From Bacteroidia bacterium (GTDB lineage Bacteria; Bacteroidota; Bacteroidia; M30B66): a stretch of 41,997 bases of DNA. The DNA lies in NCBI GenBank assembly GCA_019695235.1, contig JAIBAI010000022.1, forward strand, positions 1-41,997. Direction: 5' to 3'. Below the pieces are notes generated by a model. The model saw nothing but the letters and a program-made list of their open reading frames with translations. It had not been told where the DNA came from and ran no database searches. The position numbers and the translations under genes were made by a program. This document shows positions 1-41,997 of this stretch, piece by piece. Position 1 is the first letter of the stretch. Each line of letters begins with the position of its first letter.

Positions 1-1121
1 CCGCCGGTCATACCTGTTGTAGTGTAAACCGTATGGTACAACTGAACCTGCGAAACCGTTGCAGCATTTGGGATAGCGGTAATATTGAAGGATGCATAAC
101 CTCTGTAATACCCACCGGAATAACCTACAGCAATATTGCCATAACCACCCCCACCTCCTGAATTTACTTGCGCTGTCCGGTAGGTAGAAGCATCCGGGGT
201 GCAAGTTGAGGTTGGGTCAACATACACCGGAAACTGGCGCTCAGCACTCAACAACCAGGTTGTGCGCACCTTTGTTAGTACAATCAGTACCTGGCCATCT
301 TGCTGCACTTCCATCAAGGTATTGTTTTCAGTCAGCTCAGTGGCAGCATCTTTTGAGAGCGGATGCTGGTATGTGTATGTACTTTTCCCATTAGGGTCTA
401 TCAGGGCAATCCCGCCTCTGGGTGAGATTTGATACGACCATCCTTGCGGAAGAATCACTTCTTCAGAGAATACCAGAAAATCGGCTCCAGACGGAATGCT
501 TCCAAGCGCATTTGCGTCAGGAATCACATAATTCAACTCGCGTTTAGCCGCTGTGATTGTAAATTCAGCCCCAATCCGGCCAAATAAATTCTCATAAACA
601 GCCTTGTTTTGCACAGCCTGAACGGGTACATCAGCACTCCAAATCGTCTGTGTTTCAATTCCTCCCCGCTCCCAATACATTTTGGTATTAAGAAACTCCT
701 GAATTGCTGCCCCTGCCTGAACACTTTTGATACCCATTTTTGAGCTGCGCCCAAAATAGGTTTCCATCAGGTTCGTTGTGTTTTCATAAGGGTATTCTGA
801 TGAATTTACAGGCACAATCAATGGGTTAATGGCCTCAAACATGCCATCTTTCAGATAATGTATCGGAGCGCTGCTGATTACAGCGGCTATGCTGCCATCA
901 GCGTTTTGGTACTGACGGGTGTAATGATTCCGCAGGCTTGTAAGTTCTGGCAAGGTTTTCGGCCAGTCATCCATTGTATTTGCAAATACGGGGGTATGCT
1001 GCCCGGTAGTTGCTGTTGTTGCTTGGTTGGTGGCGGCAGAGATGTTCTGCCCAATGGCATTTATTGTATTGAAAATCAACACAATTGAAACCAAATTCGA
1101 CAAAATGTTACATTTTCTCAT
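1..1121 (-). CDS. Secreted surface protein, N-terminal part (DNRLRE/Rhs-type), runs off the left edge
   Basis: An open frame starts at ATG 1121 and continues leftward to base 1 without a stop: 373 codons, C-terminus outside the window. Residues 1-25 form a signal peptide (basic start, hydrophobic run, likely cleavage near NAIG/QN). About 300 residues of globular sequence follow, up to a 'FPVYVDPT' motif and then a segment 'YRGYASFNITAIP'. This order is typical of secreted bacterial proteins in which a 'VTIDPT'-like motif leads into DNRLRE-type beta-sandwich domains, often at the front of Rhs/YD-repeat or large adhesin proteins (family knowledge). What lies downstream is unknown. A consensus -7 box sits about 25 bp upstream. 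It is divergent from the hemerythrin gene. Secreted status is well supported; the exact family is an inference. Confidence 0.75.
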   Translation of the reverse strand, partial: MRKCNILSNLVSIVLIFNTINAIGQNISAATNQATTATTGQHTPVFANTMDDWPKTLPELTSLRNHYTRQYQNADGSIAAVISSAPIHYLKDGMFEAINPLIVPVNSSEYPYENTTNLMETYFGRSSKMGIKSVQAGAAIQEFLNTKMYWERGGIETQTIWSADVPVQAVQNKAVYENLFGRIGAEFTITAAKRELNYVIPDANALGSIPSGADFLVFSEEVILPQGWSYQISPRGGIALIDPNGKSTYTYQHPLSKDAATELTENNTLMEVQQDGQVLIVLTKVRTTWLLSAERQFPVYVDPTSTCTPDASTYRTAQVNSGGGGGYGNIAVGYSGGYYRGYASFNITAIPNAATVSQVQLYHTVYTTTGMTG

Positions 1122-1145
1122 CTAAATGAGTTTATTTTAATTTGT

Positions 1146-1153
1146 CAAATATA
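1146..1153 (-). promoter_or_regulatory. -7 promoter box for the left-edge secreted protein
   Basis: TATATTTG on the minus strand exactly matches the Bacteroidota -7 consensus TAnnTTTG. It lies about 25 bp before the ATG. I see no clear TTTG -33 element at 19-21 nt, so only half of the promoter is supported. Confidence 0.5.
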
Positions 1154-1281
1154 AAATATTAATGTGATATTAATGTTATTGCAGAATATAATATATGTAT
1201 ATCTTGAAACCTAAAAACCTTATTCTGACCCCAATGGTCTTTTCAGGCAAAACGTAAAACAATTTAGCTTTTGGCAACTTT

Positions 1282-1289
1282 TAATTTTG
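1282..1289 (+). promoter_or_regulatory. -7 promoter box for the hemerythrin gene
   Basis: TAATTTTG matches TAnnTTTG. The predicted transcript start near 1295 lies downstream of a possible TTG start at 1287, which supports the ATG at 1326 as the real start. No good -33 element is seen. Confidence 0.45.
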
Positions 1290-1325
1290 AGAAATCACGT
1301 ACTTGCCCGGCAAAATAATATTTTC

Positions 1326-1835
1326 ATGAACCAACGTATCCACCAGTTTCTTTCGAATGATCATCGCCGGATTGAAGACCTGCTTGAACGGGCAACAGTT
1401 GAACCGGGAAACTATAAAATAGATTTGTACCAGCAGTTTCGAATCGGTTTGCTTACCCATATTAAGATGGAAGAGAAGGTACTTTTTCCTGCAGCACAAA
1501 AAGCAAATGGCGGGGTTCAATTAGAAGCCTTTGCGCAGCTACGGCTTGAGCACGGCGCCATTACAACCCTGATGGTGCCACCTCCCACTCCAGCATTAGT
1601 TAAGGTATTGCGTTATATTTTAGACAAGCATGATTTGCTTGAAGAAAAACCCGGTGGCATGTACGATGTTTGTGAAAGACTTACCGAAGCGCAAACCGAT
1701 GATTTGCTGCTTCAGATGAAGAACATCGGAGAAGTGCCGGTACATCCGCACAATGAAGCAGCCTATGCGCTCGAAACAGCCATTCGCAGTGTGCAGCGTG
1801 CCGGCTACGACTATGATCAGATTGCAAAAAATTAA
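1326..1835 (+). CDS. Hemerythrin HHE domain protein
   Basis: A 169-residue cytoplasmic protein with no signal peptide or membrane segment. Histidines and acids are spaced as in a hemerythrin four-helix bundle: H13 (NDHRRIEDLL), H45 and E49 (THIKMEEKVLFP), H76 (RLEHGAI), H102 and E106 (DKHDLLEE). Such domains bind a di-iron centre and handle oxygen, nitric oxide or iron; the ligand here cannot be told from sequence. The TTG 13 codons upstream was rejected because a -7 box overlaps it. The C-terminal ~50 residues (VHPHNEAAYALE onward) look helical and I cannot assign them. The gene stands alone, convergent with the his operon, and no terminator is evident between them. Confidence 0.8.
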   Translation: MNQRIHQFLSNDHRRIEDLLERATVEPGNYKIDLYQQFRIGLLTHIKMEEKVLFPAAQKANGGVQLEAFAQLRLEHGAITTLMVPPPTPALVKVLRYILDKHDLLEEKPGGMYDVCERLTEAQTDDLLLQMKNIGEVPVHPHNEAAYALETAIRSVQRAGYDYDQIAKN

Positions 1836-1914
1836 TTTCGCTTTTAAATTTTCAGTAGCAATTCAAAACATGGTCAATTCACAACGCTAACCATATTGGC
1901 GGAGGCATTGCATG

Positions 1915-2508
1915 TCAACCTGGCTTGTGCCGATTTTCAAGCACCCGAATCACATCATTTAGCTCAAAGTCTTTTGCCCGCAGCAGAATCAGGTAATGAA
2001 ACAGCAGGTCGGCAGCCTCAGCTAAGAAAAGATTTTCATTCTGGTCTTTGGCTTCAATAACCAATTCTACCGCCTCCTCCCCTACTTTTTGGGCAATTTT
2101 ATTGATGCCTTTTTTAAAAAGCGAGCTGGTATAAGATGATTCTGAAGGGTTTTCTGCTCTTTGCCGGATGATTTGCTCTAATTGACCGATAAAGCCTGCC
2201 TGCTGATTGCTGTTTTCAAAGCAGGTAAGGCTACCGGTATGGCACACCGGGCCTGCGGGAGAAGCTTGAATCAGAAGCGTATCAGCGTCGCAATCTACGG
2301 CTATAGATTTCAGGTAGAGGTAATTTGCACTGCTTTCGCCCTTAAGCCACAGGCGGTTGCGGCTCCTGCTGTAGAACCAGAGGCGCCCTTCCTGAAGGGT
2401 TTTATCATAACTTTCATGGTTCATATATGCCAGCATCAGCACGGTGCCGGTGCTTGCGTCCTGAATAATTGCCGGAAGGAGTCCCTTGCTAAAATCTGGC
2501 TGTTTCAT
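1915..2508 (-). CDS. hisIE: Bifunctional phosphoribosyl-AMP cyclohydrolase / phosphoribosyl-ATP pyrophosphatase
   Basis: 197 residues, the normal length for a fused HisIE. It performs steps 2 and 3 of histidine synthesis: HisE removes pyrophosphate from PR-ATP and HisI opens the adenine ring of PR-AMP. The HisI half (about 1-105) shows VDCDADTLL (metal-binding region, C73) and GPVCHTG...CF with C89 and C96 as zinc-ligand candidates. The HisE half (about 115-197) shows [20 protein letters not shown], then [10 protein letters not shown] and a helical [13 protein letters not shown]. It is the last gene of the his operon, and its ATG overlaps the hisF stop by 4 nt (ATGA). Confidence 0.97.
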
Positions 2509-3260
2509 CTGATGTGAATAGATTGGTTTCTTAAAAATGTTTTGAGTTGCTGAATCGGGATTTCTCCTGAATGAAACACCGAAGCTGCCAGTGCCGCATC
2601 AGCCTGACCTGCCTGAAACACATCGGCAAAATGCTGTAAATTCCCTGCCCCTCCACTGGCAATTACCGGTACATTAACTGCGCTTGACACTTGTGAAGTA
2701 AGCTCAATGGCGAAGCCATCACGGGTACCGTCATGGCTCATGGAGGTAAGAAGCACCTCTCCTGCGCCACGTTCAACACCTTCCAGAACCCAATCAATGC
2801 AAGGCTTCCCTGTAGGCATCCGGCCCCCATTGAGATACACCTGCCAGCCCTGCTCATCTAAACGTACATCCACTGCCAGTACAATACACTGTCGGCCAAA
2901 AAGAGAGGCTAAGTCAGAAAGCAACGAAGGCGAGCGAAAAGCAGCAGAATTCACCGAAACTTTATCCGCCCCTGCCTCCAGGAGCAAACCCACATCTGCC
3001 GGTGCACTTATCCCACCGCCCACGGTAAAGGGGATGTTTAGCTCTTTTGCCACCCGTTTCACAAGGGCCGCAAAGGTTTTTCTGCCCTCATGCGTTGCCA
3101 TGATATCGAGCAATACCAATTCATCAGCTCCCTCTTCTGCATAGCGTGCGGCAAGTTCTACCGGGTCGCCTATGGTTTTTAAATCAACAAAATTGACTCC
3201 TTTCACCGTTTGGCCATCCTTGATATCAAGACAAGGGATAATACGTTTTGCTAATGGCAT
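2505..3260 (-). CDS. hisF: Imidazole glycerol phosphate synthase, cyclase subunit
   Basis: 251 residues, a full-length (beta/alpha)8 barrel. It uses ammonia from HisH to turn PRFAR into imidazole glycerol phosphate and AICAR, the latter feeding purine synthesis. The start is the family signature [16 protein letters not shown], with the catalytic Asp in CLDIKDG; the second catalytic Asp is in [10 protein letters not shown] near residue 130. The phosphate-binding ends VGGGIS and ASGGAGN are present. The ATG follows the hisA stop by 1 nt and the stop overlaps hisIE, so translation is probably coupled. Nothing is unusual about it. Confidence 0.97.
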
Positions 3261-3261
3261 C

Positions 3262-3987
3262 CTATGCGTTAAATGTTTGTAATTCTTTCAGAGAAATTTT
3301 CCCTTCGTAATATGCTTTTCCGATAATTGCACCTGAGCAGCCCGTCGCCTTTAATTTATGCAGGTCATCCATGCAGCTCACTCCACCGCTGGCTGTAAGT
3401 TTCAGCTTCGGAAACTCTTCAAGTAAACGTTTGTACAAATCAGTTGAAGGACCGCTCAGCATCCCATCACGTTGAATATCTGTACAAAATACTTTTGTCA
3501 CACCGATTTCAAGTAACTGTCTGATAAATGAATCAATGTGCATGGATGTGTTTTCGGTCCAACCTTTTACGGCAATCAACTCATTGCGTACATCTGCACC
3601 AGTAAAAATTTTTTCAGCCCCAAATTCAAGCACAAATTCAGCAAACAATTCAGATTGTTTCAATGCCAGACTCCCAATAGCAGCCATTTCTGCACCAGCA
3701 TCAAAAACCGACTGCAAATCATCACGGCATGCGATACCGCCCCCAAAGTCAATTTGCAATTTAGTTTGTTTTGCCAGGCGCTCTAATACCGGTAAGTTCT
3801 TAAGACTGCCTGCCTTGGCTCCATCTAAATCCACCAAGTGCAGGCGGCGAATCCCAGCATCTTCAAATCGCAGAGCCATTTCCAGCGGATCATTGGCATA
3901 AACTTTTTTTTGCGTGTAATCGCCCTGACTTAAGCGCACTGCCTGGCCATCAATCAGGTCAATGGCTGGAATAATTTCAAAACTCAT
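3262..3987 (-). CDS. hisA: ProFAR isomerase (HisA)
   Basis: 241 residues, full length. It catalyses the Amadori rearrangement of ProFAR to PRFAR (step 4). The catalytic Asp lies in [15 protein letters not shown] near the N-terminus, and the second in [15 protein letters not shown]. Barrel phosphate-binding motifs DFGGGIA and TASGGVS are intact. It is clearly HisA rather than the HisF paralogue because of the [11 protein letters not shown] start. The ATG overlaps the hisH stop by 4 nt (ATGA), as expected for HisH, HisA and HisF being made in balanced amounts. Confidence 0.97.
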
Positions 3988-4586
3988 AATTGAATAAAAT
4001 TTTCAAGAATTCGGGCACCAGCTTCACCTGATTTTTCCGGATGAAATTGAACGCCATAAAAATTATCCCGGTGTAATGCTGCTGAAAAAGGGACAATATA
4101 GTCCGTTATTGCAATGGTATGTTCACCCAAATCTGCCGCATAGCTATGAACAAAATACTGCCAGCTGTTTTCGTCAATACCGTTAAACAATGATGTTTTC
4201 AAATTACTAATTGTGTTCCACCCCATTTGAGGAACTTTCTGTTCACCCTTAAACAAGCTTACATTGGCATCAAAAATCCCTAAGCAGCGGGTATCCCCTT
4301 CTTCCGAGTATTTACACATCAATTGCATGCCCAGACAAATGCCCAAAAACGGCTGCCTAAGCGAGATAATGAGTTTGTCTAAACCACGTTCTTTCAGGTA
4401 AGTCATTGCACTCGAAGCCTCACCTACCCCCGGAAAAATCACATGGCTTGCTTCCTTTATCTGCTCATGGCTATCAGTTACCATTGCTTGTATTCCCAAT
4501 CTTTCAAGTGCAAACAGTACCGACCTGATATTGCCCGCATTGTATTGAATGATGGCGATATTCTTCGAAGGTTCATTTATGGTCAT
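3984..4586 (-). CDS. hisH: Imidazole glycerol phosphate synthase, glutaminase subunit
   Basis: 200 residues. A class I glutamine amidotransferase that hydrolyses glutamine and channels ammonia to HisF. The nucleophile Cys is in FLGICLGMQLM near residue 84, and the His-Glu of the triad in GVQFHPEKSG near the C-terminus. The fold begins at IAIIQYNAGNIRSV, so seven or so residues precede the usual start; no other ATG or good start lies between. It follows hisB after a 33-nt gap, the largest gap inside the operon, but I see no promoter there. Confidence 0.96.
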   Translation of the reverse strand: MTINEPSKNIAIIQYNAGNIRSVLFALERLGIQAMVTDSHEQIKEASHVIFPGVGEASSAMTYLKERGLDKLIISLRQPFLGICLGMQLMCKYSEEGDTRCLGIFDANVSLFKGEQKVPQMGWNTISNLKTSLFNGIDENSWQYFVHSYAADLGEHTIAITDYIVPFSAALHRDNFYGVQFHPEKSGEAGARILENFIQL

Positions 4587-4619
4587 GCTCAGGTTTCGTT
4601 TTTCAGTTTGAAAGCTTTA

Positions 4620-5735
4620 TCATAATATTCCTTTTGTACTTGGCAAAACCAAGTGTTGCGGGTCTCTTTTAACAGCTGCTTTTATTGCCCTGGCAAATGC
4701 CTTAAAGACACCTTCAATCTTATGGTGCTCATTTTCTCCTTCTGAGCTGATATGCAGGTTGCAGCGCGCAGCATCAGAAAACGATTTAAAAAAGTGATAA
4801 AACATTTCAGTAGGTACATCACCAATTTTTTCACGTTTAAACTCCACATTCCATACAAGCCAACTACGACCTCCAAAGTCTAATGAAACCTGCGCCAGAC
4901 AATCATCCATTGGCAATGAATAGCCATAGCGCTCAATTCCTCTTTTATCACCCAAAGCCAATGAAAATGCTTCCCCAAGAGCAATGCCGGTGTCTTCGAT
5001 AGTATGGTGTTCATCAATATGAAGGTCTCCTTTTGCCTTAATAAATAAATCTAACTGTCCGTGCCGTGCCAATTGTTCAAGCATGTGGTCAAAAAAATGC
5101 AGTCCGGTATTTATCTGGTAGCGGCTATTGCCCTCTAATCGCAATGAAATATCTATTGCTGTTTCAGCGGTATTGCGTTGATGTTTCACTTCCCGAAGCG
5201 GTAATGCTAAAAACTGGTAAATCTCGCTCCAGTGCCCTGCAATCAGGTCAATCTGTTCTGCCATGGGTGCGGGGTCATCGTAATTTCTTAAAAAGATAGA
5301 GCCGGTGCCCAAATTGGCAGCTAATTGTACGTCTGTTAAACGGTCACCAATTACAAAAGATTTTTTCAAATCAACGCTTCCATCCAGGTATGCAGTGAGC
5401 ATACCTATACCTGGTTTACGCGTAGGCAATTTTTCATGCTCGAATGAATTGTCAATATGAATTGCAGAAAACCTGATATTCTCAACTGCCAGATTGCGTA
5501 GCATGATATCTTGAATCTGTTCAAATGCCGCCCAGGGATATTTTTCCGTGCCCAAACCATCCTGGTTACTTACCAACACAAGTTCGTAATCTGTTTCACG
5601 TGCGATTTTCCCAAGGTAATGCATCACACCGGGCAACAACAAAAAAACTTCAGGTTTGTCAATCTGGAAGGTCACAGGTGGTTCTAAAATCAGTGTTCCA
5701 TCACGGTCAATAAAAAGTATCTTTCTCATCTGCAT
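4620..5735 (-). CDS. hisB: Bifunctional histidinol-phosphatase / imidazoleglycerol-phosphate dehydratase
   Basis: 371 residues, a fusion of a HAD phosphatase (about 1-170) and IGP dehydratase (about 180-371), for steps 8 and 6. HAD motifs: FIDRDGTL, VSNQDG, TRKPGIGM, GDRLTDVQLA. Dehydratase motifs: FFDHMLEQLARHG, DEHHTIEDTGIALGEA and EGENEHHKIEGVFKAFARA, which hold the manganese-binding histidines. The HAD half lacks the cysteine-rich zinc loop (CxHx5CxCRKP) of the E. coli enzyme: the loop before RKP reads HIDNSFEHEKLPT with no Cys. The ATG abuts the hisC stop directly (TAAATG); a second ATG two codons in is possible. Confidence 0.96.
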   Translation of the reverse strand: MQMRKILFIDRDGTLILEPPVTFQIDKPEVFLLLPGVMHYLGKIARETDYELVLVSNQDGLGTEKYPWAAFEQIQDIMLRNLAVENIRFSAIHIDNSFEHEKLPTRKPGIGMLTAYLDGSVDLKKSFVIGDRLTDVQLAANLGTGSIFLRNYDDPAPMAEQIDLIAGHWSEIYQFLALPLREVKHQRNTAETAIDISLRLEGNSRYQINTGLHFFDHMLEQLARHGQLDLFIKAKGDLHIDEHHTIEDTGIALGEAFSLALGDKRGIERYGYSLPMDDCLAQVSLDFGGRSWLVWNVEFKREKIGDVPTEMFYHFFKSFSDAARCNLHISSEGENEHHKIEGVFKAFARAIKAAVKRDPQHLVLPSTKGIL

Positions 5736-6803
5736 TTATTTTTCAGCGTTCATATTAATTCCCTTCTGCAGGCTGGCCAACAGCAATTTATTTTCTTCTT
5801 GTGACCCAATAGTAATTCGCAAGCAATCTTCACATAAACTCACCATTGAGCGATCACGCACCACTATACCTTCATTCAGCAGTTGCGAATAAACTTTGCG
5901 GGCATCATTAAATCTGACCAACACAAAATTAGCATCCGAAGGGTATACTTTAATTACATTTGGTAAGCCGGCTAGTGCAACAAGCAGCTTCTCACGCTCA
6001 TGCAGCAACAGGTTCACTTTCTCTTCTACCTGACCTGAAAGTGCAAGCGCTTTTAATGCCATTTCCTGCACCACTGCACTAAGGTTGTATGGTGCCTTTA
6101 CTTTCATCATTACCTCAATAAGTTCAACTGAGCCAAAAGCCATACCTAAACGTAGCCCAGCCAGTCCCCAGGCTTTTGAAAATGTCTGTAATACCACAAG
6201 GTTCGGAAAATTATCCAATTCTTCTAACCACGAAGGCTGAGAAGAAAAATCAATATAGGCCTCATCAATTACAACAATACCCTTAAACCAGTGTAGTAAA
6301 TCTGAGATGTCTTCTCTTCTGAAAGCATTGCCACTCGGGTTATTGGGCGAACAGATAAACAACAGTTTCTCACTACCCTTGCATGTGCTTTTTATTGCGC
6401 CAAGGTCTAACTGAAATTCATTTGTTAAAGGCACATTCAGTGTTTTAACATCATGAATAGCTGCCGAAACAGCGTACATTCCGTAAGTAGGCTGACAAAC
6501 CACTACCTGGTCGTCACCCGGCTTACAAAACATGCGAAACAACAAATCAATTGCCTCGTCACTGCCATTGCCTAAAAAAATCTGTTCTGCCGGAATATGT
6601 TTTAAACCTGAAATTTTGGCTTTTAACTTTTCCTGACCCGGATCGGGATAGCGGTGGTATGTTTCACCTATAGGAGAACCCATGCTATTTTCATTGGCAT
6701 CTAAAAACACCTTTGCTTCGCCGGTAAACTCATGTCTTGCCGAAGAATAAGGTGTTAATTGAAGTATGTTTTTGCGTAATATGGATGCTAATTCAAATGG
6801 CAT
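5736..6803 (-). CDS. hisC: Histidinol-phosphate aminotransferase
   Basis: 355 residues. A PLP-dependent, fold-type I aminotransferase that converts imidazole acetol phosphate and glutamate to histidinol phosphate (step 7). The PLP lysine is in TFSKAWGLAGLRLG; the substrate and cofactor contacts include LDANENSMGSP, CSPNNPSGN and VVIDEAYIDFS. I chose ATG 6803 (MPFELASILRKNILQLTPYSSARHEF region), because it matches the usual HisC start and sits 7 nt after the hisD stop; the alternative is a TTG at 6821 that would add six residues and overlap hisD. Confidence 0.96.
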   Translation of the reverse strand: MPFELASILRKNILQLTPYSSARHEFTGEAKVFLDANENSMGSPIGETYHRYPDPGQEKLKAKISGLKHIPAEQIFLGNGSDEAIDLLFRMFCKPGDDQVVVCQPTYGMYAVSAAIHDVKTLNVPLTNEFQLDLGAIKSTCKGSEKLLFICSPNNPSGNAFRREDISDLLHWFKGIVVIDEAYIDFSSQPSWLEELDNFPNLVVLQTFSKAWGLAGLRLGMAFGSVELIEVMMKVKAPYNLSAVVQEMALKALALSGQVEEKVNLLLHEREKLLVALAGLPNVIKVYPSDANFVLVRFNDARKVYSQLLNEGIVVRDRSMVSLCEDCLRITIGSQEENKLLLASLQKGINMNAEK

Positions 6804-6810
6804 ATTTTCG

Positions 6811-8100
6811 TTATTTTTCAATCTGTTTTAACCGGATGCTCACTGCATTACGGTGTGCTGAAAGTCCTTCTGCCTCAGCCATTTGCTCAACAGCCGGACC
6901 AATATTTTGGAGGCCATGAGCGCTGATACGTTGGAAGGTAATTTTCTTTACAAAACTATCAAGTGACACGCCACTGTACGACCTTGCAAAACCCATCGTT
7001 GGTAGGGTGTGATTGGTTCCGGAAGCATAATCTCCGGCACTTTCAGGACTGAACTGTCCTAAAAAAACAGAGCCTGCATTTTGCACCAATGTTACCAGCT
7101 CATCTTCGTTTTTGCAGTTGATAATAAGGTGTTCAGGGGCGTAGCGATTGATTAGTTCCATGCCTTCATGAAGGTTTTCGACAAGCAGCACGAAACTATG
7201 TGCGAGCGCCTTACGGGCAATTGCTTTACGGGGCAGGTCTTTCAATTGTAATTCAAGTGCTGCCATTACCTCTTCTATCAGTAGTTCACTGTTGCTCACC
7301 AACAGCACCTGACTATCAGGTCCATGCTCTGCCTGCGACAATAAATCAGCTGCAACAAATGATGCATTAGCTGTTTCATCTGCGAGGATGGCCAACTCTG
7401 ACGGGCCTGCCGGAAGGTCAATGGCAACACCTTTGGCAGAAACAAGCTGTTTTGCCAGCGTTACCCACGCATTTCCAGGACCGAACAACTTATCTACTTT
7501 CGGAATACTTTCGGTTCCAAAGGCCATTGCTGCAATAGCCTGTGCCCCCCCCACCCTGAAAATTCGCTTAATCCCAGTCAGGTGGGCTGCGAATAAAATT
7601 GCAGGGTGCACTTCACCATTCTGGCCCGGTGGGGTGCACAATATTACCTCCTTACATCCGGCCAGTTGTGCTGGAATACCCAACATTAGCAGGGTTGAGA
7701 ATAAAGGAGCTGAACCTCCGGGAATATACAGGCCCACCCTTTCAATAGCTATTGATTTTCGCCAGCACCGTACCCCTGGCATGGTTTCAATTTCTCTTTG
7801 AGCCTCTGCTTGCGCTTTGTGGAATGCACTAATATTTGCAGCGGCCAGTCGCATCGCCTGACACAGCGCTTCCGGCAATTGCTTTTCTGCTTTACTTATT
7901 TCAGTTGGGTCAATTTCAAACCCTGATAGGCTTACTTTATCATACTTCTGCGAAAATGCATGCAAAGCCATATCACCTTGCGTTTCAACTTGCTCAAGGA
8001 TGTCGTTCACCTGCTCACCTATGTCGGCAAGGCTGGCAGCAGCGCGTTTAAACAAGGCATGTAAATCACCTTCACCGGGATTTTTCAGATAGGTTAACAT
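6811..8100 (-). CDS. hisD: Histidinol dehydrogenase
   Basis: 429 residues, full length. It oxidises histidinol to histidine in two NAD-dependent steps (steps 9 and 10) and needs zinc. Visible motifs: GLYIPGGSAPLFSTLLMLGIPA, the NAD-site VGGAQAIAAMAFGTE, KLFGPGNAWVTLAK, DLPAGPSELAILAD, DLLSQAEHGPDSQ with a zinc-ligand His, APEHLI and SGTNHTLPT. It overlaps the hisG stop by 1 nt (TGATG), which fits coupled translation. No anomalies. Confidence 0.97.
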   Translation of the reverse strand: MLTYLKNPGEGDLHALFKRAAASLADIGEQVNDILEQVETQGDMALHAFSQKYDKVSLSGFEIDPTEISKAEKQLPEALCQAMRLAAANISAFHKAQAEAQREIETMPGVRCWRKSIAIERVGLYIPGGSAPLFSTLLMLGIPAQLAGCKEVILCTPPGQNGEVHPAILFAAHLTGIKRIFRVGGAQAIAAMAFGTESIPKVDKLFGPGNAWVTLAKQLVSAKGVAIDLPAGPSELAILADETANASFVAADLLSQAEHGPDSQVLLVSNSELLIEEVMAALELQLKDLPRKAIARKALAHSFVLLVENLHEGMELINRYAPEHLIINCKNEDELVTLVQNAGSVFLGQFSPESAGDYASGTNHTLPTMGFARSYSGVSLDSFVKKITFQRISAHGLQNIGPAVEQMAEAEGLSAHRNAVSIRLKQIEK

Positions 8101-8954
8101 CAGATTATCATCTTTTCAATGGGTACAACTAAAATACCTTGGGCTCCGTTTGCTTTCAACTTCTCAATGATTTGCCAAAAATCATGCTCTGTAACAACAC
8201 TGTGCACTGAACTCCAGCCTTTTTCTGCCAGGGGTAATACAGTCGGACTTTTCATGCCCGGCAGAATATTAATGATGGCCTCTAACTTTTCATTGGGAGC
8301 ATTCAACAGAATATACTTGTTATTTCTGGCCTTGCGTACTGCATTTATCCGGAAAATCAATTGCCTTAACAATTCAGCCTTTGGCAATTCTAAAGCCTCA
8401 TGGGCTATTAAAACTGCTTCTGATTGCAGCACAGGATGTACTTCTTTTAATCCATTGCTTAAAAGCGTACTGCCAGAACTAACCAAATCACAGATTGCAT
8501 CTGCAAGGCCTATGCCCGGGGCTATCTCTACGGAGCCACTAATTTCATGAATCTCAGCCCGAATCTTGTTTTTATTTAGAAAGTTCTGCAATATGCGCGG
8601 GTATGATGTGGCAATTCGCTTGTCTCTGAGACTTTGCATGCCATTCCAATCCTGCTCACGCGGAATAGCCAGTGAAAGGCGGCATTTAGAAAACCCAAGT
8701 TTCTCAACCAAATCTACCGATTTAGCCTTTTCATGCATTACATTTTCGCCTACAATACCAATATCAGCCACAGCATCTTCAACATACTGTGGTATATCAT
8801 CATCACGTAAAAAGAGCACCTCCATCGGGAAATCTTCTGCTTCGGCCTTCAGCCGGTTCATCCCGTTGTGAATATGGATTCCGCATTCATGCAATAACTT
8901 CATACTGTCGTCGTGCAAACGACCTGATTTTTGAATGGCTATTTTTAGTTTCAT
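8100..8954 (-). CDS. hisG: ATP phosphoribosyltransferase, long form
   Basis: 284 residues, the long (HisG-L) form: a bilobal catalytic part (about 1-210) plus a C-terminal ACT-like regulatory domain (about 212-284, INILPGMKSPTVLPL then VHSVVTEHDFW) that normally binds histidine for feedback inhibition. It condenses ATP and PRPP, the committed step. The PRPP-binding loop is SSGSTLLSNGL; the start MKLKIAIQKSGRLHDDS is standard. No HisZ partner is needed for this form. The ATG lies 7 nt after the U-run of a transcription terminator, so expression depends on read-through; see the leader features. Confidence 0.97.
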   Translation of the reverse strand: MKLKIAIQKSGRLHDDSMKLLHECGIHIHNGMNRLKAEAEDFPMEVLFLRDDDIPQYVEDAVADIGIVGENVMHEKAKSVDLVEKLGFSKCRLSLAIPREQDWNGMQSLRDKRIATSYPRILQNFLNKNKIRAEIHEISGSVEIAPGIGLADAICDLVSSGSTLLSNGLKEVHPVLQSEAVLIAHEALELPKAELLRQLIFRINAVRKARNNKYILLNAPNEKLEAIINILPGMKSPTVLPLAEKGWSSVHSVVTEHDFWQIIEKLKANGAQGILVVPIEKMII

Positions 8955-8960
8955 AAAAGC

Positions 8961-8991
8961 AAAAAAAAAGGCTTACCGTTTCTGGTAAGCC
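8961..8991 (-). terminator. his attenuator: intrinsic terminator hairpin just before hisG
   Basis: On the minus strand GGCTTACC, loop AGAAAC, GGTAAGCC forms a perfect 8-bp stem (8970-8991), followed directly by nine T (8961-8969). It sits between the his promoter and the hisG ATG, so it would stop transcription before the first gene unless an alternative fold prevents it. Confidence 0.85.
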
Positions 8992-9022
8992 ATTGATAGT
9001 ATCTGTTTATACAATACACCGT

Positions 9023-9076
9023 TCACTTACCTGGCGGGAAGCCGATATGCGAATGATGTATTGAGGTTAAAATCAC
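9023..9076 (-). CDS. hisL: Putative his leader peptide (17 aa, three His)
   Basis: A short frame reads GTG ATT TTA ACC TCA ATA CAT CAT TCG CAT ATC GGC TTC, and on to a TGA: MILTSIHHSHIGFPPGK. His occurs three times within four codons, far above chance in 17 residues. The stop is 31 nt before the terminator hairpin and the last sense codons form the antiterminator arm. The GTG is only 4 nt past the -7 box, so it would lie at or within a base or two of the transcript start, implying a leaderless or near-leaderless message. No ATG exists in this frame; the true initiation codon is the weakest point. Confidence 0.62.
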   Translation of the reverse strand: MILTSIHHSHIGFPPGK

Positions 9077-9080
9077 GGTG

Positions 9081-9111
9081 CAAATATACAAAAAATTCTT
9101 CACAACACAAA
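9081..9111 (-). promoter_or_regulatory. his operon promoter
   Basis: On the minus strand TTTG (9108-9111), a 19-nt spacer, then TATATTTG (9081-9088): both elements and the spacing match the Bacteroidota consensus TTTG-N19-21-TAnnTTTG. The predicted transcript start is about 9073-9077. Confidence 0.8.
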
Positions 9112-9164
9112 AATGTGCTTTTTCGTCCTTTGAAAAGAATTATATTTAAGCCTTAGATGCTTTG

Positions 9165-9172
9165 TATATTTG
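9165..9172 (+). promoter_or_regulatory. -7 box for mutL
   Basis: TATATTTG, an exact -7 match, 20 bp before the mutL ATG at 9193 and divergent from the his promoter. The nearest TTTG (9129-9132) is 32 nt away, too far for a normal -33. Confidence 0.55.
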
Positions 9173-9192
9173 CATCCGGTCAAAACCTGACA

Positions 9193-10989
9193 ATGTCTTC
9201 GATAATCCAGTTACTTCCAGAACATGTAGCCAATCAAATTGCGGCGGGTGAGGTTATTCAGCGACCTGCTTCGGCGGTAAAGGAGTTGCTTGAAAATGCA
9301 GTTGATGCCGGCGCAACAAAAATAAAACTGATTATCAAAGAAGCCGGAAGCACCTTAATACAGGTTATTGACAACGGTAGCGGAATGAATGCATTTGATG
9401 CAAGGCTCGCCTTTTCAAGGCATGCCACATCAAAAATCAGAAATGCTGATGACCTTTGGGAAATCCGCACAATGGGCTTTAGGGGTGAAGCACTTGCCTC
9501 AATGGCTGCCGTGGCACGTGTTGAAATGAAAACACGCCCGCACAGCGACGAAACGGGCACCCTGATTGAGGTTGAAGGTACTGAAATCAAGCGTCAGGAG
9601 CCCTGTGCCTGCCAGCCCGGCACCTCCATTGCAATTAAGAACCTGTTCTACAATGTGCCTGCCAGGCGTAATTTCCTAAAAAGCAACACCGTAGAAATCA
9701 GGCATATTTTTGACGAATTTCATCGGGTAGCACTGGCATTTCCGGCAATTGCATTTCAGCTATTCAGCAACGACGAAGAAATCTTCCAACTCAGCCCGGG
9801 CAACCTCAAGCAGCGAATTGCCGGAATTTTTGGCGCTACATGGAATGAAAAATTGCTTCCGGTACAAGAAAACACTGATTTAGTCAGTATCAGCGGGTTT
9901 GCCGGGAAGCCTGAGTTTGCCCGGAAAACACGTGGTGAGCAGTTTTTCTTTGTCAACAACCGTTATATCCGCAACAGTAATCTGCATCATGCTGTAATCG
10001 CCGCTTATGAAGGCTTGATCCCTCAAGGAACCTTCCCTTCCTATTTCATTTTCTTTGAAACCAATCCGGCACGTATTGATGTAAATATTCACCCTACCAA
10101 AACGGAGATAAAATTTGAGGATGAACGCAGTGTGTATGCTATCTTGCGCTCAACCATCAAGCGTTCTATCGGAGCCTATAGCCTTGCCCCACAGCTTGAC
10201 TTCGACCAAAATCCGGCATTTGAAATTCCGCTCCCTCCAAAACATGTACCGGCTAATGCACCCGCTCCTGTCATCAACCCCGGTTACGACCCGTTTAAAA
10301 ATTCAGGCAGGCCAGATGGGGCACTCAAACGACTAAGTCAGGCACGCTGGGATCAGCTTGCATTTATTGACCAGGAAGCACTGCTGTTACCAGGAGCAAG
10401 CACACAGGAAAATACAGGTACTGAAAATTCAATTCCCTGGTTGTTGCATGGCCGCTATATCCTATCGCAAGTGAAGAGTGGCCTTTTGATAATTGATATT
10501 ATCAGGGCAAAAGAGCGAATACTTTTTGAAAAATTCATTGCGCATACCGCTGGTGCTGGTGCTTCGCAACAATTGTTGTTCCCTGTGGTACGTGAATTTT
10601 CAGCACCTGATTACGCTTTGATTCAATCAATTGAGCCTGAATTAAAGGCAATGGGCTTTAGTCTCGAACCTTTTGGTACCCGCACGATGCTTATCAATGG
10701 AGTGCCTCCCGATATTCTTGAGCAGGATGCAGGAAAAGTGCTCGACCAACTGATTGAACAAATTCATAAGGGTGGTGAAGAATTAAAACTTGACACAAAA
10801 CAGGCGGTAGCAGCCAAGCTGGCTGGTTTGCTTGCCCGAACCGGGCAAATTTCAAGTGAGCCCTCAAGCCTTATTGCCCTTATAGAGCAACTTTTTGCCT
10901 GTAACACTGCCAATTACAGCCCTTCAGGTAAAAGCACTGTACAAATTCTCAGAATGGATGAGCTTTCGGCAAGGTTTGGCAAATCATAA
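9193..10989 (+). CDS. mutL: DNA mismatch repair protein MutL
   Basis: 598 residues. MutL couples MutS mismatch recognition to strand removal. The N-terminal GHKL ATPase (about 1-330) is complete: KELLENAVDAGA (catalytic Glu and Mg-binding Asn), IDNGSGM (60-65), TSKI, MGFRGEALASM (94-104), and the transducer motif QFFFVNNRYIRN with PTKTEIKF. A linker (about 335-410) precedes the C-terminal dimerisation domain. That domain has IDIIRAKERILFE (about 434-446) where endonuclease-type MutL has DQHA(x)2E(x)4E, and SPSGKSTVQ near 576 where CPHGRP is expected, so metal ligands seem to be missing. I chose ATG 9193 over an upstream in-frame ATG at 9157, because the -7 box lies between them and the family starts with this IIQLLPEHVANQIAAGEV block. 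Confidence 0.95.
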   Translation: MSSIIQLLPEHVANQIAAGEVIQRPASAVKELLENAVDAGATKIKLIIKEAGSTLIQVIDNGSGMNAFDARLAFSRHATSKIRNADDLWEIRTMGFRGEALASMAAVARVEMKTRPHSDETGTLIEVEGTEIKRQEPCACQPGTSIAIKNLFYNVPARRNFLKSNTVEIRHIFDEFHRVALAFPAIAFQLFSNDEEIFQLSPGNLKQRIAGIFGATWNEKLLPVQENTDLVSISGFAGKPEFARKTRGEQFFFVNNRYIRNSNLHHAVIAAYEGLIPQGTFPSYFIFFETNPARIDVNIHPTKTEIKFEDERSVYAILRSTIKRSIGAYSLAPQLDFDQNPAFEIPLPPKHVPANAPAPVINPGYDPFKNSGRPDGALKRLSQARWDQLAFIDQEALLLPGASTQENTGTENSIPWLLHGRYILSQVKSGLLIIDIIRAKERILFEKFIAHTAGAGASQQLLFPVVREFSAPDYALIQSIEPELKAMGFSLEPFGTRTMLINGVPPDILEQDAGKVLDQLIEQIHKGGEELKLDTKQAVAAKLAGLLARTGQISSEPSSLIALIEQLFACNTANYSPSGKSTVQILRMDELSARFGKS

Positions 10990-10993
10990 TGCC

Positions 10994-11001
10994 TAATTTT
11001 G
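10994..11001 (+). promoter_or_regulatory. -7 box close to the first rhomboid start
   Basis: TAATTTTG fits TAnnTTTG and ends only 7 nt before the ATG at 11009. If used, the transcript would begin at or just before the start codon. It lies in the 19-nt gap after mutL and no clear -33 is visible, so it may be coincidental. Confidence 0.35.
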
Positions 11002-11008
11002 CGTCCTT

Positions 11009-11875
11009 ATGAGTCAATTTTCTCTACAACAGGAAAACCCCAATACGGGTGTGGTAAAGACCCTGATTATTATCAATGTTGCTTGTTGGCTAATGGTGCA
11101 GGCGGGCATTCATTTCTTTAACTTTGATGTAACCGACAGCCTGGCGCTTTACAATTACAATTCAGACAAGTTCAGGCCCTGGCAGTTATTTTCATATATG
11201 TTTTTGCATGACATTTCAGGGTTCATGCATATCTTCTTTAATATGCTGGGCTTGTGGATGTTTGGTACTGTACTTGAAAGACATTGGGGTTCAAAACGCT
11301 TTTTGTCGTATTACATGATTACAGGTATTGGAGCTGGCATTATTAGTATGGTGGCCCTTACCTGGCAACTGAATCCAATGTACGAAGGCATGAACGCATA
11401 TCTTGCCAATCCGGGGTATTCACAATTTGAGCTATTTGTCTCTGAGAACATGCCCGGTTCATACCAGAACGAGCAGGTAAACGCTTTCCTTAAAAACTGG
11501 TATTACGACCAGGCAAATCCGATGTACATCAGCGAGTCAATCAAAGCAGTGATGGACATAGGTGATATGCGCCTCAACACAGCTACGGTAGGTGCATCTG
11601 GTTCTATTTTCGGATTGTTGCTGGCATTTGGCATGCTGTTCCCAAATTCAATGGTTATGCTGCTTATTCCACCCATTCCGATGAAAGCAAAGTATTTTGT
11701 AATCATTTTTGGTGCGATAGAGCTGTTTAGCGGTCTGCGCAACAATATTGACGACAACGTTGGGCATTTTGCCCATCTTGGCGGTATGCTTTTCGGCTTG
11801 ATTCTCATTCTTCTATGGCGGAAGAAAGACCGTGCCAACTCACCTTACCAGCCTTACGAAGACCTCAATGTCTGA
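11009..11875 (+). CDS. Rhomboid family intramembrane serine protease
   Basis: 288 residues in the inner membrane. Rhomboids cut transmembrane segments of other proteins. The catalytic Ser is S197 in GASGSIFG and the His is H256 in GHFAHLGG. Other landmarks are the N-terminal TM (LIIINVACWLMVQA), the LFSYMFLHDISGFMHIFFNMLGLWMFG loop-and-helix and about six TM helices in all. Between TM3 and the Ser-bearing helix lies a soluble insert of roughly 70 residues (about 115-190), larger than in the E. coli GlpG type. It overlaps the second rhomboid gene by 8 nt. The substrate is unknown. Confidence 0.92.
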   Translation: MSQFSLQQENPNTGVVKTLIIINVACWLMVQAGIHFFNFDVTDSLALYNYNSDKFRPWQLFSYMFLHDISGFMHIFFNMLGLWMFGTVLERHWGSKRFLSYYMITGIGAGIISMVALTWQLNPMYEGMNAYLANPGYSQFELFVSENMPGSYQNEQVNAFLKNWYYDQANPMYISESIKAVMDIGDMRLNTATVGASGSIFGLLLAFGMLFPNSMVMLLIPPIPMKAKYFVIIFGAIELFSGLRNNIDDNVGHFAHLGGMLFGLILILLWRKKDRANSPYQPYEDLNV

Positions 11876-12743
11876 AGCCCGGCAATTCTGGAACCAGTCA
11901 GGCAGCGGCGTTCAGCTGATTTTGCTCAATGCATTGGTATTCGTAGCTTTCTTACTTCTGAGGTCGGTTCTGCATCTAAGCAACCAACTGAATGTTCTTG
12001 ATAGCATTGTGAATGCGGTGCAGCTACCAGGCTCGCTGATGCAGTTGCTGATGCAGCCCTGGTCAATTGTTACCCACATGTTCGTACACCTGGGCTTCTG
12101 GCACCTACTGTTCAACATGCTTACCCTTTATTTTGCCACCCAACTGTTTACACGCTATTTCCCCGAACGGTATATTTCAGCCATTTATCTGTTTGCCGGC
12201 CTTTCGGGTGCTTTTGTATTTTTAGTTTCGGTAAATACGTTCCCGGTTTTCAGTCGTTTTGCCGGACAGATACAGGCCCTGGGTGCTTCTGCCGCTGCCA
12301 TGGGGGTACTGATGGCAGTTTGCTTTTTCCGGCCAAAAGACGAAGTGTTGTTATTTGGAATAATCCGGCTGCGATTAGGCATCATAGCCCTGCTGTTTAT
12401 TTTAGCCGACATCGCACAGATTGGTACCGGCAGTAATGAAGCCGGCCATCTGGCGCATCTGGGAGGAGCATTGTTCGGTTATATCTGGTCGGTAAATATG
12501 AAACAGGGTCGCAACCTGGCGCAATTACCCCGTTTGAAATTTGCAAGACGCAATAAAACGCCGCTTAAAGCACACCGTAACTATCGTGTAACACCCATGG
12601 AGGCCGATGAACAGTATAATTTATCGAAGCATGAGAAACAAAAAAAGGTGGATGAGATTTTAGATAAAATCTCCCGTTCGGGGTACGACAGTCTGAATGC
12701 CGAAGAGAAGCGTATATTGTTCGAAATTTCAAAAGAGCAATGA
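11868..12743 (+). CDS. Second rhomboid protease, with C-terminal DUF6576-like tail
   Basis: 291 residues. A paralogue or family relative of the previous gene, with about six TM helices. The catalytic Ser is S141 in GASAAAMG (the usual Gly after Ser is Ala) and the His is H197 in GHLAHLGG; the HMFVHLGFWHLLFNMLTLYF helix is typical of rhomboids. After the membrane part, about 220-291 is a soluble charged tail ending in KQKKVDEILDKISRSGYDSL and a following AEEKRILFE, which resembles the small domain (DUF6576) often found at the end of Bacteroidota rhomboids. ATG 11868 was preferred to one 12 codons upstream because it gives a short overlap (ATGTCTGA) with the previous gene. Its stop overlaps the next gene (ATGA). 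Confidence 0.9.
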   Translation: MSEARQFWNQSGSGVQLILLNALVFVAFLLLRSVLHLSNQLNVLDSIVNAVQLPGSLMQLLMQPWSIVTHMFVHLGFWHLLFNMLTLYFATQLFTRYFPERYISAIYLFAGLSGAFVFLVSVNTFPVFSRFAGQIQALGASAAAMGVLMAVCFFRPKDEVLLFGIIRLRLGIIALLFILADIAQIGTGSNEAGHLAHLGGALFGYIWSVNMKQGRNLAQLPRLKFARRNKTPLKAHRNYRVTPMEADEQYNLSKHEKQKKVDEILDKISRSGYDSLNAEEKRILFEISKEQ

Positions 12744-14257
12744 GCATCTATCACCGCAAACAACGTTGGAAACTTTGGCTTGCTCTCGGTGCCATCATTA
12801 TCATCGGACTCTCACTCTGGTACACCAATGTGCTAGTGCGTAAAATTGCGCATGAAGAGCGCGTAAAAGTTGAACTCTGGGCTGATGCTGTGCGCAACAG
12901 GGCCACGCTGGTAAAATATACCGAGAGCCTTTTCAATCGCCTGAAAACTGAAGAACGAAAACGTGCAGAAATTTGGGCAGAAGCCACACGAAACCTCAGT
13001 ATTACCGAAGACGATGAAGCCCGTTCATTTTACCTGAAAGTAGTAAGTGAAAACAATACTATTCCGGCAATTATTGTTGACCAGCACAACAAAATAAATT
13101 ACATTACCAATGTTGACACCGCTGGAATGGGCAATACGACAGAGTTCAAAGGAGCCATCAAGGCTGCTTTTTCAAACTACCGCCCGATTGTGATTGACGA
13201 TGGTTTTTCGAACACTTATTATATCTATTACCAGGAATCAAGGGTTTTTACTGAATTACGTGAGGTGTTAGACGACATCATACAATCATTTATTTCAGAA
13301 GTGGTTGTTAACTCTGCCAGCGTACCAGTTGTAATCACTGATTCAGCGCAAACTAGAATTGTCGCTTCCGGAAACCTTGAAAAAAACTTTAAAAGTGACA
13401 CCCTCGCAATGCTTCAAATGGCCAGCGAAATGGCCAGCGAGAATACACCATTGAAGGTTGAACTTCCTGATTATGGAAAGTGTAGCATTTATTATCGTAA
13501 CTCTTTCTTACTCACACAGTTAAGATACTATCCGTTTGTTCAGTTTGGCATCATCACCCTATTTTTACTGGTGTCATACCTGATGTTCAGCTTGTCGCGC
13601 AAGGCAGAGCAAAACCAGGTTTGGGTAGGCATGTCGAAAGAAACTGCCCACCAGCTCGGCACACCGCTTTCGAGCCTGATTGCATGGATGGAAATTCTCA
13701 AACTCAAAGGCATTGACGAAGACACCATTGCTGAAATGAATAAAGACATTAAACGTCTGGAAATCATCACCGAACGCTTTTCAAAAATTGGCTCCATCCC
13801 TGAACTAAGCGAGCAAAATCTTGAAACAATTTTACGTGAAAGCATAGATTATATGCGGCCACGAGCTTCGAAGAAAATCAGCATTGAGCTTGTCAATTTA
13901 CAGCCTGAAATACCCGTATTTAAGGTAAATCTCAACCAGCACCTTTTTGAATGGGTAATTGAGAACCTTTTCCGCAACGCAATTGACGCGATGGAAGGTC
14001 AGGGCGGTGCCTTGCTGGTTGAATTTGGTGAGAAAGGCAAATGGCTGTATATTGATGTAAGTGATACCGGAAAGGGTATCCCGAAATCAATGGTGAACAC
14101 CGTTTTTGAACCAGGGTACACCAGTAAAAAGCGGGGCTGGGGGCTCGGACTTTCTCTGTCGAGACGCATTATCGAAAATTACCACCGGGGGAAAATTTTT
14201 GTTAAACGCTCCGAACCCGGCAAGGGCACAACCTTTCGCATTTTGTTGCCAAGGTAA
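12740..14257 (+). CDS. Membrane sensor histidine kinase
   Basis: 505 residues. TM1 at about 11-30, a sensor region of about 220 residues with a charged helical start (two ELWADAVRN/EIWAEATRN-like repeats) and an extracytoplasmic part, TM2 at about 265-285, then the kinase. The phospho-accepting His is H304 in KETAHQLGTPLSSL. The ATPase domain has ENLFRNAIDAM (N box), DTGKGIP (G1), and GWGLGLSLS (G2). No HAMP domain is obvious. No response regulator is encoded nearby, so the partner is elsewhere. It overlaps the rhomboid upstream (ATGA) and hemW downstream by 1 nt, suggesting one operon. Confidence 0.9.
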   Translation: MSIYHRKQRWKLWLALGAIIIIGLSLWYTNVLVRKIAHEERVKVELWADAVRNRATLVKYTESLFNRLKTEERKRAEIWAEATRNLSITEDDEARSFYLKVVSENNTIPAIIVDQHNKINYITNVDTAGMGNTTEFKGAIKAAFSNYRPIVIDDGFSNTYYIYYQESRVFTELREVLDDIIQSFISEVVVNSASVPVVITDSAQTRIVASGNLEKNFKSDTLAMLQMASEMASENTPLKVELPDYGKCSIYYRNSFLLTQLRYYPFVQFGIITLFLLVSYLMFSLSRKAEQNQVWVGMSKETAHQLGTPLSSLIAWMEILKLKGIDEDTIAEMNKDIKRLEIITERFSKIGSIPELSEQNLETILRESIDYMRPRASKKISIELVNLQPEIPVFKVNLNQHLFEWVIENLFRNAIDAMEGQGGALLVEFGEKGKWLYIDVSDTGKGIPKSMVNTVFEPGYTSKKRGWGLGLSLSRRIIENYHRGKIFVKRSEPGKGTTFRILLPR

Positions 14258-15381
14258 TGGCAGGCCTCTACATTCATATTCCCTTTTGTCGCCAGGCCTG
14301 TATCTACTGCGATTTTCACTTTACAATTTCTGGTCATTACCAGCAAGACTTGTGTGCGGCACTGTCAAAAGAACTCATTTACCGCAAAGCCGAATGGCAA
14401 TCGCAATCATTTCAAAGTGTCTATTTCGGTGGCGGCACCCCTTCACTGCTTTCGGCTCAGCAGCTTGAAGCCATTTTAGGTGCGGTTTACAAGCATTTTA
14501 AGATTGAGCCTGATGCCGAAATTACCCTTGAAGCCAATCCGGATGACCTCAGCAAAGAAAAACTATCATCTTTGCGACAGCTTGGCATCAACAGGCTGAG
14601 TATAGGGGTTCAGTCGTTTCGTGATGAAGATTTGGTATTTATGAACCGGACACACCGCCGGAACAATACCCTGCACTGCTTGGAAGATGCCATGCAAATC
14701 GGTTTTAATAATTTCACCATTGACTTGATTTATGGTATTCCCGGGCTTAGCGACAAAGCCTGGGAGGAAAACCTACAAACCGCTGCCAGTTTATCAATTA
14801 ACCATCTTTCATGCTACAGTCTAACACTTGAACCCGCTACACCCTATGCCGGACTGGTAAAAAAAGGTCGTGCGGCGGCACCTGATGAGCACCAGGCTGC
14901 CCAACAGATGCAGCTTTTAATGGACCTTGCGCCAGCGCTGGGATTTGAGCAGTATGAAATCAGCAATTTTGCTCGTAACAATGCCTATTCAATTCATAAC
15001 TCAGCCTATTGGAAAGGTACTCCATATTTGGGCATAGGCCCGTCGGCTCACTCATTCAGCGGCACCAGCCGACGCCAGAATATTGCCCGTAACCAGGCGT
15101 ATATTAGGGCGCTTGACGCGGGTGAAGACGCCCCTCACCTACTTGAAGAATTAAGCGAATCTACAATATACAACGAATTGATTTACACCGGATTAAGAAC
15201 AATCTGGGGTGTAAATGAAGAAAACCTTGCAGCACTCGGCAAACAGCACCTTGAACATTTTCGGCAAAAAATCAAACCCTGGCTTGCTCAGCAGTTGGTG
15301 GAGCAAAAGCAAAACACCTGGGTACTAAACAAAGCTGGTTTTTTATTAGCCGACCGGATTGCGATGGAATGTTTTTACTAA
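14257..15381 (+). CDS. hemW: HemW-type radical SAM protein
   Basis: 374 residues. A radical SAM protein of the HemN/HemW family. The [4Fe-4S] motif is C11-x3-C15-x2-C18 in PFCRQACIYCDF, followed by FGGGTPS, EANPDDL, LSIGVQSF and DLIYGIPG. It matches HemW rather than HemN in its short N-terminus, its CxxxCxYC motif without the fourth Cys of HemN (it reads CDF), and its length. HemW is regarded as a heme chaperone rather than the oxygen-independent coproporphyrinogen oxidase it is often labelled as. Its start overlaps the kinase stop by 1 nt (TAATG). A gap of 72 nt to ettA follows. Confidence 0.93.
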   Translation: MAGLYIHIPFCRQACIYCDFHFTISGHYQQDLCAALSKELIYRKAEWQSQSFQSVYFGGGTPSLLSAQQLEAILGAVYKHFKIEPDAEITLEANPDDLSKEKLSSLRQLGINRLSIGVQSFRDEDLVFMNRTHRRNNTLHCLEDAMQIGFNNFTIDLIYGIPGLSDKAWEENLQTAASLSINHLSCYSLTLEPATPYAGLVKKGRAAAPDEHQAAQQMQLLMDLAPALGFEQYEISNFARNNAYSIHNSAYWKGTPYLGIGPSAHSFSGTSRRQNIARNQAYIRALDAGEDAPHLLEELSESTIYNELIYTGLRTIWGVNEENLAALGKQHLEHFRQKIKPWLAQQLVEQKQNTWVLNKAGFLLADRIAMECFY

Positions 15382-15453
15382 GAAGAATTCTGTTAGGTTT
15401 TGCCTGAATAGATAGCCGCTTTCATTGTACCTTAGCCCCATAAATAATGCGGC

Positions 15454-17142
15454 ATGTCAGACGATAAAAAAGTCATCTTTTCAATGGTGAAGGTGAGTAA
15501 AACTTACCCTCCTCAAAAACAAGTACTTAAGGACATTTACCTTTCATTCTTTTACGGAGCCAAAATCGGTATCATCGGTCTTAATGGTTCGGGTAAATCA
15601 ACATTGCTTAAAATTATTGCCGGAGTTGAGAAGTCGTTCAACGGCGAGGTGGTTTTTTCGCCCGGATACCGTGTGGGTTATCTTGAACAAGAGCCAAAAC
15701 TTGATGAGAGCAAAACTGTGATTGAACTGATTCGCGAAGGGGTACAACCGGTGATGGATTTGCTGAATGAATACAACCAGGTGAACGAGAAAATGGGATT
15801 GGAGGAGTATTATGCTGACCCGGATAAAATGGATAAGCTGCTGGCGCGTCAGGGAGTATTGCAAGACGAGATTGATGCGAAAAACGCCTGGGAGATTGAC
15901 TCTACCCTTGAACGGGCGATGGATGCGCTGCGCTGCCCTGAACCAGAACGGGTTTTTGGCACCTTGTCTGGGGGTGAAAAACGAAGGGTTGCACTTTGCC
16001 AGTTGCTGCTTCAGCAACCTGAGATTTTACTGCTCGATGAGCCTACTAACCACCTGGATGCCGAGTCAATTGACTGGTTAGAGCAACATCTTCAGCAATA
16101 TGCCGGTACTGTGATTGCAATTACCCACGACCGCTACTTCCTTGATAATGTTGCAGGCTGGATTCTCGAACTCGACCGTGGCGAAGGTATCCCATGGAAA
16201 GGAAATTATTCAAGCTGGCTGGAGCAGAAAGGGAAACGCCTCGCACAGGAAGAAAAATCAGAATCAAAACGACAAAAAACGCTTGCCCGTGAGCTAGAAT
16301 GGGTACGCCAGGGTGCAAAAGGGCGTCAGGCAAAACAAAAAGCCCGTCTGCAGGCTTATGACAAATTACTGGGGCAGGACGTAAAAGAGAAAGAAGAGAA
16401 ACTTGAAATCTTCATCCCTAATGGTCCACGCTTAGGCAATGAGGTGATTGAAGCCCAGTCGGTGGCCAAATCTTTTGGCGACAAATTACTTTACGATAAC
16501 CTTACGTTCAGGCTGCCGCCCGCAGGCATTGTAGGTATTATCGGGCCCAATGGTGCCGGTAAGACCACCATCTTTAAAATGATTATGAATCAGGAAAAAC
16601 CTGATAAAGGGGAGTTTAAAATCGGGCCGACAGTGAAAATCAGCTATGTAGATCAAAGTCACGAAGCCTTGAACCCCGAAAAATCAGTATGGGAAGTAAT
16701 TTCCGGAGGGAATGAAACAATGGAGCTGGGCGGAAGAAGCATCAACTCGCGTGCCTATGTGTCGCGGTTTAACTTCAGTGGAGCCGATCAGGGCAAAAAG
16801 GTTGGTGTATTATCAGGTGGTGAACGCAACCGCCTACACCTTGCAATGGCACTAAAGGCCGAAGGCAATGTGTTGCTGCTCGATGAGCCTACCAACGACA
16901 TTGACGTAAACACACTCCGTGCACTTGAAGAAGCACTTGAAAACTTCGCCGGATGCGCCGTTATCATCAGCCACGACCGTTGGTTTCTCGACAGAGTGTG
17001 TACCCACATCCTTGCTTTCGAGGGCAACTCAGAGGTCTATTACTTTGAGGGTGGCTACTCTGAATACGAAGAAAACAAACGCAAACGATTAGGCGACATT
17101 GAACCTAAACGCATCAAATACCGCAAGTTGGTTGCCGACTAA
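15454..17142 (+). CDS. ettA: ABC-F translation factor EttA
   Basis: 562 residues, cytoplasmic, no TM segments. Two ABC ATPase domains: Walker A GLNGSGKST (42-50) and GPNGAGKTT, signatures LSGGEKRRVAL and LSGGERNRLHL, Walker B LLLDEPTNHLD and LLLDEPTNDID. The long charged linker between them (about 240-330) and the arm insertion (about 95-150, EYYADPDKMDKLLARQG) are EttA-like, and the tail YYFEGGYSEYEENKRKRLG is characteristic. EttA binds the ribosomal E site and tunes the first elongation step to the ATP/ADP ratio. It has its own short 5' gap and a strong terminator, so it is probably a separate unit or the end of the mutL operon. Confidence 0.95.
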   Translation: MSDDKKVIFSMVKVSKTYPPQKQVLKDIYLSFFYGAKIGIIGLNGSGKSTLLKIIAGVEKSFNGEVVFSPGYRVGYLEQEPKLDESKTVIELIREGVQPVMDLLNEYNQVNEKMGLEEYYADPDKMDKLLARQGVLQDEIDAKNAWEIDSTLERAMDALRCPEPERVFGTLSGGEKRRVALCQLLLQQPEILLLDEPTNHLDAESIDWLEQHLQQYAGTVIAITHDRYFLDNVAGWILELDRGEGIPWKGNYSSWLEQKGKRLAQEEKSESKRQKTLARELEWVRQGAKGRQAKQKARLQAYDKLLGQDVKEKEEKLEIFIPNGPRLGNEVIEAQSVAKSFGDKLLYDNLTFRLPPAGIVGIIGPNGAGKTTIFKMIMNQEKPDKGEFKIGPTVKISYVDQSHEALNPEKSVWEVISGGNETMELGGRSINSRAYVSRFNFSGADQGKKVGVLSGGERNRLHLAMALKAEGNVLLLDEPTNDIDVNTLRALEEALENFAGCAVIISHDRWFLDRVCTHILAFEGNSEVYYFEGGYSEYEENKRKRLGDIEPKRIKYRKLVAD

Positions 17143-17188
17143 GGAAAACCTCCTTGGTTTGATTTAATGTTGCTATATTGACCTCAGC

Positions 17189-17228
17189 CTGCCTTAGTGT
17201 TAAAATAACACTGCGGCAGTTTTTTTTT
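17189..17228 (+). terminator. Intrinsic terminator after ettA
   Basis: CTGCCTTAGTGTTA, loop AAA, TAACACTGCGGCAG: a 14-position stem with one mismatch and one wobble, followed by nine T. It separates ettA from the giant gene. Confidence 0.88.
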
Positions 17229-17292
17229 ATGTTTTTTTAGCCAGGTTTTGCACAGAACGGTTAATAATTCACTGTAAATCAGTTGATTATTT

Positions 17293-17324
17293 TTTGACAA
17301 TTAAAGAATAAATTAGTAATTTTA
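17293..17324 (+). promoter_or_regulatory. Promoter of the giant T9SS gene
   Basis: TTTG (17293-17296), a 20-nt spacer, then TAATTTTA (17317-17324), which differs from TAnnTTTG only in the last base. The predicted start is near 17330, leaving a 5' leader of about 38 nt. Confidence 0.6.
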
Positions 17325-17367
17325 ACCTACCCTAACCACCAATTCCGTCACCTCCAACTCGAAGAAA

Positions 17368-20300
17368 ATGAAAAATGTTTACCTGTTTTTGACGATTGGG
17401 CAAAGAACCGTCAATTTACTAAGTTTTATTTTCCTTTTTGTCTGCCTTCAAAGCCCTATCGTACTTTTCGCTCAGTCGCATCATACTGTCAGCTTCTCCG
17501 GAAGTACCGGTGATTTCAACAGTGTCGAAAAGTATGGTGCAGGCAACGATGTAGATTATTACGTGACCTATGATGCCAGTTACATTTATTTTGGCGCATT
17601 CAGGACCAATAGCAACACCTGGGGTCAGTATGACCATTTTACTATTTATGTCGACAGCGACCCTACCTCATCGGTAAGCTCTGGCGGCAACGGTACTACC
17701 ACCGGCATCAATTGGGACAGCAACACGCCCACTTTGCCCATTCAGGCAGATTACCGCATTGCCATCCGGCGCAACGGCAGTGGTGAGAGTTTTTACAGTA
17801 CCTATTCAGGTTCATGGTCCACCGGTAGTGCCAATGGGCAAGGGTGGACCCAATACACCACCTCTTCATCGAATGGTGCTTTAGAGGTAAGGGTTCCCTG
17901 GTCAGATTTGGGGAGTCCGGATGCAATCTATTTCACCATGTACTGCTCTTACAACGGAGGGTTCTTTGCTCCCGCCCCCGGCTCATTCAGCGGCTCAACC
18001 CTGAGTGGTTATTTCGGAGGTATCGGAACTACCAGCACCGATTGTCTTCCTCTTAACATCAGCAATACGGCCATCACCGCTTCTATAAGCAATACGGCTC
18101 CTTCATCAGGAGCTACTTATGGCCGTGTAATTGTAAGCAGTGGTGCGATAACAAATGCAAACAACTTCAGTATCGCACCCGGAGGTTCCATCAGCGTTAG
18201 TGGCGGTACTTTCACAATTGGGGCACAAACTGTCACCATGGGTGGCGGTACCAGTGGTGATGGCCGCGGCACAACTATCAACACCAGTGGCAGCGGTACG
18301 CTCAGTACCAGTTCGTCTACCGTCTTTAACTTCAATGGGGAGGGAACTGTTACAGGCAATAATCTTAGCCTGAACGCTACGGTTCAGATCCGAAAAAAAT
18401 TCACTCCACTTGCTTCAGGTGCCCTGACCTTTGCCAGTGGCAGTGCCCTCGATGTACGTTCCGGTGGCTATGTAAACACCAATGCCCCTACCTATGCCAG
18501 TGGTTCGTACCTGATGTATAATTCCGGAAATACGTATACTACAGGAACAGAATGGACGCCCAATGCTGCTTCCGGAGCTGGTGTTCCATACAACGTAACC
18601 ATTGGCAACAATATCGCAAGCTCTGTTTGTAGTTTCGGTTCATCTTCGCAATACCGGCAAGCAAACGGAACGCTCCTTATCAGTAATGCCACAGCAGGGG
18701 CAGGACTTACACTTTCTTCAAGCAGCGGTGGAGACATACGCCTGGCCGGTGATTTTAATAAACAGGGCGGTACTTTTTCATGTAATAGCCGGGCGGTAAA
18801 CTTTTACGGAAGTGCAAACCAAAGCTGGGTCAGTGATGCCACCGAAACCATTCATTACCTTAGTAATTACAATACCGGTGGCACAGTAAGCATCAACTCA
18901 TCACTTAACATCGGAAACAGCTTTACCAATAGTGCTTCCGCCTCCCTGAGCCAAACAAGTGGCACACTCACTTTTAATAGTGGCTCCAGCTTTAGCAACA
19001 GTGGTACTCTGACCGTCAACAGCGGTGCCACAGCAATTGCCAATGCAGCTTTATCTATGAATACTGCCGGCTCGTCAAATGTAATTAACGGCACACTTCG
19101 TGCAAACGATGTGGCCATCACCGGAACAACAAGCCGTCTTTCATTCGGTGCTACCGGTACTTACGAACACAATTACACCAGTAGCAATGGTGCTTTCCCC
19201 AGCGCCACCTGGAATGCTTCTTCCACTTGTATCGTAATGGGCATGACCAGTCCGGCCACTGCCTGGCCAACCAATTCTTCCGGCCAAACCTTTGGGAATT
19301 TTACCTGGAATACCCCCAGCCTTTCCACCAGCCCGGTACTGTTGAATGATTTGGATATTGCAGGTAGCTTTACACTAACAAGTACCGGCAGTTCCTCCTT
19401 TCGCATTACAGCAGGTGCAACAGGAAACATCAATTGCCTGAATTTTGTAATGGCCGCGGGTACGCTCGATTTTGCCTCAGGTGCAGGTAATGGTATTTTG
19501 AACTGCACAGGCACTTTTAATCAGACCGGAGGAACGCTTACAGAAACCAGTTCAGGTAGCGGAACAATCAACCTGATAAAGGCAAGCGGCTCACAAAACC
19601 TCACAGCATCAGGCACCGTCAGCAACACAATTGTCTGGAATATTGGCAATGGGACAAGCACCAACACCGTAGCTTTACAAGCAAATATGGCTTTAGGAAG
19701 CACCCAAAATCCGGCTTTTTATGTCAAAAACAATGCTGCTCTTGACTTTGCAACCTACGTGCTTTCTGGTTCTGCAGGCTTGTTTACTCCTGAAACAGGT
19801 TCCACATTACTATCTGCAAATACAAGTGCCAGTGGTGCAATTAACAGCAGCGGAGCAAATGGCAGCGTTCAAACGGGTAAACGCAGCTTTACCCAGACGG
19901 GTGTGCATTATACTTTTAACGCAGCGGCGGCACAAAAAACAGGTACTGCCATCGGCAAGTCAGGCGATATTGGTAACCTTACTGTAAACGTTGCCTCTGG
20001 CCTTACCTTAGACACCTTGTGCAGCCTCTCAGGCACGCTTAGCCTGAGCAACGGGATATTACAACTGGGCAACCAGCATCTGACTATAACAAACAGCGCT
20101 TCCGGAGCTATTTCCGGAGCCAATTCATCCCGTTTTATCAGAACCAATGGTACAGGTGAGCTGCGGCGCGCCATAGCATCATCGGGCCTGCCATTGACCT
20201 ATCTTTTCCCTATAGGCAGTTCAGGTGATTATACCCCGGCTTCTTTTACATTCACCACTAACAGTACCGCCCGGACGCTCTACCTTAGAGCTGTTACCCC

Positions 20301-23300
20301 ACGCAATGGCAACGATGGCACCGCAACTGATTTTATTGACAATCGTTGGTGGCGCACCGACCTCAGCCTTGCTTCCGGCACTTATGATTATACCTCTCAA
20401 TTCACCTTCCTCGCTGGTGATGTTGTAGGTACGCTGGCCAATATCCGCCTGAGCAGGTACAACACTTCCTGGAACATGCCCGCTGGAAGTTCTGCATCCG
20501 GCACCACCTTATCTTCCGGTAGTTTGGATGAAAGCAACGGACCATTAGTTGACGGCTCCGATGCATCCCAATGGGTTGGTCGGGTTACCCCGGTAAGTAC
20601 CAATTACACCTGGAATGGCAGCAGTAGTAGCGATTGGGGTACTGCCACCAACTGGACTCCCAACGGAATTCCGGGTACCATTGACAATGTTACGATTAAC
20701 GTACCCGGAACGAACACCTTGAACATCACCTCCAACCGTACCATCCAGAATTTTACCATCAATGGCACCGGTACCTTCCAGATGGCAGCATCTACCGATT
20801 TAACAATTACCGGAACAGCAAGCTATGGCGGAACTGCCTCAGTTTCACTCAATTGCAGCTCTACCATCTATTTTACCAGTGCCTCAAATGTTACCATACC
20901 TCCATTGAATTATGGTAACCTGAATGCCAGCGGCGGTGACAGAACCTTTTATTCAAGTGGTACTATAGGCATCTGCGGCACCTTTACCCCTGGAGCAGGC
21001 GCTTATACTGTTACCGGAAGTACAGTTGATTTCAATAGTGCGGGTGCTCAAACAATTCCGGGCTGCACATACAATAACCTGAGTAACAGCAACAACGGCA
21101 ACCGTACACTCAGTGGAACCATTCACATTGCTGGTACCTATTCACCTACAAGTGGCACCGTAAGTCCGGGTACATCAACTGTCAATTTCAGCAACAGCAG
21201 TGCACAAACCATTCCGGCAAGTATGTATTACAACATTACCAATACCGGTAATGGAAACCGAACCCTTGCCTCTTCAGGCACTATCAGCCTTGCCAATACA
21301 TTTACTCCGGGTACAGGAACCTATACAGTTACAGGCAGTACCGTTGAATATACCGCAGCATCAGGAACAATATCTCTGCCACAATTCACTTATAATAACC
21401 TGACTTTCAACAGCTCAGGCTCAGGTACTTTTGCTCCTGCCAGCGGGGTGAATCTGATTGTCAATAATAATTTTAACATTGGCTCTGCGGCCACCTCCTC
21501 CACCTTTAATCTGGCTTCCAATTCAGGCAGTTCAAACACCTTAACAGTTAGCGGTGATATAACTTTACAGAATGGAGGAATTCTGCAACTGATTACCAAC
21601 AGTGGTGCAAGCGGTGCAACGTTGAATGTAAGTGGCAATTTAACTGTTTCCGGCAACGGGCGTATTGACTTTGAAACCGTAAGTTCCACAAGCGGTGATG
21701 CAGTGATTCAACTTGATGGCAACTTCAATTCGAGCGGAAGTGCCACAGCTTCTGCCGGAGACAATGGTATTGTTGATTTTGGCACAGGTACCAACACAGG
21801 CAATTATTTCTATATCAAAGGTAATTTCAGCCATTCAGGCACAGGTAATTTCGGTACCCAGGGGGGCACGCAGGCAGGTGGATTTTCATTTAACAAAGCT
21901 GGCACCCAAACATTTTCTTACACAGGCGCTACAGTGAGTTCTAAATTGGCATATACCGTCAACAGTGGTGCTACCCTTCAAATGCTAAGCAATCTCGAAC
22001 TGGGTACAGGAAGCGCACCGGATACCCGTTTCTCGGTAAATGGTGTTCTTGAAATGGGCAATAAAACCATCATCGCCGGAAACACAAGCGACCCGGATTT
22101 TTTTCTTAACTCCGGCGCAAGACTTAAAATCAGTGAAGCAACAGGTATGACGGCCAACTTCAGTGGTTTTGGAGCCAGCAGGATGACTTTCGACAATAAC
22201 TCAACAGTTGAATACAACGGCACCAACCCCAACACTGGTTTCCCTGCGGTGCTTAGCTCCATTGGTGGCATTGAGTGGCTTGGTTCAGGCAACATTACAC
22301 TCAATCAAAGTGTTTCGGTTTTAGGCGCCTTTGCATTTACCAATAATGGGCATTTCTTATTGGGAAATAATACACTCACCCTGGCTATTCCATCCTCACT
22401 TAGCGGCGCTCCTTTTAGTGCAAGCAAGATGTTTGTAACCAATGGAACAGGTTATCTAAAGCAAAACTTCACAACCCCTTCGAATGTTACTGCAACATGG
22501 CATATCGGAGAGATTACCGGTACTGCTGAGTATTCTCCTGTTACCCTTACCTTCACTGCTGGCCCGGTTAACGGTGGTATCAGCTTCCGGGTAATTGATG
22601 CTGTTCATCCCGGCATGGGGGCATCTGCTAACTATGCCAGCCGCTATTGGAATACCGGGTCTACTTTTGGTACTTATAGCTGGACTGGCACCTTTACTTA
22701 TTCGGCTTCGGATATTGTTGGTGCCCAAAGCAATTTCAAATGTGACCTCTGGGACCCTGTTTTAAGCGGTTGGAATGAATATGCCAACAGCAGCGCCAGT
22801 AGCAATGTTTTAACGGTAAGCTCACCCGGAAACCCTGGCAATGGCACCCTTAACAACTGGGATGTTTGTCCAAGGCTTGATGTGCCTGAATACTACAGGT
22901 CTGTGGCCAGCGGCCCCAATTCATGGAACAGTGCATCCAGCTGGGAGGTTTCATCAGACCCCTTGTTTGTATCACCTGCACCTGTAGCGGCTTCATACGT
23001 GCCCAACGCAGCCAATTCAAGTGGAATTACCATCCGTAACGGCCATACCATCAATCTTGCATCAGACATCACAGGAGATGACATTCTGATTGAATCAGGC
23101 GCAACCCTGACCTTGGGTGCTGTATTAACTTTAAACAACGGCATTGCCGCAACCGATCTTACAATCACCGGCACATTGAATTCACAAACAGGCGGAGGCC
23201 TTATCAGGTCGGTAAACTCGAACATCAATGTAAGTGGTACCCTAAAGGTTTCCGGCAGCTCGGCAAGCGTTAGCGGAACCGGAACGACCACCTTTACAGG

Positions 23301-26300
23301 CACTGCCACCTATGAACATGGCATTAATGGCGGAACTGTACCATCTGCCACGTGGAATTCAGGTTCATTGTGCCTGATAAACGGTATGACATCCTCACCC
23401 CCCGGAGGCTTGGGACAGCCATTTCATCATTTCACATGGAACTGCTCAGGCCAGACAGCCCATGCGGGGCTGGCGGCAACATTAGCTTTTTCTGGTAGTG
23501 GTACAATATATGGCGACTTTGAAGTAGTCAACACCAACGGTTATGAACTACGGCTAACTGCCTCCAGCTCATACATTGGCGTTATCTGGGGCGATATCAA
23601 TGTTCGCAGCAATGGTATTCTGGTGCTTACCAATGCCAGCTCAGCCTTTACCCCCAATAATAATTGTAGCCTCACGGGGAACAGTGATCTTACAGTTGAA
23701 GGCAAGTTCACCGTTGCCGGCACCAATGCAAATGCAGGTCAGGCCCCTTCCGTAAGTATTGTCGGTGATATATACCTTCCAATGGGTATAGCCAACCCAC
23801 TTCTTGTTTCAGCAGGTGCAAGTGCTGCAAGCCTTTCCGGAAAAAGTCTTTATCACACTGGCAACGGTGAAGCTGTTATCGCAAACAGTAGTGGCAATGC
23901 AAGCCTTTCATTGTCGGATGCCTTTAGCCTGACCGGTTCTGGAACATTTAAACTCACCAATAGCAGTGGTAACGGAACACTCATGGTTGCTAAAAACTTC
24001 ACCCACAGCGCTGGTACACTTAGCAGGGCTTCTACAGGCACCGCAAATGTAGAGTTCAACGGCACAACGGCACAAACATACACCTCCGGTGGTACTGTAA
24101 GCGGTGATGTCAACTTTCTGGTAAAAACAAATGCCATACTCGACATGAATACCAGCTTTATTTCAGGCAGCGGCACATTCACCACACAAAATAGCAGCAC
24201 GCTGCGTTTAGGCTCGGCAGATGGCATTGTTGCCCTATCTGTGACCAATGGTAATATCAGAAACAGTGGCAGCCGCACCTTTGCCTCGGCAGCCACCTAT
24301 ACCTACAACGGTTTGGTAAATCAGCAAACCGGAAGCGGCTTACCGGCTTCCATCAGTGGCAGCCTGGTCATCAATAACACAGGCAATACCGTATCTCTAA
24401 CAAATGATGGTACTTCAGTTGGCACCCTGAACCTTCAGGCAGGCACATTTTCAATCGGTACCGGCCAAACCCTTAATATACTTAATGCGGGTACTGTAAG
24501 TATCAGCTCCGGAGCCTTCCCATCCGGAAGTACAGCCGGCACGCTGAACTTTAACGGAAACGGAAGCTTCAGCGGCACCTCTTCTCCTTACAATGTATAT
24601 GCTTCCGGTGGTGTAAATTTTGGTGTCGCAACAACTATTCAGACCGGAGGCACTTTCAGAATAAATGCCGGAGGCTATGTTGATGCAGCAAACCCACCTA
24701 CTTATGCAAGCGGGGCAAGCTTACAATATAATACTGGCGGCACTTACGGACGTTACGATGAGTGGAAGTCAACCTCTGGGGCTGGCTACCCATATCATGT
24801 GCAGCTGAGCAATAACACCACCCTCAATCTTGGTAATGGTGGCACAGGAACCGCCAGACAAATTGCCGGTAATCTGCTTATTGATGATGGCAGTACATTA
24901 AGCATGAATATCAGTGGTGCCGAAATGACTGCTGCCCTCACCGTCAATGGCGATGTAACGATTGGAAATAGCGGTACCGCATCACTTGTTTTGTCGAGCG
25001 CTATCGGAGGTGACCTTTTCGTCAAAGGAAATTTCAGCAGAAATGCCAGCTCCCTCCTCAGCGCAAACTCACGGAGGGTAAGCTTTAACGGCAGTACTGC
25101 CCAGCAAATCACCGGTGCTACAACATTTGATTATTTCACCCTAAACAACAGTGCCGGATTAACACTCAATAACGCCATTCAGATAAACAATGAATTAGAC
25201 CTGAGTAATGGTAAGATGACCATAGGGAATAACCAGGTAAGCCTAAATGGCAGTGCCACTATTGTAAACGCCTCTTCGTCAAGTTACCTGATTACCAATG
25301 GTACCGGAAGTCTTAGCAGGCAGGTAAACAATGGCGGCGGAGCGGTTCAGTTTCCAGTTGGCACTTCATCAGATTTTGCAAATGTAGGGCTGACCCAGGG
25401 TGGTACAAGTGACAACCTATCTGTTCGGGTGAAATCAGCACCCGCTTTTGATTATGCTGTAAATGACAACAGCCAGATGTTGAACTTACAGTGGGTGCTT
25501 AATGAAAACGTAGCCGGAGGTAACGCTCTGAGCACTAACTTCCAATGGCCTGTATCTGTTGAGGCAGGCAGCTTCAACCGAAGCAACCCGGTATTTCAGG
25601 CGGATTACACCGGTTCGGCCTACCAGGCAAGGCCTTCAACCGTTTCAGGCTCTAATCCATACAACTCAGCTTCATCAACCAACTTCAGCGGCAATCTCAG
25701 CAACAGAATATTCGTACTCGGCAACATAAATGGTATTTTCCCTTGTCTTGCAACAAACGCCGGAGGTGGTGACTGGCAAACAGTGGGTACCTGGGTCAAT
25801 GGTGTGGTTCCGCCTGCAGGTGCATCAGTATGTATCAACAGTGCTGTAACGGTCACCTCAACCGATCCACAAACACTTGAAAACCTCACCATTAACAGCG
25901 GAGGCAGCTTGAATATCTCCAGTGGAAGAGTCGTCACTATTTCCTCCTCCGGCACCTTAAACAACAACAGCGGTGCAGCCCAGAATTTAGGCAATGGCAC
26001 TGTGTTTTTTGCAGGTGCTGGCAGCATTTCCGGCGGACAAGCATTCACGATGAACCATTTGCATATTGACGGGGCGACTACCATCACTACCACCCCAACA
26101 ATAAACGGAAATCTTAAATTAGGCGCTTCCGGCAGCATTTCAACCGGAAGCATTAACTATGGCAGTAGTTCAACATTGGTTTATGATGGTGGAACACGCA
26201 ACACAGGCAATGAATGGACAGGCAATGCAGCAAGTGCAGGAGTAGGTGTACCGGGCGGGCTTACCATTCAAAACACAACAGCACTTTCCTTGCCTACAAG

Positions 26301-29300
26301 CAATCGTGGAATTGCCGGAAATTTAAACATCAACAGCGGTAGCCTGAATCTGAATACAAGTTCAGGCGATTTATATCTCACAGGCAACTTCAACAGGGTA
26401 AGTACTGCTACTTTCAATCCCAATAACAGGGCAGTGTTTTTCAATGGTGCAACTACCCAAACCATAGAGGTAAGTGGCGGTACAAGTGAATTGTTCAATT
26501 ATCTGTTTGTGCAAAAAACAAGTGGCAACCTTCAATTAAATGATGATGTTGAAGTTTCGGCCTCATCAGGAAATGTGTTATCTGTAAACAACACGGCCTC
26601 TATTGACCTCAATGGTAAAACGCTTACTTTATCAGGTACTGGCGGCAACCTGGCCACCAGCGGCGGACTTGTTCAAATTATTGGCAGTGCAGGCAGTACC
26701 TTATTGGTCAGCAATGGCACTAAAACCGTTACCCAGAGTGCAGGGGGCAGCTTAAGCACAGGTACGAACGTAACAGTACGGCTTCAAAACGGTTTTGACT
26801 TTGGGAACAATCTCAGTACCATCAATGGCACCTTACTGATAAATGCCGGAGGATTTGTATCAGGCAATGCGGCAAATTATGCAAGTGGCTCTGTAATAAA
26901 ATATGCCACCGGAAACAGCTATGGTCGTGGATTAGAATGGAGTGCCACCAGTGGTGCGGGTTACCCATATCACGTAGAAATTGAGCAAAATGGCACCAAC
27001 ACAACACTCGATTTAAGTAATGGTGGCTCAGCCTTAAGAAAGACAGCCGGAAATCTTACAATTCATAATGGTGCCGGATTAACCATGAACGCAATGACAA
27101 ATGCCCTGGAAGTCGCAGGAAATGTACTCATTGGCGATGGAGCAAGTGGTTCACTAACACTTTCAAGCAGCATAGGTGGTGATTTGCTCGTGGGCGGGAA
27201 TCTGACCCGAAACAGCGGTGCCACTTTTACACAAAACAGCCGTTCGGTGACAATGAATGGGGCATTAAACCAAACTATTACCGGGGTAAGTCCCTTTGAT
27301 TATCTATGCATTAATAACTCCGGTACCGCTCCAAACAATGTTGTAAGTATTGCTACCAACACGGGTATCAACAATCGTTTGACTTTAAGCAATGGCACAT
27401 TTGATATTGGAGCATATACCCTCACAATGGCCAATGCTTCTCAGATACGTCGTCAGAGTGCCACAGCAAGTATGACCGCCGCCCCAACGCTGGGAGGTGC
27501 CGACATGTATGATTTGCGTTACGATGCGAGCATGACAAATGGTGTAGAATTTTTAAGTGCCGGCAACCGGGTGCGTAACCTTGAGATTGCTTCAGGTACA
27601 CTGAGTCTTTCAGGAAATAAAACAGTAAATCTTGACCTGAAATTAGCTGGCGACTTAGATCTTGGTGGTAACACACTGGTGCTGTATGGCAACAATAGCA
27701 GTCCTGCTGTTGCTGGTAATTTAGAAATCACCAGCGGGGCAAGAAGTATCACCGGGTCAGCCGGGTCAATTTTAGACATTCGTGGAACTTTTGCCAACAA
27801 TCCCACCTGGTTTACTAAAACGGTCACTAACCCGGGAAGCGGTACACTTACCTGTGCCCCAAACGTAACTGTGCGCATTGGTGATGGCCGGATGGATTTT
27901 GGAACAGGCAGCCCGGTGACCATTAACGGCGTTCTGCAGGTGATGCTTGGGGGCTCTGTTTATCCGAATCCATGTTATTACGGCACCGCCTCAACTTTGC
28001 GTTTTGCCAACACCGTTGATTATGTGGTACCTTCATCTGACCTTACCTGGGCAGCCGGGGCTATTAGTTCGGGTAATCCGGGTATCCCGTGGAATGTAGA
28101 GGTATCAGATGTGGGCACCGACCTTCAACTGAACGATACCAGGGCATTAAGAGGCAATTTAACTATCAACAATGGGTCATTCACCCTGAGTTCAGGTTAT
28201 ACCGGCTCGTTTAACATTGGTGGTAACTGGAGCCGTTCTGGCGCCAGCAGTAACTTTGTGCACAACAACAAGAAAGTAGTTTTCGACAAGCAGGTTGCAG
28301 GCAACCAAAGTATAAGCGTAGGGAGCGGTGTAACAACAGAAACCTATTACAAACTTGAAGTATCGTGCCTTTCAGGAAACGAGCTGGCACTGGGCAGTAG
28401 CACGAACGTAACAGTGAACGACACGTTGCATTTCGATACAGGTAAATTGAATATTGGGGCATCCGGCAATGTATTAACTATCGGCACTACGAGCTCTGAT
28501 GGTGCTATTTCGGGGGCCGGAAGCAGTAAATATGTCATTTCATCCGGAGGCTTTTTGAAGAGGTTTTCAGGGTCTAATGCCGCCTATGCATTTCCCGTAG
28601 GTGATGCCTCAAACTATACCCCTTCTACAATAACCCTCAGCAGTGGTGGCCAAAGCGGGGCCTTTATCAACGTTTTAGTCGCTGCTGGTAAAAACAGTAA
28701 GTTGGGAAGCACTACGGTGTACCTGAATCGCTATTGGACTGTTGAACCATCCGGCTTGGGGGCTTCTCCGGTGTATGCAATAGACTATACTTATGCCAGT
28801 GGCGAACTCTTAGGGGGTGGAAGTGCCTATTACCCAATCAAATACAAAGAAACAGGTGCTCCGGCAGAGCAAGGATGGTGCACTTCAACCGGTGCCCCTG
28901 CGAATCCGTTAAGTCCGCCCTTTTCAAGATGCACCACAGGCACCTCATACAGCCACGGAGGCACTACCTTTACCTGGAATGGGCTTACTACCTTTTCTGA
29001 TTTCACTGCCGCAGGCGACTACGGCCCACTCCCCGTTACTTTGCTTGAGTTTGGGGCTACGCTTACAAGTACCGATGCTGTAAGATGCAGCTGGACCACC
29101 GCCAGTGAAATCAACAATAACTATTTTGTAGTTGAACGTTCATTCGATGCAATTCATTTTGAAAAGATAGGGCAGGTAAAAGGCTCAGGTAACAGTACAC
29201 AAGTGCGCGAGTATAGCTTCACTGACGCCAATCCTTACAGTGGAGTTAGTTATTACCGTTTAGTGCAGGTTGACTATAATGGCCAATCTGAAACGTTTGA

Positions 29301-29592
29301 CCCTGCGGTGATTAACAACCAGAATACAACTTTCAGCCAGGTTCGCATATATCCTAATCCGGGTAATAGCCCTGCTCAGTTATGGTTTATAGGTAACGAA
29401 AATGCTGATGGAATCATTCAACTAATAGACTTGTCAGGCCGCCAGGTGCTGACGCGTAAATTTGCAATTCAGCAAGGTCTTCAAACCGTACTCTTAGACC
29501 TTTCTGGTCATCAGGCAGGTCAATATTTGATAACCGTGTCAGATTCAAAAGGCCGGAAGCGTTATCTGCCGTTTATTTACACAGGGCAGTAA
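17368..29592 (+). CDS. Giant T9SS-secreted surface protein with four repeat blocks (4074 aa)
   Basis: One uninterrupted frame covers 29% of the window. Signal peptide about 1-36 (cleavage near LFAQ/SHH). Residues ~38-205 resemble a DOMON/CBM9-like sugar-binding fold (YVTYDASYIYFG, TIYVDSDP, LPIQADYRIAI). From ~240 to ~3870 the protein is Gly/Ser/Thr/Asn-rich and low in charge, with short beta-type repeats (GNLTINSG, RxVxFNGxxxQ) suggesting stacked beta-helix or beta-solenoid. Four blocks can be drawn: each closes with an 'S-(K/R/Y)-(Y/F)-(L/I/V)-x-(T/S)-N-G-T-G-x-L' and 'FPVGxxxxYTP' cap (about 923, 1688, 2639, 3721), and blocks 2-4 open with a Trp-containing segment (about 1080, 1842, 2792). 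Residues ~3890-3985 match the LPVTLLEF/WTTASEINNNYFVVERS linker domain, and ~3990-4074 the T9SS type A sorting domain (IYPNPG ... GQYLITV). No enzyme motif is seen. An adhesin or matrix role is likely but inferred. Confidence 0.92.
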   Translation: MKNVYLFLTIGQRTVNLLSFIFLFVCLQSPIVLFAQSHHTVSFSGSTGDFNSVEKYGAGNDVDYYVTYDASYIYFGAFRTNSNTWGQYDHFTIYVDSDPTSSVSSGGNGTTTGINWDSNTPTLPIQADYRIAIRRNGSGESFYSTYSGSWSTGSANGQGWTQYTTSSSNGALEVRVPWSDLGSPDAIYFTMYCSYNGGFFAPAPGSFSGSTLSGYFGGIGTTSTDCLPLNISNTAITASISNTAPSSGATYGRVIVSSGAITNANNFSIAPGGSISVSGGTFTIGAQTVTMGGGTSGDGRGTTINTSGSGTLSTSSSTVFNFNGEGTVTGNNLSLNATVQIRKKFTPLASGALTFASGSALDVRSGGYVNTNAPTYASGSYLMYNSGNTYTTGTEWTPNAASGAGVPYNVTIGNNIASSVCSFGSSSQYRQANGTLLISNATAGAGLTLSSSSGGDIRLAGDFNKQGGTFSCNSRAVNFYGSANQSWVSDATETIHYLSNYNTGGTVSINSSLNIGNSFTNSASASLSQTSGTLTFNSGSSFSNSGTLTVNSGATAIANAALSMNTAGSSNVINGTLRANDVAITGTTSRLSFGATGTYEHNYTSSNGAFPSATWNASSTCIVMGMTSPATAWPTNSSGQTFGNFTWNTPSLSTSPVLLNDLDIAGSFTLTSTGSSSFRITAGATGNINCLNFVMAAGTLDFASGAGNGILNCTGTFNQTGGTLTETSSGSGTINLIKASGSQNLTASGTVSNTIVWNIGNGTSTNTVALQANMALGSTQNPAFYVKNNAALDFATYVLSGSAGLFTPETGSTLLSANTSASGAINSSGANGSVQTGKRSFTQTGVHYTFNAAAAQKTGTAIGKSGDIGNLTVNVASGLTLDTLCSLSGTLSLSNGILQLGNQHLTITNSASGAISGANSSRFIRTNGTGELRRAIASSGLPLTYLFPIGSSGDYTPASFTFTTNSTARTLYLRAVTPRNGNDGTATDFIDNRWWRTDLSLASGTYDYTSQFTFLAGDVVGTLANIRLSRYNTSWNMPAGSSASGTTLSSGSLDESNGPLVDGSDASQWVGRVTPVSTNYTWNGSSSSDWGTATNWTPNGIPGTIDNVTINVPGTNTLNITSNRTIQNFTINGTGTFQMAASTDLTITGTASYGGTASVSLNCSSTIYFTSASNVTIPPLNYGNLNASGGDRTFYSSGTIGICGTFTPGAGAYTVTGSTVDFNSAGAQTIPGCTYNNLSNSNNGNRTLSGTIHIAGTYSPTSGTVSPGTSTVNFSNSSAQTIPASMYYNITNTGNGNRTLASSGTISLANTFTPGTGTYTVTGSTVEYTAASGTISLPQFTYNNLTFNSSGSGTFAPASGVNLIVNNNFNIGSAATSSTFNLASNSGSSNTLTVSGDITLQNGGILQLITNSGASGATLNVSGNLTVSGNGRIDFETVSSTSGDAVIQLDGNFNSSGSATASAGDNGIVDFGTGTNTGNYFYIKGNFSHSGTGNFGTQGGTQAGGFSFNKAGTQTFSYTGATVSSKLAYTVNSGATLQMLSNLELGTGSAPDTRFSVNGVLEMGNKTIIAGNTSDPDFFLNSGARLKISEATGMTANFSGFGASRMTFDNNSTVEYNGTNPNTGFPAVLSSIGGIEWLGSGNITLNQSVSVLGAFAFTNNGHFLLGNNTLTLAIPSSLSGAPFSASKMFVTNGTGYLKQNFTTPSNVTATWHIGEITGTAEYSPVTLTFTAGPVNGGISFRVIDAVHPGMGASANYASRYWNTGSTFGTYSWTGTFTYSASDIVGAQSNFKCDLWDPVLSGWNEYANSSASSNVLTVSSPGNPGNGTLNNWDVCPRLDVPEYYRSVASGPNSWNSASSWEVSSDPLFVSPAPVAASYVPNAANSSGITIRNGHTINLASDITGDDILIESGATLTLGAVLTLNNGIAATDLTITGTLNSQTGGGLIRSVNSNINVSGTLKVSGSSASVSGTGTTTFTGTATYEHGINGGTVPSATWNSGSLCLINGMTSSPPGGLGQPFHHFTWNCSGQTAHAGLAATLAFSGSGTIYGDFEVVNTNGYELRLTASSSYIGVIWGDINVRSNGILVLTNASSAFTPNNNCSLTGNSDLTVEGKFTVAGTNANAGQAPSVSIVGDIYLPMGIANPLLVSAGASAASLSGKSLYHTGNGEAVIANSSGNASLSLSDAFSLTGSGTFKLTNSSGNGTLMVAKNFTHSAGTLSRASTGTANVEFNGTTAQTYTSGGTVSGDVNFLVKTNAILDMNTSFISGSGTFTTQNSSTLRLGSADGIVALSVTNGNIRNSGSRTFASAATYTYNGLVNQQTGSGLPASISGSLVINNTGNTVSLTNDGTSVGTLNLQAGTFSIGTGQTLNILNAGTVSISSGAFPSGSTAGTLNFNGNGSFSGTSSPYNVYASGGVNFGVATTIQTGGTFRINAGGYVDAANPPTYASGASLQYNTGGTYGRYDEWKSTSGAGYPYHVQLSNNTTLNLGNGGTGTARQIAGNLLIDDGSTLSMNISGAEMTAALTVNGDVTIGNSGTASLVLSSAIGGDLFVKGNFSRNASSLLSANSRRVSFNGSTAQQITGATTFDYFTLNNSAGLTLNNAIQINNELDLSNGKMTIGNNQVSLNGSATIVNASSSSYLITNGTGSLSRQVNNGGGAVQFPVGTSSDFANVGLTQGGTSDNLSVRVKSAPAFDYAVNDNSQMLNLQWVLNENVAGGNALSTNFQWPVSVEAGSFNRSNPVFQADYTGSAYQARPSTVSGSNPYNSASSTNFSGNLSNRIFVLGNINGIFPCLATNAGGGDWQTVGTWVNGVVPPAGASVCINSAVTVTSTDPQTLENLTINSGGSLNISSGRVVTISSSGTLNNNSGAAQNLGNGTVFFAGAGSISGGQAFTMNHLHIDGATTITTTPTINGNLKLGASGSISTGSINYGSSSTLVYDGGTRNTGNEWTGNAASAGVGVPGGLTIQNTTALSLPTSNRGIAGNLNINSGSLNLNTSSGDLYLTGNFNRVSTATFNPNNRAVFFNGATTQTIEVSGGTSELFNYLFVQKTSGNLQLNDDVEVSASSGNVLSVNNTASIDLNGKTLTLSGTGGNLATSGGLVQIIGSAGSTLLVSNGTKTVTQSAGGSLSTGTNVTVRLQNGFDFGNNLSTINGTLLINAGGFVSGNAANYASGSVIKYATGNSYGRGLEWSATSGAGYPYHVEIEQNGTNTTLDLSNGGSALRKTAGNLTIHNGAGLTMNAMTNALEVAGNVLIGDGASGSLTLSSSIGGDLLVGGNLTRNSGATFTQNSRSVTMNGALNQTITGVSPFDYLCINNSGTAPNNVVSIATNTGINNRLTLSNGTFDIGAYTLTMANASQIRRQSATASMTAAPTLGGADMYDLRYDASMTNGVEFLSAGNRVRNLEIASGTLSLSGNKTVNLDLKLAGDLDLGGNTLVLYGNNSSPAVAGNLEITSGARSITGSAGSILDIRGTFANNPTWFTKTVTNPGSGTLTCAPNVTVRIGDGRMDFGTGSPVTINGVLQVMLGGSVYPNPCYYGTASTLRFANTVDYVVPSSDLTWAAGAISSGNPGIPWNVEVSDVGTDLQLNDTRALRGNLTINNGSFTLSSGYTGSFNIGGNWSRSGASSNFVHNNKKVVFDKQVAGNQSISVGSGVTTETYYKLEVSCLSGNELALGSSTNVTVNDTLHFDTGKLNIGASGNVLTIGTTSSDGAISGAGSSKYVISSGGFLKRFSGSNAAYAFPVGDASNYTPSTITLSSGGQSGAFINVLVAAGKNSKLGSTTVYLNRYWTVEPSGLGASPVYAIDYTYASGELLGGGSAYYPIKYKETGAPAEQGWCTSTGAPANPLSPPFSRCTTGTSYSHGGTTFTWNGLTTFSDFTAAGDYGPLPVTLLEFGATLTSTDAVRCSWTTASEINNNYFVVERSFDAIHFEKIGQVKGSGNSTQVREYSFTDANPYSGVSYYRLVQVDYNGQSETFDPAVINNQNTTFSQVRIYPNPGNSPAQLWFIGNENADGIIQLIDLSGRQVLTRKFAIQQGLQTVLLDLSGHQAGQYLITVSDSKGRKRYLPFIYTGQ
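20899..21378 (+). repeat. Three tandem 52-55-residue repeats inside the giant protein
   Basis: Within block 2 (residues about 1178-1337) three adjacent units of 159, 156 and 165 nt share the pattern P-x3-Y-x-N-(L/I), then GNRTL-type turn, GTI, a short x-TFTPG segment, T-V-x-G-S-T-V-(D/N/E)-(F/Y), and AQTI. Units begin at 20899, 21058 and 21214; a fourth, degenerate copy begins at 21379 (LPQFTYNNLTF). The repeats are diverged at DNA level, so they are old. Confidence 0.75.
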
Positions 29593-29670
29593 GCAGCTGA
29601 TTGATGCGATTTTTGGGGTGTGCGTGTAAATTCTACCCTTTTCAGCTCTGAGATGATGCTTTAAAATGTG

Positions 29671-29678
29671 TAGTTTTG
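29671..29678 (+). promoter_or_regulatory. -7 box for the thiolase operon
   Basis: TAGTTTTG matches TAnnTTTG and lies 26 bp before ATG 29705, after the giant gene. No good -33 element is seen. I see no clear terminator between 29593 and 29670. Confidence 0.5.
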
Positions 29679-29704
29679 CACCCTCAAACTATCCATTTCA
29701 AAAC

Positions 29705-30883
29705 ATGAACGAAGTAGTCATTGTCTCAGCGAAAAGAACTCCTATCGGATGCTTTAACGGTTCACTTGCATCAGTTTCAGCAACCCAACTTGGTGCTATT
29801 GCCATTAAAGGTGCCATTGAAAGTGCAGGTATCGCACCTGAGCTTGTACAGGAGGTATTTATGGGCAATGTGATTTCAGCCAATCTGGGGCAGGCACCTG
29901 CCACCCAGGCGGCAGTATTTGCCGGTTTGCCAACAAACATACCATCTACCACTGTCAATAAAGTATGTGCATCAGCTATGAAAGCTGTGATGCTTGGTGC
30001 TCAATCAATCATGAGCGGCCAGAACGAAATTGTGGTTGCCGGAGGTATGGAAAGCATGTCGAACATACCGTATTACCTTGATAAAGCGCGCAATGGCTAT
30101 CGTTTAGGTCATGGGCAGATTATTGACGGTTTGGTAAAAGACGGGCTATGGGATGTTTACAAAAACTACCACATGGGCAGCGCAGCTGAACTTTGCGCAC
30201 GTGAATACAAAATCAGTCGTGAAGAACAAGATGCTTATGCTATTGAATCATACACAAGAGCTGCAAAAGCTGTAAGTGGTGGTCGTTTTGTAAATGAAAT
30301 TATTTCGGTGAACATACCGCAACGCAAAGGAGAGCCTTTGGTTATTTCAGAAGACGAAGAATATAAAAATGTAAAATTCGACAAGATTCCATCGCTTAAC
30401 CCTACATTTGAAAAAGACGGAACAGTTACAGCAGCAAATGCTTCAACCCTCAATGATGGAGCAAGTGCTCTGGTGTTGATGAGTGCAAAAAAAGCACAGG
30501 AACTGGGTCTGAAGCCTCTGGCAAAGATTCGTGGTTTTGCAGATGCCCAACAGGCCCCTGAATGGTTTACCACCAGTCCGGCACTTGCAATTCCAAAAGC
30601 GATTGCGATGGCAGGATTAAACAAGCAAGATATTTCGCATTACGAAATCAACGAAGCATTTTCGGTAGTGGCCATCGCCAACAACAAGATTCTTGAGCTC
30701 AATCCAGCCAATGTAAATGTAAACGGCGGTGCTGTTGCTCTTGGGCATCCACTTGGAAATTCAGGTGCAAGGATAATCGTTACATTGTTAAACGTGTTAG
30801 AACAAAACAACGGCAAATACGGTGCCGCTTCGCTGTGCAATGGTGGTGGCGGGGCTTCAGCTATTGTTGTTGAGAAACTCTAA
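29705..30883 (+). CDS. Acetyl-CoA C-acetyltransferase (thiolase)
   Basis: 392 residues, cytoplasmic. It condenses two acetyl-CoA to acetoacetyl-CoA or runs the reverse. The active-site nucleophile is C88 in [11 protein letters not shown], the catalytic His H348 in [10 protein letters not shown], the acid/base Cys C378 in CNGGGGAS, and the NEAF motif is present in [10 protein letters not shown]. Length and motifs fit the biosynthetic or acetoacetyl-CoA (AtoB/PhaA-like) thiolases rather than FadA, but sequence alone does not fix the pathway. ATG 29705 was chosen because [15 protein letters not shown] is the normal start; an ATG 13 codons upstream sits on the -7 box. NlpC/P60 follows after 5 nt. 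Confidence 0.93.
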
Positions 30884-30888
30884 TTATT

Positions 30889-31674
30889 TTGGTTTTGGAA
30901 CATGGCATTTGTAATCTGAGTGTTGTTCCCGGAAGGTTAGAGCCTTCCGACAGCAGCGAAATGATTACCCAATTATTGTTCGGCGAACATTTCACCATCC
31001 TCCGGCAAGAAGAACAATGGGTATATATTCGCTGTGCCTACGATAATTACGAGTGTTGGATAGATCAAAAACAATTTCAGGAAATCTCACCTGAAACATT
31101 TCAGGAGCTTGAAGTGCGTGAGACCACAACCTGTATGGAATTGTTTTACGTACTCGAAGACCAGGAACGCAGTCAATACATACCCATAACCCTGGGTTGC
31201 TCTCTCCCCTACTTTGATGGCACCTCCTGCAATCTGGAGGGCTTTGAATACATGTTCGACGGGCAAACCAACTCAGTAAAACATGGTAAGCTCCAGCACT
31301 TTATCACAGAAACAGCTGGTATGTATCTGAATGCCCCCTACCTCTGGGGCGGCCGTTCGCCCCTTGGTATTGATTGTTCTGGTTTTACCCAAACTGTATT
31401 TAAAGCTGGAGGTATCAAATTGCCCCGTGATGCCTATCAACAGGCTGAGATGGGGCAAACCCTTGGTTTTGTTGAAGAAGCACGGGCAGGAGACCTTGCG
31501 TTTTTCGATAACCCCACAGGTAAAATCATCCATGTGGGTATCATATTAAACGACAATCATATCATCCATGCTTCCGGCAAGGTGCGAATTGACAAGCTCG
31601 ACCATCAGGGCATCTTTAACCGTGATACCGGAAAGTACAGCCATAATTTACGTGTAATCAAACGACTGGTTTAA
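30889..31674 (+). CDS. SH3-like plus NlpC/P60 peptidase (TTG start)
   Basis: 261 residues. Residues ~1-75 are an SH3-like domain (GICNLSVVP then SEMITQLLFGE and VYIRCAYDNYECWID). The C-terminal NlpC/P60 domain (about 140-255) holds the catalytic Cys C163 in GIDCSGFTQ, His H215 in KIIHVGI and a third polar residue H227 in IIHASG, with the APYLWGGRSPLG lead-in. NlpC/P60 enzymes of this type cut peptidoglycan stem peptides. There is no signal peptide, so export or a cytosolic muropeptide role is unclear. No in-frame ATG lies at the start: initiation must be TTG 30889 or TTG 30895, the latter fitting the usual family start (x-Y/H-GICNLS) slightly better. A distinct promoter is not visible; it lies 5 nt after the thiolase. 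Confidence 0.9.
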   Translation: MVLEHGICNLSVVPGRLEPSDSSEMITQLLFGEHFTILRQEEQWVYIRCAYDNYECWIDQKQFQEISPETFQELEVRETTTCMELFYVLEDQERSQYIPITLGCSLPYFDGTSCNLEGFEYMFDGQTNSVKHGKLQHFITETAGMYLNAPYLWGGRSPLGIDCSGFTQTVFKAGGIKLPRDAYQQAEMGQTLGFVEEARAGDLAFFDNPTGKIIHVGIILNDNHIIHASGKVRIDKLDHQGIFNRDTGKYSHNLRVIKRLV

Positions 31675-31686
31675 TCATTCCGCCTT

Positions 31687-33039
31687 ATGCCCTCCGGCTA
31701 TCTAATTCGTAATGCCCGTATAATCAACGAAGATGTACAAAGTGCATCCAATGTATTAGTTGTTGGTGATACTATTTCTTGGATAGGTACAGGGAACCCA
31801 CCTGAAACAATTGACCTAAAAGGCATAGAAACAATAGATGCAGATGGATGCTGGTTAATTCCGGGAGCAATTGATGACCAGGTGCATTTCAGGGAGCCGG
31901 GTCTTACCCACAAAGGCAGGTTATATTCAGAGTCGAGGGCTGCGGTCGCCGGAGGTATTACCAGCTTTATGGAAATGCCCAATACCAAGCCAGGAGCTGT
32001 TACCCATGCCTTGTTAGAAGAAAAATATGCGCTGGCTGCCGAGCACTCTATTGCCAATTACAGCTTTTACCTTGGGGCTACCAATAACAACCTGCATGAA
32101 GTGATGCGTACCGACCCGTCAAAGGTATGCGGTATCAAGGTTTTCATGGGTTCAAGTACCGGTGATTTGCTTGTAGATGACCGGACTGCCCTCAATGAAT
32201 TATTCAGAGAATGCAAAATGCTCATTGCGTTGCATTGTGAAGATGATCAGCTCATTGCGCAAAATGTATTGGAGGCAAAAAGGCAATTTGGCGCACAAAT
32301 TCCCATCAACTGGCATCCCAGGATTAGAAGTGCTGAGGCTTGTTTAAATTCTTCTTCTTATGCGGTTGCGCTTGCTCACAAGCATAACACCCGGATTCAC
32401 ATTCTGCATATATCAACTGCTGAAGAACTCAAACTATTTACCAACCAGATTCCGCTCAATCAAAAACGTATAACTGCTGAGGCTTGTGTTCATCATCTGT
32501 GGTTTTCTGATGCAGATTACGCAAGCAAGGGCAGTTTGATAAAATGGAATCCTGCGATAAAAACCGCAGCCGACAGGGAAGCTATTCGGCAGGCAGTTGT
32601 TGACGGGCGTATTGATGTATTGGCCACCGACCATGCGCCACATACCCTGGAAGAAAAGGCAAATACTTATTTCGATTGCCCATCCGGGGCACCACTTGTA
32701 CAGGAAGCCCTGCCTGCTCTATTTGAATTGGCCAGAAAAGGAGTAATGAGTCCTGAATTAATTGTACGCCGCTACTGTCATGCTCCGGCTGAGCTTTTTG
32801 GCATTGAACGACGTGGTTTTATCAGGGAGGGCTACTTTGCTGATTTGGTGCTTCTTCGGCCTGACAAAGCATATACGGTAAAACGTGAGCAGCTTTTGTA
32901 CAAGTGCGGCTGGTCGCCTTTAGAAGGTGAAACGTTTCATACCCGTGTAGAGAAAACCTTTGTAAATGGCAACCTGGTGTATAATCAGGGGAAAATAAAT
33001 GAGCAAACACGAGGCAGCCGCCTAAGTTTTAAACGATGA
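31687..33039 (+). CDS. pyrC: Dihydroorotase, multifunctional-complex type
   Basis: 450 residues, an amidohydrolase barrel. It closes carbamoyl aspartate to dihydroorotate in pyrimidine synthesis. Metal ligands visible: H67 (DDQVHFREPGL), carboxylated lysine K151 (GIKVFMGSS), H183 (ALHCED), H241 (HILHIST) and D315 (LATDHAPHT). The usual first ligand pair HxH reads QVH here, so the first His is Gln. FMEMPNTKPG and the substrate residues are intact. It could be an inactive relative, but the rest of the site is intact and Bacteroidota homologues, as I recall, share the Gln. It is 12 nt downstream of the NlpC gene and overlaps the DUF4296 gene by 4 nt. Confidence 0.9.
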   Translation: MPSGYLIRNARIINEDVQSASNVLVVGDTISWIGTGNPPETIDLKGIETIDADGCWLIPGAIDDQVHFREPGLTHKGRLYSESRAAVAGGITSFMEMPNTKPGAVTHALLEEKYALAAEHSIANYSFYLGATNNNLHEVMRTDPSKVCGIKVFMGSSTGDLLVDDRTALNELFRECKMLIALHCEDDQLIAQNVLEAKRQFGAQIPINWHPRIRSAEACLNSSSYAVALAHKHNTRIHILHISTAEELKLFTNQIPLNQKRITAEACVHHLWFSDADYASKGSLIKWNPAIKTAADREAIRQAVVDGRIDVLATDHAPHTLEEKANTYFDCPSGAPLVQEALPALFELARKGVMSPELIVRRYCHAPAELFGIERRGFIREGYFADLVLLRPDKAYTVKREQLLYKCGWSPLEGETFHTRVEKTFVNGNLVYNQGKINEQTRGSRLSFKR

Positions 33040-33374
33040 GGACAGTCAGGCTGCTATTGGTTCTTTTTATTACAGCATGCCGGCCAGCACAACCGGAGGT
33101 ACCTGAAGATGTATTGCCAGATACTGTCATGCGTGATTTACTAATTGAGTTTAGCCTTGCCGAAGCAGCAGCAAATATCAATCAGGCAGAGCAACGCTAC
33201 GAAACTTTTAAGCCGGAGTTATTTTACGAATCGGCTTTAAAGAATCGTTCTATTGACCGGGAATCGCTTATCCGTAGCCTTGAATTTTACCAGGAGCATC
33301 CTAAGATGCTTGAGAAAATCTACGACCAGGCAATCTCAGAACTTTCGCAGCGTCAGATAAAAGCAAAGCCGTAA
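33036..33374 (+). CDS. DUF4296 lipoprotein
   Basis: 112 residues. A short lipoprotein signal ends in a lipobox FITAC with the lipidated Cys at C15. The rest is the DUF4296 helical domain: VMRDLLIEFSLAEAAA, then SIDRESLIRSLEFYQEHPKMLEKIYDQAISEL. The family is restricted to Bacteroidota and of unknown function; I recall it often next to dihydroorotase. It starts inside the pyrC stop (ATGA) and ends 6 bp from the convergent DUF3078 gene. Confidence 0.87.
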   Translation: MRTVRLLLVLFITACRPAQPEVPEDVLPDTVMRDLLIEFSLAEAAANINQAEQRYETFKPELFYESALKNRSIDRESLIRSLEFYQEHPKMLEKIYDQAISELSQRQIKAKP

Positions 33375-33380
33375 ATTGTA

Positions 33381-34340
33381 TTAAAACTTAAAGGAGACTC
33401 CTACACCGAGTACTTCTTTAAACTGTGTACGCGGTCCGGTACCAGCAACTTCCTGGCCGTTAACCATACGTTTTACCGGAATTTTTACATCATGGTCGTA
33501 CACCAGGTTCATAAACAGGCTGGTAGTAAGCCACTTATTGGCTTTGATTAAGATAAGGCTTTCCCAGTTCACATCAATATTCGCACGTTGCTCTTTAACC
33601 GGGTCGGAGTAGTTATTGAACAGTTGCAGGTTCGACACCACCTGGATGTTTTTAGCGATGTCTTTTTGCAATCTGGCTCTTAGATAAGCCCCGAACTCAA
33701 GGCGCATTTTCTTGCCCGGCTCAATGATTGCTCCATTAGCATCACGTACAGCAGCGGTTACACCAAACTGGCCGTCATTTGCAAGCATTTGGTTGTTCAC
33801 AAAAGTTGCCCTTCCGGTAGCTGGAGAAAGGAACACAGAAAGCCAGTCGCTGGGTTTGTAATCCAAACCAAGTGCCAGTGATAAGTAAGCAGGTGCAAGG
33901 AAATCAGAAATAACTACCGAATCATTCGGGTAATTATATCCGGGTGCGAACTGTGTTCTAAAATTCATCATTCCGGCATAAAAAAGGTTTCCTTTTGCCC
34001 TTTTACCAAATTTAGAGTTGAGTTCTATCTTGTCCTCATTCTTTCGAAGAGGCTGCGTATTGGTAGTAATCAGGCCGTATCCGGCATCCAATACCGATTC
34101 GAAATAAGTTGATTTGTTGCGGTATTTTAAGAAGAGATTTGCAATTGCAGTAGAAGACAGGGCAGACTCACCACCGGCAGCCCAATTGGTAAGTGAAACC
34201 TGGTTAAGGTTGATGGTAAAAAATCCACCCTTTTTCCAGCCACGAACGGCGGTATCTTCTTTGATTTCAATTTGTGAAAATGCAGGGCAAGAGAATAGCA
34301 GGCCGCATAAAATCGCAGCCGTTTTAACGGTTTTATTCAT
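33381..34340 (-). CDS. DUF3078 outer-membrane beta-barrel protein
   Basis: 319 residues. Signal peptide about 1-22 (AILCGLLFSCPAFSQ). The body alternates polar and aromatic residues as in outer-membrane strands: GGFFTINLNQVSLTNWAAGG near the start, then repeated strands, and a C-terminal strand ending VLGVGVSFKF with the terminal Phe that barrel proteins use for insertion. The SLTNWAAGGES motif marks DUF3078, a Bacteroidota family of unknown function. It follows mscL on the same strand after 7 nt, so the two are cotranscribed. Confidence 0.88.
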   Translation of the reverse strand: MNKTVKTAAILCGLLFSCPAFSQIEIKEDTAVRGWKKGGFFTINLNQVSLTNWAAGGESALSSTAIANLFLKYRNKSTYFESVLDAGYGLITTNTQPLRKNEDKIELNSKFGKRAKGNLFYAGMMNFRTQFAPGYNYPNDSVVISDFLAPAYLSLALGLDYKPSDWLSVFLSPATGRATFVNNQMLANDGQFGVTAAVRDANGAIIEPGKKMRLEFGAYLRARLQKDIAKNIQVVSNLQLFNNYSDPVKEQRANIDVNWESLILIKANKWLTTSLFMNLVYDHDVKIPVKRMVNGQEVAGTGPRTQFKEVLGVGVSFKF

Positions 34341-34347
34341 AAAAGGT

Positions 34348-34731
34348 TTATTTACGTTCTTTGAGCAAATCGCGGATTTCGGTAAGCAGTACTTCTTCCT
34401 TTGGTGGTGCCGGTGGTGCTGCTGCTACTTCTTTTTTCTTGGTTGAGTTGATGGCCTTAATGATGATAAACAGCGCAAAAGCAATAATCAAGAAAGAAAT
34501 TACCTGCGAGAGGAAATTGCCATACTTAATTGCCGTTCCGGGTATTACCAACTGACTTAAATCGCTAAGTTTAGCTGCGTTGAGTGCCGGGGTTAATATG
34601 GCCGGTGTAATGATATCATCTACTAACGAGGAGACAATTTTCCCAAATGCACCTCCGATGACCACAGCAACAGCAAGGTCTATTACATTGCCACGCATGG
34701 CAAATGCTTTAAATTCTGAAAGTAGTCCCAT
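34348..34731 (-). CDS. mscL: Large-conductance mechanosensitive channel
   Basis: 127 residues, the normal size. MscL opens under membrane tension to release solutes during hypo-osmotic shock. TM1 is [28 protein letters not shown] with the glycine-rich pore face; TM2 is [19 protein letters not shown]; the start [20 protein letters not shown] is diagnostic. The C-terminal bundle ([16 protein letters not shown]) follows an Ala-Pro linker. A TATATTTG -7 box lies 20 nt upstream. Confidence 0.97.
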
Positions 34732-34750
34732 AGTCTTTTTTTAAGGTGAA

Positions 34751-34758
34751 CAAATATA
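34751..34758 (-). promoter_or_regulatory. -7 box for mscL and DUF3078
   Basis: TATATTTG on the minus strand, about 20 bp before the mscL ATG. The only TTG upstream is 16 nt away, which is short, so the -33 half is not supported. Confidence 0.5.
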
Positions 34759-34778
34759 CTAAATCAATATGATTCAAC

Positions 34779-35063
34779 TCACACCACTTCGTAGGAGGCT
34801 GCTTGTGGCTTTTGGCTAAAGAGCACTTTGGTTTTAGCCCAGGTGGTTTTGAATAGTTCAGAATTCCGGTAATTATCAAGAGCCTCTTCTGAAACCCAGT
34901 TACTTAGCGTTGTATAGTGGCAAGGGTCGTTTTTATCCGAAAGCAAATCCAGTTGAATACAGCCCGGAGAGGCTGCAATTTTATCTTTTGATGTAGCGAA
35001 TATCTCCAGGAATGTTTCAACGTTTTCCCTTTGGAAGTGCATACTAACGATTCTAATCAGCAT
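34779..35063 (-). CDS. ABM-domain (antibiotic biosynthesis monooxygenase-like) protein
   Basis: 94 residues, one ferredoxin-like alpha/beta ABM domain: VSMHFQRENVETFLEIFATS, SPGCIQLDLLSDKNDPCHYTTLSNW, then EEALDNYRNSELFKTTWAKTK. Family members include quinol monooxygenases and cofactor-free oxygenases, but small ABM proteins often have no known substrate, so only the fold is called. Its ATG overlaps the SAM hydroxide adenosyltransferase stop by 11 nt, and 47 nt separate it from mscL. Confidence 0.87.
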   Translation of the reverse strand: MLIRIVSMHFQRENVETFLEIFATSKDKIAASPGCIQLDLLSDKNDPCHYTTLSNWVSEEALDNYRNSELFKTTWAKTKVLFSQKPQAASYEVV

Positions 35064-35844
35064 GGAATTCTATCCTTATTGAGTCGTTTATTTTTAAGCC
35101 CAGCAGCCGAACTGCGGAAGCCTGGTTCAATGCGATTTCTAAATAACCGCTGTAATTAAATATTGCTACCGGATCACCTTCCCCTACATCTTTGTAGCTT
35201 TTGTGTATGGTATGCAGGCTATTTCTTGAGCTACGCAGGTCAATGGTAAATGGAAGTCCTTTGCCAATCTCCTCGAAATGTTTACGGCGAATATTGGTAA
35301 TAAGGTTCCCGAACGAATCTTGATAAATGATGCTGCCAACAATAAGATGGGCGTTGATGGTAGGAGCAGGCATAAGCATTTTACGAAAACCGTCAATTTT
35401 ACGCCCGAGCGAGCTGAGTTTTTTGCCTGTGGCAAGGTTGCAAGCCGGCTCTATGAATGATTCAAGCAATGGGAAAATGGAGGTTTTCTTTTCATTAGCA
35501 GAAAGTTGTATTATTTCGTCTGCCGGTTCATCAAAGACCAATGAGAAAATACCTGTATCGGCCCCAATAAAGAACTGGTTGTATTTCCGTAAAGCGACAT
35601 GTGCTGTTTGCTCATCCTCTATCGAATTTACGCTAATGATATGCACCGTACCGTCAGGAAACTGTTTAAACGCATTACGGATATTATAGGCAGCATGCAG
35701 TGTGTTAAACTTGGGCACATCATGGCATATATCAATAATTTGAGCCGTTGGCAAAATTTTCAGGATGGCTCCTTTGACGGCTGCCACATAGAAATCCGAC
35801 AAACCCAGGTCAGATGTAAGGGTTATAATGGGATTTTTTGACAA
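35053..35844 (-). CDS. SAM hydroxide adenosyltransferase (DUF62 family, TTG start)
   Basis: 263 residues. Family members hydrolyse S-adenosylmethionine to adenosine and methionine using hydroxide; the physiological role is unclear. The N-terminal domain starts IITLTSDLGLSDFYVAAVKGAIL, with ICHDVPKFNTLHAAYNI, and FIGADTGIFSLVF; the C-terminal barrel has IYQDSFGNLITNI. The chlorinase/fluorinase relatives share the fold, but no chloride-site feature was checked. No ATG fits: initiation is TTG at 35844, just before SKNPIITLTSD. It is divergent from phoH, a pairing I believe is common in Bacteroidota. Confidence 0.9.
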   Translation of the reverse strand: MSKNPIITLTSDLGLSDFYVAAVKGAILKILPTAQIIDICHDVPKFNTLHAAYNIRNAFKQFPDGTVHIISVNSIEDEQTAHVALRKYNQFFIGADTGIFSLVFDEPADEIIQLSANEKKTSIFPLLESFIEPACNLATGKKLSSLGRKIDGFRKMLMPAPTINAHLIVGSIIYQDSFGNLITNIRRKHFEEIGKGLPFTIDLRSSRNSLHTIHKSYKDVGEGDPVAIFNYSGYLEIALNQASAVRLLGLKINDSIRIEFHAD

Positions 35845-35881
35845 GAATTACAGATTGATTGAACGCCCCAAAATTCATTTA

Positions 35882-35900
35882 TTTGCATATTAAATGCAAA
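35882..35900. repeat. Inverted repeat TTTGCAT-N5-ATGCAAA between two divergent genes
   Basis: A perfect 7-bp inverted repeat with a 5-nt spacer, 12 bp before the phoH start. On the minus strand the TTTG at 35897-35900 lies 20 nt from a near-consensus -7 box (GAATTTTG at 35869-35876), so the repeat may overlap the promoter of the SAM hydroxide adenosyltransferase gene. It could be an operator or only AT-rich chance. Confidence 0.4.
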
Positions 35901-35912
35901 CGATAAGAAGAC

Positions 35913-36881
35913 TTGACAGAAAAAGTATTGCACATCATCGGTTTTGATCCGGTAGAACTCTATGGTGTTAATGATCAGCGCTTAGAACTTTTTCGCGCTT
36001 TTTTTCCGGAATTAAAACTCATAGCACGTGGCGAGGAGCTTAAAGTGAAGGGCATTGCACATGACATTGCTCTATTTGAAGAGCGCCTCACCCAATTGAT
36101 GCAAGCAACACGGCAATATGGCCGACTTAGTGATGAACTGGTGCGAAAAATCATGCAAAAAAACAGCACAGGCGAAACACCAAGTCAATCGGATGAAAAC
36201 AGTGGGGTGATTGTATATGGCAATAACGGGTTGATTGTGAAGGCACGTACGCCCAATCAATTGCGTATTGTGCAATCTGCCAATGTTAATGATATGGTTT
36301 TTGCTGTTGGTCCGGCCGGTACCGGTAAAACTTATACCGCTGTTGCACTTGCCGTAAAAGCCCTTCGCAACAAGGAGGTTCGCCGGATAATTTTAACCAG
36401 GCCAGCAGTTGAGGCCGGAGAAAACCTTGGTTTTTTACCAGGTGACTTAAAAGAAAAGCTTGATCCTTACCTGCAACCGCTTTATGATGCCTTGCAGGAC
36501 ATGCTTCCGGCGGATAAACTCAGCAATTACATGGAAACAGGTGTAATTCAAATTGCCCCCCTGGCCTTTATGCGTGGGCGCACTCTCGATAACGCATTTG
36601 TAATTCTTGATGAGGCACAAAATGCTACGGTTAGTCAGTTAAAGATGTTTCTTACCCGGATGGGGCGCTCAGCAAAGTTTCTCATTACCGGCGACTTAAC
36701 CCAGATTGACCTTCCTCGCAATCAACCATCCGGCCTAACACAGGCAGTAAAAATTCTCGCCGACATCAAAGGCATAGAGATAATTTATCTTGATTCAAGT
36801 GATGTAATCCGCCACCATTTAGTAACCTCTATTTTACATGCATACCAAGCAAACCAGCATGACAGCACTCAAGGCAACTGA
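35913..36881 (+). CDS. phoH: PhoH-like ATPase (TTG start)
   Basis: 322 residues, cytoplasmic. The N-terminal part (about 1-90) is a PhoH-type N domain; the ATPase core has Walker A GPAGTGKT (133-140), Walker B FVILDEAQ (229-236) with [15 protein letters not shown], and [10 protein letters not shown]. PhoH-like proteins are linked to RNA metabolism and ribosome maturation, but the exact role here is unknown. The frame aligns with full-length family members only if it starts at TTG 35913 ([13 protein letters not shown]); no ATG is in the right place. The 3' end overlaps purC. Confidence 0.92.
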
Positions 36882-37815
36882 CTTTATTTTTCCTGGTCAA
36901 ACAGCAGTATACAAAGGCAAAGTACGCGATGTATATACCATTGACAACCGTTATATGGTCATGGTAGCTTCCGACCGTATTTCGGCATTTGATGTGGTGC
37001 TTCCTGAAGGGATTCCATTTAAGGGACAGGTACTCAACCAGACAGCTCGCTACTTTCTTGAAAAAACGGCAGCCCTTGTTCCTAACTGGTTTATTACATC
37101 GCCAGACCCAAATGTAAGCATCGGGCATTTGTGCAAACCATTTAAAGTAGAGATGGTTATCCGTGGGTATTTAGCCGGACATGCAGCACGTGAGTATGCA
37201 GCCGGTAAACGTGCTGTTTGTGGTGTTTCTTTGCCGGAACGACTGCGGGAAAACGACCCGCTTCCGGCGCCAATTATCACCCCCACTACCAAGGCAGATG
37301 CCGGCCATGACATTGACATTTCAAGAGAGGATATATTAAAACAAGGTATTGTACTTGAAGAAGATTATGTGGTGCTTGAAAAATATACCCGTATCCTCTT
37401 CGAGGAGGGTACCCGTATGGCAGCAGAGAGAGGGCTTTTGTTAGTTGACACCAAGTACGAATTTGGCAAAACAAATGACGGTACGATTGTGCTAATTGAC
37501 GAAATCCACACCCCTGATTCATCGCGTTATTTTTATTCAGATGGTTTTCAGCAACGGCAGGACAAAGGGGAGCAGCAAAAGCAGCTTTCAAAAGAATTTG
37601 TAAGGAAATGGCTAATAGAGAATGGGTTTCAGGGCAAAGAAGGCCAGCAGGTACCGCTGATGACACCTGCATTAATTGATGAAGTTTCTGAAAGGTATAT
37701 TGAATTGTTTGAGACCATTACCGGCGAACAATTTATACCACGTGCTTACGATGATATTGAAAACAATATTCAGGCTGCGGTAAGTACAGCTTTACAAAAC
37801 TTGAGAAGCAAATGA
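36859..37815 (+). CDS. purC: SAICAR synthase
   Basis: 318 residues from ATG 36859. It ligates aspartate to CAIR in purine synthesis (ATP-dependent). Motifs: [11 protein letters not shown] (ATP-binding loop), [44 protein letters not shown] and [13 protein letters not shown]. This is the long Bacteroidota/yeast-like type, not the ~240-residue E. coli form. ATG 36859 ([14 protein letters not shown]) was preferred to ATG 36838 as it matches the family start; either overlaps the end of phoH (23 or 44 nt). The stop overlaps hldD by 4 nt. Confidence 0.95.
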
Positions 37816-38780
37816 TTGTCATTACAGGTGCAGCCGGATTTATTGGTTCATGTCTTGCATCATACCTCAATGAGCAAGGGTATTTTGACTTAGTTCTGGT
37901 GGATGATTTTAGTATTGAAGCCAAGAAAAAAAACTGGGAACAAAAGCGCTACAGTCAATTAGTTCAGCGTGAACTACTTGGCGAATGGCTCGATAACAAC
38001 CATGCACTGGTTCAGTTTATCTTCCACCTTGGTGCCCGTACAGATACCACCGAGTTCAGGACGGAAATTTTCGACAAGCTCAATCTGGAGTATTCGAAAA
38101 TGGTGTGGCAAAAATGCGTTGTTTACGGTCTTCCGTTAGTGTATGCTTCCTCAGCGGCCACCTACGGAATGGGTGAACATGGTTACAATGACGACCATCA
38201 GGTTTCGGCCTTGTTGCATCCGTTAAACCCCTATGGCCTTTCAAAGCTACAGTTCGACAATTGGGCATTGGCACAACAGGCGCAACCCTATTGCTGGGCA
38301 GGTCTGAAGTTTTTCAATGTTTATGGTCCGAACGAGTACCATAAAGGCCGCATGGCTTCGGTGATTTTTCATGCATACCGGCAAATGAAAGAAGGAGGTG
38401 GTACTGTTAGGCTGTTTCGTTCGCACCATCCCGATTATACCGATGGGGGGCAGATGCGTGATTTTGTTTATGTGAAGGATGTGGCAAAAGTTTGTTATTT
38501 TCTGATGCTTCACCGGAAATTTAAAGGCTTGTATAATCTTGGCAGTGGCAAAGCCCGCACCTTCAATGATTTGGCAGCGAGCGTTTTCAATGCAGCCGGT
38601 ATATCGCCATCAATACAGTACATTGACACTCCCGAAGACATTCGCGACAAATACCAGTATTTTACCGAGGCCGCTATGGCGAAGCTGCATTCGATTGGTT
38701 ATTCGGAGCCGTTTTACAGCCTTGAGGAAGGCACCAAAGACTATCTGCTCAATTACCTCATTCAGGGCAAGAATTATTAG
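37812..38780 (+). CDS. hldD: ADP-glyceromanno-heptose 6-epimerase
   Basis: 322 residues, a short-chain dehydrogenase/epimerase. It makes ADP-L-glycero-D-manno-heptose, a precursor of the LPS inner core, from its D,D epimer. Motifs: [14 protein letters not shown] (NADP Rossmann), [20 protein letters not shown] (catalytic Tyr-x3-Lys), and the family-specific [22 protein letters not shown]. It implies a Gram-negative heptose-containing envelope. ATG overlaps the purC stop (ATGA). No other heptose gene is in the window, and I see only a weak palindrome (38820-38834) as a possible terminator. Confidence 0.94.
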
Positions 38781-38904
38781 AGTGCGAATCGAGCTTCAAC
38801 TTGTATCTTGTTGAGTATCAAAGGCTTAGCCTTTCAAACAAAAAGCCTTATTGGTACGTTCATATAGGCACGGTTCTTGCTGTGCAAAGCAAAAACCAAT
38901 TATT

Positions 38905-39312
38905 ATGAAACGTATATTTTATCTTTTTAGTCTTCTTATTCTTATAAATACCAGTGCCATGGCTACTGGTTTTGCGAATAACATTTATACCAAGCCCGGT
39001 AAATCATTTTCTTATTCAGGTAATGGCGATGATACCGGTCTTAGCAAGCCGAACAGTAACCAGAAAAACATCCGTATTTTCCCTACCCGTACCGAAGGGG
39101 ATGTTTGTTTAGATGCTGCAGTTTTAAGTCGCAACAATGAGCATCTGAACGTTGAAGTTTACAACACACTTGGTCAGAAGCTGCAAACAATGCTTATACG
39201 TGGTGAAGAGTTGAACAACCTCAGTTTGCATAATTTGAATAAAGGCATTTATTTGCTTGCCGTAAAGCGTAACGACGAAGTAATCAAAGTCACGAAAATC
39301 ATAAAAGAATAA
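38905..39312 (+). CDS. Miniature T9SS sorting-domain protein (135 aa)
   Basis: 135 residues. Signal peptide about 1-21 (IFYLFSLLILINTSAMA). Then a short Gly/Ser/Asn-rich stretch (about 22-48) and a T9SS type A-like sorting domain (about 50-135): NIRIFPTRTEGDV (where YPNPT-like is usual), LNVEVYNTLGQKLQTM, LSLHNLNKGIYLLAV, and VTKIIKE. Between signal and sorting domain there is no recognisable cargo. ATG 38905 was chosen over one 18 codons upstream, as it gives a proper signal peptide. It is followed by a strong terminator. Function unknown. Confidence 0.8.
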   Translation: MKRIFYLFSLLILINTSAMATGFANNIYTKPGKSFSYSGNGDDTGLSKPNSNQKNIRIFPTRTEGDVCLDAAVLSRNNEHLNVEVYNTLGQKLQTMLIRGEELNNLSLHNLNKGIYLLAVKRNDEVIKVTKIIKE

Positions 39313-39338
39313 GGGAGCCTGTTGTAAGCTCCCTTTTC
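39311..39338 (+). terminator. Intrinsic terminator after the mini T9SS gene
   Basis: AAGGGAGC, loop CTGTTGTAA, GCTCCCTT with T-run following; the 8-bp stem overlaps the stop codon of the gene. The region from here to about 39446 holds nothing I can assign. Confidence 0.82.
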
Positions 39339-39446
39339 GGATGATCAAGGTTAGGTCTGGCTGTTGGGGATGATCACCCACCGGACTGTGCCGGCATAAG
39401 CATTACGCAATTTCATCTTTGGGGTTTCAGTTTGGCAATGTTTGTT

Positions 39447-39482
39447 AAAAAAAATGCCGGTTGCTTTCGCAACCGGCATTTT
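39447..39482 (-). terminator. Terminator of the RNase P RNA gene
   Basis: On the minus strand AAAATGCCGGTTGC, GAAA tetraloop, GCAACCGGCATTTT: a perfect 14-bp stem (39451-39482) with a GNRA loop. The run of eight T spans 39447-39454, overlapping the end of the stem. Confidence 0.9.
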
Positions 39483-39857
39483 ACAATCCTGTAAGCCGGG
39501 TTCTGTAGGTGCCGAAGCACCTCTCTGCCATTTATCTAGGCCGAACGTCACCGTGCGGCTCAAGCAACCTACCCGCAGCGGGGATCGCGAAGATCCTGAC
39601 GGGTCGCCATTCCGCTGCCTATTTGGTTTTTCAACCCCTGAGGTTTACCATCCTGGTTGTTGCCAAACAGGTCGTGGGCTCTTACCCCGCGTTTTCACCC
39701 TTACCCTTTGACAAGCGCAGGGCGGTATTTTTTCTGTGGCACTAGCTGTCGGCCTGCGATTACCCGCAAACCTCCTTCCCGTTAGGAAGCAGGGTACCCT
39801 GTGTTGCCCGGACTTTCCTCATCCCGGAAGATTCCGGAACGCGACAGAGCGGATTGC
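39483..39857 (-). ncRNA. rnpB: RNase P RNA (bacterial type A)
   Basis: The catalytic RNA that trims 5' leaders from pre-tRNAs. Universally conserved pieces are visible on the minus strand: GAGGAAAGTCCGGGC (39806-39820, CR I/P4 strand) near the 5' end, CACAGAAA, GGTAAACC, and ACAGAACCCGGCTTA (39492-39506, CR V/P4 partner) near the 3' end. About 375 nt is typical of type A. Ends are estimated from the -7 box (39862-39869) and the terminator. It lies directly after the DUF2027-Smr gene on the same strand, 24 nt past its stop. Confidence 0.95.
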
Positions 39858-39861
39858 AGCA

Positions 39862-39869
39862 CAAAGGTA
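39862..39869 (-). promoter_or_regulatory. -7 box for rnpB
   Basis: TACCTTTG on the minus strand fits TAnnTTTG and predicts a 5' end near 39852-39858. No clear -33 element is seen; it lies 12 bp after the stop of the upstream gene. Confidence 0.6.
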
Positions 39870-39880
39870 CGGTGAAATAT

Positions 39881-40834
39881 TCAGGATTTTAATCGCACCT
39901 CGGTTGCTCCGTACCCATATCTATTGTATGGTGCGTCGTAAAAGGTGATGGATCTGTTTTGGAGAATTTTCCGAATTTCTTCCCGCAGGCGCCCCTTCCC
40001 TACTCCGTGAATGGCAACGAACCGGTGAATTTTACGTTCCACAGCTTCGTCGAGGCAGCGTTCAAAATGCCGCATCTGATAACTAACCATTTCAAAATTA
40101 TCCATTCCGGCAGTAGATTCAAGCAATTCTTCAAGGTGCAGGTCTACTTCGTATTGACCATCTCTTTCTTGTGTAAGCAGATAGTGGCGTTGAACAGTAA
40201 CTTTCTTTTCTGAAACGAAATTTTCCCTTGGTATATTCGGTTGCTTTTCGGGCAACACATCCGGATAAAACGCTATCTGGAGCATCCGATAAGCACCAGA
40301 TTCGTTCCATTGCCATTGCTCGGGATCGGCTAATTTGGGCGAACGGTGTTTGACAAATCCCGACCAAACCCCTGGCAAGAAGCTAGCCTCCTTTGGTAAA
40401 GGCATCACCCTAATGTAAAATCGGTCAATATTAGTAAGCTGTACAAAAGGAATTGTAGTTGCAACAACCGCCTGGTGTGCATTTAAGATATAATTGCCAA
40501 TGAGCTGGTAATTCTTATCAATTGATGCGTACAGTACCAGTAGAAAATTTTCTCTGATACCGTTACCAAGGCTTATCTGAACGAAGGCTTTATTTATGAG
40601 GGTAAAAATAAGGCTCAGTTGCTCTTCCTTTATTGTTGATTGTATGGGAGCATCTGAATGTGAACTCAACTCTTTCCGGCCTACAACCACAAGTTTATTC
40701 GGTAAAAACGGGATCACAAATCCATCGCTGGTTTGCACCAGAGCATTACCCTGCCTGTCAAAACCGGTAACAATTCCTTCCCCTTTTTCATCCAGAAAAC
40801 GTACTTCGTCGCCTTCTGCCACCTTAGTTCTCAT
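39881..40834 (-). CDS. DUF2027 and Smr domain protein
   Basis: 317 residues, cytoplasmic. An N-terminal SH3-like stretch (GDEVRFLDEKGEGIVTGF, about 8-55), a DUF2027 domain (about 75-200), then a C-terminal Smr domain (about 230-317): VDLHLEELLES, MRHFERCLDEAVERKIHRFVAIHGVGKGRLREEI, and YGYGATEVRL. Smr domains are often nucleases or nucleic-acid binders; the motif VDLH and HGVGKG are intact. The Bacteroidota combination has no known role. Its ATG overlaps the upstream gene by 11 nt. Confidence 0.88.
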   Translation of the reverse strand: MRTKVAEGDEVRFLDEKGEGIVTGFDRQGNALVQTSDGFVIPFLPNKLVVVGRKELSSHSDAPIQSTIKEEQLSLIFTLINKAFVQISLGNGIRENFLLVLYASIDKNYQLIGNYILNAHQAVVATTIPFVQLTNIDRFYIRVMPLPKEASFLPGVWSGFVKHRSPKLADPEQWQWNESGAYRMLQIAFYPDVLPEKQPNIPRENFVSEKKVTVQRHYLLTQERDGQYEVDLHLEELLESTAGMDNFEMVSYQMRHFERCLDEAVERKIHRFVAIHGVGKGRLREEIRKILQNRSITFYDAPYNRYGYGATEVRLKS

Positions 40835-41408
40835 CCTTTGAGGCTTTTTGTAATTGCTCTAATTTATGCCGGATAATTTTAATGAGAGCTGTCGCTTCCG
40901 TATCTGACAATTGGCGACCAAAGGCAATTTCTGCACCATTGCATTTATAGCCGATTGTTTCGCCGCCAACCACCCAAAATGAGCTGTAGAAATTTTTCGA
41001 AAACAGTCCTTTTTTGGCCTCCAGACTCATCAGTTGATGTATGCGGGCGGTTTCATGTTTTCTTTCCATACCGCGCCCATTAACTTCAAAAAGTACGGTG
41101 CTGGTTTCTTTGCCAAAGCTGACCACCTCTCGGCCTGAGCGGCGCCAAAGCCATGCACTCAGAATACGGTATTCAAACCATGCCCAGAAGGCGAGCCAAA
41201 CCATCATAAAAGTTCTTTGCTCGGCAGGTGAATTTTTTGAAAACAATTCAATTAAAACAAAAATACCGGCAACAGTCCATGCGAGTAACCAGCCGCTTAG
41301 TAGGGTAAATTGCCATGACGGAATCCGTCCGCTGATAATAATTTGGAGCAATTCAGGTTCATCTTTTACATGAACTCTTGAAGAAAATGCCGGGTTCTTT
41401 TTTTTCAT
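40824..41408 (-). CDS. Two-TM membrane protein of unknown function
   Basis: 194 residues from ATG 41408. Two hydrophobic stretches near residues 29-52 (WQFTLLSGWLLAWTVAGIFV) and 63-88 (MMVWLAFWAWFEYRILSAWLW), then a soluble C-terminal half (about 95-194) with mixed charged and beta sequence. I do not recognise a family. ATG 41408 was chosen because a -7-like TATATTTA (41415-41422) sits just upstream; an in-frame alternative at 41480 would add 24 residues. It overlaps the DUF2027-Smr gene by 11 nt, so the two are cotranscribed. Confidence 0.72.
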   Translation of the reverse strand: MKKKNPAFSSRVHVKDEPELLQIIISGRIPSWQFTLLSGWLLAWTVAGIFVLIELFSKNSPAEQRTFMMVWLAFWAWFEYRILSAWLWRRSGREVVSFGKETSTVLFEVNGRGMERKHETARIHQLMSLEAKKGLFSKNFYSSFWVVGGETIGYKCNGAEIAFGRQLSDTEATALIKIIRHKLEQLQKASKDEN

Positions 41409-41511
41409 CAGGGTGTAAATATACAACATGATTTCGGGCTTGACAGGTAAATCAGGGTCAACAACATGAATTGCAATCAACTCCTGAATGCCCCAATCAG
41501 CTAAGGTGTGG

Positions 41512-41542
41512 TTTGTTTCTTATATGCCGGTGATTATTTTTG
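41512..41542 (+). promoter_or_regulatory. Consensus promoter in the right-hand intergenic region
   Basis: TTTG (41512-41515), a 19-nt spacer, then TATTTTTG (41535-41542): both boxes and the spacing match the Bacteroidota consensus. The predicted start is near 41548, facing right, with no convincing protein gene behind it. Confidence 0.6.
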
Positions 41543-41690
41543 GTATTAACAAAGTGTAAGGTGTTGTTACCGCCGAAACCAATGAAACAGCGGTATAAAA
41601 TACAGCACAGAAACACTGAAAATCCCCCCCCGGTAAATTACACCTGTATCACTGACCTGTATTGTTACACAGCGCTTTCTTTTGCACACT

Positions 41691-41717
41691 ATGCAAATTT
41701 TTTGCATCCCATGCAAA
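41691..41717. repeat. ATGCAAA inverted repeat plus a third copy
   Basis: ATGCAAA-TTT-TTTGCAT (41691-41707) is a perfect 7-bp inverted repeat, followed after 3 nt by another ATGCAAA (41711-41717). The same 7-mer pair flanks a 5-nt spacer upstream of phoH (35882-35900). Confidence 0.45.
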
Positions 41718-41753
41718 AGCACCTATTCAGTTTCTTCGTACCTTGTCAGTGGC

Positions 41754-41775
41754 GGGGGCCCGGTGGTCCCCTTTT
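41754..41775 (+). terminator. Possible terminator of the candidate small RNA
   Basis: GGGGGCC, loop CGGT, GGTCCCC: a 7-bp stem with one G-T wobble, followed by TTTT. The T-run is short, so moderate support. Confidence 0.5.
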
Positions 41776-41997
41776 AATATAGTATAGCTGCAAATTTTCT
41801 AGGCAATTAAACCCTTGATGTAAGATTTTCCTTACATGCCATAACTACTGTCGTAATGCTTTGAGTGTATTTTAGCATGACCCGCACAATGAGTGCCTGT
41901 TTTATGGGAATTTTGACCCTTTGCAGGCTGACTATGCCTTTGGCTTCACCATTTTTCATGGTTTGGACTGTCTTAGAAAACATCTAAGGTTCCGGGG
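41776..41997. other. Right-edge region without an assignable gene
   Basis: A perfect 7-bp hairpin ATGTAAG-ATTTTC-CTTACAT (41818-41837) is the only structure I see. The longest frames are a 58-codon one on the minus strand and a 36-codon one on the plus strand, neither with a recognisable motif. Confidence 0.4.

What the first reader, a model, noticed from the sequence alone, without database searches (positions are those of the whole stretch)
8961..9111. Complete his attenuator with an HHSH leader peptide in a Bacteroidota his operon
Promoter, His-rich leader peptide, antiterminator arm (GGTAAG at the end of the peptide) and a perfect terminator hairpin just before hisG all lie in 150 bp in working order. 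The GGTAAG repeat in segments 2 and 4 is what a switch needs. Seen in sequence: boxes, codons and complementarity. Known: his attenuation in enterobacteria works this way. Inferred: that it operates here.
Basis: partly seen in the sequence, partly recalled or inferred. Interest (0 to 1): 0.75.

Follow-up and report, generated by a model that had tools for sequence, protein, structure and literature searches.

The report
Histidine attenuator before hisG, Bacteroidota
Just before a histidine-making operon this bacterium carries a short histidine-rich mini-gene and two competing RNA hairpins, which almost certainly let the ribosome sense histidine shortage and switch the operon on; the same switch, with different but matching sequences, sits before hisG across much of its phylum, where it is hardly described.

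Summary
On the minus strand before hisG (start 8954) lie, in order: a Bacteroidota promoter (TTG-N19-TATATTTG), a 17-codon leader ORF with His-His-Ser-His, a GGTAAG at its end, and an 8-bp terminator with nine T's. Both alternative folds are predicted: a 1:2 hairpin that hides GGTAAG, and a 2:3 antiterminator once a ribosome covers the His codons. Of 157 Bacteroidota hisG upstream regions, 117 have a leader ORF with a His cluster followed by a terminator, against 1 of 785 shuffles and 0 of 206 other upstream regions of this genome. The 2:3 pairing is kept while its sequence changes between lineages (GGTAAGCC with GGCTTACC; CTCAGGCG with CGTCTGAG). So this is a classical ribosome-mediated his attenuator: ordinary in mechanism, phylum-wide in Bacteroidota, without an Rfam family. 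A Flavobacterium psychrophilum study (PMC9723704) already reported a structured hisG 5' element and signs of leader-peptide attenuation. Histidine-dependent termination is inferred, not shown.

The parts
9081..9110 (-). promoter of Bacteroidota sigma-A type: TTG (9110-9108), N19, TATATTTG (9088-9081)
   Evidence: sequence; TAnnTTTG at -12 to -5 in PMC9723704; the same box lies before the His leader in most relatives
9023..9076 (-). leader ORF, GTG start at the predicted +1, MILTSIHHSHIGFPPGK, stop TGA 9025-9023
   Evidence: sequence; start register matches ATG of relatives such as TATATTTGcaacATG
9047..9058 (-). His codons CAT CAT (TCG) CAT, the sensing codons, inside arm 1
   Evidence: sequence; His clusters in relatives
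9012..9063 (-). 1:2 protector hairpin (CAATACATC pairs GGTGTATTG, with inner helices) that hides GGTAAG
   Evidence: MFE fold; z -3.2 for the leader part
9025..9031 (-). segment 2, GGTAAGT; its GGTAAG is a copy of the terminator 3' arm
   Evidence: pairs with segment 3, 7-bp run, 2% of shuffles as good
8984..8991 (-). segment 3, GGCTTACC: 5' arm of the terminator and partner of segment 2
   Evidence: folds with masked ribosome positions; covariation
8961..8991 (-). 3:4 intrinsic terminator: 8-bp stem, 6-nt loop, T9
8100..8954 (-). hisG (long form), first gene of the his operon
   Evidence: Pfam HisG and HisG_C
1915..8100 (-). rest of the operon: hisD, hisC, hisB (bifunctional), hisH, hisA, hisF, hisIE
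   Evidence: Pfam

Best explanation
A classical ribosome-mediated transcription attenuator of the his operon. RNA polymerase starts at about 9076, and a ribosome begins at once on the 5'-terminal GUG of a leaderless or near-leaderless leader mRNA. With enough His-tRNA the ribosome reads to the stop codon, which abuts segment 2, so segment 2 is covered or re-trapped in the 1:2 hairpin; segments 3 and 4 then form the terminator and transcription stops 6 nt before hisG. With too little His-tRNA the ribosome stalls on CAT CAT TCG CAT, arm 1 is masked, GGTAAGT (2) pairs with GGCTTACC (3), the terminator cannot form in time and the operon is transcribed. Shown by sequence and comparison: the elements, their conservation and the maintained complementarity. 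Inferred: the start codon, transcription start, timing and the response to histidine.
For: Elements in working order. Folding by ribosome position gives the expected states: untranslated RNA forms the 1:2 hairpin plus terminator (-37.4); with the first or third His codon in the A site and RNA made up to the terminator loop, 2:3 forms (-18.3 and -14.2); with the ribosome on the stop codon only the terminator forms (-13.8). 144 of 157 Bacteroidota hisG upstream regions have an ORF with at least 3 His in 8 codons and 117 of these also a terminator; shuffles give 1 of 785 and other upstream regions of this genome 0 of 206. 2:3 complementarity exceeds shuffles at p<=0.05 in 50 of 60 GGCTTACC-type and 25 of 41 ACCCG-type leaders; exchanging segments between the two lineages destroys it (mean pairing score 12.7 and 11.8 for own pairs, 7.6 and 8.2 for exchanged ones). 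At core position 6 the pair is A-T 40, G-C 8, G-T 9, mismatch 1.
Against: Only three His codons here, one set apart by Ser. The start codon is a GTG and not proven. With the ribosome on the third His codon and the terminator fully transcribed, the terminator fold is again the most stable one, so the switch must be kinetic, as in known attenuators. The relatives include near-duplicates, so counts are not independent events; shuffles do not model phylogeny. No expression data.
Confidence: 0.92

Rival explanations
1. A constitutive partial terminator before hisG, with the His-rich ORF a coincidence.
For: The terminator alone is strong; no expression data exist.
Against: His-rich ORF plus terminator recurs before hisG throughout the class but not before other genes; segment 2 is kept complementary to segment 3 through sequence change.
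Confidence: 0.03
2. Control of hisG translation: the hairpin and T-run that end 6 nt before the ATG block ribosome entry rather than ending transcription.
For: Short hairpin-to-ATG distance here; [quoted passage not shown]
Against: The distance varies from about 10 to over 200 nt among relatives while the hairpin and T-run stay, as expected of a terminator.
Confidence: 0.03
3. A metabolite- or protein-binding riboregulator, such as a histidine riboswitch, T-box or an RNA-binding protein.
For: Ordered RNA structure.
Against: No Rfam match, T-box included; conservation lies in His codons and mutual complementarity, not in a constant aptamer sequence.
Confidence: 0.02

Closest known systems
Enterobacterial his attenuator (Rfam RF00514 His_leader)
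   Same: His-codon leader peptide, protector hairpin, antiterminator and intrinsic terminator before hisG; the same logic.
   Different: No match to RF00514 in the window and only a sub-threshold one in one relative (25 bits against a cut-off of 49). Three His codons, predicted leaderless GTG start, Bacteroidota promoter.
Structured 5' element of hisG in Flavobacterium psychrophilum and other Flavobacteriaceae (PMC9723704)
   Same: Same phylum, gene and inferred mechanism; that paper reports strong clues for leader-peptide attenuation before amino-acid operons and names a hisG element without an Rfam hit.
   Different: Its main text does not describe the anatomy or this lineage; within the class the switch segments differ (GGCTTACC type here, ACCCGTCTGA type in others).
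Bacteroid-trp RNA (RF01692)
   Same: A cis-regulatory RNA candidate of Bacteroidetes listed by Weinberg 2010; from my own knowledge, a Trp-codon leader before trp genes.
   Different: Different operon; no match in this genome.
Firmicutes his attenuators (PMC9413887)
   Same: Three to five His codons in a row, terminator and antiterminator, found by comparative genomics.
   Different: Few lineages of another phylum; sequences not compared here.
Leaderless leader peptides of attenuators (Sinorhizobium peTrpL, actinobacterial leaders; papers found)
   Same: Leader peptide gene in a leaderless mRNA.
   Different: Other phyla; leaderlessness here is predicted only.

Membership tests
Ribosome-mediated (classical) transcription attenuator, his type | Short translated leader ORF rich in codons for the operon's end product | tested here: met
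   3 His in 17 codons; 144 of 157 relatives have at least 3 His in 8 codons. Translation itself not tested.
Ribosome-mediated (classical) transcription attenuator, his type | Intrinsic terminator between leader ORF and first structural gene | tested here: met
   8991-8961; 117 of 157 upstream regions have it together with the His cluster
Ribosome-mediated (classical) transcription attenuator, his type | Mutually exclusive antiterminator pairing segment 2 with segment 3 | tested here: met
Ribosome-mediated (classical) transcription attenuator, his type | Protector hairpin 1:2 that includes the sensing codons | tested here: met
   (prediction; in relatives weaker, mean z -2.1)
Ribosome-mediated (classical) transcription attenuator, his type | Read-through depends on charged tRNA-His and leader translation | not testable with these tools
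   needs RNA data
Rfam RF00514 His_leader | Covariance-model score at or above the gathering cut-off | tested here: not met
   no match in the window at gathering or in the E-value search
Leaderless leader-peptide mRNA | Start codon at or within a few nt of the transcription start | tested here: inconclusive
   GTG 4 nt after the -7 box, which is +1 if the box spans -12 to -5 as in PMC9723704; start site not mapped

The most novel reading that the evidence does not exclude
Bacteroidota share an ancestral his attenuator, translated from leaderless or near-leaderless mRNA without Shine-Dalgarno, in which the switch helices have been wholly rewritten between lineages while the 1/2/3/4 logic stayed; and some lineages (Bacteroides-like, Cytophagales-like) have replaced the terminator with a hairpin around the leader's stop codon, a mechanism not yet known.
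Probability: 0.35. Interest if true: 0.6.

Novelty: new member of a known kind. Interest (0 to 1): 0.4.

Why it matters
Classical attenuation needs tight coupling of ribosome and polymerase. Bacteroidota initiate translation without Shine-Dalgarno sequences, so a phylum-wide his attenuator gives a natural reporter of coupling there. It also supplies material for an Rfam family: a recent survey still lists his attenuators for Proteobacteria and a few Firmicutes (PMC9413887).

Tried and rejected
Rfam at gathering and E-value thresholds: no relevant family. Bacteroid-trp in the own genome: none. Leaderless start as a peculiarity of the his leader: rejected as special, because about a third of this genome's sampled genes with a nearby TAnnTTTG box also start within 10 nt of it (18 of 55). 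RNAalifold on a 54-sequence MAFFT alignment recovered only the terminator because of gaps, so pairing was tested locus by locus and by exchange of segments. GGTAAG repetition as such is weak evidence: the hexamer occurs 42 times in the window. Own-family and own-order comparison gave nothing, since the nine other family genomes lack hisG.

Full report
Observation. On the minus strand of the window, 202 bp separate hisG (ATG 8954) from the divergent mutL ORF. They hold a promoter of the Bacteroidota type (TTG 9110-9108, N19, TATATTTG 9088-9081), a short reading frame with CAT CAT TCG CAT and GGT AAG TGA, and an 8-bp hairpin with nine T's ending at 8961. The genes downstream are hisG, hisD, an aminotransferase (hisC), hisB, hisH, hisA, hisF and hisIE. 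RNA from 9079 to 8957 folds at -37.6 kcal/mol, z -4.8 against dinucleotide shuffles, with two hairpins: 1:2 over the His codons and GGTAAG, and the terminator. The terminator hairpin occurs once in the genome.

Start codon. No ATG precedes the His codons in frame. GTG at 9076-9074 lies 4 nt after the -7 box. In F. psychrophilum that box spans -12 to -5 (PMC9723704), so GTG would be the first three bases of the transcript. Relatives show the same register with ATG, for example TATATTTGcagcATG (L043) and TATATTTGcaacATG (L044); of the roughly 120 leaders with a box and a start, 69 start within 13 nt of the box, with peaks at 4 and at 7-10. Short 5' ends are common in this genome in general (18 of 55 genes with a box start within 10 nt of it), so this is a trait of the lineage, not of the switch.

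Conservation. HisG relatives were collected from named genomes and from a sample of 296 genomes of the class, and upstream regions were taken. 144 of 157 have an ORF with three or more His within eight codons, 117 of these with an intrinsic terminator behind it; five rounds of dinucleotide shuffling gave 1 of 785 with both. Of 207 upstream regions in about 310 kb of this genome, only the hisG one has both. Named carriers include Chitinophaga japonensis, Sediminibacterium ginsengisoli and Phaeodactylibacter xiamenensis.

Switch. Folding with the ribosome placed on the His codons, and RNA made up to the terminator loop, gives the 2:3 antiterminator; with the ribosome on the stop codon, only the terminator. 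Across 116 leaders, 2:3 complementarity beats shuffles in most of the two main classes. The classes use unrelated sequences, GGTAAGCC with GGCTTACC and CTCAGGCG with CGTCTGAG, and exchanging segments between classes drops the pairing score from about 12 to about 8. Within the first class, a varying position shows A-T, G-C and G-T pairs but almost no mismatch, in 2:3 and 3:4 alike. The 1:2 hairpin is supported more weakly across relatives (mean z -2.1), and more strongly in the window itself (z -3.2).

What is known. Rfam has no family that matches. PMC9723704 reported strong clues for leader-peptide attenuation before amino-acid operons in F. psychrophilum and a structured hisG element conserved in Flavobacteriaceae. 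A 2021 survey of his genes in the superphylum mentions attenuation only in its account of enterobacterial regulation (PMC8305728). A 2022 survey attributes his attenuators to Proteobacteria and finds new ones in a few Firmicutes lineages (PMC9413887). Leaderless leader peptides are known elsewhere. An older comparative survey could not be read. I therefore file it as a new member of a known kind.

Limits. Nothing here measures transcription. The start codon and transcription start are predicted. Sampled genomes are related, so counts overstate independent evidence; the lineage exchange test and the compensatory changes carry the argument.

Noticed in passing
L140, L143-L147, L151-L153, L155, L156 (one family, Bacteroides-like by my guess) and L071, L073, L093-L096, L118, L125 (Cytophagales-like by my guess): His-rich leader ORFs before hisG without a canonical terminator; those examined have instead a hairpin around the leader stop codon, e.g. 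ATTCCTC-TTGA-GAGGAAT or ATCGCC-GATA-GGCGAT. Possibly a different output mechanism.
   Followed up: partly
window 1915-8954: The nine other genomes held of the same family lack hisG and hisD, five of them at least 93% complete, while mutL is present in those five: loss of the pathway in the family or gain of the operon with its attenuator in this lineage.
   Followed up: partly
window 9157-9193: mutL probably starts at ATG 9193 rather than 9157: most relatives match from residue 1-3 of the shorter form, and a TATATTTG box lies between the two ATGs.
   Followed up: partly
window, whole: The hexamer GGTAAG occurs 42 times, 15.8 expected from shuffles; unexplained.
   Followed up: no
L026 (Calditrichaceae MAG): Leader ORF with scattered His codons (MYNKTHTRTAMHANAHHCSAIHENWIFLHH) and a terminator before hisG: a possible his attenuator outside Bacteroidota.
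   Followed up: no
window 39476-39860: RNase P RNA, class A, on the minus strand.
   Followed up: no
window 17368-29592: A single ORF of 4074 aa, not examined.
   Followed up: no
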